Shown one piece after another: positions 1 to 64,000 of a stretch of DNA of 64,000 bases. Position numbers and translations under genes: made by a program. Under the pieces are notes generated by a model. The model was given only the letters and a program-made list of their open reading frames with translations. It made no database searches and was not told the DNA's origin. Position 1 is the first letter of the stretch. Each line of letters opens with the position of its first letter. Source of the DNA: Pleurocapsa minor HA4230-MV1 (GTDB lineage: Bacteria; Cyanobacteriota; Cyanobacteriia; Cyanobacteriales; Xenococcaceae); NCBI GenBank assembly GCA_019359095.1, contig JAHHHZ010000036.1:496001-560000 (forward strand). The letters run 5' to 3'.

Positions 1-99
1 TTCCTCATCCATGATTTCGTCTAGCAATTCCACTTCACCGTTGTTCATGACTTCTTCATAGAAACGGCGGACAATAACTTTGTTCTCTGCTACTGACAT
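1..99 (-). CDS. SnoaL-like protein, N-terminal fragment (runs off the window)
   Basis: An ATG at 99 opens a frame that runs unbroken to the window edge, giving 33 residues that begin MSVAENKVIVRRFYEEVMNN. This N-terminal helix, with an 'RRFYEEVMNNGEVELLDEI' pattern, is typical of the SnoaL/ester-cyclase branch of the NTF2-like fold. A strong Shine-Dalgarno (GGAGG) lies in the last codons of the preceding gene and the ATG follows that gene's stop after 3 bases, so the two are probably translationally coupled. The C-terminal part is outside the window, so substrate and catalytic residues cannot be judged. Confidence 0.75.
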   Translation of the reverse strand, partial: MSVAENKVIVRRFYEEVMNNGEVELLDEIMDEE

Positions 100-102
100 T
101 AC

Positions 103-528
103 CTATCCTCCTATCATTGGAACTAACTCAAGTTGTTGCATCATGCCTAGTTCATCTTTAATTCCCCAAAGTTCTACGATCTTGCCCTCGTTAAAACGGG
201 CGATCGCCGAGGCTGTCCAGGTAATTTCTTTCCCTGTGGGAGCCGCACCGAGCCACTGTCCTTTGTGAGTCGCACTTGTTGTTACATAACTGACCACCTT
301 ATCTTGCTCGGCAAATATTTGCTCAAGAGTAAATGTGACATCGGGAAAGGCAGTGCGAAACGCCGTAATCAGTTTTTTAATTGATTCGCGACCGCGTCCG
401 AAGGGTAAAAGGTCGTCACCGTGGAGGATCAAATCGGCGATCATCAACTCATCGAGTGTGTCCATATTCCCTTGACTGAGTGCTTCAAAAAGACGGTGAA
501 TAGCGTTCTTGTTCTCTTCTATTAACAT
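103..528 (-). CDS. SnoaL-like (ester cyclase-type) protein
   Basis: This 141-residue protein has the length and pattern of a single-domain SnoaL/NTF2-like protein: an N-terminal helix (NAIHRLFEALSQGNMDTLDEL), a central 'AFRTAFPDVTFTLEQIFAEQDKVV' stretch and the characteristic 'THKGQWLGAAPTGKEITWTA' strand around residues 87-106. In polyketide cyclases a conserved Asp/His pair in this fold handles keto-enol chemistry, but most family members have no known substrate. It sits in a minus-strand run with three other SnoaL-fold proteins and is coupled to the next gene (stop and start 3 bases apart). Family assignment is firm; function is open. Confidence 0.85.
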   Translation of the reverse strand: MLIEENKNAIHRLFEALSQGNMDTLDELMIADLILHGDDLLPFGRGRESIKKLITAFRTAFPDVTFTLEQIFAEQDKVVSYVTTSATHKGQWLGAAPTGKEITWTASAIARFNEGKIVELWGIKDELGMMQQLELVPMIGG

Positions 529-613
529 TGCCTATTTTCCTTATGTGTGCTGAACTTACTGGAATGAGCATCGTCTCAAGCAGTTGCTTAAGCGTCTGTC
601 ATTTTTAAGCTGG

Positions 614-1390
614 CTAATCTGACCGTCGTTTAGTGATACCTGTAAAATAACTACCGTTACTTGGCACTAGGTCGGCGACGACAAAGGCATATTCCAAGGC
701 ACGTTTAATGCCGTTGACCACCTCGGCCTCGGTGATCACGAAAACTACGCCGCCACCAGCAACCGTACCAGTGCCATTTCCATTCACGGTATAGATCCCT
801 TGGTCAGAGCCAGTAACGAATGCCCGTTCGCGGAACGACCCGACCTGGACGTTGGAAATATTGGATTCGGAGAACCCACCGTTACCGTCATAGGTTAGGA
901 TGCCAAACCCTGCTCCTGGAGTCTGACCACCTCGCCCAACCGCAGCTCCAACGTATGTACCACTAAGGCTGGCGTTGGTGAACTCACCATCCTTCGGTAA
1001 ACGTTTTGCGATCGCTGTGAATAGATTTCCTGTCACTGGCTCCAACTGCCGTAGGACAAAAGAGAATTCCTGAACAATTTCTGTGCCGTCGAGGTGGTTA
1101 GTTTTGGCGATCGCCAAGAGTATTTCTGGATCTGTGTCCTCGGCTGAGCGAGTATTGCCAGTGCCGTTCTCGTTGACGGTATAAGTTCCTTTAACAGGGA
1201 GTTCTCGAAACTTCCGTTCTCCGAACTGGTCGCCAGGCAAGTTCTGCCAAGTGAATCCCGTGACCTTTTCTTGACCATCGAAGGTCAGAAGACCAATCGA
1301 GGACAAAGGAGACTGACCTCCCCATCCCGTACCGCTGAAGGCGTAAGTTCCTTGTAGATTATAATTAGTGAACATTGGTTGAGATTCCAT
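614..1390 (-). CDS. Unknown protein with two ~120-residue repeats (paralogue of the next gene)
   Basis: I do not recognise a named family. The protein is about 258 residues and consists of two tandem units of roughly 120 residues. Each begins 'GTY.F/V...G.GGQ(S/T)P', continues through 'G(L/I)LT(F/Y)DG', 'GTYTVN.NGTG', a hydrophobic stretch with a 'G(T)(E/K)I..E/A..F' pattern and ends near 'TG..FT(A/G)I.KR'. The glycine-rich alternating pattern suggests beta sandwich or barrel units. No signal peptide or membrane segment is visible. The GTG at 1393 is directly followed by ATG at 1390; I take the ATG because an AGAGG lies about 8 bases before it. It lies 24 bases downstream of a close paralogue, so the pair arose by tandem duplication. 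Confidence 0.75.
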   Translation of the reverse strand: MESQPMFTNYNLQGTYAFSGTGWGGQSPLSSIGLLTFDGQEKVTGFTWQNLPGDQFGERKFRELPVKGTYTVNENGTGNTRSAEDTDPEILLAIAKTNHLDGTEIVQEFSFVLRQLEPVTGNLFTAIAKRLPKDGEFTNASLSGTYVGAAVGRGGQTPGAGFGILTYDGNGGFSESNISNVQVGSFRERAFVTGSDQGIYTVNGNGTGTVAGGGVVFVITEAEVVNGIKRALEYAFVVADLVPSNGSYFTGITKRRSD

Positions 1391-1414
1391 CACCAGCCTC
1401 TTTTGTAGAACATC

Positions 1415-2245
1415 TCACGCCAGTCTCTTGGTCACGAAGGTCGTCACCAGGTTTCCTGTTGGCGGCAGCAAATCATTAGTGACGAAGAAATACTCCAAGC
1501 AGACCTTAACGCCATCGACCACATGAGCTTTGGTGACCACCAGAACAGCCTGACCGTTTTGACCGATGATGGTTCCTGTTCCGTCCTCTTCTACGGTATA
1601 TCTACCTTCGGGGGTATCGAAGGTGACTGAGCGTCGCTCGGAAAACAGATTAGCTGGCAGATTTTGGATATCTACCGCAGTGAAGCCACCATTACCGTTA
1701 AAATTGACTGCACCAACGCCGATGGCTATGGCTGGAGTCTGGTTACCACGGGCAATACCAGGCCCGCCATAAGTGCCTTGAAAGCTGGCTAGCGAGAACT
1801 TTCCCCCGTCTGGATGTCTGGTTGCTGAATACATCATTAAACTCCCCGAAGCAGGGTCTACGGTATTCTGCATCAGAGAAAGTTCTTGGGCAATCTTGAC
1901 GCTGCCGACCAGTTCGGCTTTAGTAATCAAAAAGATAGTTTCTCTTTCACTGCTAGAACCGTCAGACATGGTTGAGATTATCCTGGTTGAGCCATACCCA
2001 GACCCATCTTGATCGACTGTGTAGGTTCCCTGGAAAGAGGATTTGACCAAAAGTCTGGCATTAAAGTCAGTCCCTGGTGCATTTGTGATCTCCGTTCCAG
2101 AAACGTTGCCGTATCCATCAAAGGTAAGAACGCCAACCGAAGCAGTCTGTGTCTGCCCGCCCCGACCGATACCAACTAGCCCATAAGTGCCTGCCAGACT
2201 AGCATTGGTAAATTGTTCTGATATGGTGGACAACATAGATGTCAT
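1415..2245 (-). CDS. Unknown protein with two ~120-residue repeats
   Basis: This 276-residue protein is a paralogue of the downstream gene and again has two tandem units, starting near residues 17 (GTYGLVGIGRGGQT) and 154 (GTYGGPGIARGNQTP). Shared marks are 'GVLTFDGYGNVSG' or 'GAVNFNGNGGFT', 'NAPGTDFNAR' or 'NLPANLFSERR', 'GTYTVDQDGSG' or 'GRYTVEEDGTG' and a final 'TRHPDGG' or 'TKRLA'. The pattern fits a repeated all-beta fold but I cannot name it. There is no signal peptide. An AAGGAAAG lies about 10 bases before the ATG. It is flanked by SnoaL-type genes on the same strand, so a role in the same small-molecule pathway is possible but unproven. Confidence 0.75.
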   Translation of the reverse strand: MTSMLSTISEQFTNASLAGTYGLVGIGRGGQTQTASVGVLTFDGYGNVSGTEITNAPGTDFNARLLVKSSFQGTYTVDQDGSGYGSTRIISTMSDGSSSERETIFLITKAELVGSVKIAQELSLMQNTVDPASGSLMMYSATRHPDGGKFSLASFQGTYGGPGIARGNQTPAIAIGVGAVNFNGNGGFTAVDIQNLPANLFSERRSVTFDTPEGRYTVEEDGTGTIIGQNGQAVLVVTKAHVVDGVKVCLEYFFVTNDLLPPTGNLVTTFVTKRLA

Positions 2246-2339
2246 AATAAATCTCTTTCCTTATATTTGTTCGTAACGTAAGCTCAGGTCTTTCTCTTTA
2301 TTTCTTTTGTTGATGTTTGGTATTTGGCATATTTCAGTA

Positions 2340-2975
2340 CTAACGCCAGAACTCATCGAACTGGGCAGTACCGTCGCCAAAAATAAGTCCGCTACCTTCA
2401 ATCACTTTGCCATCGCGCCAGCGCAGGATATGAACGACATCAATAGCTAACTGTCTGCTTTCGTCTCCAGCACGATGTCCAGTGTTGTGTCTGATATCTG
2501 CGGAAGTGTCTCCAGTAATGAGAACTCTGTCCCAGGACATTTGGAAACTGTTGTCGGTGAGGAATCCTACCTTGTCCATAAATGCCAGGAACTCATCTAA
2601 GCCGCTTTTCAAGCCTGAGACTTGATTGTGTCCTGGAACTAACCAGGTCATATCTTGATCCCAATACTCCTCAATTTTCTGTCTGTCTCCGCTACCCAGT
2701 ACATCGTATGCTTCCCTGACCCGTTGTTCAGTTAGGCGGAGCGATCGCTGTTGATTGGAAGTGGCTATTCCTGCTCTCATCATTTCTTCAGTCATCAGTA
2801 CTCCACCTTGAACTCCCCAAGCACCTGCTTGCACTTCATCCACTAGGGCATAAGTGTAAGGACGAACAATTTCACCCATGACATTAGCAAGGGTATTGCT
2901 TAATTCCTGAACAATCTCACCTTTTTGTTCTGAACTGGCGAAGTCTTCTAAGAGGGTGACACGAATAATAGGCAT
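2340..2975 (-). CDS. Tautomerase-like / SnoaL-like fusion protein
   Basis: Residues 1-70 look like a 4-oxalocrotonate tautomerase subunit: MPIIRVTLLEDFASSEQK puts the catalytic Pro directly after the initiator Met, followed by the helix 'EIVQELSNTLANVMG' and the strand 'YTYALVDEV'. Residues about 80-211 form a SnoaL/NTF2-like domain (VREAYDVLGSGDRQKIEEYW, MTWLVPGHN, IDVVHILRWRDGKVIEG). The fusion would join a keto-enol isomerase to a second small-molecule-binding fold. Both halves are complete and the frame is uninterrupted. A clear GGAGAAG Shine-Dalgarno precedes the ATG. It lies 45 bases from another SnoaL-like gene and shares the general 'WLVPGH/WRLPGHH' signature with it. The substrate is unknown. 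Confidence 0.8.
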   Translation of the reverse strand: MPIIRVTLLEDFASSEQKGEIVQELSNTLANVMGEIVRPYTYALVDEVQAGAWGVQGGVLMTEEMMRAGIATSNQQRSLRLTEQRVREAYDVLGSGDRQKIEEYWDQDMTWLVPGHNQVSGLKSGLDEFLAFMDKVGFLTDNSFQMSWDRVLITGDTSADIRHNTGHRAGDESRQLAIDVVHILRWRDGKVIEGSGLIFGDGTAQFDEFWR

Positions 2976-3019
2976 TTGAACTTCTCCTGATTTTATTTGT
3001 GTTTTAAACTGGGTAACTG

Positions 3020-3445
3020 TTAGGCTAGGCGGTCGGGGATTGGTTTGAGAGCGTAGACAGCGTTGAAAAATTGATCGACTGTATGTTGATCGCTAATGTA
3101 AACTTGAACATCGGCAATTTTGCCCTCACGGATATGGTAGTGAGTACAGTTAAGGGCATCTAAAACCGCGCCGTTACTTTCTCCATGCCCACGGTGGACT
3201 TCGACAACCGTGCTTTCTCCCCAAGCATCAATACCGCTGAGATCCACTTGGATACCTGCTTTATTCAACTGCTCAAAGAAAGCAATCACTTCATTAGCAC
3301 CATTTTTAGTTCCTGCTAAGGGGTGATGCCCAGGTAAACGCCAGATGAGGTCGGCAGCAAAGATTTCTTGCCGAATAGTGTCCATATCACCGCGATTAAA
3401 GCATTCGTACATTCTTTGAATGAGTTCTACATTTGGATTTGCCAT
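3020..3445 (-). CDS. SnoaL-like protein
   Basis: I start at the ATG at 3445 (MANPNVELIQRMYECFNRGD) because AAGGAGC lies 9 bases upstream; a longer open frame to 3493 adds residues not seen in the family. The 141-residue product carries the SnoaL marks 'NVELIQRMYECFNRGDMDTI', 'LIWRLPGHHPLAGTKNGANE' and 'VVEVHRGHGESNGAVLD'. The fold binds small hydrophobic or carbonyl compounds and can act as an isomerase, hydrolase or cyclase. It is immediately downstream of a ThDP-dependent decarboxylase gene (35 bases) and upstream of the tautomerase-SnoaL fusion, so these three are likely one transcript acting on related keto compounds. Confidence 0.85.
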   Translation of the reverse strand: MANPNVELIQRMYECFNRGDMDTIRQEIFAADLIWRLPGHHPLAGTKNGANEVIAFFEQLNKAGIQVDLSGIDAWGESTVVEVHRGHGESNGAVLDALNCTHYHIREGKIADVQVYISDQHTVDQFFNAVYALKPIPDRLA

Positions 3446-3480
3446 TTTTCTGCTCCTTGTTTTGTGAGTAATTAAACTTG

Positions 3481-5190
3481 TTACTGTCCGCATTTAGGAC
3501 TAACTAGACTGCCTGGTACTTCGTTGCCGATCACTAGATCGATTAGGAATGGGCCATTATGGAATAGTGCTTGAGCGATCGCTGGTTTGATCTCTTCTGG
3601 TGTCTCCACCCGCACGGCTTGCACTCCCATTGCCCTTGCTAATTCGTCAAACTGCAAAGCTGGTTTGCACAGATCGAAAGAAGCGGGAAATTCATGTGGC
3701 TCGATCTGCCGTTCTTGCCAATACTGCAAAATATTCAGTTTGAGAATGCGATAGCTACGATTGTTGCAGATCACAAATTTAGCGTCGATGTTATGGCGGG
3801 CAGCCGTCCACAACGCTTGAATGGTATACATTGCTCCACCATCACCTGTAAAACCGATCACTGTTTTGTCTGGATGAGAGAGTTTGATGCCAATTGCCCC
3901 AGGAATGCCTACACCCAGAGAACCGCCCCGCGTCTGGAAATAATGCCCCAGGGTCGTCGGTGGAATATAGCGACACAGCTCTTCAGAATGAGTGAGTGCC
4001 TCATCGAAGACGATCGCATTTGGTGGTAAGTGTCTGGCTAATTCTTCGGCAAACTGTGATAGATGCAGCGGTACAGAGTCATGCACGGCTCGATCGGCAG
4101 CAAACTGCTCACTCATTGCCTGCTGTTTGATTTCAGCAATTTTAGTGGTTCTCTGACCAGCCATTCGCTTTTGCTCAGGGGTGAGAGTTTTGGCTAATTC
4201 TGCCCCCAGCTTGGCAAGGGTTGTTTTGGGATCGCTGACTAAGCCTAAATCCACAGGAAAGTTCTTGGCGATCTCATAAGCATTCAAATCGATGTGGACG
4301 ATCTTGGCACCAGGAGCAAACACATCCGACAAAGCAGGAAATACTTCGGGGAAAACATATGTTCCGCAAATCAGTACGACATCGGCTTGGGATGTTGTGC
4401 GACTGCTAACTTCGCCAAACATATGCCCCAACAGCCCGCCATATAGCGGATGGGTAGCATTCATATTTGGTTCGGATGAATCAGAACCCCAGACTTGTGC
4501 GCCAATCAGTTCGGCGACGTGGGTTAATTCTGCTTGGGCATCGGAATAGGCTATGCCATCACCAACGATAACGAGTGGTTTTGTTGCCTGAGCTAGCATG
4601 GTTGCAGCTTGGGCGATCGCCTCTGGTTCGGGAGCAACTCTTGTAATGGGGATCGAAGTGTTTCCCACTTCTTCTTCATTGACAGCATCCAAGACATCCA
4701 TGGGTAAGGAGACAAAAACGGGCCCCATCGGCGGAGTAGCAGCAATTTTGATCGCCCGTCGTAATACCCGCAGCAACGAACTAGGATGAACTACCCTGGT
4801 TGCCCATTTGGTAACTGGTTTTGCCATACTCACTAAGTCTGCTGCCATTTGTGCATCCATGGCATCGTATTGAAGGCCAGATTCACCTGCTAGTACGACT
4901 AGTGGTGCATGACCGCGCATTGCTTGATAGATCATGCCAATACCATTACCTAGACCAACACCGCTATGGAGTTGGACGATCGTTGGTTTTTTAGTAGAGC
5001 GAGCATAACCATCTGCTGCTGCCACGGCGATCGTTTCTTGTAATGCCAGAATGTATTCAAACTCTGGATAATAATCTCTGAGTGCATCGAGAAATCCTTC
5101 TTCCGATGTCCCAGGATTGCCGAACATATAGCGGATGCCATCTGCTAGTAATTGTTCGATGATTGCAAATCGACCATTTCTTTTTTCCAT
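3481..5190 (-). CDS. ThDP-dependent enzyme, benzoylformate decarboxylase/acetolactate synthase-like
   Basis: A 569-residue three-domain ThDP enzyme. Glu52 in 'ALQETIAVAAADGYAR' is the cofactor-activating glutamate. 'QLHSGVGLGNGIGM' (His75) matches the active-site His loop of benzoylformate decarboxylase, and 'NATHPLYGG' carries a His where that enzyme has its second catalytic His. The C-terminal 'GDGGAMYTIQALWTAARHN...NN' is the ThDP/Mg motif. It lacks the FAD-binding features expected of true acetolactate synthase. I infer decarboxylation or carboligation of a 2-keto acid. The ATG at 5190 gives the family N-terminus (MEKRNGRFAIIEQLLADGIR); the frame stays open further upstream only because a repeat there happens to be open. 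No good Shine-Dalgarno is visible. Confidence 0.85.
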   Translation of the reverse strand: MEKRNGRFAIIEQLLADGIRYMFGNPGTSEEGFLDALRDYYPEFEYILALQETIAVAAADGYARSTKKPTIVQLHSGVGLGNGIGMIYQAMRGHAPLVVLAGESGLQYDAMDAQMAADLVSMAKPVTKWATRVVHPSSLLRVLRRAIKIAATPPMGPVFVSLPMDVLDAVNEEEVGNTSIPITRVAPEPEAIAQAATMLAQATKPLVIVGDGIAYSDAQAELTHVAELIGAQVWGSDSSEPNMNATHPLYGGLLGHMFGEVSSRTTSQADVVLICGTYVFPEVFPALSDVFAPGAKIVHIDLNAYEIAKNFPVDLGLVSDPKTTLAKLGAELAKTLTPEQKRMAGQRTTKIAEIKQQAMSEQFAADRAVHDSVPLHLSQFAEELARHLPPNAIVFDEALTHSEELCRYIPPTTLGHYFQTRGGSLGVGIPGAIGIKLSHPDKTVIGFTGDGGAMYTIQALWTAARHNIDAKFVICNNRSYRILKLNILQYWQERQIEPHEFPASFDLCKPALQFDELARAMGVQAVRVETPEEIKPAIAQALFHNGPFLIDLVIGNEVPGSLVSPKCGQ

Positions 5191-5210
5191 GATTTTTTTT
5201 TTTAGAAGAG

Positions 5211-5340
5211 TCTCGCGCAAAGACACAAAGGCGCAAAGACGGACGCGAAGTTTATCCGAAGGTGTATACCGCAAGGGTACTAACTCCGTGTCGCCCTTTA
5301 GGGAATCCTTTAGGACAAAGGCGCAGAGACAAGGACACGC
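5211..5340. repeat. Nested small dispersed repeat
   Basis: The outer unit (CGCGCAAAGACACAAAGGCG, resuming as ACAAAGGCGCAGAGAC) resembles the one found in frame in the FAAL coding region at 26841-26877. The inner unit holds ACGCGAAG and CCTTTAGGG/CCTTTAGGA boxes, the same boxes seen at 13635-13733, 18485-18515, 30279-30359, 32366-32390 and 34149-34195. The outer repeat appears split by the inner one. Confidence 0.65.
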
Positions 5341-5465
5341 TGTTACTGGGTAGCATTTAAAAGCTACGAACAGTATTTTTTTGTGCTTCATGCTTTCAAT
5401 CAGCAACGCCTCTTTCACTACTAGGTCGTCAAATTCGTTTTGAGTAATGAGTAATGAGTTTTTAA

Positions 5466-5493
5466 CCTACTACCTATTACCTATTACCTATTA
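5466..5493. repeat. Tandem heptamer array (CCTATTA, 4 copies)
   Basis: Four consecutive 7-base units (CCTACTA, then three CCTATTA). This is the short tandemly repeated repetitive (STRR) class known from cyanobacteria. The same heptamer, or its complement TAATAGG, recurs at 9490-9531 and 41786-41897. Confidence 0.85.
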
Positions 5494-5530
5494 CCTAATC
5501 TCAACCCATCAATTCAAACTTGACGATCTA

Positions 5531-6385
5531 CTACCAGCCGTATCTGGTTAAACCTTGCTCTAAGACTTCTACTACTTTTTGACCCGTAGCATAAGAGTCT
5601 GGAGTGGAGCGACCTGTAATGAAGGGGTAATCGACAATCACTGAGACTTCACGCCCCACATTGCCGTGGAATTGTCCTTCAGGGCCTGTGGCGTCCCGCA
5701 GGATGTACTCTAATGGATAGAATGGAGGGCCAAAGTTAATGTTACCGAGACTAGGATCGACGTTAGTTCCCATAAATCCCGTACCGTCTTTATAGTCATA
5801 TTCCAAACAATGACCTGTAACGTGCTTACCCCGAATAATACTTTGGCGATCGCCAAGATCGCGAGCAAAGGCAAGACAAGGAACTCCATAGCACTCAGCA
5901 GCAATGGGTTTATCCATTTGATAGAAGTTGAGAATCAAGTCATGCACTCTCTGGTTGTTGACCAGATCTACCATCGGGCCACTACCGCCAACGATTAACA
6001 TGGAATCGTATTGACTGAGTTCTTGTTCGCGGATTTCTTGAAGTGTGCGATAGTATGCTTCCATTTCCCGCAGGAATTTCGCAGAACTCCAGTAAGGTCT
6101 TTCGGGCAACCAGTCTCTTAAACTTTTGGGATTATTTAAGCGGGGATTACTGGGGTCATCAATTGCTCTGACTTTCTCTGCCATTTCTTGAGAAACTACG
6201 GGACGACCTAAAGGCGGATCGACAAATGTGGCATCCATACTGACACTGATTGCGACTGGTCTTTTGCCTGTGGGAGTGGCAAACTCAACTTGATAGCCAG
6301 CAGCATCGAAGGTTTCGAGGGGGCCAATTAATTCTTCGCCCCAATAACCCCATTCCGATAGTATGATCAAAATCTTTCTAGTCAT
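5531..6385 (-). CDS. DJ-1/PfpI-family protein (class I amidotransferase-like)
   Basis: A 284-residue protein of the DJ-1/PfpI superfamily, longer than the usual ~190 residues and closer in size to Hsp31-like members. It opens KILIILSEWGYWGEELIGPLETFDAAGYQVEFATPTG and has the nucleophile elbow 'IAAECYGVPCLAFA' with Cys165, preceded by 'DSMLIVGGSGPMVD'. Members act as glyoxalase III-like hydratases, deglycase-like or chaperone-like proteins; the ECYG elbow in place of the common CHG leaves the activity uncertain. TAGGAGA precedes the ATG. It is 46 bases downstream of a second DJ-1-type gene, and the pair lies between the epimerase-like gene and the ThDP enzyme. Confidence 0.85.
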   Translation of the reverse strand: MTRKILIILSEWGYWGEELIGPLETFDAAGYQVEFATPTGKRPVAISVSMDATFVDPPLGRPVVSQEMAEKVRAIDDPSNPRLNNPKSLRDWLPERPYWSSAKFLREMEAYYRTLQEIREQELSQYDSMLIVGGSGPMVDLVNNQRVHDLILNFYQMDKPIAAECYGVPCLAFARDLGDRQSIIRGKHVTGHCLEYDYKDGTGFMGTNVDPSLGNINFGPPFYPLEYILRDATGPEGQFHGNVGREVSVIVDYPFITGRSTPDSYATGQKVVEVLEQGLTRYGW

Positions 6386-6431
6386 TGGTAAGATCTCCTA
6401 ATTACAATAAGTGGAATCTTGAATAAAAGCT

Positions 6432-7100
6432 CTAAGCTTTAAGCTTTAAGCCTTGTTCTTTAAGGACGATTTGCTGTGCGATCGCATCGATAAAGGCATT
6501 TACATCGCCTCCTGAGTGTCCTGTCACCATATCCCCGTCAACCACAATATTTTTGGGGTCGTTGGGCTGGGAATCAACAGGGGGGGGTACGTAAATTGCA
6601 CCTGCATTGGTGATGTCTGCTAAAACAACTTGGTGACAAATTACTCTTCGCCCTTTGAGTAACTCTGGCATTGGTGTCAACAGCCATAATCCATGACACA
6701 GCAAGCCTTTGATAATTTTGGGATTCGCCATTGCTTTAGCGAAGAATTGGACGGCAGGAGCAGTGCGAGTCTGTTCTGGACTTATTGGCTGTCCTTCTGG
6801 GGGTTCAAAGTAACGCAGGCGTACACTGGTGTAGTTAGCTGCCATGATCACTGCCGCATATTCATTAAGATCTACATTTTGAAAGTCAATGTTGACTTCG
6901 ATGTATTCGGGAATTTCTCCATCTACTTCATCGATATCGGAGACAAAGCGCGCAGATGGATTTGACCATAACCGAGACATTAAATGTACGGTTGCTCCCA
7001 GTTCGGGAAAGCGTGTTTGATAGGTTTTAATTTCTTCAGGAATAAATTCAGTCTCGACGAGTACAGCAATTTTCTTCCCTGCTAATATTTGGGTAGCCAT
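6432..7100 (-). CDS. DJ-1/PfpI-family protein
   Basis: A 222-residue DJ-1/PfpI protein: 'KKIAVLVETEFIPEEIKTYQTRF' at the N-terminus, 'YAAVIMAAN' at the core strand, and the nucleophile elbow 'KGLLCHGLWLL' with Cys135 and adjacent His136, followed by 'GRRVICHQVVLADITNAGA' and 'DGDMVTGHSGGDVNAFI'. This is the canonical Cys-His arrangement of the family, so it is more likely to be an active enzyme than its downstream neighbour. Known activities include proteolysis-like hydrolysis and glyoxal detoxification. It begins 31 bases after the epimerase-like gene stops, consistent with one transcript. Confidence 0.85.
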   Translation of the reverse strand: MATQILAGKKIAVLVETEFIPEEIKTYQTRFPELGATVHLMSRLWSNPSARFVSDIDEVDGEIPEYIEVNIDFQNVDLNEYAAVIMAANYTSVRLRYFEPPEGQPISPEQTRTAPAVQFFAKAMANPKIIKGLLCHGLWLLTPMPELLKGRRVICHQVVLADITNAGAIYVPPPVDSQPNDPKNIVVDGDMVTGHSGGDVNAFIDAIAQQIVLKEQGLKLKA

Positions 7101-7131
7101 TTCTTACCTGCTAATAGTTCAACGAGTTCAG

Positions 7132-9135
7132 CTATAAAGGCTTGAGTTCTACAACAATCTCTGCCTCTGAACCCAACTGGAATTCTTTTTCGCTCAAAGT
7201 AATGCGGAAGTTATCAGGATCGAATGAGTCTCGTTCACCGCCATCGATGTTGATGCGGTTGACTTGTAAAGTATTGGGTCTGACAAAATCAGGTAAGACA
7301 TTTAGCGATCGCTGACGGCAATTTTTATTCGGTTTGAAGTACAGGCAGAAAGGTTGTTTCGTTACGTAGGAGCTAATATAAATATGCGCTAGATAATTTA
7401 GCTCGAAGGCATGATAGCCAGAAATGGCATGACCGCCTTTGTTACCATAACCACCTTCAATTACTGGCATTCCACTTTCGGTAACGCGGAAAAAGATTCC
7501 TTTGCTGTCTTGGTCGAGAAAGAATAAATTCCAAAAAGCGGCTGTCTCTTGAGCGAGTCGCAAATACTCTTGCTTTTGTTCTTTACTCTCATTACTGCAA
7601 CCATGCAAAATTAAGTAGGCGAGGAGAGCTTGTTCTTGCTGCCAAAAGTCTTTGGTATTGCTCCAAGGAAATTCGATGGGGAAACCGTTGGCGGGGTTGC
7701 GCTCTAAGGTATCGAAAATACCGCCTCGAAATAGATCTACCCCAAGATCTGCCATGGTAGTGCCTAATTTGTCTGCCAGCTTCATCAGATCGTCGGCTAA
7801 TTTTTTCGATCGCTCTGCCTCTTCACAGTCTTCAGCCATAACTTTGTCCGCCGAGAAGTAGTAGTAATTGGCAACACGAGTCAAGTTCCAGGCAATCTTT
7901 AAGTTGTGTCCGACTACAGCACGATTTCTTTGCCAACGCCAATCATGTTCGGGTTCCCAGTTGCGGAAAAATCGTTCGTTTACAAATGGCACATTCTCGT
8001 CAGGATCGGGAAACTGCTCGATGATAATTGTGCTGGTGGTACGGAGAATTTTTTTGCAGGTTTCTAAAAACTTTTGCATCTCTTCATAGTTGCCATCAGT
8101 GATTGGCAGCGGTTCGAGTGCAATCATCAGATTAACTAGATAAGCTGGAATATGATCGCCAATGGAATTCCAGTTTTTCCGCCCGTGGTTATCACCCAAA
8201 GCCTCACTATCCCAGCTTAAGTTTGCATAATCGAGGTGAGAAAAGTAATCCCCAAAAGCATCCTTGCCATACTTCGATTCGAGATCGAGATAGAAATCGT
8301 TAAAGGTGCGAATTGTGCGCAGGATATCATCGAGGACTTCCCAATCAAGAGTAATGCGATAGTATTGAGCGAGTCCAGCCAACGCATATATTTGTTCGTA
8401 AAGGGGAATTGTGCCGCGATCGTCGTCATTTTGAGAAGTCATGTATAGTTGATAGCTATACTCGGTTTTACGCTTACCAGATGCCCAAAAGCAATGTTTG
8501 CCATCGCTGGTTAAAGAGCGAAACGTTTCCCGTTGATATTGAACTCCTGCACGAGCAGCTGAGAGATAACTTTCAGAACCAGTCAGCAAGTAAGCTGAAG
8601 ATAATCCGTAGATTAAGCGAGATAGGGTCGAACTTTCCTGAATATTATCATCCGTACGTAAACCAATAATATTTAAGTTGGTCTGATAGAGTCTAAAGTC
8701 ATCAATTTCATAGGTGACTTTATTCGGGAATAAAAAGCCGAGCCAAGTGTCGGATAGTCGAGCAATTTGGGTCAACCACCAGTGATTTTGCTCGAACAAA
8801 AATTCTCCATCAAATGCTTGCAATAGGTGAACACTAATTGCATCTAAACGACGATTAGCACCATCTTCTAAATAAACACCTTCGACGGCAACTAAGCGAT
8901 CGCTATGAATATATTTTTTGATTAACTGTGACGGATTTTGGCTAAAATCTTCAGGATTTGGATAGCGATCGCGATCGATACCATCCAAATTTTGCATAGA
9001 CTGAAATCGGGTTTCTCTGGCAACATGGATCAATAATTCATCGCCACTACGGCATTTGATACTAAAGGCAGAGTCCTGTTCTTTAATCTCAGTCACATAA
9101 CCCATCAGTGTCGTACTTTGAGTAAATTGTCTCAT
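7132..9135 (-). CDS. AGE/cellobiose-epimerase-type (alpha/alpha)6-barrel protein with N-terminal extra domain
   Basis: A 667-residue protein. Residues about 130-590 carry marks of the N-acylglucosamine/mannose/cellobiose 2-epimerase family: 'SWDSEALGDNHGRKNWNSIG', 'RAVVGHNLKIAWNLTRVANY' (catalytic-His region), 'WSNTKDFWQQEQALLAYLIL' and 'NKGGHAISGYHAFELNYLAH' near residue 580. Residues 1-115 form an extra beta-rich domain (MGYVTEIKEQDSAFSIKCRSG... 'VAVEGVYLEDGANRRLDAIS') that looks OB-like, and about 60 residues of beta pattern close the C-terminus. Usual AGE proteins are ~400 residues, so this is an enlarged form. The substrate is unknown. A 216-base region repeated elsewhere begins 116 bases upstream. 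Confidence 0.65.
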   Translation of the reverse strand: MRQFTQSTTLMGYVTEIKEQDSAFSIKCRSGDELLIHVARETRFQSMQNLDGIDRDRYPNPEDFSQNPSQLIKKYIHSDRLVAVEGVYLEDGANRRLDAISVHLLQAFDGEFLFEQNHWWLTQIARLSDTWLGFLFPNKVTYEIDDFRLYQTNLNIIGLRTDDNIQESSTLSRLIYGLSSAYLLTGSESYLSAARAGVQYQRETFRSLTSDGKHCFWASGKRKTEYSYQLYMTSQNDDDRGTIPLYEQIYALAGLAQYYRITLDWEVLDDILRTIRTFNDFYLDLESKYGKDAFGDYFSHLDYANLSWDSEALGDNHGRKNWNSIGDHIPAYLVNLMIALEPLPITDGNYEEMQKFLETCKKILRTTSTIIIEQFPDPDENVPFVNERFFRNWEPEHDWRWQRNRAVVGHNLKIAWNLTRVANYYYFSADKVMAEDCEEAERSKKLADDLMKLADKLGTTMADLGVDLFRGGIFDTLERNPANGFPIEFPWSNTKDFWQQEQALLAYLILHGCSNESKEQKQEYLRLAQETAAFWNLFFLDQDSKGIFFRVTESGMPVIEGGYGNKGGHAISGYHAFELNYLAHIYISSYVTKQPFCLYFKPNKNCRQRSLNVLPDFVRPNTLQVNRINIDGGERDSFDPDNFRITLSEKEFQLGSEAEIVVELKPL

Positions 9136-9250
9136 GGATTTATTTTGTTAGATACTTCTCTACTTATGGTCAAACTTATGACTAATTGTCTGCTAATTAT
9201 CTATTTAAGCCAGACAAAAATAGCTAGAACTTATACGACCATTAACAATT

Positions 9251-9466
9251 AATTTAAATCATTAAAATTGCCATGCAAGTAAGTTATTTTTATTCAAACT
9301 TTTAGACAATTAATTAACTTGTTTAATCTAAATTGATTGTTTTTTTAAGTCTAGGAAATTTGTCTTTGACAAACAAGGGACATTCTTTTGATTTGATCGG
9401 TTTTTTTTTCGATGTTATTTGTAAATTTGTAAAGCTTTGAGCTAGTAAATTTCCTAAAAAAGAAAG
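9251..9466. promoter_or_regulatory. Duplicated non-coding segment, copy A (putative control region)
   Basis: This segment matches 11989-12203 along its whole length with one small gap and roughly nine in ten bases identical by eye; the first ~110 bases are almost unchanged. It starts 116 bases upstream of the epimerase-like gene. It has no ORF and contains GGGACATTCTTTTG (9377-9390). Conservation of non-coding DNA upstream of two minus-strand genes flanking an AraC gene suggests shared regulation; this is inference. Confidence 0.6.
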
Positions 9467-9489
9467 ACCTCATAGTTCCTAGCTATTTA

Positions 9490-9531
9490 CCTATTACCTA
9501 TTATCTATTACCTATTACCTATTACCTATTA
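9490..9531. repeat. Tandem heptamer array (CCTATTA, 6 copies)
   Basis: Six consecutive heptamers, five CCTATTA and one TCTATTA, followed by a degenerate CCTAATT. Same STRR family as 5466-5493 and the reverse-strand array at 41786-41897. Confidence 0.85.
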
Positions 9532-9565
9532 CCTAATTGTCTATCGCTAATTTTGTACGGCTATA

Positions 9566-10678
9566 CTATCTCTTCTCTACTAACTGTGCGCACAGTCGAT
9601 CTAAATCTCGATCTTGCTGCTGCACGATTAGCCTTGCCACCTTTTCTAGCTCGGCAATATTTTCTGGAGTTGTCACGTCAATATCATCATTAGCATCATT
9701 TAATAGTCCTTGAAAGCGATAGTAACGCTGAGGCTCGTCCTCGCTTTCTGGTAACAACTGCTCTAGCTGACAAGCTACTGACTCACTCTGACCATCTAAA
9801 ACTATACCCATTAGCGATCGCCCCCAATCGAGGCAACCCCAATTTTTAATATTATCGTAGAGATACTGCCGTGTCAGCGAACCCGTACCCAGGGAAACAA
9901 CCAGAATATCGTCTAGCTTGAGTGTTTCTTTGGTTGCTTTTTTGTGGGAAATAATTGCTTCTAGCGTTCCTAGGGAAGTAGGATTATTAGCAAAAACACC
10001 TCCATCAATGAGTGAATAATAACCGCTATCGGTGGCGATCGTCTCAACTTTGTAAGGAGCGAAATAAGTTGGCGCAGCCGAGGTTGCCATTGCTGCTTGC
10101 TTCATCGTGTAACCATCGCATATTTTACGAAAATTACGTCTTTCTTCTGTTTGAGTTTGCTCGTTACTAGTAAAAAAGATTGGCATTCGTAATTCAGTGT
10201 CATAGCTAGTAATAAAAACTTCTTTAAGTGCTTCTTTCATTAAAGTCTCTCCGAGAAATTCTGTTAAAACTTCTTCTCTTCCAGTTGATGGAAACTTGGG
10301 CCCGCGTAGACTATTGATATCGATTTCAGGTAAGTCGATCGCTTGAGGCAAATTCTGTAAAAGGTTGCGAAACTGGTTGTAAACTTGTTCTAATGATTCA
10401 TCTAAAAATGACTCTTGTTCGTCAAAGATGCGTCTGCCATGATTTCTATAAAGCTCGACAATATCTTTAGCTGTATAAAAAGCGATATTTGGTTGCACTG
10501 GATTTGGTTTAGTTAAAGTAAGAGCTACTAGCCCTCCAGTCGAAGTTCCAGCAATCATATCGAAAAGTTCCGCAATTCTTTTGCCTGTCCGCTTTTCAAT
10601 TTCAACTAAAATAATTGCTGGAATGATGCCGCGAATACCACCGCCATCAATTGATAAAAGATTAAATTTGCAATTCAT
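9566..10678 (-). CDS. Patatin-like phospholipase (soluble)
   Basis: A 370-residue patatin-type lipid acyl hydrolase with all catalytic marks: oxyanion loop 'SIDGGGIRG' (residues 9-17), nucleophile Ser46 in 'IAGTSTGGL', and catalytic Asp225 in 'LIDGGVFANNP'. Such enzymes use a Ser-Asp dyad to release fatty acids from phospholipids or galactolipids. No signal peptide or membrane segment is visible, so it is probably cytosolic and acts at the membrane surface. The family also contains CapV effectors of CBASS, but no nucleotidyltransferase, E1/E2 or JAB gene lies nearby. TTAGG precedes the ATG. It is downstream of the lipase gene with a 136-base gap. Confidence 0.9.
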   Translation of the reverse strand: MNCKFNLLSIDGGGIRGIIPAIILVEIEKRTGKRIAELFDMIAGTSTGGLVALTLTKPNPVQPNIAFYTAKDIVELYRNHGRRIFDEQESFLDESLEQVYNQFRNLLQNLPQAIDLPEIDINSLRGPKFPSTGREEVLTEFLGETLMKEALKEVFITSYDTELRMPIFFTSNEQTQTEERRNFRKICDGYTMKQAAMATSAAPTYFAPYKVETIATDSGYYSLIDGGVFANNPTSLGTLEAIISHKKATKETLKLDDILVVSLGTGSLTRQYLYDNIKNWGCLDWGRSLMGIVLDGQSESVACQLEQLLPESEDEPQRYYRFQGLLNDANDDIDVTTPENIAELEKVARLIVQQQDRDLDRLCAQLVEKR

Positions 10679-10770
10679 AAATTTTACCTAATTATTAGTA
10701 TTTGCTAAGCAAGATGCTTTGTTCGATATATAGCCATAAGTAAAAACATTAGGACATCTTTGAAATACTA

Positions 10771-10805
10771 TTTCCTATTTTCTATTTCCTACTTCCTATT
10801 TCCTA
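10771..10805. repeat. Tandem heptamer array (TTTCCTA type, 5 copies)
   Basis: Five 7-base units (TTTCCTA, TTTTCTA, TTTCCTA, CTTCCTA, TTTCCTA), a variant of the STRR heptamers, ending just before the lipase stop codon. Confidence 0.75.
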
Positions 10806-10814
10806 ACCGTCACT

Positions 10815-11765
10815 CTAGGCAAAGATGACATTACAAATTTCTTGCACCACCTGCCTACTTTGCCAATAACTACCATGAGCATTACCACCTTGAATTAGAG
10901 CTAAACCTGTTTGGTTTAAAGGTTGTGTCAAAAAGTCGAATCTTCCTGCTTGACGAGTAATTACATCTTGAATATCTAAATATTTTGCATCACCATCCAC
11001 TAGACCACTCATCAGTTGTTTAAGTGGGTAAGCGAGGGGATCGGCAGGATGAATATAGTTCCTCCAAGGTAGCTTTTGGTGTTGTCGCGCTACATAAAGA
11101 TGCTCTAATAGCTTCTGAAGACAGGGGGTGATATCGTGTCCGCTAGGGGAACTAGCACCATCTTTCCCTGGTACGATATCCGTAAGACTAAAAATTGCGA
11201 TCGGCGATCCCATAGTATGAATACTGGCAAGTTTAATACCGCGATCGCGAGTATCGGCATCTGTGCCAGATACCCCAAATATGGCATCACGAATTGTCAT
11301 TACTTCTTGATGTCCAGGTACAGTTGGCTCATCCCAACGAGTGGCGAATAAGATGTCAAATAAAATTACAGTCCCCCAACTATGGGTGACGACGTGCAGG
11401 CGATCGCCTGGCTCGTAATCAGCAACTATATTAAGAGCATCCATCTTGAGCTTCTTGACAACCCTAGAACCTACGTGACGACTAACGTAGAGAGCTGCAT
11501 CTCCAGCAAACTGAAGAATTTGCTGCGAGCGGAATTTTCTAAACCAGAGTCCTTCCCACAGGGGAGAAGCTTGCAGTTGTGCTAAAAGTGAATTTTCAAT
11601 TTCAACGTTGAGATCGCCCCAATAAAAAGCTATCTTCTTCAAATGGCGATCGCTATCTAAAGTAGATGCTTGCAGACGCTCAAACAGCGGATCGGCATAT
11701 GTACTTTGCTCGTGTGCCTGGCGGGTGTTAACACCATGTACAAATAGAATGTAGTCAGTAGCCAT
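10815..11765 (-). CDS. Alpha/beta-hydrolase lipase/esterase
   Basis: A 316-residue alpha/beta hydrolase. 'YILFVHGVNTR' is the oxyanion-hole strand, 'LHVVTHSWGTVILFD' holds nucleophile Ser129 in an S-W-G variant of the G-x-S-x-G elbow, and 'IQGGNAHGSYW' near the C-terminus supplies the likely catalytic His. No signal peptide is seen. I use the ATG at 11765 with AGAGG about 9 bases upstream, rather than the GTG immediately before it. Family members hydrolyse lipid or other carboxyl esters. With two patatins nearby it points to lipid turnover. It is preceded by the second copy of the duplicated upstream segment. Confidence 0.8.
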   Translation of the reverse strand: MATDYILFVHGVNTRQAHEQSTYADPLFERLQASTLDSDRHLKKIAFYWGDLNVEIENSLLAQLQASPLWEGLWFRKFRSQQILQFAGDAALYVSRHVGSRVVKKLKMDALNIVADYEPGDRLHVVTHSWGTVILFDILFATRWDEPTVPGHQEVMTIRDAIFGVSGTDADTRDRGIKLASIHTMGSPIAIFSLTDIVPGKDGASSPSGHDITPCLQKLLEHLYVARQHQKLPWRNYIHPADPLAYPLKQLMSGLVDGDAKYLDIQDVITRQAGRFDFLTQPLNQTGLALIQGGNAHGSYWQSRQVVQEICNVIFA

Positions 11766-11824
11766 CACGATACCTCTCTACTCTTACAGTTGTTTTCATT
11801 TGAATAGACTACGTTTTTAATTGG

Positions 11825-11852
11825 TTAGCTTTTAGCTCTTAGCTCTTAGCTA
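11825..11852. repeat. Tandem heptamer array (TTAGCTC type, 4 copies)
   Basis: Units TTAGCTT, TTAGCTC, TTAGCTC, TTAGCTA. A second STRR family; its reverse-complement relative (CTTAGAG) occurs at 47603-47630. Confidence 0.75.
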
Positions 11853-11869
11853 ATTATTAGGTTTAATTT

Positions 11870-11962
11870 ATATAGCAATCCCAAATGAGATAAGAAATTT
11901 CTACTACCTACTACCTAAAAACCAATCAATGTCCTTTCATGAATCAAATAGGACTGCTATAT
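11870..11962. mobile_element. MITE-like element with ~21-base terminal inverted repeats
   Basis: The left end ATATAGCAATCCCAAATGAG and the inverted right end ATATAGCAGTCCTATTTGAT match at about 16 of 21 positions. The 93-base body has no ORF and carries two CTACCTA heptamers. Size, ends and lack of coding capacity fit a miniature inverted-repeat transposable element; ends of the ATATAGCA type are common in cyanobacterial MITEs. No target-site duplication is obvious. Confidence 0.6.
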
Positions 11963-11988
11963 GGTCTACTCAACTGAAAAGCGCAGGA

Positions 11989-12203
11989 ATTTAAATCATA
12001 AAAATTGCCACGCAAGTAAGTTATTTTTATTCAAACTTTTGGACAATTAATTAACTTGTTTAATCTAAATTGATTGTTTTTTTAGTCTAGGAATTTTATC
12101 TTTGATAAACAAGGGACATTCTTTTGATTTGAGCGGTTATTTTTTCGATGTTATGTTTAAATTTATCAAGCTTCGATCTAATAAATTTTCTTAAAAAGAA
12201 AAG
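11989..12203. promoter_or_regulatory. Duplicated non-coding segment, copy B (putative control region)
   Basis: Second copy of the segment at 9251-9466, same orientation. It starts about 224 bases upstream of the lipase ATG, the intervening space being filled by the MITE and heptamers, and ends about 46 bases downstream of the AraC stop codon. It contains GGGACATTCTTTTG at 12113-12126. Confidence 0.6.
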
Positions 12204-12249
12204 GTTCAAAACCTCTTCGTGCTTAAAGCTAATAGCTAAGAGCTAACAG

Positions 12250-13209
12250 CTATTGACGATATAGCAGCCTCCAAGCATGAGGGGTTGTACCGTTAAGCCG
12301 ACGAAATAGACGAATAAAATAGCTTGAATCAAAATAGCCTACTGACTCCGCAATTTGATTCACAGGGAGATCGGTTGCTAGCAGTAGGTGGCGGGCCTCT
12401 GTCATGCGACGCTCGACAATCCAGCTGCCTACGGTTTTTCCAGTTTCTCGCCGAATCAGATCGGTTAGGTAAGCAGGAGAAAAGTTAACTTCCTTAGCAA
12501 CTTCTTGTAAACCAATAGAATTACGGAAATTGGTCGCGATGAAAGATAACACTTTTTCCACTACTGGAGAACCTTTTTTGGTCGATCGCTGAGTAGAAGA
12601 TTTGTTTGATTTGGATAATTGTGGTTCGCTGAATCTAGCAGTTTCAATGAGTAATAGCATCAACAGGGCGCGTGCTGCCTCGATAAAACTAAGTTCTTGA
12701 TTACCAAGTTCGTTTTGTAACTGTCCAAAGAGGTCTAACCATCGCGATCGCTCTTTCTCTGGAATGTAGAAATGTTTAATTTTAAGGTTATTGATTGGTA
12801 AAAACGACTCGATTACTCGATTAGGGAGCATTAAAAATATATTGGCATCAGTGTATGCTGGGTGAAGTGCTTCGGCTTCAAAACCAACAATCCATTTAGT
12901 AGCGCGATCGAGACCACTGGGATCGTGAACCTCGCCAGGAGCGATTAAAAAAAGATCGCCAGATTTAGCCCAAAGCTTGCGATCGCCTATCATGTACCAG
13001 CCTTCACCTTCTTCAAGGAAAAATAGTTCAAAAAAAGAATGTGCATGAGGACGTGAAGATTGAGTATCCGAACCTGTAGAGCGAAATACTGTTATCTTGG
13101 GAGCGCTATCAAGGATTTGGTTAGATAAAGACAGTGTTCGTGGTGGTGGCGCAACGTAATTAGCTGACAGTATTGTAGTATCTTTCTCGAACATGATTGG
13201 ATTTTTCAT
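12250..13209 (-). CDS. AraC-family transcriptional regulator with cupin sensor domain
   Basis: I start at 13209 (MKNPIMFEKDTTIL) because AAAGGAG lies 8 bases upstream; the longer frame to 13245 lacks this. The product is 319 residues. Residues about 35-130 form an AraC-type cupin (SRPHAHSFFELFFLEEGEGW, 'SGDLFLIAPGEVHDPSG'). The C-terminal ~100 residues hold the double helix-turn-helix: 'GLQEVAKEVNFSPAYLTDLI' and 'PVNQIAESVGYFDSSYFIRL', closing with the family signature 'FRRLNGTTPHAWR'. The cupin probably binds a small effector. Its target is inferred to be the surrounding minus-strand genes, two of which share a duplicated upstream segment. Confidence 0.9.
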   Translation of the reverse strand: MKNPIMFEKDTTILSANYVAPPPRTLSLSNQILDSAPKITVFRSTGSDTQSSRPHAHSFFELFFLEEGEGWYMIGDRKLWAKSGDLFLIAPGEVHDPSGLDRATKWIVGFEAEALHPAYTDANIFLMLPNRVIESFLPINNLKIKHFYIPEKERSRWLDLFGQLQNELGNQELSFIEAARALLMLLLIETARFSEPQLSKSNKSSTQRSTKKGSPVVEKVLSFIATNFRNSIGLQEVAKEVNFSPAYLTDLIRRETGKTVGSWIVERRMTEARHLLLATDLPVNQIAESVGYFDSSYFIRLFRRLNGTTPHAWRLLYRQ

Positions 13210-13800
13210 TGTTTTTCTCCTTTTAGGAACTGATTTAATCGTCAAGATTCAACTTGGTCAAAACATTCGCTAAATATCACGAACTTATTCCTAGCAAATA
13301 TCATCTTGAATTCGGGTAAATTGGGAATTGAGCAGCTCGTAACAAAGAAAAAGAATAACGAATACAAATAGCTTACTCTGGAGTGCGATCGCGCTTCGCT
13401 TAGCCTTTGGATCGCGCGGGTCAACATTTAGTTGCCATTTTTCCTGTTAAAAAGCTTACTTTTTCCAGGAAAAAGCTCAAATAGTTTTGATAATTCTCCT
13501 TGTTTGTATTTGATAAATTTACCTGCTTTTATAGTAGTTTTACTTCTAGTCTCTTAATCTCATAAAACTCATAGAAAAACTCATGAAACAATATGTATAG
13601 GAATACTAGACAATGTTAGGACGTTTTTTACTACTACCTATATGCGAAGCGGTATGCTAAAGCATTTGCCCTAAAGGATTCCCTCTGGTCACGAAGCTTA
13701 TCCTTTAGGACTAGCTGCGCGTCGCCTTTTAGGACTACCTACTACCTACTACTTACTACTTACTACTTACTACTTACTACTTACTACTTACTACCCATGT
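13210..13800. other. Repeat-rich intergenic region upstream of the AraC gene
   Basis: No supported gene; a 61-codon open frame at 13242-13427 has no homology signature. It contains a HIP1-associated palindromic repeat (about 13383-13422, GCGATCGCGCTTCGC), a repeat with GCGAAGC and CCTAAAGG boxes (13635-13733) and nine heptamers (13735-13797). The AraC promoter should lie just upstream of 13209 but I cannot point to clear -35/-10 boxes. Confidence 0.65.
13635..13797. repeat. CCTAAAGG/GCGAAGC palindromic repeat followed by 9 CTACTTA-type heptamers
   Basis: The first part (13635-13733) carries ATGCGAAGCGGTATGCTAAAGC, CCTAAAGGA and TCCTTTAGGA boxes plus GCTGCGCGTCGCC, the same family found inside the PKS gene at 34149-34195. 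It abuts a perfect-period array from 13735 to 13797 (two CTACCTA, six CTACTTA, one CTACCCA). As elsewhere in the window, the palindromic repeat sits against a heptamer array. Confidence 0.75.
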
Positions 13801-15927
13801 TCAATCACTAGACATTCCCCAATCTTCTCGCCAAAGCTTTTTAAGCTCTTGAATTTTTTTCTTGGTTTTTATTGCTTTCCAGCCGTCTTTAATAGCTTCT
13901 TTTTCTTTTTTAGTTAACTTCCAAGAAAAAGGTGGTTGATATTGACCTCCTTGACTGTAAAATTCTGGTGCTTCAGATTGGGAAGGGAAGAAAATCGAGT
14001 AGTGTCGAATGTCTACCTGTTCTTTGGGGTATTGTTTTTGCAGCATTTCTACTTCTGTTAAGTTTCGCGTCGCCATGATTGGATCTCGAACTTGGAAAAG
14101 TGTCAGTAATGGTGCGATTGTCGCCATGAACCAGCCTTGATGCTCTCTAATTTCTTGATTTAACTCAGATTGAGGAAAAGCGTTGATTTGTAACAAGAGA
14201 ACTCTTTTAATGTTTAGTCCTTTTTTAAGATCTAGCCATTCATTGAGCCATTCAACTGTGGTCACAAAACCAGAACCGTCGACATAACCGCCATCAGCCA
14301 CATGGTATTTGGGATCTAGAGCAAGATCGTTGCAGCAAATCGGTGAGACATAAGGAAAAGTTGAGGATAGTCTGGCAGCCGTGACGATATCAAGATCATG
14401 GTCACCATAAAGACGATTGAAATCCAAATATTTTTTCTCAGAGGATTCACTAAAAGTCATGGGCGTGACTAAAAAGCGATTACCATCTTCAACCAAAGTC
14501 GCGTTGAATATAGGAATGGGGATTTCACCTTGCAGAACTTGCGATCGCCAGGTGGCTAAAGTTTTCTCTTGATTCGGATTTTTCATTTCCCCTTGCCAGT
14601 CTGTTTCTACGGCAATTCCGCGATCGCTAATTTTAGGACTCAAAAGGGAGGGAAGGATAGGCAGTGCAATGATTCGCCACAAATCTGGATAAGCCAAGCC
14701 CCAGCCAGTAGCGTCCAAACTATCTCGGGTAGCACTATTAAAGATGTTTTCTAGTTCTGTATTTTCTGGATAACCTTTAGAGCCAAAGCGATCGAGATAG
14801 TACATTGTCCCTACTGCACCACCTGAGACAGCACTAATCAAACTAATTGCTTTAGTAAAGGAAGTTCCTAACAATTCCTCGTGCTGTAAACCAGTCAGGA
14901 CTTCAGTTATCCAGCCTGCTGCTTGAATGCCACCACCACTAGCACAAACGACTACTAGAGTTTTTTCATGGCTTTGGTGTTTGAGGCGTTGATGGATGAC
15001 TGTTTTAAAGTCTTTTAACTGCGGATCTTCACTTTTGTTCTTGAGAATATCTTCTTTAAGCTCAAAGAAGTGATCCACTTTAAATAGCCAATACATAGCA
15101 GCAGAGATCAGCAACCAAAAAGACAAAACAGAAACGCGAAAGTAATCAAAATAAAAGGTAAAACTGCCTAAAAAAAGTGTTCCTGCCGAAATTAGCAGCA
15201 TGACATATAAAAGTGCAGGGGCTTCACGCTGACTAGAAATTGGGCGCGGTTTAAAGGCGATAAAAATAAACAGATAAACTAATAAAAGAACTAAAAAGAA
15301 AGCAAAGGCATTAAGATGAGCGGCAGTAAGTTCGCCAGTTATGGGATTGACATAACCGTTGGTAGAATGTTTTGCCAATAAGAAAACAAAAGCCAGATAT
15401 AACTGATTGAAGAAATCATTGCTGGCTAACCAAATTCTAATCTTGTCAAAAGCGATTAAAAAACACCCGCTAGATACTAAGCCGATTAAAAGTCCCGTCC
15501 ATCTTTGGTGGTTGAGTTCTTCTTGAGATAAGTCAGTGGTAGCTATCCAAGTCGGTAAGGCTAAAGCGATCGCCAGAACATATAACCATGATTCGGGTAT
15601 TTCTGATAGTTCTGGCAAGTCAAAGCGAGCGGGTGCATTATGAAGTATGGTGTAGGCAACAAATATTACTGCTATACCTGCTGCGATCGCACCCAGGATT
15701 GTAAAAGCTAATTGCCAGATACCACGCAGGACAAATAAATTCTTGAGCATCGCTGGTAAGAAAAACTTGGCGATCGCGGGTAAACTTAACAGCAATAAAC
15801 CCGTTACAATTGGGACGCGCAAGAAGAAAACATATTGCCAGAAAGTAGCAGGAACTAGCAGCCAACCAGTGAGCAAAACTAGCACTAAAACAGTCCATAC
15901 AATTAGATTTAGAACAATTCTTTTCAT
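13801..15927 (-). CDS. Membrane-anchored patatin-like phospholipase
   Basis: A 708-residue protein in two parts. Residues 1-285 contain about seven to eight hydrophobic segments (near 5-25, 35-55, 72-94, 113-127, 143-160, 172-185, 205-225, 238-280), predicting a polytopic membrane domain. Residues about 322-700 are a patatin domain: oxyanion loop 'VVCASGGGIQAAGW', nucleophile Ser368 in 'ISAVSGGAVG', catalytic Asp545 in 'VADGGYVDGSG'. This differs from the soluble patatin at 9566 both in the S-x-S-G-G elbow and in its membrane part. It probably acts on membrane lipids from the cytosolic face. It starts 3 bases after the upstream gene's stop, indicating translational coupling. Confidence 0.85.
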   Translation of the reverse strand: MKRIVLNLIVWTVLVLVLLTGWLLVPATFWQYVFFLRVPIVTGLLLLSLPAIAKFFLPAMLKNLFVLRGIWQLAFTILGAIAAGIAVIFVAYTILHNAPARFDLPELSEIPESWLYVLAIALALPTWIATTDLSQEELNHQRWTGLLIGLVSSGCFLIAFDKIRIWLASNDFFNQLYLAFVFLLAKHSTNGYVNPITGELTAAHLNAFAFFLVLLLVYLFIFIAFKPRPISSQREAPALLYVMLLISAGTLFLGSFTFYFDYFRVSVLSFWLLISAAMYWLFKVDHFFELKEDILKNKSEDPQLKDFKTVIHQRLKHQSHEKTLVVVCASGGGIQAAGWITEVLTGLQHEELLGTSFTKAISLISAVSGGAVGTMYYLDRFGSKGYPENTELENIFNSATRDSLDATGWGLAYPDLWRIIALPILPSLLSPKISDRGIAVETDWQGEMKNPNQEKTLATWRSQVLQGEIPIPIFNATLVEDGNRFLVTPMTFSESSEKKYLDFNRLYGDHDLDIVTAARLSSTFPYVSPICCNDLALDPKYHVADGGYVDGSGFVTTVEWLNEWLDLKKGLNIKRVLLLQINAFPQSELNQEIREHQGWFMATIAPLLTLFQVRDPIMATRNLTEVEMLQKQYPKEQVDIRHYSIFFPSQSEAPEFYSQGGQYQPPFSWKLTKKEKEAIKDGWKAIKTKKKIQELKKLWREDWGMSSD

Positions 15928-15930
15928 CTT

Positions 15931-16371
15931 CTAAAATTCCAGAGTGAAGTTAGAGATTCGCGTTCTTCCGTAGTAAACTTGCGCTAAATAAAAGCCAGGA
16001 GCAATCTGGCGCATTTCCTCTCTAACTTTCTGAAAGATAAACGAGGTTTTGGAGTAGTCCAAGATAATTGCTTCTCCTTCACAAAACCAGCCATTTTCTG
16101 TATAGATTTCACCTTTGAAGGCTTGAAAACCAAAGGGAGGAATTATATTCAAAAAGTACTTTTCTTCTCGATAAAAAAACTTTCCCCGCCAGAAAAACAA
16201 CTTACTCAGAAGTGCCAATATTTTCACCAAGATCGTTCCAGCACCAATAATAGCGATACCTTTACTTTCTCCATCAGGAATTTCACCCACTGAACCCTGT
16301 TTGTAGAGTTCGTCTATTTCAGCTTGTGACATATTTAATAAATCACTTGGTTTTGGAGTTGTTGTTGTCAT
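15931..16371 (-). CDS. Conserved-looking protein of unknown function
   Basis: A 146-residue protein I cannot name. It begins with a Thr/Pro-rich tail, has 'DELYKQGSVGEIPDGESKG' and a hydrophobic stretch (about residues 38-62, GIAIIGAGTILVKILALLSK) that could be a membrane segment or buried helix. The C-terminal half looks beta-rich with aromatic strands (FFYREEKYFLNIIPPFGFQA, 'WFCEGEAIILDYSKTS', 'APGFYLAQVYYGRTRISNFT'). AAGGAGA lies about 9 bases before the ATG. The tight coupling to the membrane patatin suggests a partner at the membrane or in lipid handling; this is inference from position only. Confidence 0.7.
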   Translation of the reverse strand: MTTTTPKPSDLLNMSQAEIDELYKQGSVGEIPDGESKGIAIIGAGTILVKILALLSKLFFWRGKFFYREEKYFLNIIPPFGFQAFKGEIYTENGWFCEGEAIILDYSKTSFIFQKVREEMRQIAPGFYLAQVYYGRTRISNFTLEF

Positions 16372-16492
16372 TTATTGATCTCCTTGTTGTTTAATATTTG
16401 ATTGTTATTTAGATCTAGGCGCAAAAATTAATTCTTCATAATGTTCAATTAATCCTTTCCCCTTTCTCCTTTCCCCGTTCCCCTTTACTCAA

Positions 16493-16924
16493 TCAAGGTT
16501 TATTGGACTTGTGCAAGAAGCTTATTGTTGATTCTGTTGATTTGTGTCGCAGTGCTAGAGTTAAAAGGATTGCTTCGGCGATGCCAATAGTTAAATCTCC
16601 AATACCCAAAGTTACAAATCCACTAGGCATATAACCAATCGAAACACCAATAAAAAAAGTTGTGGCTGGAATTAAGCGAGCAGCAATTAAAAGCCAACAA
16701 TTAACTAAATAGCGATCGGGATCTTGGGCAGCAGGAATATAAAAACAACTGAGTAATACCAAAAGAACTGAATAATTAAACAGCCAAACAGTCGAATTGC
16801 TCTCACCCAATTGAAAGAAGGTAATTAATTGTTCTGGAATCACAAAAGCAAAAATTGCATAAGTAAAATTGATCAAAATTCCCAACCAAACGACGCGCTT
16901 AAACCAAACAATGTATGTGTTCAT
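16493..16924 (-). CDS. Small integral membrane protein, unknown function
   Basis: A 143-residue protein with four predicted membrane helices (about residues 10-30, 45-62, 76-100, 105-125) and polar ends. No catalytic or cofactor motif is visible and I do not recognise the family. It starts 12 bases after the stop of the di-haem cytochrome c gene and is on the same strand, so it may help anchor or assemble that cytochrome or the membrane patatin downstream. Confidence 0.7.
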   Translation of the reverse strand: MNTYIVWFKRVVWLGILINFTYAIFAFVIPEQLITFFQLGESNSTVWLFNYSVLLVLLSCFYIPAAQDPDRYLVNCWLLIAARLIPATTFFIGVSIGYMPSGFVTLGIGDLTIGIAEAILLTLALRHKSTESTISFLHKSNKP

Positions 16925-16936
16925 ATGTGTTCATGA

Positions 16937-18424
16937 TTAAAGTTGTTTGAGATATTCTACTAATGCTTTTTTATCCTTAGCTGGTAAGTCCGTACCATAC
17001 AAATGACCGCTATTGCTGTTACCTGGTAAGGTAGTATCCAACTTAAAATATTGTTTGCCGTTCTCCTCTGCTACATTGGAAACAAAACCAACTTTGTCGC
17101 GATCGAATACGTCATAACCGCGATAAAATGTCTTCGGTCTATTAGCTGGTCGTTCCAATAGGTCAGTTAAAGTCGGAACTGAACCGTTGTGCAGATAGGG
17201 AGCGCGTAACCAAATTCCATCAAGAGGCATGTTGGCATAGCCATTTGTTTTTTGGAAGTGCCGAAATTGCTGATCTTCACCTCGATAACTAATCCCAGCA
17301 AATAATGTCCGTTGATTCTCCAGCAGTTCATTGGTATAAGAATCGAGACGACCTCTATCTGTGCCAATTTCTTCAATCGGTGTTACTTTCCCTACCTTTG
17401 CACCATCAAAAGCATGACAGCTAGCGCAGTTGTTTTCATAAAGTCTTTCCCCCGCAGAAGCTAACTCTCGATCAATTGCGTAGGGATAAGGTGGTGCTGG
17501 TAGTTCCCAAAGCCAATCAGCAACCCGATGAATCGCATCAAAGTCAATGGTGGTGGGGGTGACTAAAGCTAAGGCAGCACTATTATTTCTTTCATTTACT
17601 GAAGTATTGTTTCCATCCCAGTGCAGTTGCATTCCCTCACGGGGTTTTTGTTGCCAGACGCTAGGGAAATCAGCAATCCCATTTAATTCTGACTGGGGTA
17701 GCTGGTTGGCAGGAACATTAAACTGACGGGTTTTATAGGAACTAAAAGTATCAACTCGACCAGGGCCATATGCTGACTGCCGATCTAAAAACGCAAATTT
17801 ACTTCTTTGAGTAATTAAGGCATCTCTGGTTTGCGGAATCGCAAAATAACGATAAATTAACTTTTCTAAGGGGTTGAGATTAGCCCCTAGGGACTCAATC
17901 TGAGGCATCATCGTATCAGCAGTAAATCGCTCATCGATCGCCACGGCTGCCAGAAACTGAATATATCCCGCTAAATCGACTGTATTAGAGGGCATAGCCG
18001 TAATAATCTGCGGTTCGCTCTCTGGTGTATCTCTTAGGCTTCCTGCATGACAAGTGGCGCAGTTTTGGGCAACACGATTGAAACCTATCTTGCCTTGAGA
18101 AAAACCAATGGGTAAGTCTTGTCCTGGTTCTTGAATAAAGCCCAGGGAAGTATATCCCTCTCCAGGTAATCGATCGGCAAAAACAACTGGTAGTGCTTTC
18201 CAAACCCAGTAGGGAAGACCATTAGCTGCCTCACCGCCAATCGAGCCATATTTGAAATGTTCTTCAATATCTGCATACTTAACCGTACCGTTGCCTAATA
18301 CTAGTGGCGATACTAAATAAATAAAAAAGATTAAAATCGCGACTAAAATAGCTGCAATAACCGCGACAATTTTTTGCCAAGCTGGCTTTGAATTTGAATT
18401 AGATACCTGACTTTCGCTGGTCAC
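16937..18424 (-). CDS. Membrane-anchored di-haem cytochrome c (peroxidase-superfamily-like)
   Basis: A 495-residue c-type cytochrome. Residues about 18-42 form an N-terminal signal anchor, placing the rest outside the cytoplasmic membrane. Two haem-attachment sites are visible: C122-x-x-C125-H126 in 'QNCATCHAGS' and C333-x-x-C336-H337 in 'NNCASCHAFDG'. The C-terminal 'MPLDGIWLRAPYLHNGSVPT' with 'LLERP' is typical of the large di-haem cytochrome c peroxidase-related group. In Pseudomonas aeruginosa, relatives of this superfamily are fatty-acid dioxygenase and diol synthase; with patatins and a lipase next door a lipid-oxidising role is possible. It is likely co-transcribed with the flavin reductase upstream. 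Confidence 0.8.
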   Translation of the reverse strand: MTSESQVSNSNSKPAWQKIVAVIAAILVAILIFFIYLVSPLVLGNGTVKYADIEEHFKYGSIGGEAANGLPYWVWKALPVVFADRLPGEGYTSLGFIQEPGQDLPIGFSQGKIGFNRVAQNCATCHAGSLRDTPESEPQIITAMPSNTVDLAGYIQFLAAVAIDERFTADTMMPQIESLGANLNPLEKLIYRYFAIPQTRDALITQRSKFAFLDRQSAYGPGRVDTFSSYKTRQFNVPANQLPQSELNGIADFPSVWQQKPREGMQLHWDGNNTSVNERNNSAALALVTPTTIDFDAIHRVADWLWELPAPPYPYAIDRELASAGERLYENNCASCHAFDGAKVGKVTPIEEIGTDRGRLDSYTNELLENQRTLFAGISYRGEDQQFRHFQKTNGYANMPLDGIWLRAPYLHNGSVPTLTDLLERPANRPKTFYRGYDVFDRDKVGFVSNVAEENGKQYFKLDTTLPGNSNSGHLYGTDLPAKDKKALVEYLKQL

Positions 18425-18463
18425 TTCTCGAACCTCAATATTATTAAATATATTCAGAATTTT

Positions 18464-18528
18464 GTAAGGGCGATTCCGTAGGGCGATTCGCCCTAAAGGA
18501 CTAGCTTCGCGTCGCGAATCGCCCCTAC
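18464..18528. repeat. Nested palindromic repeat in intergenic gap
   Basis: An outer inverted repeat (GTAGGGCGATTCGCC on the left, GCGAATCGCCCCTAC on the right) encloses an inner CTAAAGGACTAGCTTCGCGT unit at its apex. The same nested arrangement, almost base for base, occurs in frame in the PKS gene at 32354-32405. Confidence 0.85.
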
Positions 18529-18531
18529 AAG

Positions 18532-20052
18532 TTACATCGGTGGCATAGATAACTGAGGGGCTGGATCGAAGACGGTCATTACTTCACGGGTTCTAGCGAT
18601 CGCCGCTTCCTCCGCCGCCTTTTCCCGTTCTTTGGTCGTCAAATTGCTAATCGAACGTTGATAAAAGCGATCGATTGCATAGCAGCCCATCGGTAATTCT
18701 AAATATGCTCCCAAACATTGATTGCAATAGGTGCAAGGTCGCTCGGCAATATCTTTACCTTGCTGGAAATATTGATTCACCAGATCGTTATTCGCCACCA
18801 GTGTTCGAGCCATACTCACTCCATCAGTATATTGACCCGCGATCGCGGCATTGATGTATGATGCTTGTTGAAACCCTCCAGTGGTAATAATCGGAATTTC
18901 TCGCAGATTCTGCTTAATTTCTTTGGCATCTCTGAGAACTGTCCCTTGGTGTTTATTTAAGAGCTTGCTAAATTCTGCGGTAGACAAATGCTCTTTAAAG
19001 AATTCATCCAGCCATTCGTTTTGAATCTCTGACCCCTTGACAGGCTGTTGGTAGCTATTTTCGATTTTTCTAGGTAGTCGTCCCCAAATCCTTTGAAAAA
19101 TAAATTGCAGCCAGGAATACCGAAATAAAATTAGGTTGCGAAAGCTATTCTTGCCACCGCTTGAGGTCATCGTATCGTAGGTATATCGCACCATCTGGAA
19201 CGGAAAAGGGCCAGAGGGCAACAACGGGTGAGGGAAAGTGCTACCTCTAGAAACGTGAATCGCATCCACACCATCTTCTTCCAGCCACTGACAAATTTGA
19301 ATAGCTTCCTCTAAGGTATTCCCAGATTTTTCCCACGGCGTAATAATGTTATTGAACTCCCTAACACTAATCTTTGCCTGTAGGTGAAATTCATCTCCCA
19401 CCACTTTACGAATTTCTCGCACAATTTCTTGCAGAAACCGATAGCGATTTTTAAGTTCCCCGCCATATTCATCGGTGCGTTGATTAATGGCAGAACTAAG
19501 AAACTGATTGATTAAATACCCGTGAGAGCTATGTAGTTCGATACCATCGAGGTTCGCTTCTTTCGCTCTTGCTGCTGCTCTGGCAAAGTCTTGAACTATT
19601 TGTTTAACTTGGCTAGTTGGCATCTCGATCGCAGGTAGACCGTGAATTCGATCTGCTCGATCCGTTGAGCTTGGCGCAGGTTTCGGTGCAATTTGCTGGT
19701 CAATAATTTGCGTGTTTTCAATCCCTTCAATGTCTCTCTGCCGACCAGAATGACTTAGCTGAATAATATATTTGCATTCATATCGGCGTACTGCTTCTCC
19801 CACGGTACGCCAAAAGGGAATTCTTTCATCACAGTCGATGGTGACTACATTAGGCGTAATTCGACCTTCAATAGAAACAGGGGCATAAGAAGAAATAATT
19901 GCTCCAACCCCTCCCTTAGCAAACTTATTTTCCCAATTGACCCGAGCTTGATTTCCCGAACCATTATAGTTATCCCAACGCCCCGTAATACTGGAGCGAA
20001 AAATACGATTTTTAACTGTCAGGTGGCGGAATTTCAATGGTTGAAATAACAT
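18532..20052 (-). CDS. Old Yellow Enzyme-family NADH:flavin oxidoreductase
   Basis: A 506-residue FMN-dependent TIM-barrel oxidoreductase. It starts MLFQPLKFRHLTVKNRIFRS, has the substrate-binding His pair H174/H177 in 'GIELHSSHGYLINQF', and ends with a Cys cluster C440-x-x-C443-x-x-C446 plus C458 that fits a 4Fe-4S site as in 2,4-dienoyl-CoA reductase and trimethylamine dehydrogenase. It lacks the C-terminal FAD/NAD domains of those enzymes. An ~80-residue stretch (about 300-385) interrupts the barrel and is longer than usual. It should reduce activated C=C bonds of enones; plant oxophytodienoate reductases belong to this family. AGGAGG precedes the ATG. It heads the minus-strand operon. Confidence 0.88.
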   Translation of the reverse strand: MLFQPLKFRHLTVKNRIFRSSITGRWDNYNGSGNQARVNWENKFAKGGVGAIISSYAPVSIEGRITPNVVTIDCDERIPFWRTVGEAVRRYECKYIIQLSHSGRQRDIEGIENTQIIDQQIAPKPAPSSTDRADRIHGLPAIEMPTSQVKQIVQDFARAAARAKEANLDGIELHSSHGYLINQFLSSAINQRTDEYGGELKNRYRFLQEIVREIRKVVGDEFHLQAKISVREFNNIITPWEKSGNTLEEAIQICQWLEEDGVDAIHVSRGSTFPHPLLPSGPFPFQMVRYTYDTMTSSGGKNSFRNLILFRYSWLQFIFQRIWGRLPRKIENSYQQPVKGSEIQNEWLDEFFKEHLSTAEFSKLLNKHQGTVLRDAKEIKQNLREIPIITTGGFQQASYINAAIAGQYTDGVSMARTLVANNDLVNQYFQQGKDIAERPCTYCNQCLGAYLELPMGCYAIDRFYQRSISNLTTKEREKAAEEAAIARTREVMTVFDPAPQLSMPPM

Positions 20053-20487
20053 ATCTTTTTCCTCCTAAAAATATGGAGCGAGGGAACAAGCAAAGTAATT
20101 TATTTTGCTTATTGTGGGCTGTTAAAATTTTTATCTAAACATTTAAAACTATTTAATTTAAGCCTATACTTATTCTTGTAGTTTCAATGTTTTTTTGTAA
20201 TTTTTCTTGATATTATTCTAGAAACTATGTACTAATAAAGCCTGTTTTACCTTGATTGCAGGACATTTTGGAAAAACATTAACTAATTTTCTAGTTACTT
20301 AGTTTCTATGATTGGTCAAAAAAAATTACGCTAGTAACTCAAACCGATTAACTTGATTAAGTAGTGTAATCATTCTTAATAAAGACTAGAAAGATCGAGC
20401 TTGAAATTAATTTTTAGAAAAAGAAAACTTTGGGCAAAAGATAAAAAAACTTATATTTTTCGCCAAGAAAAGTACTAGGAGAAGTAG
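20053..20487. promoter_or_regulatory. Divergent intergenic region between flavin reductase and cytochrome c genes
   Basis: A 435-base A+T-rich gap between divergent genes, so it must hold both promoters. No ORF. GGACATTTTG at 20261-20270 resembles the GGGACATTCTTTTG box of the duplicated segments. I cannot assign -35/-10 boxes confidently. Confidence 0.5.
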
Positions 20488-22605
20488 ATGAAAAAGTCCC
20501 GTTTAGGCGTTATAACTTGCGCGATCGCAATTTCGCTCATGATTTTAGGCTGTTCTCCCTCTGAACACCAAGCAATATCAGTCGAACGTTTGCAAGAATT
20601 GGTTGCTGAAGCCGAAGCTAGAAAAACGGGGGAGATCTCACCCCCCAAATATGAGCAGCAAAACCCGACTCAAACTGCTCAAAAGCAAAAAACTAATGAC
20701 GAAGCCACAGAATACGACCGAGACTATCTTGGTTACGTGCCATCAGAGTACTATGGCAACCTTACAGAAGCCGAACAGAAGGGTCTACAGACCTGGTATT
20801 TTTGGACTGGTGGGAATGAGAAATTTTTCCGAGACTTAGCCAGACAAACTCGTGGGGAGGCTGACTTTTTAAGTCTTTTAGATGCCCGTCCTGATGGCGA
20901 TCCAGTAGATCCATCTCACCACTATCAACGCAATGAGCGGTTTAAGGAAATTGGCGTAGTCAATGACCCCAGCTGTACTGCTGCAACCCAACCAGATGAA
21001 TATGGTCTCTGGTTAGATAAATGCGATCGCGATCCTAATGCGACAGGGATTATGGGAGCGCGCAAGTTTCCCAATCCTAATTTTGACCCAGAAAAATGGG
21101 ATGCCGTTCAGTACTATGCAGCAGGAGCCAACCAAGCCCAAGTCGAACCCCCTTATCGTTTTGGGATCTCCTGTGGAGTTTGTCACATTGCCTTCGATCC
21201 TCTAAATCCACCTCAAGATCCCGAAAATCCGCAATGGAAAAATATTGTCTCTGCACTGGGTAACCAATACCTCAGAGAAGGCTCATTATTTGGCGGAACG
21301 ATACCCGATGAAGACTTTCGCAAGCAAGTCTTGAATAGCCAGCCTCCAGGTACTTCAGACACTTCTCGGATTGCCACCGACCATATCGATAATCCCAATA
21401 CGATTAATGCCATTTTTAACTTGGCAGATCGACCGAGAGCCGAAGAAGTAATGAACGATGGCACGAAACAGCAAGTTCCTCACATACTCAAAGACGGTGC
21501 TGATTCCGTAGGCATTCCTTTAGCTTCTGAGCGAGTCTATATCAATATCGGTTCTTGTTCCGATTACTGGCTCACTCTCCACGAACCTTTATTAGGAACA
21601 ACACCGCAAAAACCTTTTGAGATCGAAACAGCTAGCCAAGAATGCGAATATTGGCCAAAAACTGAAGCGAGGATGGCGGATGCCGAGGCCTTTTTGACAA
21701 CTCTTACGCCAATGTACTTAAAAGATGCACCAGGGGGTAAAGCTTATTTAACCAAAGACGACTCAGTTTTAAACCGAGGTAAGATCGTCTTTGCTGATAC
21801 TTGCGCTACTTGTCACTCCAGCAAACAGCCATCAGCCCAAATTCTTGCCGATCCCGAACAGGCAAAACAATGGTATCGAGAGTCAGTCCTTAGTTCTGAT
21901 TTTCTCGAACATAATTTCTTATCAGACGACAAACGTTATTCGATTACGCAGATTGGTACTAATGCTGCTCGTGCCTTAGCAACTAATGCTAAAGAAGGTC
22001 AGGTCTGGGAGGAATTTTCATCTCAAACCTACAAACAATTACCATCCCCAGGCAAGTTAAATTTAGAAAATCCTTTTGATGAAGAGCAACCGATTGAATT
22101 CGATATCCCCCCAGGAGGAACTGGCTATTATCGGACTCCATCTTTAATCAGTGTGTGGTCAAGTGCGCCATTGCTGCACAACAACGAACTGGGTGTATAT
22201 ACTGCCGATCCTTCCGTAGCAGGTAGGATGACAGCTTTTAACGATGCCATAGAAAAACTATTATGGCCTGAAAAACGCGATCGCATTATCCATCGAACTG
22301 AGCGGGATACTCATTTAGCCATGGGAGAACTAGAAGCCGACGTACCTCATGGAACTCCAATTAAACTATTAGCTAACTTAGACCCTCGTGGGACACCGAG
22401 AATTCTACAACGCAAATTAAACTCCGAACTAGGAGGTAAAATTTTAAGTTCTTTAGTTCGGTTTATTCCCGATGATGTACTGACTCCTCTGCTTTTGAGA
22501 TACAATCTAGCTCCAGATTTTATCGAAGATCACGGCCATGAGTTTGGAGCAAATTTAGCCGATGACGATAAACGAGCATTAATCGAATTTTTGAAAACTT
22601 TCTAG
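20488..22605 (+). CDS. Di-haem cytochrome c lipoprotein
   Basis: A 705-residue exported cytochrome. Residues 1-22 are a lipoprotein signal (MKKSRLGVITCAIAISLMIL followed by G-Cys22), so the protein should be tethered by lipid at the outer side of a membrane. Two haem sites are visible: C229-x-x-C232-H233 in 'GISCGVCHIAF' and C439-x-x-C442-H443 in 'ADTCATCHSS'. The C-terminal 'GYYRTPSLISVWSSAPLLHNNELG' is the conserved region of large di-haem peroxidase-like cytochromes and has a counterpart in the protein at 16937. Many Pro/Asp-rich loops explain its length. AGGAGAAG precedes the ATG. It may work with the other cytochrome as an oxidising pair; unproven. Confidence 0.82.
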   Translation: MKKSRLGVITCAIAISLMILGCSPSEHQAISVERLQELVAEAEARKTGEISPPKYEQQNPTQTAQKQKTNDEATEYDRDYLGYVPSEYYGNLTEAEQKGLQTWYFWTGGNEKFFRDLARQTRGEADFLSLLDARPDGDPVDPSHHYQRNERFKEIGVVNDPSCTAATQPDEYGLWLDKCDRDPNATGIMGARKFPNPNFDPEKWDAVQYYAAGANQAQVEPPYRFGISCGVCHIAFDPLNPPQDPENPQWKNIVSALGNQYLREGSLFGGTIPDEDFRKQVLNSQPPGTSDTSRIATDHIDNPNTINAIFNLADRPRAEEVMNDGTKQQVPHILKDGADSVGIPLASERVYINIGSCSDYWLTLHEPLLGTTPQKPFEIETASQECEYWPKTEARMADAEAFLTTLTPMYLKDAPGGKAYLTKDDSVLNRGKIVFADTCATCHSSKQPSAQILADPEQAKQWYRESVLSSDFLEHNFLSDDKRYSITQIGTNAARALATNAKEGQVWEEFSSQTYKQLPSPGKLNLENPFDEEQPIEFDIPPGGTGYYRTPSLISVWSSAPLLHNNELGVYTADPSVAGRMTAFNDAIEKLLWPEKRDRIIHRTERDTHLAMGELEADVPHGTPIKLLANLDPRGTPRILQRKLNSELGGKILSSLVRFIPDDVLTPLLLRYNLAPDFIEDHGHEFGANLADDDKRALIEFLKTF

Positions 22606-22627
22606 TAGATTACTCGTATGATGGCAC

Positions 22628-22657
22628 TCCCACAGTTTGTTTTCTCTTGCTGTGGGA
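22628..22657. terminator. Hairpin between convergent genes, likely terminator
   Basis: TCCCACAG (22628-22635) and CTGTGGGA (22650-22657) form a perfect 8-base-pair stem with a 14-base loop, followed by TTCTTC. It lies 23 bases after the cytochrome stop codon and before the convergent ZIP-like gene, so it could serve either direction. The U-tract is weak. Confidence 0.6.
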
Positions 22658-22693
22658 TTCTTCACCTTAGCGAAGAAACAAACTAGAATCGCA

Positions 22694-23440
22694 TTACAGT
22701 GCTAGTAACAACACTGTATAAAATCCCGCACCCAAAGCAAACGCCCAAAAACGACTCTGACGTTCTTCAGGAAGTTCCTCTTTCAGCACATTTAAGATTA
22801 TTCCCCCAGCCAAAAAGGCAAATAATAGCGAGATCGCAGCTGGTGAAAGTTCGCTTCCTAGTCCAATCGCCCAGCCAAAAATAATTGCTGCTGCTAGTAT
22901 CCAACGACCGAGCTTATGATAGGCATGTTTGTGATTTGCTCGCAAACCGAAGTCATTGACCAGAAAATGTAAAGCCATTGCCAAAAAAAAGAAAATCAAA
23001 CTGAGAATTCCCGATTGTTCTCGATGCAACAGTAGATAGCCAATCAGAGCATTGTAGAAAGCAAAAGAAATTATGTGCAACCAAAAAATTTCTGCTTCTG
23101 TTACATCTGCCTTGCCTGCTTTTTGATTGCGCTGACGCGATACCATTGCCAAGCATTCTAATCCATAAAACACGGCTAAACCTAGTAAGGCTAGAAGATA
23201 AACATGATGTTCTAAAAAAGCTAATGTTTCCCCAACTTCCTCCGTAATCGTTTCCTGGGCTTGGCTGAGTTCGGGTAGGATATGCACAAAAACGTAGGCA
23301 ACTGAAACGCCACTGGCACAAGACAGCCAAATGTTACGAGGGGTGGTTTCGAGAAAGCGCAGCTTACCTGCAAACAAATGTACCAAGGCTAGAGCGATCG
23401 CCAATAGCCCAGATAGGAAAAATACAATCGACTCTCTCAT
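22694..23440 (-). CDS. ZIP-like integral membrane protein
   Basis: A 248-residue protein with about eight hydrophobic segments. 'SVAYVFVHILPELSQA' (residues 48-63) resembles the ZIP-family helix with H-x-x-PE metal ligands, and 'FLAGGIILNVLKEELPEER' near the C-terminus resembles the last ZIP helices. 'FGLRANHKHAYHK' adds a His-rich loop. ZIP proteins move zinc, iron or other divalent metals. The classical 'H-N-x-x-D' signature of the metal site is not clearly present, so transport is not certain. It lies next to a siderophore receptor pseudogene and a siderophore cluster, which makes a metal role plausible. Confidence 0.65.
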   Translation of the reverse strand: MRESIVFFLSGLLAIALALVHLFAGKLRFLETTPRNIWLSCASGVSVAYVFVHILPELSQAQETITEEVGETLAFLEHHVYLLALLGLAVFYGLECLAMVSRQRNQKAGKADVTEAEIFWLHIISFAFYNALIGYLLLHREQSGILSLIFFFLAMALHFLVNDFGLRANHKHAYHKLGRWILAAAIIFGWAIGLGSELSPAAISLLFAFLAGGIILNVLKEELPEERQSRFWAFALGAGFYTVLLLAL

Positions 23441-23478
23441 AGTTTTTCTAGCTTGTTATCACTGTGTGAGTTTAAAAT

Positions 23479-25211
23479 CTAAAACTGAAACCAGACTGTA
23501 CTCAAAAGCGATCGCGCTGTAACTTCTTCATCCTCTATACCTGCATTTAATAAATTCTGGATGCTAACTGCTGCTCTAAAATTATCTTGAGAGTAAAAAA
23601 TAGCTACATCAGTTTGCAGATATCTAGGTAAAGTAAAGCTGTTTTCTACATCTTCAAAGCGACTTCCATGGCACAATATTCCACTCCCAAAACCCAAACC
23701 CTGCCAAACACCTTGAGTAATTTCATAGCTAGTCCAGAAAGCTCCGCTATGACGTGGCACTCCTGTAGCCGAACTTCCTACTGTAATTACTTCATCTTCG
23801 CTAACAGAGGCATCGGTATAGGTATAAAATCCATAAACCCACCAACCAGGAATAATTTCGCCACTTATTTCGCCAGTCCATGAATTGCTAGTTTGCTCGT
23901 TAATCTGTAACTCAAAATCAGGTTCATTGGGGTCGGTGATAGTAATGTTATTCTGGGTTTCGTGATAGAAAGAAAGCGTCGCGAGCCAATTATCACTTAA
24001 TTCGGTTTCAATCCCTAGTTCTAAACCTCGATCTATTTCACGCTTAAAAGGGTTGTCGTTAATATCTGTTCCTTCTATTGGTTCGGCAGAATACTCAACG
24101 GTAGTAAAAAGAAGAATATTATCGGTTAATTCATAATCAAGACTGAGTTCAGGATAAAAATTATTATTCTCAACTGGTTCAACGGTAGGTAATTCAGGAA
24201 TATCGCTAGTGTCGCTAACTACTACATCAAATGTACCTTCAAAATTAAGCGACAAGCGATCGCTTAATGTCATTTCATGTTCGATAAATAAACCCAGATA
24301 ATTTTTTTTACTAATAAAATCTTTAGCTACATAATTACTAGGCAGAATAGAAGTCGTAATTTGAGGTGCAGAATCAATTCCTTCTCCAGAAAGCAAAAAA
24401 GGATTTTTATTAATTTCTATGCCGATGGTTGTTGATTGTTTTATTTCAGTTGGCAACTCTTGATTGGTTTCTAAAATTAGATTATAAAACTTTTCTAAGG
24501 GAAACTCATCATAATCAAATTCTCGTTCTGTTTCTAGTGGCGAGACAGTCCGTCCTAAAGGACGACGCGAAGCTAGTGCCGTGGCATACCGCTCCGCATA
24601 TTGCGGGGGTTCCCCCCGTTGTCCTAAAGGATACACCTTCGGATATAGGAACTGTCGAGGGTGCGATCTAAAAGCATTATTAGTACGATCCCAACCAACA
24701 TGAGCTGCACGAAAAGAATTAGTTATTGTCCATGCTTGAGTAGATCGGTCGATCGCGATTAGGCTGCGCCTACGCTTGGCGATCGCTTGAGGATCGAAGG
24801 TAGGCAACAGAGAAACTTTCCCATAGATAGCCAATTAGCCTTAACAGTCGGCTGAAAAATAGATAAGGATTGTAGGTTTGTTGCATCTAGAAGATCAATT
24901 ACCATATTGCCTTCAGGTAAGATTAACGGCGCTAATTTTTGTCTTCCTGCTGCGGTTTTTAAGATTGTTTCTAACCCTGTAACGGGAGTAAGATTGCTTT
25001 GGGCTAGTAAATCAGCGGCTGAAGTTGAAACCTGATGATGCGGGGGAATATTCTGAACAGGGTTTGCTGCTGTTAAGTTTGAGCGATGCGCTCTTTTAAA
25101 GGACTCGCTTCGCCAATCGCTTTTTGTCTCTGCTGCAACGGGGTTAATAGCGATCGATAACTGTAATAAGCTTAATTGAAATAAGAAAAAATTATACTTG
25201 ACCCAATTCAA
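23479..25211 (-). pseudogene. TonB-dependent siderophore receptor, decayed (two frames)
   Basis: The 5' part (24759-25211) encodes a signal peptide (MNWVKYNFFLFQLSLLQLSI) and an AMIN-like stretch 'LETILKTAAGRQKLAPLILP' then 'VIDLLDAT', which in cyanobacterial receptors precedes the plug. The 3' part (23479-24834) is in another frame and encodes a FhuA-type barrel ('LFIEHEMTLSDRLSLNFEGT', 'IDRGLELGIETELSDNWLAT', 'DVAIFYSQDNFRAAVSIQNL') ending in the outer-membrane signature F-Q-F. The plug domain and first strands are missing and the frames overlap at 24759-24834. Repeats have invaded at about 25084-25123, 24757-24785 and 24541-24660. The C-terminal barrel is still open, so decay may be recent. 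Confidence 0.8.
24541..24660. repeat. Nested palindromic repeat inside the receptor pseudogene
   Basis: Outer GACAGT and ACTGTC arms (24544-24549, 24651-24656) enclose a chain of CCTAAAGGACGACGCGAAGC, a GCGGGGG/CCCCCCG hairpin and a second CCTAAAGGATA box. In the barrel frame it adds about 35 residues that do not resemble a TonB receptor. Confidence 0.7.
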
Positions 25212-25574
25212 GTCCTTACTCCTCGTCTTAATTGTCTTTTACTTAATTAAAAGTATTCGCAATAAACTATAACTCATTTTGAGAGCATTTTTGCAAAATA
25301 TTGATTTGTTCAGACTTGACAGCTAAATTCAAGCTCTGGTTAATTAGGCTAAAATTCTTTATTATAAGCGATTAAGAGCTTTTTTTGCGAAATATTTGAG
25401 GGACAGAAATGAACAATGTAAATTTATGTAATTAGTTTATTGATATTTAATTGCAATAGGTGGTAGCTTAATTCCAGCGCTAAATGACTATAGAGCTACC
25501 AAGCAGAGTCTACTCTGATCGTTGGTGAATGTCGTCAAGTTAAAAATCACTTTGGTGGGGAGCGGAATTTTGTA
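25212..25574. other. Upstream region of the NRPS/PKS cluster
   Basis: A 363-base A+T-rich gap between the divergent receptor pseudogene and the first synthetase gene. It has one promoter-like site (25316-25344) and no ORF. I looked for a Fur-type inverted repeat and found none convincing. Confidence 0.6.
25316..25344 (+). promoter_or_regulatory. Sigma-70-type promoter for the NRPS/PKS cluster (predicted)
   Basis: TTGACA at 25316-25321, a 17-base spacer and GTTAAT at 25339-25344 (4 of 6 to TATAAT). Transcription would start about 225 bases upstream of the first GTG codon. Predicted from sequence only. Confidence 0.45.
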
Positions 25575-28500
25575 GTGGATAATTGTTCGACAATAGTAGA
25601 GCTTTTGCAATATAGAGCTGCTTCACAATCTCTAACAACGGCTTTTAAGTTTTTAAAAGATGGAGAAAAAGAAACAGAAACGCTAACTTATGGAGAGTTA
25701 GATCGCCGAGCTAAAGCGATCGCAACTCAATTACAAGCATTAAACTTAAGTGGCGAAAGAGCTTTATTACTTTATCCTTCAGGATTAGATTATGTAGCAG
25801 CTTTTTTCGGCTGTCTGTATGCAAGCGTTATTGCCGTTCCTGCTTATCCACCCCAAAATCAGAGAAAAACCCCTAGAATACAAGCTATAACTAAGGATGC
25901 AGAAGTAGCGATCGCTCTTACCACTGAGACGCTTTTACCGAGAATGCAGTCTTTATTGGGCAAAATTGGTAGTTTTCGATGGCTAGCTACGGATAGTTTA
26001 GCAGCAGGAATTGAAGCTAATTGGCAGGAATCAGATGTAGATAGAGATGCAATCGCTTTTTTGCAATATACATCGGGTTCTACAGGTACGCCAAAAGGAG
26101 TCATGGTCAGTCATGGGAACATAATACATAATGCAGCGATGACTTATCGTTGGATGGGACATTCTCCTGAAAGTAAGTTTATTTCTTGGCTGCCAATCTA
26201 TCATGACATGGGGCTAATTGGCGGTATTTTACAGCCTCTTTATGGCGGTTTTCCTTGTGTGTTGATGTCGCCCACCTCGTTTTTACAACGTCCCTATCGT
26301 TGGTTACAAGCTATTTCTCAATATAAAGGAACTACTAGCGGTGCGCCTAATTTTGCTTACGAACTATGTGTGCAAAGGATTACTGCCGAACAACGGGCTA
26401 CTTTAGATCTGAGTAGTTGGCAGGTGGCTTTTAATGGGGCTGAACCGATTCGTCATGAGACTTTAGAGTTATTTGCAGCTACATTTGCTGACTGTGGTTT
26501 TCGCCCATCGGCTTTTTATCCCTGTTATGGAATGGCGGAAACAACTTTATTAGTTTCTGGAAAAAATAAAGAAGTAAAAAGACTAGAGAATGAACAGGTT
26601 TCCTATCAAAGTAAAGCTGTGGATAGATTGGCTTTAGCTGAAGATAGAATTGTAGAAGTCTGCGAACAAGAAGATAGCAAAATTTTAGTTGGTTGCGGTA
26701 GGAGTATTCCCGATCTAGAAATTGCGATCGTTAATCCTGAAACCCTTACAGTTTGTCCGTCGGTCAAAGTAGGGGAGATTTGGGTGCGTGGGGATAGTGT
26801 GGCGAAGGGTTATTGGCATCGTTTGGAGGAGACGGAAGAGACGTTTCGCGCCAAGACGCAGAGGCGCAAAGGAGTTAATAGTGGTGATTTTGAAGTTGAA
26901 ATAAGTCCAGATAGTTGTTTTCTGCGTACTGGTGATTTGGGATTTTTGGATGAGTCGGGGGAGTTGTTTGTTACTGGTAGGCTGAAGGATTTGATTATTG
27001 TTAGGGGGCGTAATCTTTATCCTCAAGATATTGAGTTGACGGCCCAAAGGAGTCATGATGCTTTGCGTTTGGGTAGTAATGCTGCTTTTACGGTGGAGAG
27101 GGAAAATGAGGAAAGATTGGTAGTTGTACAGGAGTTGGAGTTTCGGGCTAAACCGAATCTGGATTCAGTAATTACAGCAATTCGTCAAGCTGTGACGGAG
27201 GCGCATGAGATAGAGGTTTATGGTGTGGTTTTGATTAAGCCTGGGAGTATCCCGAAGACTTCTAGTGGTAAGATTCAACGTCGGGCAACGAGGAATCAGT
27301 TTTTGGCAGGTACATTAAATATAGTTGCTAGTGATTTTATCGAAACTCAGGAATGTAGTGAGGGAGAAAGTAAGTTAACTAGAAAAGAGCTTTTACAACA
27401 ATCTTCTCAAGAAGCCCAGTTACTTTTAGAGTCATATCTGCAAACTAACATTGCACGTATCTTAAAAAGATCGCCTCAAGAAATTGAAGTGACAAGTCCC
27501 TTGACTAGTTTGGGGTTGGATTCGTTAAAGGTTTTTGAATTAATAAATCTAATTGAAGCTGACTTGGGAGTTAATATTGCGATCGCCGATTTGTTTTCAG
27601 GCTTGAATATGCGATCGCTCTCTACAAAAATCTTAGCCAACTTAGAAATATCTAATTCTACTGAATCTATATCTTTAGAAAGAATTACGACAAATAATAA
27701 TATTTATCCAGTTTCTTTTGCTCAAGCTCGACTTTGGTTTCTAGATCGTTTGAAAACTGGTAATTCTGCCTATAATATTGCTTTTGGCGTTCGCATTCAA
27801 GGTAACTTGCAAAGGGAGATATTAGAAAAAGCCCTCAACTGTGTCATTCAAAGACATGAAATATTACGGACTAGTTTTAATAGTTTATCAGGTCAAATAA
27901 TTGGCGCAATCGCAGCAGATTTTAAGCTGTCGTTAACCGTAAGAGACTATCAACAATTCTCTAGAGAAAAACAAGAATTAGAAGTAAAAAGAATTGCCAC
28001 TCAAGAACATCAAAAGCCTTTTAATCTTTCGGAACTACCTTTACTAAGAGCTACGCTGTTATGTTTAGCACCCCAAGAACATATACTTTTAATTAATATT
28101 CATCATATTATTTTTGATGGTTGGTCGGCAGAGATATTTATTAATGAGCTTGGTACTTTTTATCAAGATATTCTTGGCGATCGCCTTTCATCAATTTCTG
28201 AACTTCCCATACAGTATCGAGACTTTATTGGTTGGCAAAAACAATGGTTACACCAAGAAAATATAACTAAACATCTAGATTACTGGACGCAAAAACTAAA
28301 GGGCGCGCCGACTATTTTACAGTTACCTACAGATAGACCTAGACTACCAATTCAATCTGAGGGGGGTGCAACCCAATCTTTAGTCTTACCCAAAACGCTT
28401 TCTCAACAACTTAAAACACTGGCGCTGCAAGAAAATGTTACCCTGTTCATACTCTTATTGGCAGCATTCAAAATTTTACTATTGCGCCATACAGGACAGG

Positions 28501-31031
28501 AAAATATAGTTGTTGGTTCGCCCATTGCCAATCGCCAGCATCAAAAGTTGCAGGGATTAATCGGCTTTTTTGTTAATACCATCCCACTGCGAACTAACTT
28601 AGCAGGTAATCCCAGTTTTCAAGAATTACTATCACAGATACGTCAGGTGGCGATCGAAGCCTATACCCATCAAGATTTACCTTTTGAACAGTTAGTAGAA
28701 GCACTCCAGCCAGAGCGGAATTTAAGCTACACGCCGATATTTCAGGTAATGTTTGCCGTGACAGATACGCCGAAGTTACCCGAAATTGAGGGTTTAAATT
28801 GGAGTCAGTATCGAATCGATCGCGAGACAGCACAGTTCGATCTCAACGTCTCTATTGAAGCAGAAGCAGAATTGAGGGTTTGTTTTGAATACAATCGAGA
28901 TTTATTCGATGCAGCCACGATCGCATCTATGGTCGATCGCTTTGCCATTTTATTGCAAGGGATCGTTACCAATCCAGCAGCAAAGTTATCAGATTTACCT
29001 TATCTAACTGAATTAGAAATCCAACAGCTATCAAACTGGAATAATACTCAGGTTGACTATCCTCAAGTTTGCTTTCCCCAGCTATTTGAAGCACAGGTAA
29101 CGAAAACTCCCCAGGCGATCGCCCTCAGCTTTGAAGAACAAGAAATAACCTATTTTGAATTAAATCGACGCGCCAATATCCTCGCTCATGAACTGCAAAC
29201 TTTAGGGGTTCAACCAGATACTATCGTCGGTGTTTGTCTGGAACGTTCTTTAGAACTGGCGATCGCTTTGGTGGCAATTCTCAAAGCTGGTGGGGCGTAC
29301 TTACCTTTGGACTGTAGCTATCCCCAAGAACGTTTGGCATTTATGCTAGCAGATGCCAACATCAACGTATTATTAACCCAAAAGCATCTGCAATCAGTAT
29401 TACCAACCTATCAAGGACAAATTATTTGTTTGGATGATCAGGATATTTGGTTAGGGGACAAAATAGCCAACCCAGTCAGTCACGTCGAACCAGATAACCT
29501 AGCTTATGTAATTTATACCTCTGGTTCAACAGGAACACCTAAAGGGGTGATGAACACTCATCGAGGTTTGGTTAATCGCTTGTTGTGGATGCAAGACACT
29601 TATCGATTAATCCCAGAAGAGAAAGTTTTACAGAAGACACCCTATAGTTTTGATGTTTCAGTTTGGGAATTTTTCTGGCCATTGCTAACTGGTGCATCTC
29701 TAGTAATAGCCAAACCAGGAGGACATCAAGATAGTGATTATTTAGTCGATCTAATCGAGCAAGCACAAATTACAACCCTGCATTTTGTTCCCTCGATGTT
29801 ACAAGTATTTCTTGACGAACCAGAATTAGAAAAATCACAGAAATGTCGCAGTCTCAAACGAGTTATTTGTAGTGGCGAAGCCCTTTCATTACCCCTGCAA
29901 GAAAAGTTTTTTGCTCGCCTTAACTGTGAACTATACAATCTTTATGGCCCAACTGAAGCAGCGATCGATGTCACCTATTGGCAATGTCAACCAGAATATC
30001 AGGGCAGTCAGGGCAGTTCGCGAACTGCCCCTACAGTTCCCATTGGTCGCCCGATTGCCAACACGCAGATATATATTTTAAATCGAGATCTACAACCCGT
30101 GCCGATTGGAGTAGCGGGAGAATTACACATTGGTGGAGTGGGGTTGGCTAGAGGTTATTTAAATCAGCCAGAGTTAACTAAAGAAAAGTTTATTTCGATC
30201 CCCCCTACCCCCCTTACTAAGGGGGGATTGAGGGAGGATCGTTTATACAAAACTGGAGACTTAGCAAGATACCTACCAACCCTAAAGGATACCGCTTCGC
30301 GTCCTAAAGGATTAGCTCCTAACGTCGCGTCACACGAAGTTAGTCCTTTAGGGCATAATGGCGCGATTGAGTATTTAGGTAGAATCGACCACCAAGTCAA
30401 AATCAGAGGCTTTCGGGTTGAATTGGGGGAAATTGAAGCAGTTTTAAGTCAACATCCAGCCGTAAGAGAAACGGTAGTTGTTGTGAGAGAAATATCTCAA
30501 AGACAGCAGTTATTGGCATACATCGTTTGCGATCGCGATCTTCAATGGTCAAGGGAAGAGGGTAAAAAATATCTCCAAGATCTATTGCCAGAATATATGC
30601 TGCCATCAGCTTTTGTGATCCTCGATCGACTACCTCTGTTACCTAACGGAAAAATAAATCGTCGTGCTTTACCTCTACCCGAAAGTGCATCGACCACAGT
30701 AGCTCATCAAGCACCTAGTTCGGAAATCGAACAAAAGATCGCTGCTATTTGGCAAGAAGCATTACAGCTAACAAAAGTGGGGATCGATGATAATTTTTTC
30801 GACCTCGGCGGACATTCTTTACTCCTACTTGAGGTAAATCAAAAATTGAGAAAGTCTTTACAACGCGATTTATCTGTGGTGGAAATGTTTCAGCACCCGA
30901 CGATCGCTTCTTTAGCAGTGTATCTTACTCAAAGTTGCCACCAGAAAGATGCTTTTCAATCGATACGCGATCGCACCAGCCAAAGAATTAAAGCAATTAA
31001 TAGACAAAAACGACTCGCAAAAAACAGATGA
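25575..31031 (+). CDS. FAAL-ACP-C-A(Ser)-PCP: lipopeptide loading and first extension module
   Basis: An 1818-residue starter synthetase. Residues 1-580: fatty-acyl-AMP ligase (YTSGSTGTPKGVMVSHGN at 165-182, RTGDLG at 451). 610-690: ACP, Ser650. 710-1145: condensation domain with HHxxxDG at 843-849. 1165-1700: adenylation domain. 1715-1785: PCP, Ser748 within the module numbering of the protein at residue 1748. Specificity residues read DVWHISLIDK, the serine code. It should activate a fatty acid, load it on the ACP and join it to Ser. Start is a GTG with GGGGAGC upstream; the stop overlaps the next ATG (ATGA), coupling translation. Repeat-derived peptides are inserted near residues 423-435, 1475-1487, 1541-1556 and 1568-1594. 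Confidence 0.93.
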   Translation: MDNCSTIVELLQYRAASQSLTTAFKFLKDGEKETETLTYGELDRRAKAIATQLQALNLSGERALLLYPSGLDYVAAFFGCLYASVIAVPAYPPQNQRKTPRIQAITKDAEVAIALTTETLLPRMQSLLGKIGSFRWLATDSLAAGIEANWQESDVDRDAIAFLQYTSGSTGTPKGVMVSHGNIIHNAAMTYRWMGHSPESKFISWLPIYHDMGLIGGILQPLYGGFPCVLMSPTSFLQRPYRWLQAISQYKGTTSGAPNFAYELCVQRITAEQRATLDLSSWQVAFNGAEPIRHETLELFAATFADCGFRPSAFYPCYGMAETTLLVSGKNKEVKRLENEQVSYQSKAVDRLALAEDRIVEVCEQEDSKILVGCGRSIPDLEIAIVNPETLTVCPSVKVGEIWVRGDSVAKGYWHRLEETEETFRAKTQRRKGVNSGDFEVEISPDSCFLRTGDLGFLDESGELFVTGRLKDLIIVRGRNLYPQDIELTAQRSHDALRLGSNAAFTVERENEERLVVVQELEFRAKPNLDSVITAIRQAVTEAHEIEVYGVVLIKPGSIPKTSSGKIQRRATRNQFLAGTLNIVASDFIETQECSEGESKLTRKELLQQSSQEAQLLLESYLQTNIARILKRSPQEIEVTSPLTSLGLDSLKVFELINLIEADLGVNIAIADLFSGLNMRSLSTKILANLEISNSTESISLERITTNNNIYPVSFAQARLWFLDRLKTGNSAYNIAFGVRIQGNLQREILEKALNCVIQRHEILRTSFNSLSGQIIGAIAADFKLSLTVRDYQQFSREKQELEVKRIATQEHQKPFNLSELPLLRATLLCLAPQEHILLINIHHIIFDGWSAEIFINELGTFYQDILGDRLSSISELPIQYRDFIGWQKQWLHQENITKHLDYWTQKLKGAPTILQLPTDRPRLPIQSEGGATQSLVLPKTLSQQLKTLALQENVTLFILLLAAFKILLLRHTGQENIVVGSPIANRQHQKLQGLIGFFVNTIPLRTNLAGNPSFQELLSQIRQVAIEAYTHQDLPFEQLVEALQPERNLSYTPIFQVMFAVTDTPKLPEIEGLNWSQYRIDRETAQFDLNVSIEAEAELRVCFEYNRDLFDAATIASMVDRFAILLQGIVTNPAAKLSDLPYLTELEIQQLSNWNNTQVDYPQVCFPQLFEAQVTKTPQAIALSFEEQEITYFELNRRANILAHELQTLGVQPDTIVGVCLERSLELAIALVAILKAGGAYLPLDCSYPQERLAFMLADANINVLLTQKHLQSVLPTYQGQIICLDDQDIWLGDKIANPVSHVEPDNLAYVIYTSGSTGTPKGVMNTHRGLVNRLLWMQDTYRLIPEEKVLQKTPYSFDVSVWEFFWPLLTGASLVIAKPGGHQDSDYLVDLIEQAQITTLHFVPSMLQVFLDEPELEKSQKCRSLKRVICSGEALSLPLQEKFFARLNCELYNLYGPTEAAIDVTYWQCQPEYQGSQGSSRTAPTVPIGRPIANTQIYILNRDLQPVPIGVAGELHIGGVGLARGYLNQPELTKEKFISIPPTPLTKGGLREDRLYKTGDLARYLPTLKDTASRPKGLAPNVASHEVSPLGHNGAIEYLGRIDHQVKIRGFRVELGEIEAVLSQHPAVRETVVVVREISQRQQLLAYIVCDRDLQWSREEGKKYLQDLLPEYMLPSAFVILDRLPLLPNGKINRRALPLPESASTTVAHQAPSSEIEQKIAAIWQEALQLTKVGIDDNFFDLGGHSLLLLEVNQKLRKSLQRDLSVVEMFQHPTIASLAVYLTQSCHQKDAFQSIRDRTSQRIKAINRQKRLAKNR
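26841..26877. repeat. Dispersed repeat in frame in the FAAL domain
   Basis: TCGCGCCAAGACGCAGAGGC followed by GCAAAGG, the repeat family seen at 5211-5243. It encodes about residues 423-435, just before the RTGDLG (A7-like) motif. Confidence 0.65.
30000..30036. repeat. In-frame palindrome in A(Ser) domain
   Basis: Core GGGCAGTTCGCGAACTGCCC at 30011-30030 is a perfect 20-base palindrome followed by CCTACAG. It adds about 12 residues (QGSQGSSRTAPT) before 'PIGRPIANTQIYI' compared with the other Ser-activating domain encoded near 50000. Confidence 0.85.
30196..30241. repeat. In-frame GATCCCCCC-type palindrome, 'empty' version
   Basis: CGATCCCCCCTACC joined directly to CCCCTTACTAAGGGGGG and GGATCG. 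It encodes 'SIPPTPLTKGGLREDRLY' immediately before A7. It is the uninterrupted form of the repeat that carries a 45-base insert at 45436-45526. Confidence 0.9.
30279..30359. repeat. In-frame CCTAAAGG/GCGTC repeat after A7
   Basis: Contains CCTAAAGGATACCGCTTCGC, CCTAAAGGATTAGC and, inverted, GAAGTTAGTCCTTTAGG. It adds about 25 residues between 'YKTGDLARYLP' and 'GAIEYLGRID', where the A(Ser) domain of the later synthetase has none. Confidence 0.85.
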
Positions 31032-34000
31032 ACAGTTCAGAAACCCCAGAATCACAAGAATCATTAGAAGCAATCGCAATTGTCGGTATGGCAGGACGTT
31101 TTCCTGGTGCCAGCAATTTAGCAGAATTTTGGCACAATTTAGCCACTGGAATTGAATCAGTATCCTTTTTTAACGACGAGGAATTGACTCAATCGGGAAT
31201 CGATCCGAGCCTACTGAAAAATCCTCACTACGTCAAAGCTAGTGCTGTTTTAGAGGATATAGATTTATTCGATGCTCCCTTTTTTGACTTTAATCCGAAA
31301 GAAGCTGAAATTACCGATCCGCAACACCGCCTATTTTTAGAATGCGCCTGGGAGGCACTAGAAAATGCTGGGTACGATCCCCAAAGGTATCAAGGTAAAA
31401 CGGGAGTTTACGGCGGAGCTAGTCTTAATAATTATTATGCCTTCAATGCCAATCGCGATCGCCTGGGTTCAGCTCAATCCTATCAAACCCTGATCGGCAA
31501 CGATAAAGACTTTCTCACTACTCGCGTTTCCTATAAATTAAATCTAACAGGGCCGAGTATTACCGTACAAACAGCCTGTTCGACATCCCTAGTCGCCACT
31601 GTACTCGCTTGCCAAAGTTTATTAAATTATCAATGCGATTTGGCTTTAGCTGGTGGAGTTTCCCTTCGCGTACCCCAAAAAGCTGGATATTTACACGAAT
31701 CAGGAGGGACTTTATCCCCTGATGGTCACTGTCGCGCTTTTGATGCTCAAGCAGGAGGCATGATTATTGGTAACGGTGTCGGAATTGTTGTTCTCAAAAG
31801 ATTATCAGAAGCGATCGCCGATGGCGACTATATTCATGCGGTGATTAAAGGTGCAGCGATTAATAATGATGGTGCGGGAAAAGTCGGCTATACTGCCCCC
31901 AGTGTCGATGGTCAAGCAGAGGTAATCGCCGAAGCCATGATGCTAGCTGGAGTAGAACCAGAAACTATCGACTATATCCAAGCTCACGGTACTGGTACAA
32001 CTTTAGGCGATCCGATTGAAATTGCAGCACTGTCTCAGGTTTTTCGTGCCAACACCACTAAAGCAGGTTTTTGTGCGATCAGTTCAGTAAAAACTAATAT
32101 TGGTCATTTAGATGCTGCTGCTGGAATTGCTGGGCTAATTCAAACGGTTTTAGCTCTCAAGCATAAGTCGATTCCACCTAGTCTAAATTTTGAGCAGCCA
32201 AATCCTCAAATTGATTTTGTCAATAGTCCTTTTTACGTTAATACTAAACTGACGGAATGGGAACCAGCAGGACATCCTAGACGCGCAGGGGTCAGTTCAT
32301 TAGGTATTGGTGGGACGAATGCTCATGTTGTTCTTGAAGAAGCCCCAGATCTCGTAGGGGTGATTCGCCCTAAAGGACTAGCTGCGCGTCGCGAATCGCC
32401 CCTACGGGAATTATTGGTTATTTCGGCGAAAACTGAATCCGCGTTAGAGACAGCGACGGACAATTTAGTAGAACATTTAAATAAACATCCCGAATTGAAT
32501 TTAGCTGATGTGGCGTATACCTTACAGGTGGGGCGCAAAGAATTTACTTATCGTCGCATGGTGGTAGGAAAAGATGTTGAAGATGTGGCGATCGCTCTGC
32601 AAAATCGAGAACCTCAAAGGGTTTTGACTCATTGTACCCAGCTAAATAATCCCTCAATTGTCTTTATGTTTCCTGGGCAGGGTTCTCAGTATGTCAACAT
32701 GGGTACGGAATTATATGAAACTGAGCCTGTTTTTCGTGAGTGGATCGATCGCTGTGCGGAATTATTAGAACCTGAATTGGGGTTGGATTTGCGATCGCTA
32801 ATTTATCCCATCGTAGGGGCGAACGGCCGTTCGCCCCTACAGGAATCGCCCTTACAACAAACTGAAATAGCACAACCAGCTATCTTTACTATCGAATATG
32901 CTTTAGCCCAATTATGGATGTCTTGGGGAATAAAACCACAAGCTGCGATCGGTCATAGTATTGGAGAATACGTAGCTGCAACCATTGCTGGTGTGATGTC
33001 TTTAGAAGATGCTTTGTGTTTAGTAGCGCGACGGGGTAAGTTAATTCAACAAATGCCGACAGGTTCAATGCTGGCGGTGTCTTTATCAGAGACAACGGTA
33101 AGGGCGAACGGCGGTTCGCCCCTACAAAAGGATGGATTATCTTTAGCTGCTGTTAATGCTCCTAATTTATGCGTCATTTCAGGTAGTGATGAGGCAATAA
33201 CTAAAATAAATAAAGAATTGACTGAAAAAGGTATTGAATGCCGTCATCTTCATACTTCCCATGCTTTCCATTCTCCCATGATGGATGATGCGATCGCCCC
33301 TTTTACCCAAGAAATTGCCAAAGTTAAATTAAATCCACCTCAAATGCCCTTTATTTCCAACGTTACAGGCACTTGGATAACAGACGAACAAGCAACAAAT
33401 CCCCATTATTGGGCAAAACATATGAGGCAAACAGTTCGTTTTGCTGCGGGAGTTGACGAACTACTACAAGAACAAGAAAATATTTTGCTAGAAGTCGGTG
33501 CTGGCAGAACTTTATCTACTTTTGTTAAACGTAATTCTGCTCAAGCAGCAGGGCAAATAGTATTGTCGTCGTCACGTCATCCTAAAGAAACAGTTGACGA
33601 TCGCACTTTTATCCTCAATATGCTGGGTAGACTGTGGCTAGCAGGAGTAGCCATTGATTGGGGTGATTTTAATGCTCACCAAAAACGTTATCGAGTACCT
33701 CTACCAACTTATCCTTTTGAACGTCAACGTTATTGGATCGATCCTATCGATCCCCCCTTGAAAGCTTTTAAAGGGGGGTTTGGTAAAAAAGACAATATTG
33801 CTGATTGGTTTTATGTTCCTGCTTGGAAAGCCTTACCTCTGATTCAAAACAGTAAGATAACTAACGATCGCTATTTAGTTTTTGTCGATCAGTCGGCAAT
33901 TAGCGATCGCCTAATCGAAAAGTTAAAACAAGATGGACAAAATGCGATCGCCGTATATATTGGAGATAATTTCAGCCAGGATCGTTATAGCTACACCATC

Positions 34001-35758
34001 AACCCTAATAACTCAGAAGATTATCAAACTCTTTTTCAAGCAATTTCCGAATTAGGTAACATTCCTACTAAAATTATCTACCTGTGGAATACTTCACCCC
34101 ATCACCCAGTCACCCCATCACCCAGTCACCCCATCTCCCCGTCTCCCCGACGCGAAGCTAGTGCTAAAGCATACCGCTTCGCATATCCTTTAGGGCATCA
34201 CCCAGTCACCCAGTCTTTCTGGCATCTTATTTATCTCGCCCAAGCAATCGAACAACCAAAACACAACATTGAAATTATCGTAGCTACTAATAATCTTTAT
34301 GATGTTATTGGCGATGAAAGTTTGTCCTACAAAGAAGCAACAGTCTTAGGTGCAATTAAAGTTATTGCTCAAGAGTATTCCTATCTCAATTGCCGTCAAG
34401 TCGATCTCTCAGAATCTCATAGCGATCGCTCTATCGAACAGTTAATTACGGAATTAACTACTGATTCAGCCGATAAATTTGTTGCCTATCGCAAACATCG
34501 CCGTTGGGTACAAACTTTTGAGCCTATTCCTATTACTAAAAATCCCTCAGAGCAATCTAAATTACGTCCAGGTGGAGTTTATCTGATAACAGGAGGTATG
34601 GGGGGTGTTGGTTTAGTTTTAGCCGAACATTTAGCCCGTACAGTACAAGCTAAACTCATTTTATTAGGACGTTCTCAATTACCAGCCAACGATACTTGGG
34701 ATGAGTGGTTAACTACTCACGAGCAAGAAGATTATATTAGTAAAAAGATTAGTAAACTTAAACAGTTACAAGCATTGGGGGCAGAAGTTTTACCCTTAAC
34801 TGCGGATGTTGGCGATCGCGCTCAAATGGAACAGGCGATCGCCCTGGCTTTAGAACGTTTTGGTACTATCAATGGTGTAATTCATGCTGCTGGGATAGCT
34901 GGTGGTGGTATTATTCAACTGAAAACCCCAGAAATAGCTGAAAAGATCTTTGCTCCTAAAGTCAGAGGAACATTAGTTCTTAATGAGGTATTACAAGCAA
35001 TCGATTTAGATTTCTTAGTGCTGTGTTCTTCTCTAGCTTCTATTGTGGGCGGATTTGGACAGGCTGATTATTGTGGGGCGAATGCCTTTTTAGATGCTTT
35101 TGCTGGTTGCGACAATGCTAGTAGACATACAGTGGCAATTAATTGGGATGCTTGGCAGGAAGTTGGCATGGCAGTTAATATAGATGTCCCAACTGAATTG
35201 AAGCAATGGCAAGCCGATAACCTCAAGCATGGATTATTATCTACCGAAGCAGTAGCAGTGTTCGATCGCGCTTTGGCAAGCGGGTTATCTCAAGTTATTA
35301 TCTCAACTCAAGATTTACCGAGGGCGATCGAACAAAACAATAGTTTCATAGCTGTCTATGCTGCTCAAAAATCAGATATTGTGCCTTCTTTCCAGCAAAA
35401 TCTGAGTCCAAACTATGTTGCCCCTAGTAACGAAATTGAAAAAACTATTGCGAATATTTGGCAAGAAGTGATAGGGTTAAAACAAGTAGGAATTAATGAT
35501 GACTTTTTTGAGTTAGGCGGACATTCTCTACTTGCTATTCAAGTTACTTCCCGCCTAAGAGAAACCTTTAAACTCGATTTGCCCCTACGGACACTTTTGT
35601 TTGAAGCTCCTACCATCGCTAAATTAGCTGCGGTGATTGAAGCACCAGCAACTTTAACAGAGGAAACTGAGGAAATGGAACAATTGTTAGTGGAAATCGA
35701 AAATCTTTCCTTAGAAGCATTGGAACAGGAACTTGCTCAAAAATCTCCATCAAGTTAA
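31028..35758 (+). CDS. Type I polyketide synthase module KS-AT-KR-ACP
   Basis: A 1576-residue single PKS module. KS at 13-437 with catalytic Cys184 (QTACSTS), His320 (AHGTGT) and His360 (KTNIGH). AT at about 545-850 with Ser644 (IGHSIGEY) and HAFH at 745-748, which marks malonyl-CoA. A structural sub-domain and KR at about 930-1430 with 'YLITGGMGGVGLVLAEHLA' and catalytic Tyr1348/Asn1352. ACP at 1470-1535, Ser1500. No dehydratase, so the beta-hydroxy group should remain, giving a 4-amino-3-hydroxy acid from the upstream Ser. Five repeat-derived insertions are in frame (near residues 443-459, 596-606, 691-700, 908-918 and 1023-1062), all in linkers or surface regions. Confidence 0.93.
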   Translation: MNSSETPESQESLEAIAIVGMAGRFPGASNLAEFWHNLATGIESVSFFNDEELTQSGIDPSLLKNPHYVKASAVLEDIDLFDAPFFDFNPKEAEITDPQHRLFLECAWEALENAGYDPQRYQGKTGVYGGASLNNYYAFNANRDRLGSAQSYQTLIGNDKDFLTTRVSYKLNLTGPSITVQTACSTSLVATVLACQSLLNYQCDLALAGGVSLRVPQKAGYLHESGGTLSPDGHCRAFDAQAGGMIIGNGVGIVVLKRLSEAIADGDYIHAVIKGAAINNDGAGKVGYTAPSVDGQAEVIAEAMMLAGVEPETIDYIQAHGTGTTLGDPIEIAALSQVFRANTTKAGFCAISSVKTNIGHLDAAAGIAGLIQTVLALKHKSIPPSLNFEQPNPQIDFVNSPFYVNTKLTEWEPAGHPRRAGVSSLGIGGTNAHVVLEEAPDLVGVIRPKGLAARRESPLRELLVISAKTESALETATDNLVEHLNKHPELNLADVAYTLQVGRKEFTYRRMVVGKDVEDVAIALQNREPQRVLTHCTQLNNPSIVFMFPGQGSQYVNMGTELYETEPVFREWIDRCAELLEPELGLDLRSLIYPIVGANGRSPLQESPLQQTEIAQPAIFTIEYALAQLWMSWGIKPQAAIGHSIGEYVAATIAGVMSLEDALCLVARRGKLIQQMPTGSMLAVSLSETTVRANGGSPLQKDGLSLAAVNAPNLCVISGSDEAITKINKELTEKGIECRHLHTSHAFHSPMMDDAIAPFTQEIAKVKLNPPQMPFISNVTGTWITDEQATNPHYWAKHMRQTVRFAAGVDELLQEQENILLEVGAGRTLSTFVKRNSAQAAGQIVLSSSRHPKETVDDRTFILNMLGRLWLAGVAIDWGDFNAHQKRYRVPLPTYPFERQRYWIDPIDPPLKAFKGGFGKKDNIADWFYVPAWKALPLIQNSKITNDRYLVFVDQSAISDRLIEKLKQDGQNAIAVYIGDNFSQDRYSYTINPNNSEDYQTLFQAISELGNIPTKIIYLWNTSPHHPVTPSPSHPISPSPRREASAKAYRFAYPLGHHPVTQSFWHLIYLAQAIEQPKHNIEIIVATNNLYDVIGDESLSYKEATVLGAIKVIAQEYSYLNCRQVDLSESHSDRSIEQLITELTTDSADKFVAYRKHRRWVQTFEPIPITKNPSEQSKLRPGGVYLITGGMGGVGLVLAEHLARTVQAKLILLGRSQLPANDTWDEWLTTHEQEDYISKKISKLKQLQALGAEVLPLTADVGDRAQMEQAIALALERFGTINGVIHAAGIAGGGIIQLKTPEIAEKIFAPKVRGTLVLNEVLQAIDLDFLVLCSSLASIVGGFGQADYCGANAFLDAFAGCDNASRHTVAINWDAWQEVGMAVNIDVPTELKQWQADNLKHGLLSTEAVAVFDRALASGLSQVIISTQDLPRAIEQNNSFIAVYAAQKSDIVPSFQQNLSPNYVAPSNEIEKTIANIWQEVIGLKQVGINDDFFELGGHSLLAIQVTSRLRETFKLDLPLRTLLFEAPTIAKLAAVIEAPATLTEETEEMEQLLVEIENLSLEALEQELAQKSPSS
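32354..32405. repeat. Nested palindrome in frame in KS-AT linker
   Basis: GTAGGGGTGATTCGCC and GCGAATCGCCCCTAC form the outer stem; CTAAAGGACTAGCTGCGCGT sits at the apex. It encodes 'VGVIRPKGLAARRESPLR' between KS and AT. Nearly the same composite lies between genes at 18464-18528. Confidence 0.9.
32813..32840. repeat. Perfect 28-base palindrome in frame in the AT domain
   Basis: Arm GTAGGGGCGAACGG is followed directly by its exact reverse complement. It encodes 'VGANGRSPLQ', extra to normal AT sequences, between 'LRSLIYP' and 'TEIAQPAIF'. Confidence 0.9.
33098..33125. repeat. Second 28-base palindrome in frame in the AT domain
   Basis: Same family as 32813-32840 with two mismatches in the arms (GTAAGGGCGAACGG / CGGTTCGCCCCTAC). 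It encodes 'VRANGGSPLQ' between 'MLAVSLSE' and 'LSLAAVNAPN'. Confidence 0.88.
33749..33782. repeat. GATCCCCCC-type palindrome in frame after the AT domain
   Basis: GATCCCCCCTTGAAAGC and GCTTTTAAAGGGGGG arms; encodes 'DPPLKAFKGGFG' in the post-AT linker. Confidence 0.8.
34096..34215. repeat. 16-base tandem repeat split by a palindromic repeat, in frame in the KR region
   Basis: Units CCCCATCACCCAGTCA (two full and one degenerate copy, 34098-34148) are followed by a GACGCGAAGC...CCTTTAGGG element (34149-34195), after which CATCACCCAGTCACCCAG resumes. The composite adds about 40 residues (1021-1061) to the structural sub-domain of the reductase. Confidence 0.88.
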
Positions 35759-35764
35759 AGCGAT

Positions 35765-35783
35765 TAGGCTGAAGTCTAGCCTA
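35765..35783. repeat. Short inverted repeat downstream of the PKS gene
   Basis: TAGGCT and AGCCTA pair around a 7-base loop 7 bases after the PKS stop codon. It resembles a dispersed repeat more than a terminator because no U-tract follows. Confidence 0.4.
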
Positions 35784-35888
35784 CACATCCCTTTATTTTA
35801 TCAATTAATTGATAATTATTCTTAATTAATTGGTAGCAATAAACCGATTATTGCCCATTCTCAAATTCAATTTCAACCTGGTATTAAG

Positions 35889-36971
35889 ATGGAATTTAGC
35901 CTACTATACTTTTCTGGAGACGGATCGACAACCCAGAGAAATAAATACGATCTCTTGCTCGAAACAGTTAAATACGGAGACACTCACGGGTTTCAAGCAG
36001 TGTGGACTCCAGAGCGTCATTTTCACCCTTTTGGCGGACTTTATCCCAACCCTTCGGTCATAGCTGCTGCTTTAGCAACAGTAACTAAAAATATCCAACT
36101 GCGATCGGGTAGTGTTGTTATGCCTTTACAAAATCCCGTCAGGGTGGCGGAAGAATGGGCAGTAGTAGATAATCTTTCTGATGGTAGAGTGGGCATATCC
36201 TTTGCTTCTGGTTGGCACGCGGATGATTTTTTATTGCAACCAGATAATTATAGCGATCGCCGACAAGCGATGTGGTCAGGAATAGAAGTCTTTAAACAGC
36301 TTTGGCAAGGGGAAAAAGTCGAATTTTTAGGAGGAACAGGAAAACCTGTAGGAATTCAAACTTTTCCTCGACCAATACAAGCTCAAGTCCCAATTTGGAT
36401 TACTTGCGGTGCCAATGAAACTTTTATTGAAGCTGGTAAAATTGGCGCGAATGTTTTAACTTCTTTGCTGTATGAAACTACCGATAATTTAGCCAAACAA
36501 ATAGCTCTTTATCGTAATTCTTTAGCTGAACATGGTTATGATGCTCAACAAGGAAAAGTAGCTTTGATGCTCCATACTTTTATTGGGGATGATGAAGAAT
36601 CGATTAAAATCCAAGTTAAAGAACCTTTTTGTAATTATATTAAAACTCATTTTGGCTTAGTTGAAAAATTGGCAGAAAAAATTGATTTTCCTGTTAGTTC
36701 AGATACATTTACTGAAGACGATCGCACCTGTTTATTTGATTTTGCTTTTGAGCGTTATCTACAAGGAAGAGTGATGATTGGCACTAAAGAAACTTGTAGT
36801 CAAACAATCGAACATCTAGAGCAAATTGGCGTAGATGAAATTGCTTGCTTAATTGATTTTGGTTTAGATTCTGCTTCGGTGATGAACAGCTTGTCTAAAC
36901 TCAAGAATTTAAAAGAAGAATATCAAAACAAACAATTACTTAGACAATATTCAGCTTTAAGCTATTTTTAA
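35889..36971 (+). CDS. Luciferase-like (LLM) FMN-dependent monooxygenase, natural-product type
   Basis: A 360-residue stand-alone protein of the bacterial-luciferase-like class. It begins MEFSLLYFSGDGSTTQRNKY, then 'YGDTHGFQAVWTPERHFHPF', 'FGGLYPNPSVIAAALATVTK', 'VVDNLSDGRVGISFASGWH' and 'PIWITCGANETFIEAGKIGA', the pattern of the natural-product LLM group found as a domain or neighbour in PKS/NRPS systems (MupA-like). It should use FMNH2 and O2. The substrate is not visible; position right after the PKS suggests the ketide or the adjoining amide. It is about 130 bases from the PKS and 65 from the next NRPS, same strand. No strong Shine-Dalgarno is seen. Confidence 0.88.
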   Translation: MEFSLLYFSGDGSTTQRNKYDLLLETVKYGDTHGFQAVWTPERHFHPFGGLYPNPSVIAAALATVTKNIQLRSGSVVMPLQNPVRVAEEWAVVDNLSDGRVGISFASGWHADDFLLQPDNYSDRRQAMWSGIEVFKQLWQGEKVEFLGGTGKPVGIQTFPRPIQAQVPIWITCGANETFIEAGKIGANVLTSLLYETTDNLAKQIALYRNSLAEHGYDAQQGKVALMLHTFIGDDEESIKIQVKEPFCNYIKTHFGLVEKLAEKIDFPVSSDTFTEDDRTCLFDFAFERYLQGRVMIGTKETCSQTIEHLEQIGVDEIACLIDFGLDSASVMNSLSKLKNLKEEYQNKQLLRQYSALSYF

Positions 36972-37035
36972 AAGCGATCGCAGATGTAAAAAATAAGAGC
37001 GAGTCTGACAATATTATTGAGTTGACTAATTTATC

Positions 37036-40000
37036 ATGAGTAATATAGCTAAAAGAATTGCTGCACTATCTCCAGCGCAAAGGAAACTTTTGGAGTTGCG
37101 GTTAAAACAAAAACAAATAAACTTAGGAACAAAAAGTTCAATTTCTCAAAGAAAAGCATCAGATACTTTACCATTATCGCTAATGCAAGAAAAGTTGTGG
37201 TTTGGACATCAATTACAACCAGACTTACCTTTATATAATGAATTAAATTTATTTAAGCTTGTAGGTAATCTCGATCTTGTTGCTATAGAAAAAAGTATTA
37301 ACAAAATTATTCAGCGTCATGAAATCTTACGGACTACTATTAAAACTATTAATGAGCAAGTAACTCAAATTGTTGCTCCAGAATTAAGCATATCTGTACC
37401 CATTATAGATTTGAAACAAGATTCAGAAGCTGAAATTCAAAAAATAATTAATAACTATTCTCGGCAACCCTTTAATTTAGAAAAATTACCATTACTCAGA
37501 AGTATTATTATTTCTCTGTCAGAACAAGAACATCTGATGCTGGTTGTTATGCATCATATTATTTCTGATGGTTGGTCTTGGGATATATTTTGTCGGGAAT
37601 TAGCAACATTTTATCAAGCTTTAGTTAATAATCAAACTACGACTTTACCAGAACTACCAATTCAATATGGAGATTTTGCTCTTTGGCATCACCAATTTAT
37701 TCAAGACAAAATTACACCACAGCTAAATTACTGGAAACAGCAACTAAAAAATATACCACCAATTTTAGAATTACCGACAGATTATCCTCGTCCTGCTAAA
37801 CAAAGTTTTCGAGGTGGTCGAGAAACATTTATTATTCCTAATAAACTTACTAAAAGTCTAAAAGAATTAAGCAAACAAGAAAATGTAACAACTTTTATGT
37901 TGTTGTTGGCTGCATTTAAGACTTTACTTTATCGTTATAGCCAAGAGACAGATATTGTAGTTGCTACTCCAGTTGCCAATCGCGATCGCACTGAGATCGA
38001 GAATTTAATTGGCTGTTTTATTAACACAATTGTTTTAAGAACTAATCTAGATGGCGAGCCGAGTTTTTCCGAATTATTACAACGGGTAAAAGCAACAACT
38101 TTAGCAGCATATAATCACTCAGATTTGCCCTTTGAAGAGTTAGTTAAAGAATTAAATATAGAGCGATCGCCATCTACTAATCCTTTATTTCAGGTAATGT
38201 TTATTTATCAAGAAGCACCACTATTAAGTTTAACCTTACCCGATTTAGAAATAACTCCTTTACCTGTAGATAATGGGATTAGTAAATTTGATTTGACACT
38301 GTATATCGAAGATACTCAAGCAGAATTAATTGGATTTTTAGAATATAGTAGCGATTTATTTCGTGAGGATACGATTCAAAGGATGTTGGCAAATTTTCAG
38401 ACTTTATTAACCGAAATTGTCGCTAATCCTGATACTAATCTCGATCGCTTACCGTTGTTAACAGCATCAGAAAGAAACCAGCTGTTAGTTGAATGGAATA
38501 ATACTCAAAAAGATTACCAATTAGATCTATGTCTGCATCAGTTATTTGAAGAACAAGTAACTAAGACACCCGATGCAATAGCAGTAGTCTTTGAAGATAA
38601 ACATCTTACCTATGGCGAACTCGATCATCAAGCAAATCTGTTGGCTGGTTACTTGCAACAGTTAGGAGTAGGCAAAGATGTTTTAGTCGGTATTTATTTA
38701 GAACGATCGCTCGTGGTAGTTGCCCTTTTGGCTGTCCTCAAAACAGGCGGTGCATACGTACCTCTCGATCCTACTTATCCTCTAGAGCGGATCGACTTTA
38801 TGGTAGAAGATGCGAAACTGGAGATAATACTTACCCAACAAAAATTACGGGGACATTTAGCTACAGATCGCCTAAAAGCCATCGAACTAGATACAGACTG
38901 GGAAACTATCGCCCAACACAACCTAACTCCAGCCGAGTCCAAATTCCAACCAGAATCATTAGCTTATGTAATCTACACTTCAGGTTCGACAGGAAAACCG
39001 AAAGGAGTACAAATCGGTCATGTTCAGGTGGTTAACTTCTTAACTTCCATGAGTTGTCAACCAGGATGCGATCGACAAGACATACTTTTAGCCGTTACCT
39101 CCATATCCTTTGATATCGCCGTACTAGAAATTTTTCTCCCCCTAATAGTCGGTGCCAAAGTGATTTTAGTTAGTCGGGAAGTAGCTTTAGACGGTCAAAA
39201 ACTGCTATCGGCATTAAATCGATATAACCCTACAATCATGCAAGCCACACCAGCTACCTGGAAGTTACTCTTAGAAGCAAGATGGCAAGGTAGCGATCGC
39301 CTTAAAATACTTTGTGGTGGGGAAGCCTTAAGGAAAAACTTAGCGCAACAACTACTTGCTAAAGCGGCATCTTTATGGAATATGTATGGGCCGACAGAAA
39401 CTACTATTTGGTCGGCGATTGAACCCGTACAACCAAATTTAACCGACAACTCTATTCCCATTGGTCGTCCTATTGCCAACACACAATTTTACATAGTCAA
39501 CGATCTCCTCCAACCTTTACCCATTGGCGTACCAGGAGAACTGCATATTGCTGGTATGGGTGTTGCTCAAGGCTACTTAAATCGTCCCGAATTAACCGCA
39601 GCAAAATTTATTCCAATCCTCCCTCAATCCCCCCTTAGTAAGGGGAGGCAGCGCGTTGGGCGGGTTTCCCGACTTGAAGCGAATGCCGTGGGTAGGGGGG
39701 ATCGCCTCTATAAAACGGGAGACAAAGCCCGATACCTAGCGGATGGCAAAATTGAGTATTTAGGCAGAATCGATCACCAAGTCAAAATTAGAGGTTTTCG
39801 GATCGAGATCGGCGAAATTGAATCAGTTTTAGCTCAACATCATGCTGTAGGTGAAGTGGTCGTTATCCCCCAGGAGGATGACTTTCAGCCTAAATCCTTA
39901 ACAGCTTATATCGTGTTTGGTTCAAAAACCATACCTACTGTTAGGGAACTTCGTTGTTTTCTGCGCCAACAGTTGCCAGAATATATGATTCCCAATGCCT

Positions 40001-41802
40001 TTGTGGCGATGGAAATGCTACCTTTAACCCCCAATGGCAAAATCGATCGCCGTGCTTTAACTCATGCCAATGTCGTACCGATGGGGAGTCAAGAGAACTA
40101 TACTGCTGCTAATACCACTACTCAAGAGATACTGGTAGGAATTTGGGGGCAAATTCTTAATTTGGATCGAGTAGGCATTGAAGATAACTTTTTTGAATTA
40201 GGGGGACATTCTTTATTAGCAACTCAAGTAATTTCTCAGGTAAGAAAAACTTTTCAAGTCGAAATTCCTTTAGGAGAACTATTTTCTGCACCAACAATCG
40301 CGCAATTTTCCCAATGTATAGAAACGACAATAAATAACGAGTCTTCGTTAGAATTTATCCCTATAAAACCAGTTGCTAGAAATAGTAATTTACCGCTTTC
40401 TTTTGCTCAACAAAGACTATGGTTACTCCAACAATTAGAACCTGATTCTACTACTTACAATGGTTCTAATGCTTTACTAATAGAAGGTATTTTAAACTTA
40501 GAAGCACTTACCAAGAGCATCAACGAAATTATTAGACGACATGAGATATTACGGACGAATTTTGTCTTAGTCGATCATCAACCAGTTCAGAAAATTAGCT
40601 CCGAACTCAAGATTTCTCTGGCAATTATAGATCTACAAAATTTATCGGCAACAGAACGTCAAGCAGAGGTGCAAAAATTAGAAAAAATTGATGCCCAACA
40701 ACCATTCGCTCTTACTGAAGCACCTTTATTAAGACTGACTCTTTTACAGCTAGAAGCAGAGAAATATATGCTGTTGGTGACTATGCACCATATTATTTCC
40801 GATGCTTGGTCAGCAGGAATATTTATCAAAGAAATATCGGCACTTTATCCAGCATTTTGCCAAGGAAAACTATCACCACTACCAGAATTACCAATTCAAT
40901 ATGGAGACTTTGCTATCTGGCAACAACAATGGTTACAAGGGGAAGTTTTAGATCATCAATTAGCTTATTGGAAGCGTCAGTTACAGGATGCTAAAACAAG
41001 CTTGGAATTACCAATAGATAAACCCTGTCGAGAAGGAAGTTCTATTGGTAAGCAATATAATTTGGCTCTAACTAGTGAAATATCTCAGCAACTAGAAATT
41101 TTTAGTCAACAACAAGGAGTCACTTTATTTATGACTCTACTAACAGTTTTTAATACCTTACTTTATAGCTATAGCCAACAAGAAGATATTTTAATCGGTT
41201 CTCCTATTGCTAATCGAAATCGTAGTGAAGTTGAAGGATTAATTGGCTTTTTTGTTAATACTTTGGTTTTACGGACTGACTTATCTGACAATCCAACTTT
41301 TAAAGAATTATTAATAAGAGTTAGAGAAATTGCCTTGAATGCATATGCTCACCAAGACTTACCTTTTGAGAAATTAGTATCAGAATTACAACCAGAACGT
41401 TATCGCGATCGCTCTCCTTTATTTCAAGTCTGGTTTGTCTTGCAAAATGCGCCTGCTGCTGAACTTAAACTATCAGGATTAAATTTAAGTTTATTAAATG
41501 TAGAAAGTGGCATAGTACGTCACGATCTTAAATTAGATTTGACTAAAACTGAGTCTGGTATTAAAGGCTTTTTTGAATATAAACAAGACTTATTTTCTGA
41601 AGGTGCGATCGCCACTATGATAGCCAGATTTCAAATATTAATTAGTTTAATTCTCAAACAACCAGAACTTAAGTTAAATGAGTTACGACAAGTTGTTGTA
41701 GAAACTGAACAAGAACAGCAGAAAGCTCAAAGCGATCGCTTTAAAACTAAGCAAATTCAGCAATTAAGTAAATTTAAAAGAAAAGTAATAAGTAATGGGT
41801 AA
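37036..41802 (+). CDS. NRPS C-A(Gly)-PCP-C
   Basis: A 1588-residue synthetase. First C domain about 45-475 (HH173-174 in MHHIISDGWS), A domain about 500-1010, PCP about 1028-1095 (Ser1059), second C domain about 1117-1550 (MHHIISDAWS, His1251-1252, so active but with DA in place of DG). Specificity residues DILQLGMIWK match the glycine code. The terminal C domain has no A domain of its own and should condense with the next synthetase, whose own first C-like domain is dead. The last residues (VISNG-stop) are encoded by the heptamer array, which supplies the stop codon. A repeat insert lies near residues 861-888. Confidence 0.93.
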   Translation: MSNIAKRIAALSPAQRKLLELRLKQKQINLGTKSSISQRKASDTLPLSLMQEKLWFGHQLQPDLPLYNELNLFKLVGNLDLVAIEKSINKIIQRHEILRTTIKTINEQVTQIVAPELSISVPIIDLKQDSEAEIQKIINNYSRQPFNLEKLPLLRSIIISLSEQEHLMLVVMHHIISDGWSWDIFCRELATFYQALVNNQTTTLPELPIQYGDFALWHHQFIQDKITPQLNYWKQQLKNIPPILELPTDYPRPAKQSFRGGRETFIIPNKLTKSLKELSKQENVTTFMLLLAAFKTLLYRYSQETDIVVATPVANRDRTEIENLIGCFINTIVLRTNLDGEPSFSELLQRVKATTLAAYNHSDLPFEELVKELNIERSPSTNPLFQVMFIYQEAPLLSLTLPDLEITPLPVDNGISKFDLTLYIEDTQAELIGFLEYSSDLFREDTIQRMLANFQTLLTEIVANPDTNLDRLPLLTASERNQLLVEWNNTQKDYQLDLCLHQLFEEQVTKTPDAIAVVFEDKHLTYGELDHQANLLAGYLQQLGVGKDVLVGIYLERSLVVVALLAVLKTGGAYVPLDPTYPLERIDFMVEDAKLEIILTQQKLRGHLATDRLKAIELDTDWETIAQHNLTPAESKFQPESLAYVIYTSGSTGKPKGVQIGHVQVVNFLTSMSCQPGCDRQDILLAVTSISFDIAVLEIFLPLIVGAKVILVSREVALDGQKLLSALNRYNPTIMQATPATWKLLLEARWQGSDRLKILCGGEALRKNLAQQLLAKAASLWNMYGPTETTIWSAIEPVQPNLTDNSIPIGRPIANTQFYIVNDLLQPLPIGVPGELHIAGMGVAQGYLNRPELTAAKFIPILPQSPLSKGRQRVGRVSRLEANAVGRGDRLYKTGDKARYLADGKIEYLGRIDHQVKIRGFRIEIGEIESVLAQHHAVGEVVVIPQEDDFQPKSLTAYIVFGSKTIPTVRELRCFLRQQLPEYMIPNAFVAMEMLPLTPNGKIDRRALTHANVVPMGSQENYTAANTTTQEILVGIWGQILNLDRVGIEDNFFELGGHSLLATQVISQVRKTFQVEIPLGELFSAPTIAQFSQCIETTINNESSLEFIPIKPVARNSNLPLSFAQQRLWLLQQLEPDSTTYNGSNALLIEGILNLEALTKSINEIIRRHEILRTNFVLVDHQPVQKISSELKISLAIIDLQNLSATERQAEVQKLEKIDAQQPFALTEAPLLRLTLLQLEAEKYMLLVTMHHIISDAWSAGIFIKEISALYPAFCQGKLSPLPELPIQYGDFAIWQQQWLQGEVLDHQLAYWKRQLQDAKTSLELPIDKPCREGSSIGKQYNLALTSEISQQLEIFSQQQGVTLFMTLLTVFNTLLYSYSQQEDILIGSPIANRNRSEVEGLIGFFVNTLVLRTDLSDNPTFKELLIRVREIALNAYAHQDLPFEKLVSELQPERYRDRSPLFQVWFVLQNAPAAELKLSGLNLSLLNVESGIVRHDLKLDLTKTESGIKGFFEYKQDLFSEGAIATMIARFQILISLILKQPELKLNELRQVVVETEQEQQKAQSDRFKTKQIQQLSKFKRKVISNG
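39616..39706. repeat. Composite palindromic repeat with 45-base insert, in frame in A(Gly)
   Basis: The outer GATCCCCCC-type repeat (AATCCCCCCTTAGTAAGGGG) contains a 45-base inner unit at 39646-39690 (AGGCAGCGCGTTGGGCGGGT... ending GCCGTG). The whole composite is the reverse complement of 45436-45526, with the 45-base units identical at 43 of 45 positions. It encodes residues about 861-889 before A7. Confidence 0.92.
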
Positions 41803-41897
41803 TGGGTAATAGGTAATAGGTAATAGGTAATAGGTAATAGGTAATAGGTAATAGGTAATAGGTAATGGGTAATAGGTAATAGGTAATGGGTAATGGG
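41786..41897. repeat. Tandem heptamer array (TAATAGG, 16 copies)
   Basis: Exactly sixteen 7-base units: TAATAAG, two TAATGGG, then mostly TAATAGG with TAATGGG interspersed. It starts inside the coding end of the C-A-PCP-C gene, provides its TAA stop (41800-41802) and ends 31 bases before the dioxygenase ATG. The heptamer has a TAA in one frame only, so the reading frame of entry sets the tail length. Confidence 0.95.
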
Positions 41898-41927
41898 TTA
41901 GAGCTTAGTTTTAGAGGAAATACAGGG

Positions 41928-42923
41928 ATGATTAATCTAAAAAATATTAATAGAAAATCAGTTAATTTTACTTCAGAAAATTTAATCAAAACAGAATCTA
42001 TTAGTTTGGATAGGCGATCGCCTTTAGTAATTGAACCTACTATTAGTGAACTAGATTTAATAACCTGGGCTGATAATAATCGTAACTGGATTGAAAGTAA
42101 TTTACTTAAATATGGAGCTTTACTATTTCGCAATTTTAAATTGAACAGTGAAACAGATTTCGAGAAATTTATTCAGGCTATTTCAGGAGAATTACTCGAC
42201 TATTCTTATCGTTCTACACCCCGAACTTTAGTCAACGGAAAAATTTATACTTCTACTGAATATCCCGCCGAACAATTTATTCCTCTACATAATGAGATGT
42301 CTTATACCCGTAATTGGGCAATGAAGATTTGGTTTTATTGTATTCAGCCAGCAGCAAAAGATGGAGCAACACCAATTGCCGATAGTCGTGAAGTATTTAA
42401 GAAAATTCCGCTGCAAATTCGGAAAAAATTTATTGATCGACAAATTATGTATGTCCGTAATTATGGTAGGGGATTAGATTTAGATTGGCAAAATGTTTTT
42501 CAAACTAACAATAAAGTCGAAGTAGAAAATTATTGTCGTCAGGCTGGAATTGAATTTGAATGGCTCAACGAAAATCATTTAAAAACCCGTCAAGTTTGCC
42601 AAGCTATTGCCACTCATCCCATAACTAAAGAGATAGTTTGGTTCAATCAAGCTCATTTATTTCATGTTTCTAATTTACCTTTAACTGTTCGAGAATCTTT
42701 ACTATCAATGATGTCAGAACAAGATTTACCTCGTAATGCTTTTTACGGAGATGGTACACCTATAGAAAATTCAATTATCGAAGAAATTAATGATATTTAT
42801 CGCCAAGAAGCAATTATTTTTACTTGGCAAACAGGGGATATTTTAATGCTAGATAATATGTTATTTGCTCACGGCAGAAATCCTTTTAGTGGTTCGAGAA
42901 AAGTTTTAGTTGGAATGGCGTAA
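41928..42923 (+). CDS. TauD/SyrP-type Fe(II)/2-oxoglutarate dioxygenase, probable Asp beta-hydroxylase
   Basis: I start at 41928 (MINLKNINRKSVNF) because GAGG lies about 13 bases upstream; an earlier in-frame ATG at 41886 falls within the heptamer array. The 331-residue protein has the HxE/D...H facial triad: His121 and Glu123 in 'IPLHNEMSYT' and His315 in 'DNMLFAHGRNPFSGSRK', with Arg324 for 2-oxoglutarate. This matches the SyrP-like group that beta-hydroxylates amino acids on NRPS carrier proteins. It is 15 bases upstream of the Asp-activating synthetase that begins with an interface-like domain, the arrangement known for beta-hydroxyaspartate siderophores. I infer it hydroxylates PCP-bound Asp. 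Confidence 0.88.
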   Translation: MINLKNINRKSVNFTSENLIKTESISLDRRSPLVIEPTISELDLITWADNNRNWIESNLLKYGALLFRNFKLNSETDFEKFIQAISGELLDYSYRSTPRTLVNGKIYTSTEYPAEQFIPLHNEMSYTRNWAMKIWFYCIQPAAKDGATPIADSREVFKKIPLQIRKKFIDRQIMYVRNYGRGLDLDWQNVFQTNNKVEVENYCRQAGIEFEWLNENHLKTRQVCQAIATHPITKEIVWFNQAHLFHVSNLPLTVRESLLSMMSEQDLPRNAFYGDGTPIENSIIEEINDIYRQEAIIFTWQTGDILMLDNMLFAHGRNPFSGSRKVLVGMA

Positions 42924-42938
42924 CATTTAAGATTAAAT

Positions 42939-45900
42939 ATGGAAAGTTTAACTATTACGGGATTTGAAATCTCTCCGCAACAAAAAAATCTTTGGTTATC
43001 ATGTTTAGCAAAAGAAAGACAAGTTTATCGAGTTACAGGGACAATTTTAATTGAAGGTAATTTAGAGCAAATAATTTTAGAAAAAGCGATTGAGAAAGTT
43101 ATTCAAAATAATGAAATCTTAAGGACTGGTTTTCAAGCGATCGCGGGTTTAACTGTTCCCGTTCAAATCATTTGTAATCGAGATAATTTTGACTTAAAGT
43201 ATTATGACCTGATTAATTATGAGATAACAGATCGGCAAGATAAACTTGAAACAATAATTTTTGAACTCAACCAAACTGAATTCGATTTAGAACAGGGTAT
43301 TGTTTTTTATGCCAGTTTAATTAAATTAGAGCGAGAAAAAAATATACTAGCGATCGCGATTTCTGCGCTTTGTGCAGATGCAGTATCTTTTCACAATTTA
43401 GTCCAAGAAATTAGTCAAGCGTATCAAAATTATTTAGCAGCGAAAGAAATAGATCATGAGTCTTTACAATATGCCGATTTAGCTGCTTGGCAAAATGAAT
43501 TATTAGCAGCACCAGAAGCTGAAGTTGGTCAACAATATTGGCAAGCTAAAAATTTATCTGACTTGGTTATTAATAAACTGCCGAGAGAAAAACAAGTTGA
43601 TGGTCAACTAGAATTTATTCCCAGATTTATTGAGCTTAATCTTAATCTTAATTTAGTTAACGACATCAAGCAATTAGCTGAAAAATATGATACTTCTGTT
43701 GCTACTCTATTAATGACTTGTTGGCAGATATTATTATGGCGGTTAAGCGAAGATAAACAGATTACAATTGCTACTTGTTTTGACAATAGAAATTATCAAG
43801 AATTAGAGCGAGTTGTTGGATTATTAGCTAAATATATTCCGCTCAATATTAAATTAGAAGAAGACATAACCTTCTCTCAAGTATTAGATATAGTAGCTCA
43901 AGAGATTGAAGAAATTAAACAATGGCAAGAATATTTTAGTGGAACACCTAATCATTTATCTTTGCCTTTTACTTTTGAGTTTAATTCTCAAATAAATAAA
44001 TATCAGCTTAATTATTTAACCTTTACGATTCAAAACTTATCAGCCTGCATCGATCGCTTTAAAGTAAAACTTGCTTGTTACTCTTATGCTGAGTCTCTCT
44101 CAATTCAATTACATTACGATGCCAGTTTATTCAATCAAGAAGATATTCAATGTTTAGGTTGGGAATTTAAAACTTTATTAGAAAGTGTACTAGATAATCC
44201 CAAAACTGCGATTGATAAATTAAATATTCTCAGTCCTCAAGAAAGAGAACAACTATTAATTAAATTTAATCAAACCGAGCCTCTGATTCCTCCTCATCAA
44301 TGCTTACATCATTGGTTTGAAGCCCAGGTAAACAAAACACCAAATGCGATCGCAGTTATTTTTGAAGATGAACAATTAACCTATCAAGAATTAAATAACC
44401 AAGCCGATCGAATAGCTAATCATTTAAGATCTTTAGGCGTTAAACCAGAAACCATTATTGCCCTTTGTGTCGAACGTTCTTTAGCTATAGTAACTGGAAT
44501 TCTGGGCATTCTTAAAGCAGGTGCTGCTTATTTACCTCTAGAACCTAATTTACCTTCCGAAGCATTAAAATTTAGATTGCAAGATGCTCAAGTATCACTA
44601 GTATTAACCCAAAAACACCTACAAGAAAAAATCGAATTAGATGTAGCTACCACTCAAAATAAAATACCAATAATCTCTCTCGATCAAGATCTTCAATCTA
44701 CCCCTAAACCTTCAAACCTCTATCCTCCCAAAGCCAACAACCTCGCCTATGTTATTTATACCTCTGGTTCGACAGGAAAACCCAAAGGAGTTGCGATCGA
44801 ACACCGACAAATAGTTAATTATCTCAGTGGTGTTTTAGCTAAATTAAACATACCAGAAGCTGCTAGTTTTGCTACAGTTTCTACCTTCGCTGCTGACTTG
44901 GGTAATACTTCTATTTTTGGTGCTTTGTGTACTGGTGGCTGTTTGCACATTGTTGCCGAGTCCAAGACTAGCGATCCTCTTGCTTTAGCCGATTATTTTA
45001 ATCAGCATCAAATTGACTGTCTCAAAATTGTTCCTTCGCACCTATCTGCTTTACTAACATCCGCCAATGCCGAAAAACTTTTACCCCGTCAACGCTTAAT
45101 TTTGGGTGGTGAAGCCTCAAGCTGGGAATTGGTTGACAAGGTACATAAACTAGCCCCAGATTGTCAAATCTTTAATCATTATGGCCCAACGGAAACTACT
45201 GTCGGGGTATTAATTCATCAAATCGATCCAATTAAGGCAAACAGTCGTCTAAGTTGGAGGGCAAACAGCCGTTTGCCCCTACTGGGTAATCCTTTACCAA
45301 ATACACAAATTTATATTCTCGATCGACATCAACAACCTATGCCGATTGGTGTCCCTGGTGAAATTTATATTGGTGGTAGTAATGTTGCCAGAGGATATAT
45401 CAATCAACCTGAATTAACCGCTGAAAAATTTATTTCGATCCCCCCTACCCACGGCAGGCGCTTCAAGTCGGGAAACCCGCCCAACGCGCTGCCTCCCCTT
45501 AGTAAGGGGGGATTGAGGGGGGATCGCCTCTACAAAACAGGAGATAAAGCCCAATATCTACAGAACGGTAAGATTGAATTTTTAGGCCGCATCGACAATC
45601 AAATTAAACTACACGGTTATCGTATCGAACTAGAAGAAATAGAAACAGTAGTGCGTCAACATCCTCAAGTACGAGATGCAGTCGTAATCGTAAAAGAAAA
45701 TTTGAGTCATAAATATCTGGTCGCGTATTTTGTTTCTGAATCAGAAATAAGTCAGGAATTACCTATTTTTTTAAGTAATAAACTACCTCAATATATGTTG
45801 CCTTCCCATTTCATCAAACTAAAGGCATTACCACTAACATCTAATGGGAAGATCGATCGCAACAGTTTACCATCACCAGAGACAATTAATTCACAATCAT

Positions 45901-47594
45901 CAGCGTTTGTTGCCCCTTTAAATCCAGTAGAAACGGCCTTGGCAAAAATCTGGGCAGAACTTTTAGGTCAAGAAAAAGTTGGTATTTACGACAATTTTTT
46001 TGAATTGGGTGGGGATTCAATTATTAGTATTCAAGCTATTGCTAAAGCTAATCAAATCGGTTTGCGTTTAACTCCTAAGCAAATTTTTGAACATCAAACT
46101 ATTGCTCAATTAGCTCAGGTTGTTCAAGTTAATCACAGTCTGGCAGAACAAGGTTTAATTAAAGGTTTAGTGCCTTTAACTCCAATTCAACATAGCTTTT
46201 TCGAGCAAAATCTACCTGAACCCCATCACTGGAATCAATCTATTTTATTAGAATTAAAACAGAAGATTGAACCAAAACAGTTAGAAGAAGTAATTAAACA
46301 TTTATTACAACATCATGATGTATTGCGATTGCGCAGCGTGGGCTTCGCCCAATCGCATTTTAATCAACAAGCTGAAGTATGGCAAAGTGAAATTACTGAA
46401 TCATTGCCAGAAATATCATTAAATATCATAGATTTCTCTGATCTTGCTGAAGATAAACAAAAAACTGCGATCGCTAAAAAAGCAACCCAAATACAATCCA
46501 GCTTGAATTTATCAGCAGGCAAACTAATAGAAATAGGATTATTCAATTTAGGTAAGAATCAACCAAAACGCTTATTAATTGTTATTCATCATTTAATTAT
46601 TGATGGTGTTTCTTGGCGCATTTTATTAGAGGACTTACAAACTGCTTTAACACAAATAAATCAAGGTAAAGTAATACAATTACCAGCCAAAACAACTTCT
46701 TTTAAACAATGGGCTGAAGGTTTACCAGAATATGCACAAACAGCCAAAGTTAAGGCTGAATTAGATTACTGGTGTTGTGAGTCAAGACAAAAAATTAAGC
46801 CTTTACCAGTGGATAATGCAGATGGTATCAATACAGAATCTTTCGCCCGTACTGTATCCGTATCTCTCAGCGCAAGAGAAACTCAAACCCTATTACAAAA
46901 ATTACCCGCAGCTTATCATACTCAAGTCAATGATATCTTGCTGGCTGCTTTGGCAAAAGCTTTTACTCAATGGACGGGCGAATTTCAACTATTAATTAAT
47001 TTAGAAGGACATGGACGAGAAGATATTTTTGCTGAGGTAAATTTATCGCGGACTATAGGCTGGTTTACTACTATTTTTCCAGTACTTTTGGACATCAAAA
47101 AAGCTAATTCAAATGATGAAGTTATCAAAACAATTAAAGAACAATTGAGTCGAATACCCAATCGCGGGATCGGTTATGGAGTTCTTCGTTATCTCAGCCA
47201 AGATCGAGCAATATCTCAAGCTTTAATAACTATGCCTCAAGCAGAAATTTGTTTTAATTATTTAGGACAATTCGATCGTACATTAGCCAATTCTGATTGG
47301 TTTAAATTAGCTTCAGAATCAGATGGTATAAACCGTAGCTTATTAGGTAAGCGTCGTTATTTATTTAATATTAATAGCTATATTCTTGACAATAAATTGA
47401 AACTAGATTGGATTTATAGTTCTCAAATTCATCGAGAAGAAACCGTCTTAAGTCTAGCCGAATCATATATCGAAACCTTAAAAGATTTTATGCACCAGAA
47501 ATCCTCCAAAAGAACAGAATTTACCTCATCAGACTTTCCCCAAGCCAATTTAAATCAACAACAATTAGACCAATTTTTAGCAACTTTGGATTAA
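42939..47594 (+). CDS. NRPS interface(C-like)-A(Asp)-PCP-E
   Basis: A 1551-residue synthetase. Residues 1-430 have condensation-domain folding marks but the HHxxxDG motif reads S-A-L-C-A-D-A (142-148), so the catalytic His is lost. This fits the 'interface' domains that recruit siderophore beta-hydroxylases. A domain about 450-980; specificity residues DLTKIGHVGK are the aspartate code. PCP Ser1027 in LGGDS, the variant that precedes epimerases. E domain about 1072-1520 (HHLIIDGVSW at 1217-1226). It should supply D-configured, beta-hydroxylated Asp, with bond formation by the C domain at the end of the Gly synthetase. Repeat inserts lie near residues 765-781, 836-858 and 1130-1140. Confidence 0.92.
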   Translation: MESLTITGFEISPQQKNLWLSCLAKERQVYRVTGTILIEGNLEQIILEKAIEKVIQNNEILRTGFQAIAGLTVPVQIICNRDNFDLKYYDLINYEITDRQDKLETIIFELNQTEFDLEQGIVFYASLIKLEREKNILAIAISALCADAVSFHNLVQEISQAYQNYLAAKEIDHESLQYADLAAWQNELLAAPEAEVGQQYWQAKNLSDLVINKLPREKQVDGQLEFIPRFIELNLNLNLVNDIKQLAEKYDTSVATLLMTCWQILLWRLSEDKQITIATCFDNRNYQELERVVGLLAKYIPLNIKLEEDITFSQVLDIVAQEIEEIKQWQEYFSGTPNHLSLPFTFEFNSQINKYQLNYLTFTIQNLSACIDRFKVKLACYSYAESLSIQLHYDASLFNQEDIQCLGWEFKTLLESVLDNPKTAIDKLNILSPQEREQLLIKFNQTEPLIPPHQCLHHWFEAQVNKTPNAIAVIFEDEQLTYQELNNQADRIANHLRSLGVKPETIIALCVERSLAIVTGILGILKAGAAYLPLEPNLPSEALKFRLQDAQVSLVLTQKHLQEKIELDVATTQNKIPIISLDQDLQSTPKPSNLYPPKANNLAYVIYTSGSTGKPKGVAIEHRQIVNYLSGVLAKLNIPEAASFATVSTFAADLGNTSIFGALCTGGCLHIVAESKTSDPLALADYFNQHQIDCLKIVPSHLSALLTSANAEKLLPRQRLILGGEASSWELVDKVHKLAPDCQIFNHYGPTETTVGVLIHQIDPIKANSRLSWRANSRLPLLGNPLPNTQIYILDRHQQPMPIGVPGEIYIGGSNVARGYINQPELTAEKFISIPPTHGRRFKSGNPPNALPPLSKGGLRGDRLYKTGDKAQYLQNGKIEFLGRIDNQIKLHGYRIELEEIETVVRQHPQVRDAVVIVKENLSHKYLVAYFVSESEISQELPIFLSNKLPQYMLPSHFIKLKALPLTSNGKIDRNSLPSPETINSQSSAFVAPLNPVETALAKIWAELLGQEKVGIYDNFFELGGDSIISIQAIAKANQIGLRLTPKQIFEHQTIAQLAQVVQVNHSLAEQGLIKGLVPLTPIQHSFFEQNLPEPHHWNQSILLELKQKIEPKQLEEVIKHLLQHHDVLRLRSVGFAQSHFNQQAEVWQSEITESLPEISLNIIDFSDLAEDKQKTAIAKKATQIQSSLNLSAGKLIEIGLFNLGKNQPKRLLIVIHHLIIDGVSWRILLEDLQTALTQINQGKVIQLPAKTTSFKQWAEGLPEYAQTAKVKAELDYWCCESRQKIKPLPVDNADGINTESFARTVSVSLSARETQTLLQKLPAAYHTQVNDILLAALAKAFTQWTGEFQLLINLEGHGREDIFAEVNLSRTIGWFTTIFPVLLDIKKANSNDEVIKTIKEQLSRIPNRGIGYGVLRYLSQDRAISQALITMPQAEICFNYLGQFDRTLANSDWFKLASESDGINRSLLGKRRYLFNINSYILDNKLKLDWIYSSQIHREETVLSLAESYIETLKDFMHQKSSKRTEFTSSDFPQANLNQQQLDQFLATLD
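45233..45284. repeat. Near-palindrome in frame in A(Asp)
   Basis: GGGCAAACAGCCGTTTGCCC at 45259-45278 is a near-perfect palindrome followed by CCTACT; an eroded half (GGCAAACAGTCG) precedes it. It encodes 'KANSRLSWRANSRLPLLG' before 'NPLPNTQIYI'. Confidence 0.82.
45436..45526. repeat. Composite palindromic repeat with 45-base insert, in frame in A(Asp)
   Basis: Identical flanks to the empty site at 30196-30241 (CGATCCCCCCTACC and CCCCTTA(G)TAAGGGGGG), separated by a 45-base unit at 45450-45494. The insert adds exactly 15 residues (HGRRFKSGNPPNALP) before A7. Confidence 0.93.
46325..46356. repeat. HIP1-associated repeat in frame in E domain
   Basis: GCGCAGCGTGGGCTTCGCCC flanked by GCGAT and AATCGC. 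It encodes 'LRSVGFAQSH' after 'HHDVLRL'. The same repeat is at the equivalent place in the second E domain (54499-54530). Confidence 0.85.
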
Positions 47595-47602
47595 ATAAAG
47601 GG

Positions 47603-47630
47603 CTTAGAGCTTAGAGCTTAGAGCTTAAAG
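47603..47630. repeat. Tandem heptamer array (CTTAGAG, 4 copies)
   Basis: Three CTTAGAG and one CTTAAAG in the gap between two NRPS genes. Confidence 0.8.
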
Positions 47631-47673
47631 CTTTTTGATAAATAGTAATGTTTAGCAATCAATAATTAAAGTG

Positions 47674-50600
47674 ATGAATAAAGAAAATATTGCCGATATT
47701 TACGAACTATCCCCTCTACAACAGGGTATTCTTTTCCACAGCATCTGCGAACCCGAAACAGGAGTTTATTTTATTCAGCTTTGCTATCGTTTACGCGGCA
47801 ATCTTAACGTCACGGCTTTTGAACAAGCATGGCAGCAAGTAGTAGCTAGACATACTGTTTTACGTACTGGCTTTTATTGGGAAAAACTAGAAAAACCTCT
47901 ACAAGTGGTTTATAAACAAGTTCCAGTTAGTATTCAGCATCATGATTGGCGAAATGAAACAGATTTTAAAAATGATCAAAAATTAGCAGCTTGGTTAGCA
48001 AAGGATCGACAAGAGGGTTTTAATCTTGCTCAAGCACCTGTGATGCGCTGGCATTTAATTCAGCGTGGTGAAGATGATTATTACTTTGTGTGGAGTAAAC
48101 ACCATTTAATTTTAGATGGTTGGTCAACAGCATTAGTTTTAAAAGAAGTCCTTGAGATCTATCAAAGTTTGTGTCAAGAAAAATCTTTTGCTTTAAGCGA
48201 TCCCCTTCCATATAGCAATTATATCGGTTGGTTGCAACAACAAGACTTATCTAACGCTCAAGAATTTTGGCGAAAAAATCTGCAAGGAGTTAAAAATCCG
48301 ACTTCTTTGGAAATTAGACTAGGAGAAGAAGAGAGTGCAAGACAAGGAGAACTTTCCTTAAAGTTATCTCATTCGACTACAGCAAAATTACAATTACTGG
48401 CAAAAGAGAATCACTTAACTTTAAATACTTTAGTTCAAGGTGCTTGGGCATTACTGTTAAACCGCTATACTAGCGAAACAGATCTAGTTTATGGAGTAAC
48501 GGTTTCTGGTCGTCCTACAAACCTAACTGGGGCAGAATCGATGGTAGGATTATTTATTAATACTCTACCCGTGCGAGTACAAATCGAAGCTGAAGATTCC
48601 CTAATTAGTTGGTTAAAACAGCTACAAACTCAACTATTAGAAATTCGTAACTTTGAATCTAGTCCTTTGGTAGAAATCCAAGGCTGGAGTGAAGTACCGC
48701 GAGGCTTGCCTTTATTTGAAAGTATCGTAGTCTTTGAAAACTATCCTGTAGATCGAGTTTTACACCAGCAAGAAACTTTAACAATTGAGAACGTTACCGC
48801 TTTTGACTATACCAATTACCCTCTTACAGTGACGGTGATACCAGGGGAAGAATTAGCAATTGCGATCGCTTATCAAACTAATTGTTTCGATCGTGCTACT
48901 GTATCTAGAATGTTGGGACATTTACAAACCTTACTCGAAGGAATGGTAATTAATCCCCAAACCAAGCTAGTAGATTTACCCCTATTAACAGCCACAGAAC
49001 AATCTCAACTATTATCATTCAATCAAACTTCAACTACAATTGCTGAAAACAAACTTCAACAGTGCATTCCTCAGCTATTTGAAGCACAAGTAACCAAGAC
49101 ACCTGATGCTGTAGCTGTAGTCTTTGAAGATTCTCAGTTAACTTATCGAGAATTAAACAGCAAAGCTAATCAATTAGCCCATTATTTACAACAAAATGGC
49201 GTAAAATCAGAGATTATCGTCGGTATTTGCTGCGATCGTTCTTTGGAAATGGTGATCGGACTTTTAGGTATCCTCAAAGCTGGTGGTGCTTATCTGCCGA
49301 TTGATCCAAGTTACCCTTCAGAACGAATTAAGTTTATTGTCGAAGATGCAGAATTAAATCTTATTCTGACGCAACAACATTTACGGGCTAGTTTATCTTT
49401 TCATCAGGCACAACTTATCTGTCTCGATACAGACTGGGAAAACATAGCCCAACAAGATTGCAATAACCCGATTAATAACGCTACTCCTGAATCTTTGGCT
49501 TATGTAATCTACACATCTGGTTCTACAGGTACACCCAAAGGTGTGATGAATACCCATCGAGGAATTTGTAACCGTCTGTTGTGGATGCAAGAAGCCTATC
49601 AATTAACCGTTGATGATTCCGTCTTGCAAAAAACTCCGTTTAGCTTTGATGTCTCGGTCTGGGAATTCTTTTGGACTTTAAGCACAGGCGCACGTTTAGT
49701 AATTGCTAAACCAGGAGGACATCAGGATAGTGCTTATTTAGTCAAACAAATATCGCACCATAACATTACTACTATACATTTTGTGCCTTCAATGCTGCAA
49801 GTCTTTTTAGAAGAATCAGAAGTAGAAACCTTAACTAGCCTCAAACGAGTTATTTGTAGCGGGGAAGCCTTATCAGTTGCCTTACAACAAAGATTTTTTG
49901 ACAGATTTGCCAGATTAAATAGTGAACTGCATAATCTTTATGGCCCAACCGAAGCAGCGATCGATGTTACTTACTGGCAATGCCGTGCTGATAGTAATTT
50001 AAACATAATCCCGATCGGTCGTCCTATTGCTAACACGCAAATATATATATTAGATCGACATCTTCAACCTCTACCCATCGGCGTACCTGGTGAAATACAT
50101 ATTGGTGGTGTTGGTGTTGCTAGAGGTTATTTAAATCGTCCCGAATTAACTAAAGAGAAATTCATCCCCAATCCTTTTACAGTTAACAATCAACAAATCT
50201 ACAAAACAGGAGACAAAGCCCGCTATCTTCCCAGCGGCAACATTGAATTTTTAGGACGCATTGACAATCAAGTAAAACTGAGAGGTTTTCGTATCGAACT
50301 CGGGGAAATTGAAGCAATATTAAATCAACACTCTTTAATCAAAGAAAATGTCGTTATTCTTCGAGAAGATAACCTAGAAGACCAAAAATTAGTCGCTTAT
50401 ATTGTTACCCTAACAAACAGCCGTTTACCTTTACCAGAATTACGCAACTTTTTAAGAGAAAAACTACCAGAATACGCTATTCCTTCTGCTTTCGTATTTC
50501 TAGAACAACTCCCTATATCAGCCAACGGCAAAATAGACAGAAAATCCTTACCAATACCGACAGAAATATTCGATTCAACTAATAACTATACTCCGCCGAC

Positions 50601-50943
50601 AAATGCGATCGAGGAAATTTTAGCTGGAATTTGGGCAAAAATTCTCCAGCGACAACGAGTTGGCATTTACGATAATTTCTTTGATTTAGGCGGACATTCT
50701 TTACTAGCGACTCAAGTTATCTCTCGTATTCGTGAAGCTTTTGCCATTGAACTACCGATACGCTGTTTATTTGAATCACCTTCGGTAGCCCAATTAGCCG
50801 AAACTTTAATTATTAGGGAAAACCAACCAGGAATTATGGAAAAAAGAGCGCAAATTCTCAAAAAACTAGAGAATATGTCTCCAGAACAAGTAAAACAACT
50901 ACTTCAGCAGAGAAAAGCAACATCTAAAGCAACTTTAAGATAA
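47674..50943 (+). CDS. NRPS C-A(Ser)-PCP
   Basis: A 1089-residue single module, starting at the ATG (MNKENIADIYELSPLQQGIL) that aligns with the later MNQKNIENIYPMTPMQEGIL protein; a GTG lies one codon upstream. The C domain (1-435, HHLILDG near 144) has the 'SPLQQGILFHS' opening typical of domains that accept a D-residue from an upstream epimerase, matching the E domain of the preceding gene. A domain about 460-965, specificity DVWHISLIDK = Ser, identical to that of the first synthetase. PCP Ser near 1009. The C-terminal ~40 residues are a helical tail. This is the only A domain in the cluster without repeat-derived insertions around A7 and serves as the reference. Confidence 0.93.
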   Translation: MNKENIADIYELSPLQQGILFHSICEPETGVYFIQLCYRLRGNLNVTAFEQAWQQVVARHTVLRTGFYWEKLEKPLQVVYKQVPVSIQHHDWRNETDFKNDQKLAAWLAKDRQEGFNLAQAPVMRWHLIQRGEDDYYFVWSKHHLILDGWSTALVLKEVLEIYQSLCQEKSFALSDPLPYSNYIGWLQQQDLSNAQEFWRKNLQGVKNPTSLEIRLGEEESARQGELSLKLSHSTTAKLQLLAKENHLTLNTLVQGAWALLLNRYTSETDLVYGVTVSGRPTNLTGAESMVGLFINTLPVRVQIEAEDSLISWLKQLQTQLLEIRNFESSPLVEIQGWSEVPRGLPLFESIVVFENYPVDRVLHQQETLTIENVTAFDYTNYPLTVTVIPGEELAIAIAYQTNCFDRATVSRMLGHLQTLLEGMVINPQTKLVDLPLLTATEQSQLLSFNQTSTTIAENKLQQCIPQLFEAQVTKTPDAVAVVFEDSQLTYRELNSKANQLAHYLQQNGVKSEIIVGICCDRSLEMVIGLLGILKAGGAYLPIDPSYPSERIKFIVEDAELNLILTQQHLRASLSFHQAQLICLDTDWENIAQQDCNNPINNATPESLAYVIYTSGSTGTPKGVMNTHRGICNRLLWMQEAYQLTVDDSVLQKTPFSFDVSVWEFFWTLSTGARLVIAKPGGHQDSAYLVKQISHHNITTIHFVPSMLQVFLEESEVETLTSLKRVICSGEALSVALQQRFFDRFARLNSELHNLYGPTEAAIDVTYWQCRADSNLNIIPIGRPIANTQIYILDRHLQPLPIGVPGEIHIGGVGVARGYLNRPELTKEKFIPNPFTVNNQQIYKTGDKARYLPSGNIEFLGRIDNQVKLRGFRIELGEIEAILNQHSLIKENVVILREDNLEDQKLVAYIVTLTNSRLPLPELRNFLREKLPEYAIPSAFVFLEQLPISANGKIDRKSLPIPTEIFDSTNNYTPPTNAIEEILAGIWAKILQRQRVGIYDNFFDLGGHSLLATQVISRIREAFAIELPIRCLFESPSVAQLAETLIIRENQPGIMEKRAQILKKLENMSPEQVKQLLQQRKATSKATLR

Positions 50944-50983
50944 ACCCTTTACGTGAGTAATTGTTGTCCGCAGGTAAACGAAG

Positions 50984-53900
50984 ATGAGTTTAGAAAATAC
51001 CAGAAATATGAATACAATAGATCTACAAGATGACTTTTCTGCCGAAAAACTAGAATTATTAGCATTTTTGCTAGAAGAAGAAGGAATAGAAGTATCTGCC
51101 ACAGAAACTATTACTCCTCGTAAAACTAACGATAATTTATCTCTTTCTTATGCCCAACAACGTCTGTGGTTTCTGCAACAGCTAGAACCAGATAATCCTT
51201 TTTATAATATTCCTTCTGCTTTGGGTTTGCGGGGTTGTTTAAATGTACCTATCTTAGAAAGTTGTTTTAATCAAATTATTCAACGCCATGAAATTTTACG
51301 CACGAAATTCACTAGCATTGATGGACAAGCAACGCAGATAATTACTCCAGAATTAAATATCACCTTACCAGTTATCGATTTAAGTAACCTGCCAGCTAAG
51401 GAAAGAGAAACAGAGGCAAGAAGATTAATTAATCTTGAGGCACAAACCCCGTTTAATTTAGAAATACCGCCTTTACTACGAACTTCTTTACTTCGTCTCG
51501 ATGAGGCAAAGTATATCTTACTCTTTACCATGCACCATATTGTCAGTGATGGTTGGTCAACAGATATCTTGGTGGGTGAAGTAGTTACGCTGTATGAAAG
51601 TTTAATTAATCAGCAGCCTTCAACATTACCCGAACTTACTATCCAGTATGCCGATTATGCAACTTGGCAACGACAATGGTTACAAGGAGAAGTATTAAAC
51701 CAACAACTCAATTTTTGGCAACAGCAACTAGCCGATATTCCTTCAATTTTACCTTTACCTCTAGATAAACCTCGACCTCATATTCAATCTTATCGAGGTA
51801 CAAAACAAACTTTTGTAATTTCTCCCGAATTAACGAACGCCCTGAAAAACCTTAGCCAGCAAGAAAATTGTACTTTATTTATGATTTTGTTGGCAGCATT
51901 TAAAGTGCTGTTATATCGCTACACTGCTACCGAAGATATAGTAGTCGGTTCGCCTATAGCCAATCGCAACCGTACAGAAGTCGAAGCTTTAATTGGCTTT
52001 TTCGTGAATACTTTGGTGTTGCGGACAAATTTAGCCGATCATCCTAGTTTTTTAGCAGTATTAGCCAGAGTCAAAGATTGCACTCTATCAGCTTATGCCA
52101 ATCAAGATGTACCCTTCGATTTAATTATAGAATCAGTAAAAAGCGATCGCAGTCTGAGTCATACGCCTTTATTCCAAGTCATGTTTGTGCTGCAAAATGC
52201 CCCGCAGTCAAATATGGAACTACCAGACTTAACCTGGGAATCTTTAGAAATAGAAGCTACAACTACCAAGTTCGACCTAAGCCTGTTAATTGAAGAAACT
52301 GCCACAGAATTAAAGGCTTGTTGGGAATATAGCACCGATTTATTTAATCCTGACACCATCAGCCGTTTGAGTGAACATTTTCAGACGTTGCTATCTGGTA
52401 TTGTCGCTAACCCAGAACAATCTATTACTCAACTACCTTTGTTGACAGCTAAAGAACAACAATTACTGGTAGAGTGGAATGCTACTCAAGCTGAGTATCC
52501 CTTAGATAAATCTATTCATCAACTGTTTGCCGAACAAGTAGTCAAGTCACCCGATGCTGTGGCTGTAGTATTTGAAGATTCTCAGTTAACTTATCGAGAA
52601 TTAAACAGTCAAGCTAACCAATTAGCCCACTATTTACAACAAAATGGCGTAAAACCAGGGATTATCGTCGGTATTTGCTGCGATCGCTCTTTAGCAATGG
52701 TTGTCTCTTTGCTAGCCGTTCTCAAAGCAGGTGGCGCATATTTACCCCTAGATCCTAGCTATCCTCCAGAACGTTTGCAGTTTATGGTGGAAGATAGCAA
52801 TTTAGCCGTCTTATTAACTCAAACCAAGCTATTAGATTTATTCTCTAATTCTCCAGCCAAGATTATTTGTCTCGATCGAGAAAAAGACAAAATCGCTCAA
52901 AATTCTGCTGTTAATCCAGTTAATAGCGTTACTCCTGAGAATTTAGCCTACGTCATTTATACATCAGGTTCGACGGGGAAACCCAAAGGTGTCATGATTC
53001 CTCATCGCGCCCTTACTAACCATATGCTATGGATGCAAACAGAATTACCCTTAAATTCATCAGATAAAGTTTTACAAAAAACTCCCTTTAGTTTCGATGC
53101 TTCTGTCTGGGAATTTTATGCACCTTTATTAGTAGGTGGGAGATTAATTGTAGCCAAACCAGATGGACATCAAGATCCGAGTTATTTAACTGAGTTAATC
53201 ATTCAAGAACAGATTACTATTCTACAATTAGTCCCCTCTATGCTGCGAGTATTGTTAGAAGAAGAAATCGATAACTGTAAATCTTTACGCAGAGTATTTT
53301 GTGGCGGGGAAAATTTACCTGGGGAATTACAACAACGTTTTTATCGCCAATTTAAACACTGTGAATTATATAATCTCTATGGCCCTACTGAAGCTACTAT
53401 CGATACTACCTATTATTTATGTCCCCGACAAACAGAACCGATTAATTCTATTGGTAAACCCATTAGTAATGTTCAAGTTTATATCTTAGATGCTGATTTA
53501 CAACCAGTACCCATTGGCATTCCAGGAGAAATTTATATAGGTGGGGCAGGTTTAGCGCAAGGATATATTAATCAGCCTGAATTAACCGCCGAAAAATTTA
53601 TCCCCAATCCTTTGAAAAATCCTGTAAGGGCGAATGGCCATTCGCCCCTACAAAATCTGAAATTATACAAAACAGGAGACAAAGCCCGCTATCTCCCTAC
53701 CCTAAAGGGTAGCGCTTCGCATAACGGAAATATAGAATTTTTAGGCAGAATCGATCATCAAGTAAAACTGCGGGGTTTTCGGATTGAATTGGAGGAAATT
53801 GAAACCAAACTAGAACAACATCCCAAAGTTAAACAAGCTGTAGTTGAAGTTAAAGAAGATGATAATCGTCAGCGTTTAATTGCTTATCTGATCGGGGCAA

Positions 53901-55807
53901 ATAATATTTCACTGGCATCGAAGGAATTGCGTAGTTATTTACAAGATAGGCTGCCAGAATATATGATTCCTGGGGAATTTGTCTGTTTAGAATCTTTCCC
54001 CTTAACACCTAACGGCAAAATAGATCGCCACGCTTTACCGATACCAAAAATAACAAGCGATCGCGAATTAAGCGCAACTCCCCGTAATCAAATTGAATCT
54101 ACTCTAGTCAATATTTGGCAGGAGGTTCTACAAGTAGACAATATCGGCATTCACGATAATTTCTTTGAACTCGGTGGTGATTCTATTATGAGTCTGCAAG
54201 TCATTGCTAAAGCGAGAAGTGCAGGTATACAACTTACTCCGAAACAGATTTTTCAATATCAAACTATTGCCGATTTAGGGACAGTAGCCAATACAACTAA
54301 TACAACTACAACCCAATCAGCAGAACAAGTTTTAGCTACGGGTGTTATCCCTCTAACTCCGATTCAACAGCGATTTTTTGCCCAACAATTTACGGATTCT
54401 CATCATTGGAATCAATCAGTAATTTTAGAAGTAAATGATTGTAATCCCAAGTTATTAGAACAAGCCATACAACATCTCTGGGAACATCATGATGTATTGC
54501 GATCGCGCAGCGTGGGCTTCGCCCAATCGCATTTTGTAGAAAACAATTCTGGTTGGCAATGCGAGGTTTCAGTTATCAGTCATCAGTTATCAGTACCACA
54601 AGGGCATAACATCATCAGTTATCAGTTATCAAAACTATCTCAGGATCGGCAAAAACAAAAAATAAAAGCGATCGCATCTCAATTACAAGCTAGTTTTAAT
54701 TTAAGTCAAGGGCAATTAATCAAAATTGTTTGGTTCGATCTAGGTAAGCATCAATCTAGCCGATTGCTAATTATTGCTCATCATTTAATTATCGATGGGG
54801 TTTCTTGGCGAATTTTACTGGAAGATTTAGCCACTGCTTATCAACAATTAAGCCAAGGGGAAACGGTTAAACTACCAGCTAAGACTACTTCTTATAAGTA
54901 TTGGGCGGAACAATTGCAAACATACGCCCAGTCTGAAACGGCGATCGAAGAATTGGATTATTGGCTGAATTTATTACAGGTAACAGATCATAGAGATAAG
55001 TTGAAAATTCTACCTGTAGACTTTCCTCGCGGTGAAAATACCGTAGCAGCCGAAGTTACTTTATCGGTGAGTCTTACCCAAGAAGAGACACAAGCCCTGT
55101 TATCGGAAGTTCCATCGGCGTATCAGACTCAAATTAATGATGTTTTACTCACTGCCTTAGTGCAAGCTTTTCAAGAGTGGACGGGTAGTAATTCTTTGTT
55201 AATCGAACTAGAGGGACATGGTAGAGAGGATATCTTAGATAATATCGATTTGTCGCGTACAGTAGGCTGGTTTACGACTATATTTCCAGTTTTATTGGAT
55301 TTAGGCAATAATTCTCATCCAGGGGAAAGCTTGAAAACCATCAAAGAACAATTGCGTAGTATTCCTCAGCGAGGGATTAATTACGGTGTACTGCGCTATT
55401 TAAGCCATGACGCATCAATTAGAGAAAAGCTAGAAAACTTGCCCCAAGCAGCAGTTAGATTCAACTATTTAGGGCAAATAGACCAAATAACTAATAATTC
55501 ATCTTTATTTCAACCTGCAAACGAATCTACTGGAGATAATCAAAGCCTGAGAGGACATCGAGATTGCTCGATCGAAATTAATAGTGCGATCGCCAATGGT
55601 CAATTATTCCTAGATTGGACTTATAGCCAAGAATTATATCGAGAAACCACCATGCAACAACTAGCTGAAGGATTTATTGAGAAACTGCGATCGCTAATAT
55701 CCCATTGTCAATCTCCAAACTCTGGAGGCTATACCCCATCAGACTTTCTCCAAATGCAATTCGATGCAGCCGAACTAGATTTATTACTTTCCGAACTCGA
55801 TAGTTGA
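50984..55807 (+). CDS. NRPS C-A(Gln)-PCP-E
   Basis: A 1607-residue module with N-terminal helices (1-45), C domain 50-485 (MHHIVSDGWS, HH184-185; L-L type opening 'LSYAQQRLWFL'), A domain about 505-1015, PCP Ser1067 in LGGDS and E domain about 1118-1590 (AHHLIIDGVSW). Specificity residues DAWQFGLIDK equal the glutamine code known from tyrocidine and fengycin synthetases. It should add D-Gln. Repeat-derived peptides occur near residues 880-890 and 904-914 in the A domain and 1173-1183 and 1196-1217 in the E domain. Parts of the A domain are nearly identical to the preceding Ser module, pointing to duplication or gene conversion. Confidence 0.93.
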   Translation: MSLENTRNMNTIDLQDDFSAEKLELLAFLLEEEGIEVSATETITPRKTNDNLSLSYAQQRLWFLQQLEPDNPFYNIPSALGLRGCLNVPILESCFNQIIQRHEILRTKFTSIDGQATQIITPELNITLPVIDLSNLPAKERETEARRLINLEAQTPFNLEIPPLLRTSLLRLDEAKYILLFTMHHIVSDGWSTDILVGEVVTLYESLINQQPSTLPELTIQYADYATWQRQWLQGEVLNQQLNFWQQQLADIPSILPLPLDKPRPHIQSYRGTKQTFVISPELTNALKNLSQQENCTLFMILLAAFKVLLYRYTATEDIVVGSPIANRNRTEVEALIGFFVNTLVLRTNLADHPSFLAVLARVKDCTLSAYANQDVPFDLIIESVKSDRSLSHTPLFQVMFVLQNAPQSNMELPDLTWESLEIEATTTKFDLSLLIEETATELKACWEYSTDLFNPDTISRLSEHFQTLLSGIVANPEQSITQLPLLTAKEQQLLVEWNATQAEYPLDKSIHQLFAEQVVKSPDAVAVVFEDSQLTYRELNSQANQLAHYLQQNGVKPGIIVGICCDRSLAMVVSLLAVLKAGGAYLPLDPSYPPERLQFMVEDSNLAVLLTQTKLLDLFSNSPAKIICLDREKDKIAQNSAVNPVNSVTPENLAYVIYTSGSTGKPKGVMIPHRALTNHMLWMQTELPLNSSDKVLQKTPFSFDASVWEFYAPLLVGGRLIVAKPDGHQDPSYLTELIIQEQITILQLVPSMLRVLLEEEIDNCKSLRRVFCGGENLPGELQQRFYRQFKHCELYNLYGPTEATIDTTYYLCPRQTEPINSIGKPISNVQVYILDADLQPVPIGIPGEIYIGGAGLAQGYINQPELTAEKFIPNPLKNPVRANGHSPLQNLKLYKTGDKARYLPTLKGSASHNGNIEFLGRIDHQVKLRGFRIELEEIETKLEQHPKVKQAVVEVKEDDNRQRLIAYLIGANNISLASKELRSYLQDRLPEYMIPGEFVCLESFPLTPNGKIDRHALPIPKITSDRELSATPRNQIESTLVNIWQEVLQVDNIGIHDNFFELGGDSIMSLQVIAKARSAGIQLTPKQIFQYQTIADLGTVANTTNTTTTQSAEQVLATGVIPLTPIQQRFFAQQFTDSHHWNQSVILEVNDCNPKLLEQAIQHLWEHHDVLRSRSVGFAQSHFVENNSGWQCEVSVISHQLSVPQGHNIISYQLSKLSQDRQKQKIKAIASQLQASFNLSQGQLIKIVWFDLGKHQSSRLLIIAHHLIIDGVSWRILLEDLATAYQQLSQGETVKLPAKTTSYKYWAEQLQTYAQSETAIEELDYWLNLLQVTDHRDKLKILPVDFPRGENTVAAEVTLSVSLTQEETQALLSEVPSAYQTQINDVLLTALVQAFQEWTGSNSLLIELEGHGREDILDNIDLSRTVGWFTTIFPVLLDLGNNSHPGESLKTIKEQLRSIPQRGINYGVLRYLSHDASIREKLENLPQAAVRFNYLGQIDQITNNSSLFQPANESTGDNQSLRGHRDCSIEINSAIANGQLFLDWTYSQELYRETTMQQLAEGFIEKLRSLISHCQSPNSGGYTPSDFLQMQFDAAELDLLLSELDS
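53624..53651. repeat. 28-base palindrome in frame before A7 of A(Gln)
   Basis: Arms GTAAGGGCGAATGG and CCATTCGCCCCTAC, one mismatch. It encodes 'VRANGHSPLQ' before 'KLYKTGD'. Confidence 0.9.
53699..53725. repeat. CCTAAAGG/GCTTCGC repeat in frame after A7 of A(Gln)
   Basis: ACCCTAAAGGGTAGCGCTTC then GCATAAC. Adds 'TLKGSASH' after 'ARYLP', the same site as 30279-30359. Confidence 0.82.
54499..54530. repeat. HIP1-associated repeat in frame in second E domain
   Basis: GCGATCGCGCAGCGTGGGCT followed by TCGCCCAATCGC; encodes 'RSRSVGFAQSH'. Equivalent to 46325-46356. Confidence 0.85.
54570..54633. repeat. TTATCAG heptamers in frame in second E domain
   Basis: TTATCAG/TCATCAG units on both sides of a short ACCACAAGGGCATAAC segment. 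The tract encodes residues about 1197-1217, absent from the first E domain. The centre resembles the remnant of a GGGCATA-ended palindromic repeat. Confidence 0.7.
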
Positions 55808-55861
55808 GGGCGATTAGCCAATCACCCCTACAAGTAATTAATCACAATCATCAAACTAACT

Positions 55862-58800
55862 ATGAACCAAAAAAATATTGAAAATATCTACCCGATGACA
55901 CCCATGCAGGAGGGCATACTGTTTCATACCCTGAATGCACCCCAAACGGGAATTTATGTAGTTCAAAGTGGCTATCAATTTAATCACCAAATTAATTTAT
56001 CTGCTTTTAAACAAGCTTGGCAACAAGTAATTAACCAGCATTCTGTTTTACGAACTTCTTTCCATTGGCAACAACATAAAGAACCATTCCAAGTAGTATA
56101 CAAACAAGTAGAACTACCTTGGTCAGAATATACGCTAGCAGACGAGGAAGAATTAGCAACTTGGTTAGAAAAGGATCGCCAAGCAGGTTTTAATCTCAAC
56201 CAACCACCTCTAATGCGCTTGAGTTTGATTCATTTAGACAACAATACGGATCAGTTTATCTGGAGTTGTCACCATTTAATTTTAGATGGTTGGTCTACAG
56301 CATTGGTATTAAAACAAATATTAGATAGTTATCAAGCAATTGTTAGAGATGAAATTTGCTCTTTAAAACCTACTCGCCCCTATGGAGACTATGTAGCTTG
56401 GTTACGACAACAGGATTTATCTCAAGCTAAGGCATATTGGCAAAGAACACTTAAAGGGTTTACTACACCTACTCCTCTTGTAATGGGGGAATGCCCTAAA
56501 GGACTCGCTTCGCGTCGGGGAGATAGGGAACTGGGGAAATGGGGAGAAGAATCACTAAAACTCTCTTTAGAAACTACGACTGCTTTAAAATCTTTAGCCA
56601 AAGAACATAGATTGACTGTAAATACTATTTTACAGGGTGCTTGGGCATTGCTGCTGAGTCGATATAGTGGCGAAGAAGATGTTGTGTTTGGTGCGACTTC
56701 TGCTGGTCGTCCGCCGAATTTGGTAGGATCTGAATCGATGGTGGGTTTATTTATCAATACTTTACCAGTTCGAGTTCAAGTAGCTGCTAATGAATCTTTA
56801 ATTCCTTGGTTACAAACACTGCAAAGCCAACAAATTGAAGCGCAGCAATATGAATATACTCCCTTGATCCAAGTACAACAATGGAGTGATGTAGCAAAAG
56901 ATTCACCACTGTTTGCCAGTATTTTAGTTTTTGAAAACTATCCTGTCGATACGGCGATCGCCGAATTTGGGATCGAAATGGAGATTGAAGAGACTCAATC
57001 GGTAGAATCGACAAGCTATCCCCTAACTATTTCCGCAGGCTTGAGGGATGAGTTATCTTTAGAAATTTTATACGATCGCAACTTTGATGCTGCTACTGTT
57101 CAGGGAATACTGAGACATTTAGCACATTTACTGGAACAGTTTATTACCGATCCTGAAGCTAATTTAGTAGACTTATCTATTTTAACAACTGCCGAAAAAC
57201 AGCAAATATTAATTGATTGGAATAACACCCAAGTTAATTATCAAGATAATCTCTGTATTCATCAATTATTTGAACAACAGGTAGCTAAAACCCCCGATGC
57301 TGTAGCAGTAATTTTTGAAGAAGAACAATTAACTTATCAAGAATTAGATCGACGCGCCGAAGAGTTAGCGGGTTATTTGCAAAATATCGGTGTAAAACCA
57401 GAAGTTATTGTTGGTATTTGTCTAGAACGTTCTCTAGAAACAATTATTGCTATTTTAGCTATTTTGAAAGCTGGTGGTGCATATCTGCCCCTAGATTCAG
57501 CTTATCCTCAACAACGCTTAGATTATATCCTTGAAGATGCCCAAATTTCTCTGATACTGACTCAGAATCATTTACAAGCCAAAATAAAATCTTGTCTAAC
57601 TGTTACTCAAAACAACATTCAAATAATTTGCCTCGATAGTAATCTTCCATCTATTTCTACATCCTTACAATCAGGGCGCAAGCCCTTCGGGTTCGACAGT
57701 TTGCTTATGTCGGTGAAACCGCCCACCGCAACTGTCTCACCTTGCGCCCCTACTTCCGATAATCTCGCCTATGTAATTTATACCTCTGGTTCAACAGGAA
57801 AACCCAAAGGAGTTGCGATCGCTCATTCCTCTCTCGTCAATTTTGCCCAAGCAGCAGTACAAGAATATGAAATTACCCAAAGCGATCGCATTTTACAATT
57901 CGCCTCGATTAGTTTTGATGCTTCAGTTGAAGAGATTTATCCCTGTTTAATTGCAGGAGGGACATTAGTTTTACGCAGTGAAGAGATGGGCTACTCTCCC
58001 TCATTGTTACTAGAAAAGTCTCGTGACTATGGCATGACTATTTTAGATTTACCGACAGCTTTTTGGCATTTACTCACGGCGGAATTAGAACAAAATCCTC
58101 AATTACAATTACCCGAATCAATTCGCTTAGTCATTATTGGTGGCGAAGTAGTCAATCCCGACAAAGTAGCAAGCTGGAATCGATTAGTAGGAACATCTTG
58201 TCAACTAATTAATACTTATGGCCCTACAGAAGCTACAGTTGTAGCTACAAGTTATAAAATTTCCCATCAGATCGATAACTTAGCTACCATCCCGATTGGT
58301 AAACCATTGCCCAATCTACAGACTTATATTTTAAATAAAAACCTACAGCCAGTTGCGATCGGCGTACCTGGAGAATTATATATCGGTGGTATTGGTGTCG
58401 CTAGAGGTTACTTAAATCGCCCCGAATTAACTAAAGAAAAATTTATCAACGTCGGGGCGTTTCACGTGGTCAAGGCGAACGGTGAGGCACTTGCGGTGGG
58501 CGGGTTTCCCGACATAAGCAAAGTGCCGAACCCGAAGGGCGGTTCGCCCCTACAGAATGGAAAATTATACAAAACAGGCGACAAAGCCCGCTATCTCTCG
58601 AACGGTAACATTGAATTCTTAGGACGCATCGATAATCAGGTTAAAATCAGGGGTTTTCGCGTTGAATTGGCAGAAATCGAAGCAATACTTAGTCAACATC
58701 CTACAGTTACACAAGTAGCAGTAGCTTTAAAACGGGATGCTAATAATGAAAGTAAATTAATTGCTTATTTAGTATTAAAAGAAAATACTACTGAACAAGT

Positions 58801-60403
58801 AGCTACTTTTAAGAATTTCCTACAACAACAACTACCTGAATATGCTATCCCCTCAGCATTTATCTTTTTAGATCGCTTACCTATGACGATTAATGGTAAA
58901 TGCGATCGCGATAATTTACCAACACCAGATTTAGTAGCTACAACTACAGCAAATTACATTGCGCCTCGTACTGCTAATGAGCAAAAAATGGCTGACATTT
59001 GGCAAGAGGTTTTAGGTGTACAGGTGGGAATTTATGATAATTTCTTCGATCTAGGGGGACATTCTCTATTAATAGTGCGTTTATTTGCCCGTATCCGTAA
59101 TGTATTTAAAATCGATTTACCTTTTCAGTTTTTGTTTGATGCACCTATTCTGATTAATTTTGTGGGAAAACTAGAAAGTTTCCAGACACAAGAAGAAACT
59201 GAGACACAAACTTTAGATTTAAAACAAGAAGCATTTCTAGATTGCACTATTTCTCTACAAAATTCCCAATTTCAATACCCCAAGGTAATTAATAATATTT
59301 TCCTAACGGGGGCAACTGGTTTTCTGGGCGCATTTTTGCTAGCCGAACTTTTACGACAAACTGAAGCGGATATTTATTGTTTAGTACGTGCCGATAATTT
59401 GGCAGAAGGTAAACAAAAGATCGAGCAATCTTTAGTTAATTATCTTCTCTGGCAAGATGATTTTATTGCCAGAATTATTCCCGTTTTAGGCGACTTATCT
59501 CAGCCATTTTTAGGACTTTCAGATGCAAAATTTCAATCTTTAGCAACAGCGATCGATCTTATTTATCACAATGGTGCTTGGGTACATCATGCTATGCCCT
59601 ATTCAACTCTCAAAGCAGCTAATGTTTTAGGTACTAAGGAAATCTTGCGCTTAGCTAGTACAGAAAAAATTAAACCCGTTCATTTTATTTCGACAATTAG
59701 TGTCTTTTCTGGAGTTAATAATTCTGGCAGTCAGGTAATTTCAGAAATAGCTAAAATTGATAATTTTGCTGCCCCAGAAGGCGGTTACGTTCAAAGTAAA
59801 TGGGTTGCCGATAAATTAGTTAATCTTGCTCGCGATCGCGGTTTACCTGTTATTATTTATCGCCCTGGGGGGATATCGGGAGATAGCACAACGGGAGTGT
59901 TTAATCCTCATGATTTCTTATACAGATTATTAATTGGTTGTATCGAATTGGGTGCTATTCCTCAAGGGGACTTTTTAGATAGTTTAATGCCTGTAGATTA
60001 TGTCAGTCAGGCGATTGTTAGTATTTCTCGGCAACCAGAATCTTTAGGTAAAGCTTTTCATTTAGTCAATCGCGATCGCTTAGATTTTAACATCCTCACT
60101 AATTTAATTCGTGCTTTTGGTTATGAATTACAAGAACTTAATCAGGATCGATGGCAAGCTAAATTGACAGCAATTGCCGAAAATCAGCTAGAACATCCTT
60201 TATATCCTTTGATTTCTCTATTATCTTCTGACAAGGATTCTGGGAATGCACCACCTTTACAATTCGATTGTCAGAATACACTGCAAGCTTTAGCCAAGAC
60301 TGGAATTTCTTGTCCAGCAATGGATGAGAAGTTACTGCGTACTTATTTGTATTATCTCAGTAAAAACGGCTTTTTAAAACCCATTCGACAACCTGCAATT
60401 TGA
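55862..60403 (+). CDS. NRPS C-A(basic residue)-PCP-thioester reductase (release module)
   Basis: A 1513-residue terminal module. C domain 1-440 opens 'IYPMTPMQEGILFHT' (D-residue-accepting type, following an E domain; HH137-138). A domain about 465-1020 with specificity residues DAEDIGTVVK; the acidic E/D pair suggests a basic side chain such as Lys or Orn, close to the Lys code I recall for BacB (DAESIGSVAK), but this is not certain. PCP Ser1068. Residues about 1143-1500 are an NAD(P)H-dependent reductase ('FLTGATGFLGAFLL', Y1309-x-x-x-K1313), which releases the chain as an aldehyde or alcohol. Repeat inserts lie near residues 207-226, 604-631 and 864-898. Confidence 0.92.
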   Translation: MNQKNIENIYPMTPMQEGILFHTLNAPQTGIYVVQSGYQFNHQINLSAFKQAWQQVINQHSVLRTSFHWQQHKEPFQVVYKQVELPWSEYTLADEEELATWLEKDRQAGFNLNQPPLMRLSLIHLDNNTDQFIWSCHHLILDGWSTALVLKQILDSYQAIVRDEICSLKPTRPYGDYVAWLRQQDLSQAKAYWQRTLKGFTTPTPLVMGECPKGLASRRGDRELGKWGEESLKLSLETTTALKSLAKEHRLTVNTILQGAWALLLSRYSGEEDVVFGATSAGRPPNLVGSESMVGLFINTLPVRVQVAANESLIPWLQTLQSQQIEAQQYEYTPLIQVQQWSDVAKDSPLFASILVFENYPVDTAIAEFGIEMEIEETQSVESTSYPLTISAGLRDELSLEILYDRNFDAATVQGILRHLAHLLEQFITDPEANLVDLSILTTAEKQQILIDWNNTQVNYQDNLCIHQLFEQQVAKTPDAVAVIFEEEQLTYQELDRRAEELAGYLQNIGVKPEVIVGICLERSLETIIAILAILKAGGAYLPLDSAYPQQRLDYILEDAQISLILTQNHLQAKIKSCLTVTQNNIQIICLDSNLPSISTSLQSGRKPFGFDSLLMSVKPPTATVSPCAPTSDNLAYVIYTSGSTGKPKGVAIAHSSLVNFAQAAVQEYEITQSDRILQFASISFDASVEEIYPCLIAGGTLVLRSEEMGYSPSLLLEKSRDYGMTILDLPTAFWHLLTAELEQNPQLQLPESIRLVIIGGEVVNPDKVASWNRLVGTSCQLINTYGPTEATVVATSYKISHQIDNLATIPIGKPLPNLQTYILNKNLQPVAIGVPGELYIGGIGVARGYLNRPELTKEKFINVGAFHVVKANGEALAVGGFPDISKVPNPKGGSPLQNGKLYKTGDKARYLSNGNIEFLGRIDNQVKIRGFRVELAEIEAILSQHPTVTQVAVALKRDANNESKLIAYLVLKENTTEQVATFKNFLQQQLPEYAIPSAFIFLDRLPMTINGKCDRDNLPTPDLVATTTANYIAPRTANEQKMADIWQEVLGVQVGIYDNFFDLGGHSLLIVRLFARIRNVFKIDLPFQFLFDAPILINFVGKLESFQTQEETETQTLDLKQEAFLDCTISLQNSQFQYPKVINNIFLTGATGFLGAFLLAELLRQTEADIYCLVRADNLAEGKQKIEQSLVNYLLWQDDFIARIIPVLGDLSQPFLGLSDAKFQSLATAIDLIYHNGAWVHHAMPYSTLKAANVLGTKEILRLASTEKIKPVHFISTISVFSGVNNSGSQVISEIAKIDNFAAPEGGYVQSKWVADKLVNLARDRGLPVIIYRPGGISGDSTTGVFNPHDFLYRLLIGCIELGAIPQGDFLDSLMPVDYVSQAIVSISRQPESLGKAFHLVNRDRLDFNILTNLIRAFGYELQELNQDRWQAKLTAIAENQLEHPLYPLISLLSSDKDSGNAPPLQFDCQNTLQALAKTGISCPAMDEKLLRTYLYYLSKNGFLKPIRQPAI
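56481..56549. repeat. GGGGA-rich tandem tract split by palindromic repeat, in frame in C domain
   Basis: AATGGGGGAATG, then CCTAAAGGACTCGCTTCGCG (56495-56514), then GGGGAGA, CTGGGGA, AATGGGG units. Adds about 20 residues to the C domain of the last module. Confidence 0.75.
57672..57752. repeat. Nested hairpin repeat (60-base inner unit) before A3
   Basis: Outer arms AGGGCGCAAG / CTTGCGCCCCTA enclose a 60-base unit (57682-57741) that is the reverse complement of 58481-58540 at 53 of 60 positions. It encodes about 27 residues upstream of 'LAYVIYTSGSTG'. Confidence 0.9.
58472..58553. repeat. Nested hairpin repeat (60-base inner unit) before A7
   Basis: Outer arms AAGGCGAAC / GGTTCGCCCCTA enclose the 60-base unit 58481-58540, with an outer stem (GGCACTT/AAGTGCC) and a central hairpin CGGG-TTT-CCCG. 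It encodes residues about 871-897. Confidence 0.9.
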
Positions 60404-60451
60404 GTAAGGGCGATTCGCCCCTACCCATTACCCATTACCCATTACCCATTA
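60404..60451. repeat. Palindrome plus four CCCATTA heptamers
   Basis: GTAAGGGCGATTCGCCCCTA (60404-60423) is a near-perfect palindrome overlapping the start of four CCCATTA units (60424-60451). They fill the gap between the reductase stop and the aminotransferase ATG. Confidence 0.9.
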
Positions 60452-60456
60452 CTCTG

Positions 60457-61866
60457 ATGCTAACTAACGACAATATTTTGACAACTCAAACTCGATCGCC
60501 CGAAGAGATTTATTTAGAGCAATTTGTGACTGCATATTGCGATCGCACTAAAACTTCCAAGCAATTAGCCCAGGATTTTCGCCCAACTTTAGCCGATCCG
60601 AGGGTGACAGCAGGATTTAGTTTACCCCTTAAAGAGATGTGTTATCCAATTGTGGCGCAAAAGTCTTTGGGTGCAAAAGTTTGGGATGTGGATGGTAATG
60701 AATATATAGATTTAATTATGGGGTTTGGGATTAATCTTTTAGGACATAATCCGCCGTTCATTAAACAAGCCATGATCGAACAATTAGATCGAGGGATTGA
60801 AATTGGGCTGCAAACTCAACTAGCGGGGGAAGTTGCCCAATTGATTAAGGAATTGACTGGGATGGAGAGAGTTACCCTAAGTAATACTGGTACAGAAGCG
60901 GTGATGACAGCGATTCGCATTGCTAGGGCTGCTACGGGGCGTAATAAGATAGCGATCTTTTCTGGTTCTTATCACGGACATTCTGATGCTACATTAGTCG
61001 ATCTTAAACAAATCGACGGGAATTTACAAACACTGGCTAAAGCTGATGGTATTCCCGATAGTGTTGTGGGAGATACTCTGGTTTTGGATTATGGGAATTA
61101 TGATTCCTTAGCAGTAATCCAGAATCATCAGGCAGAATTGGCAGCGGTTTTAGTCGAACCCGTACAAAGTTGTCGCCCTGATTTGCAACCGAAAGAATTT
61201 CTACAACAATTGCGTAAATTAACCGCAGAATTAGGCATTGTGCTGATTTTTGACGAAATGATTACAGGTTTTCGCGTTCATCAAGGGGGGGCGCAAGCTT
61301 GGTTTGATGTACAGGCAGATATTGCTACCTATGGCAAAATTGTCGGTGGTGGCTTACCGATTGGCGTAATTGCAGGTAAAGCCGAGTATATGGACAAAAT
61401 TGATGGGGGAATGTGGAATTATGGCGATCGCTCTTTCCCCTCAGTCAAAACTACTTTTTTTGCGGGTACTTATTGCAAACATCCTCTATCTTTAGCTGCT
61501 GCCAAAGCGATGTTAGAGTATCTTAAAGCCCAGGGAAATACTTTACAAATACAGTTAGGCGATCGCACTACTCAATTTGTTCAGAAATTAAATCATTGTT
61601 TTGCTAATTTTGAATTGCCAATTAAGATGGCTAACTTTGGTTCTTGTTTTGATGCAGTTTTAGATAGAGATTCTATACCGTCATCTAGTAGCGATGCAGT
61701 TAATATTGGCATCGATTTATTATCCTATCATTTACTCCATAAAGGCGTATTAATTCGGGCAGGTAGTGGTTGTTTATCTACTGCTCATACAGATGTGGAA
61801 CTGAACTATGTAATTCAAGTAATTGAAGAGAGTTTAAAACAATTAAGACAAGTAAATTTACTTTAA
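60457..61866 (+). CDS. Class III aminotransferase (glutamate-1-semialdehyde aminomutase-like)
   Basis: A 469-residue PLP enzyme, starting at the ATG at 60457 (MLTNDNILTTQTRSPEEIYL). A TTG overlapping the previous stop would add 19 residues encoded only by repeats. It has 'LSNTGTEAVMTAIRIARAAT', 'SGSYHGHSD', Asp266 in 'IFDEMITGFRVHQGGAQAW' and PLP-Lys294 in 'TYGKIVGGGLPIG'. Position after a reductase-terminated NRPS matches the myxochelin system, where MxcL, a homologue of this type, transaminates the released aldehyde to an amine. I infer the same here. It is not the tetrapyrrole enzyme HemL: the context and several active-site loops (for example 'GTYCKHPLSLAAA') differ. Confidence 0.88.
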   Translation: MLTNDNILTTQTRSPEEIYLEQFVTAYCDRTKTSKQLAQDFRPTLADPRVTAGFSLPLKEMCYPIVAQKSLGAKVWDVDGNEYIDLIMGFGINLLGHNPPFIKQAMIEQLDRGIEIGLQTQLAGEVAQLIKELTGMERVTLSNTGTEAVMTAIRIARAATGRNKIAIFSGSYHGHSDATLVDLKQIDGNLQTLAKADGIPDSVVGDTLVLDYGNYDSLAVIQNHQAELAAVLVEPVQSCRPDLQPKEFLQQLRKLTAELGIVLIFDEMITGFRVHQGGAQAWFDVQADIATYGKIVGGGLPIGVIAGKAEYMDKIDGGMWNYGDRSFPSVKTTFFAGTYCKHPLSLAAAKAMLEYLKAQGNTLQIQLGDRTTQFVQKLNHCFANFELPIKMANFGSCFDAVLDRDSIPSSSSDAVNIGIDLLSYHLLHKGVLIRAGSGCLSTAHTDVELNYVIQVIEESLKQLRQVNLL

Positions 61867-61938
61867 AACATTAAACATTCAGGACTATTTCATTCTGATA
61901 ACAATTAATCAAGCAATTTATTTCTTGACTGAAATATT

Positions 61939-61986
61939 AAGTCCGTTTAAACGGACTTAGTGTCTTAGACAGAGAATTTATTCTCT
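61939..61986. repeat. Two adjacent palindromes between aminotransferase and Cupin_8 genes
   Basis: AAGTCCGTTTAAACGGACTT (61939-61958) is a perfect 20-base palindrome; AGAGAAT-TT-ATTCTCT (61971-61986) is a second. The pair looks like a dispersed cyanobacterial repeat. It could also affect transcript ends, but no U-tract follows. Confidence 0.85.
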
Positions 61987-62028
61987 GGCTTCTTCCAAGA
62001 TTAAACATTAAACATTGAATATTGAACG

Positions 62029-62832
62029 ATGAAAATTAAACCAATTGAACGTATACATCAACCAACAATCAAAGAGTTTAATCAATATATAAGCCAAAAT
62101 CAACCAGTCATTATTACTGGAATTGCGAACCAATGGCAAGCTTATTGTCATTGGACTCCCGAAAGTTTTAAACAGATGTTTGGCGATCTTACTATCCCCT
62201 TGAGAGCCAGCGATAATGAAATTGATGTGTTTTTTGGTGAGGATAAACAAGATAAATTTTTACGTTTTTCTGAATATCTTGATTTGATTTCCAATTGGAA
62301 TTCTTGTGATCAAAGGCCACCATATTTTGGTAACATTTGGCTTAATGATCCTGAAATGAAACCCATAGTAGAACCAATTATTAGAGATTTTGATTTTCCC
62401 AACTATTTTACTGATAGTAGTAGAAATGATCTACATCTTTGGATTGGTGCAGCCAAGCAAAAATCGACAATTCATAATGACAATTATCAAAACTTAAATG
62501 CTCAAATTTATGGCGAAAAAGCCTTTTTACTCTTTTCTCCCGAACAACATCAATTTCTTTATCCCGTCAAAATTGATGACGAATTATGGTCTAGTCCCAT
62601 CGATCCACAAAATCCAGATTTAGCCAAGTATCCTTTATTTGAGCGCACAAGTTGTATCGAAGCTATTTTACAACCAGGAGAAATTTTATTTATTCCTATT
62701 TTTTGGTGGCATCAGGCTAGAGCAATTACTACAGCAATTAATCTCAACATGTGGGCATTTACTAATAAAATAAGTCAATACTGGAATGAAGATAATCCCA
62801 TGTTTATCAACTGTTTAAATTTAGCTAAATGA
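62029..62832 (+). CDS. Cupin_8/JmjC-like Fe(II)/2-oxoglutarate dioxygenase
   Basis: A 267-residue protein of the FIH/JmjC-like cupin group. Metal ligands His149 and Asp151 sit in 'STIHNDNYQNLNAQIYGEKA', with Lys164 placed to bind 2-oxoglutarate, and the distal His228 in 'EILFIPIFWWHQARAI'. The opening 'NQPVIITGIANQWQAYCHWT' is typical. These enzymes hydroxylate side chains of peptides or proteins. In this operon it is a second candidate hydroxylase, perhaps acting on another residue of the siderophore or on the released peptide. Its stop overlaps the next ATG (ATGA). Confidence 0.85.
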   Translation: MKIKPIERIHQPTIKEFNQYISQNQPVIITGIANQWQAYCHWTPESFKQMFGDLTIPLRASDNEIDVFFGEDKQDKFLRFSEYLDLISNWNSCDQRPPYFGNIWLNDPEMKPIVEPIIRDFDFPNYFTDSSRNDLHLWIGAAKQKSTIHNDNYQNLNAQIYGEKAFLLFSPEQHQFLYPVKIDDELWSSPIDPQNPDLAKYPLFERTSCIEAILQPGEILFIPIFWWHQARAITTAINLNMWAFTNKISQYWNEDNPMFINCLNLAK

Positions 62833-63806
62833 AGTTATCTACTCAGGGTGTTTTAAAATTACTAACAATGATGTTAATGACTATTTTAATATCTATTGGC
62901 TGTAGTCATAATTCACCAGAACCAACTAGCTCAAAACTAGCATCATTATCAACAGCAGAATATCGCCTAGTCAAAGATGCGATCGCTGAAGTCAAAGTCC
63001 CGCTCAATCCTCAAAGGTTAGTAACTTTACACGGTACAGCCCTAGAAAGCATTTTAGCATTAGGGGAAAAACCAGTCGGCACAACTTTAAATGGCGATCG
63101 CGATCGACAACCAGATTTTTTAAAAAAGCAATTAGATGATGTTGAAATTGTAGGCTCTTTTAGCGAACCTAACTTAGAAAAAACTTTATTACTCAAACCA
63201 GATTTGATTTTAGATTTAGGTACACCCACCGCCTATTCCCAACTATCTCAAATTGCGCCCACTATTACAAGTGAATCTCAACCTAGTAATAATTGGCAAC
63301 CCAATTTAAAACTTTATGCTGAAGCTTTAGGCAAACCAAAATTAGCAGCAGAAATTATTGCTAATTATTACAGCCGACTCGAACAATTTAAAGCAGCAAT
63401 AAATAAAAAAGGTAAGCCAATAACAGTGTCCGTGGTTCGTATTTATCCTCAAGGAATTACTTTCTATCAACCAGACTCCTTTTCGGGTGCAATCTTAAAA
63501 GATGCGGGTTTATCTCGCCCACCTTTACAAAATAAAGGAGGAGGGCAACAACTAATTAGTCAAGAATTAATTAGTGAAGCAGATGCAGATATTATTTTTT
63601 ACTGGGCTTATGGCGATGATTATCATAGTAAAGAAGACCGAATCCAGCATAGTTTAGAACAATTAAAATCCGATCCTTTGTGGTTGAAATTAAACGCTGT
63701 CAAACAAGGAAAAGTCTATCAAGTCCCAGACTATTGGATCGGTTATGGCCCTTTAGCTGCTAATGCCGTAATTGATGATTTATATAAATATATACTGGAT
63801 AAGTAA
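62829..63806 (+). CDS. Iron-siderophore ABC transporter substrate-binding lipoprotein (FecB-like)
   Basis: A 325-residue periplasmic binding protein. Residues 1-25 form a lipoprotein signal ending I-S-I-G-Cys25. The fold is class III: 'QRLVTLHGTALESILALGEK' and 'LLLKPDLILDLGT' in the first lobe, 'DAGLSRPPLQNKG', 'ISEADADIIFYWAYG' and 'LKLNAVKQGKVYQVPDYW' in the second. Such proteins capture ferric siderophores in the periplasm for an ABC importer. Overlap with the Cupin_8 gene and position at the end of the NRPS cluster tie it to the product. No permease or ATPase gene is in the window. Confidence 0.9.
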   Translation: MKLSTQGVLKLLTMMLMTILISIGCSHNSPEPTSSKLASLSTAEYRLVKDAIAEVKVPLNPQRLVTLHGTALESILALGEKPVGTTLNGDRDRQPDFLKKQLDDVEIVGSFSEPNLEKTLLLKPDLILDLGTPTAYSQLSQIAPTITSESQPSNNWQPNLKLYAEALGKPKLAAEIIANYYSRLEQFKAAINKKGKPITVSVVRIYPQGITFYQPDSFSGAILKDAGLSRPPLQNKGGGQQLISQELISEADADIIFYWAYGDDYHSKEDRIQHSLEQLKSDPLWLKLNAVKQGKVYQVPDYWIGYGPLAANAVIDDLYKYILDK

Positions 63807-63809
63807 ATC

Positions 63810-64000
63810 TTGAAATTTTTCAATATACCTTCTAATCTTCGTCCTTTTATAACTATTTGGATCGGTCAATTAATTTCTATTTTAGGTTCAGAAATAACTG
63901 ATTTTGCCATTACAATTTGGGCTTGGGAAATTACAGGTAAAGCCACACCATTATCTTTGATTTTGCTATTTGCTAAAATCCCCAGTATTATTGCTGCTAT
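63810..64000 (+). CDS. MFS transporter, N-terminal fragment (runs off the window)
   Basis: A TTG at 63810, three bases after the previous stop and with GGATAAG upstream, opens a frame to the window edge (63 codons). The peptide 'RPFITIWIGQLISILGSEIT' followed by 'FAITIWAWEITGKATPLSLI' is the first two helices of a major-facilitator transporter of the EntS-like, siderophore-exporter-like group. Adjacent to the siderophore genes it is the probable exporter. The rest is outside the window. Confidence 0.82.
   Translation, partial: MKFFNIPSNLRPFITIWIGQLISILGSEITDFAITIWAWEITGKATPLSLILLFAKIPSIIAA

Follow-up and report, generated by a model that had tools for sequence, protein, structure and literature searches.

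Within a 64,000-nt stretch of Pleurocapsa minor DNA (hereafter the window), two copies of a hairpin repeat lie inside one adenylation (A) domain and differ by changes that leave their stems paired. This raises the question of whether the hairpin has been maintained, as opposed to the peptide that it encodes, and whether this took place within the A domain itself. Both copies are found in the 1513-aa ORF at 55862-60403, an NRPS module by its Pfam matches (Condensation, AMP-binding, AMP-binding_C, PP-binding and NAD_binding_4), and both are open and in frame; the source genome comprises 5.64 Mb in 36 contigs. Copy 1 (57683-57739, plus strand; stem GACAGTT/AACTGTC, inner pair T-A) is located within the AMP-binding match, just upstream of the YVIYTSGSTG motif of the A domain, and is translated as PFGFDSLLMSVKPPTATVS. 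Copy 2 (58483-58539, minus strand and thus in the opposite orientation; stem GGCACTT/AAGTGCC, inner pair G-C) is located upstream of the YKTGD motif, between the AMP-binding and AMP-binding_C matches. When 57682-57741 is compared with the reverse complement of 58481-58540, 7 of the 60 positions differ (15, 18, 33, 34, 37, 51 and 54), and six of these form three compensated pairs, namely 15/54 (A-T versus G-C), 18/51 (G-C versus C-G) and 33/37 (T-A versus G-C), with position 34 in the loop. The original prediction is therefore accurate in its coordinates and in these differences, although the conserved unit is not 60 bases long but 57 nt, the length that fits best in 41 of 50 deduplicated copies. 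In sequence matches to solved A domains, local alignments stop at query 393 to about 427, the stretch of copy 2; those listed either stop before the copy-1 stretch or cross it with gaps. A predicted structure of the A domain (a 546-aa fragment from the window, single sequence) gave a mean pLDDT of 35 and a pTM of 0.24, and was set aside.

The unit usually starts with CCCTTCGGG and ends with TCA. The aligned 57-mers begin with CCC, CTC or TCC and end with TCA or TCT, the latter in 3 of 31 copies. In its fold, a mini-hairpin (CCC-TTC-GGG) precedes a long hairpin, which is built of 7 bp, a bulged T, another 2 bp, an internal loop of 6x6, a further 4 bp and a terminal loop of 3 nt. Among 131 covariance-model matches, 77 are 57 nt long, 24 are 55, 56 or 58 nt long, and 30 have other lengths. 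From 58 distinct 57-nt sequences, 6 were removed whose columns are displaced by a longer mini-hairpin loop. The remaining 52 were counted without a filter that prescribes part of the left arm as well as T at position 20; the bulge is T in 51 of them, and none has a fully paired 6x6 internal loop. A few loop sequences recur among the copies. It should also be noted that element positions 28 and 40, which oppose each other across the internal loop, covary as the non-standard T/C and C/T, with G/C, C/G, A/T and T/A in a few copies; a non-canonical contact between them is possible.

Covariation was measured on an alignment built from the 50 deduplicated copies, in which the 38 copies of 57 nt with good consensus similarity yielded 31 distinct sequences; the other 12 were interrupted, nested or divergent, and were left out. 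RNAalifold, unaided, predicts for these 31 the same 16 pairs as were drawn by hand. In the 496 pair cells (31 copies x 16 pairs), both partners have changed in 60 (shuffled mean 21.7) and a single partner in 3, while 6 cells are broken. Standard pairs occupy 98.8% of the cells versus a shuffled mean of 87.3%, a value equalled in 0 of 500 shuffles, where the shuffles ignore the relatedness of the copies and the rows, being chosen partly by consensus similarity, favour intact stems. When the structure is slid by 1-3 columns, only 24-47% of the cells are paired. Further pair types do not exceed the shuffles (12 versus 12.9 in the 31-copy alignment). The wider set of 52 copies gives 790 Watson-Crick, 8 G-T, 14 A-C and 20 other cells in a total of 832; with fixed columns and the 6 shifted copies included, the 928 cells comprise 815 Watson-Crick, 10 G-T, 22 A-C and 81 other. 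Many combinations of stem pairs 13/54, 14/53 and 17/50 are found, and not just two alleles. Breaking the stems as often as keeping them was the outcome that would have spoken against a maintained hairpin; what we find is 60 + 3 pair-keeping cells versus 6 broken cells out of 496.

Hence, the proposal that the hairpin has been maintained holds for the fold of the family, on the strength of this covariation, but not for its maintenance inside this A domain. Stem GACAGTT/AACTGTC is present in 10, and stem GGCACTT/AAGTGCC in 5, of the 52 distinct 57-nt sequences, window copies 1 and 2 included, respectively. Since both stems recur elsewhere, the divergence of the two copies most likely predates their entry into this A domain; judging from these sequences, they probably arrived as already different family members, with compensatory differences older than the insertions. 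Nor does the stronger proposal stand that the fold was kept instead of the peptide, as the reading frame is kept too in both window copies. Furthermore, a sub-lineage in genome G006 (3 distinct sequences at 5 places) has four of its seven outer-stem pairs broken and has multiplied, so that multiplication does not strictly require an intact stem. Its members (L132, L134, L142, L146 and L147) carry the arm GTGCCTT opposite AACTGCC/AACTGCT and sit in larger nested arrays.

The 57-nt DNA hairpin is spread through many cyanobacterial genomes. Blast of the unit finds copies in 18 of 60 kin genomes, and a covariance-model search across the class, with filters that lose weak matches, finds it in 24 of 291 sampled genomes, the source genome being included in both counts. 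An exact pattern taken from the unit's left half is carried by 45 stretches in the species collection, and the named genomes that carry it are Pleurocapsa, Hyellaceae, Xenococcaceae, Xenococcus, Myxosarcina and an unplaced Pleurocapsales strain; nine plasmid records (Tolypothrix, Calothrix, Nostoc and others) also have a match. The length of the match varies in the more distant genomes. The source genome has 5 covariance-model places, 3 of them of 57 nt: the two window copies and C36:359923-359979, which lies in frame in a further megasynthase-type frame (L003), within its AMP-binding match.

As 57 is a multiple of three, the unit can sit inside genes with the reading frame unbroken. At least 80 open codons are found on each side at 24 of 130 distinct places, a count lowered by stretches that end close to the element, and 13 of these 24 places hold the 57-nt unit. 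These 13 copies are distributed over four phases (four each in three of them, one in the fourth), with 8 oriented along the coding strand and 5 against it. For ten of them the frame contains a Pfam domain: seven of these frames are of megasynthase type (both window copies, L003, L019, L058, L137 and L149), and the other three are a DEAD helicase (L017), an OprB porin (L094) and a GIY-YIG/TrwB-type frame (L014). The frames at L086, L031 and L178 have no Pfam match at E 1e-5. The other 106 of the 130 places lie outside long frames, as expected if most gene insertions are lost. Selection for coding as the main cause of the length of 57 was considered and rejected: this length is also usual outside long frames, and the matches in distant genomes vary.

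Where the unit inserts is in part recognizable from its flanks. Once joined, the flanks form a palindrome at 18 of 86 distinct sites (shuffled mean 3.4, maximum 7) and a tandem heptamer at 17 (shuffled mean 2.8, maximum 6), while 13 further sites, at least one of them doubtful, are loops of related hairpins by a crude pattern. By the scores used, 38 of the 86 match none of these three target classes; both window copies are among them (scores 5 and 8 of 12), though their outer arms are visible by eye. Copy 1 fills an outer palindrome GGGCGCAAG...CTTGCGCCC at 57674-57749, located by pattern search, and copy 2 fills GGCGAACGG...CGGTTCGCC at about 58474-58548, or GGCGAACGG...CGGTTCGCCCCTAC at 58474-58553, with arms placed by eye (score 8/12, threshold 9). 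The outer palindrome often has GTAG at its start and CTAC at its end. The pattern for filled palindromes proved too loose (27 matches, control 29) and served for coordinates only. That for unfilled ones, GGGCGA-N6-10-TCGCCC, is found at 42 places in the source genome (control 0), 23 of which are perfectly self-complementary when counted by eye. Insertion leaves no detectable target duplication at the 69 non-heptamer sites: flanking direct repeats of at least 4 bases occur at none, and those of 3 bases at 4 (shuffled mean 3.5); at the 17 heptamer sites a 7-base duplication could be present. The base 3' of the unit is C in 83 of 86 sites, and the unit's own first base is repeated there in 81, which leaves the exact cut uncertain by 1-2 bases. 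Another filler of ~24 nt (CCCTAAAGGATTAGCT..GCGTCGC type) is held by related palindromes, for example at C36:186656-186699 and C11:112058-112101 and also at window 18481-18524; this kind of palindrome hence seems to be a socket for more than one repeat.

Empty and partly filled versions of the same sites are also found. Helicase-type genes (DEAD domain) have an empty site in G004 and in one copy of the source genome (contig 7), the palindrome alone (+18 nt) in G006, whose frame has one TAG, and in another copy of the source genome (contig 4), and the palindrome plus the 57-mer (+75 nt) in G003. At the copy-2 stretch, A domains of the window also differ in this respect: that at 50.2 kb has neither, that at 53.6 kb has only the palindrome (GGGCGAATGGCCATTCGCCC, 20 nt, unfilled, at 53628-53647 in the preceding A domain), and that at 58.5 kb has both, with length steps of 30 and 57 nt. 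Copy 2 corresponds to an exact 57-nt gap versus the paralogous A domain at 53.6 kb, and the first window site to a 69-nt gap versus L199. Both inserts are missing from the related A domains L199 (source genome) and L196 (G008, a genome in which blast of the unit found no copy). The empty/filled differences at the helicase and A-domain sites are all multiples of three. Two more unfilled 20-nt palindromes, at 33102-33121 (nearly perfect) and 32817-32836, lie inside the ORF at 31028-35758.

We consider it probable that the 57-mer is a non-autonomous hairpin element of the REP/SDR type, and that its fold is kept for spreading, although neither a transposition event nor, at the 19 Y1-transposase loci examined, an autonomous partner was found. 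The hairpin would form in single-stranded DNA, or possibly RNA, where the mobilizing machinery would recognize it. If most new copies descend from copies with intact stems, the arms would co-vary across the family. The unit is often added to existing repeats: to the 20-nt palindrome, to tandem heptamers or to loops of related hairpins. Insertions into genes would survive in tolerant loops or linkers, where the length of the unit keeps the frame; large modular NRPS/PKS proteins would offer many such places, and this A domain has taken up two units, in opposite orientations. More tentatively, the element could have a mobilization route of its own, targeting palindromes and repeat loops that are already there, without target duplication. 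Its constant length of nineteen codons would let it pass through genes and stack up in frame (18 + 57 nt) in modular enzymes, and its intermediates may be single-stranded DNA or RNA; we regard this as possible, but doubtful.

Covariation alone cannot separate selection from template-switch repair, and neutral quasipalindrome correction must therefore be weighed, whereby one arm templates the other during replication and compensated changes arise in one step without selection. The small number of one-sided intermediates (3 cells versus 60 changed on both sides) is indeed what a one-step process predicts. However, such correction should also erase neighbouring mismatches, yet the bulged T persists in 51 of 52 distinct copies, none of which has an internal loop that is paired throughout; together with the recurrence of a few loop sequences, this makes neutral correction quite unlikely as an explanation. 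That the hairpin acts in the host mRNA (stability, pausing or regulation) and is kept for that purpose is very improbable, although the fold was predicted with RNA parameters and copies within genes should be co-transcribed. Within long frames the 57-nt copies run both ways (8 of 13 with the coding strand, 5 of 13 against it), the host genes differ, related genes lack the element, and Rfam gives 0 matches in the window at the gathering score. In addition, wobble pairs are not favoured, as G-T cells are not commoner than A-C cells (8 versus 14 of 832), and there is thus no pointer to RNA. The opposite view, in which it is the peptide that matters and the 19-residue inserts give the enzyme a useful loop, could draw on the in-frame read-through of both window copies and on three A domains of the cluster with related inserts at the same stretch. 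It is scarcely credible given that four phases on both strands are used, so that the peptides differ, that the length of 57 is also usual outside long frames, and that related A domains do without the insert.

A closer relative of our preferred reading is that the element is a REP/REPIN proper, mobilized by a REP-associated tyrosine transposase (RAYT) of the host. The outer palindrome is often GTAG...CTAC, and the source genome has 8 Y1-type matches, including some weak-scoring ones with longer frames, which we take to be RAYT-like. Nevertheless, the 57-mer itself bears no GTAG tag, and no element match was found by covariance model at E up to 1 at the 19 Y1-transposase loci examined, out of more than 100 Y1 matches listed for 13 genomes. 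Nor does the presence of the element follow the Y1 matches within the genus: these occur in all 13 of its genomes, with 18 in G008, which has no copy, and 6 in G005, which has at least 14 copies (copy numbers are minimum values, as about 15 candidates were scored in each genome). Compensatory hairpin changes are reported for REPINs as well (PMC3116915), and in sum we hold mobilization by a RAYT to be unlikely.

As a small mobile hairpin, the element is of a kind already known. Small dispersed repeats (SDRs), said to have been described by Elhai and colleagues in 2008 in Nostoc punctiforme, are reportedly 21-27 nt long, share a common hairpin with compensatory mutations, and occur embedded in tandem heptamers, mini-transposons, mini-palindromes and their own copies. 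In hairpin and behaviour the 57-mer agrees with these SDRs: it is a hairpin with compensatory changes, and it sits in heptamers, palindromes and related hairpins at 17, 18 and about 13 of 86 sites, respectively. It differs from them in its two hairpins, in being in frame within a gene here, and in its length, which is outside the range reported for SDRs; only the 24-nt units at 46328 and 54502 fall within that range. These two units also follow the rule, as given in PMC4390886, that SDR5 inserts between the third and fourth base of HIP1. The 57-mer further resembles REPINs, as a short dispersed hairpin with compensatory changes that is sometimes intragenic; REPs inside genes are reported (PMC3733652), as are GTAG families from cyanobacteria and some nested in palindromes (PMC3116915, PMC3733652). 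Unlike these, it lacks a GTAG (or CGTC) end tag, the GTAG belonging to the outer palindrome; it is not a doublet of one REP, and no linked RAYT was found at the loci examined. Rickettsia palindromic elements are longer palindromic repeats that lie in frame in many ORFs. The 57-mer is likewise in frame in unrelated ORFs; host and length differ. In-frame insertion of the Rickettsia elements is also mentioned in PMC3733652. As with MITEs, the 57-mer is small, non-autonomous and dispersed, but there is no detectable target duplication around it and its two ends (CCC..., ...TCA) do not form inverted repeats. Among the literature matches listed, no title or abstract opening points to this 57-nt unit.

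What this family adds is the set of layered states at one gene (empty, palindrome, palindrome plus hairpin), a sharp-ended unit of 57 nt, and stems that are interchangeable; with these in hand, the recognized feature, the strand and the enzyme become testable. The inserts also suggest that natural NRPS/PKS proteins tolerate about 19-25 additional residues in defined stretches. For annotation, they serve as a warning that such segments of NRPS/PKS proteins are repeat DNA and not domains.

The 57-mer has shorter cousins in the window. The core that it was predicted to share with a 45-base unit at 39646 is indeed there, since GGGCGGGTTTCCCG has 3 exact matches (39658, 45469 and 58498; shuffled mean 0.14 allowing 2 mismatches), and the 57-mer covariance model weakly matches 45449-45496 (26 bits, E 9e-4) and 39654-39678 (23.6 bits, E 4e-3). 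By these sequence matches, the link between the two families appears real but weak. One cousin of about 45 nt (45449-45496, plus strand, ends by eye) occupies the same stretch in another A domain, where a CCCCTTAGTAAGGGG repeat encloses it; a second (39646-39690, minus strand, about 45 nt with ends as originally proposed) does so in yet another A domain, in the opposite orientation. The two 24-nt SDR5-like repeats mentioned above each split a HIP1 octamer (GCG/ATCGC) and add 8 residues in frame, one at 46328-46351 (plus strand) in the ORF at 42939-47594, the other at 54502-54525 (plus strand) at the corresponding position of the ORF at 50984-55807. At 34089-34211, tandem repeats of the CACCCAGT/CACCCCAT type together with a GCGAAGC hairpin are in frame in the ORF at 31028-35758 and encode the low-complexity peptide TSPHHPVTPSPSHPISPSP. 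Finally, a different repeat family (TTTAGGGC.. type) is found in A domains in frame right after YKTGD..ARYL, at 30332-30356 and in L199, with TASRPKGLAPNVASHEVS as an example.
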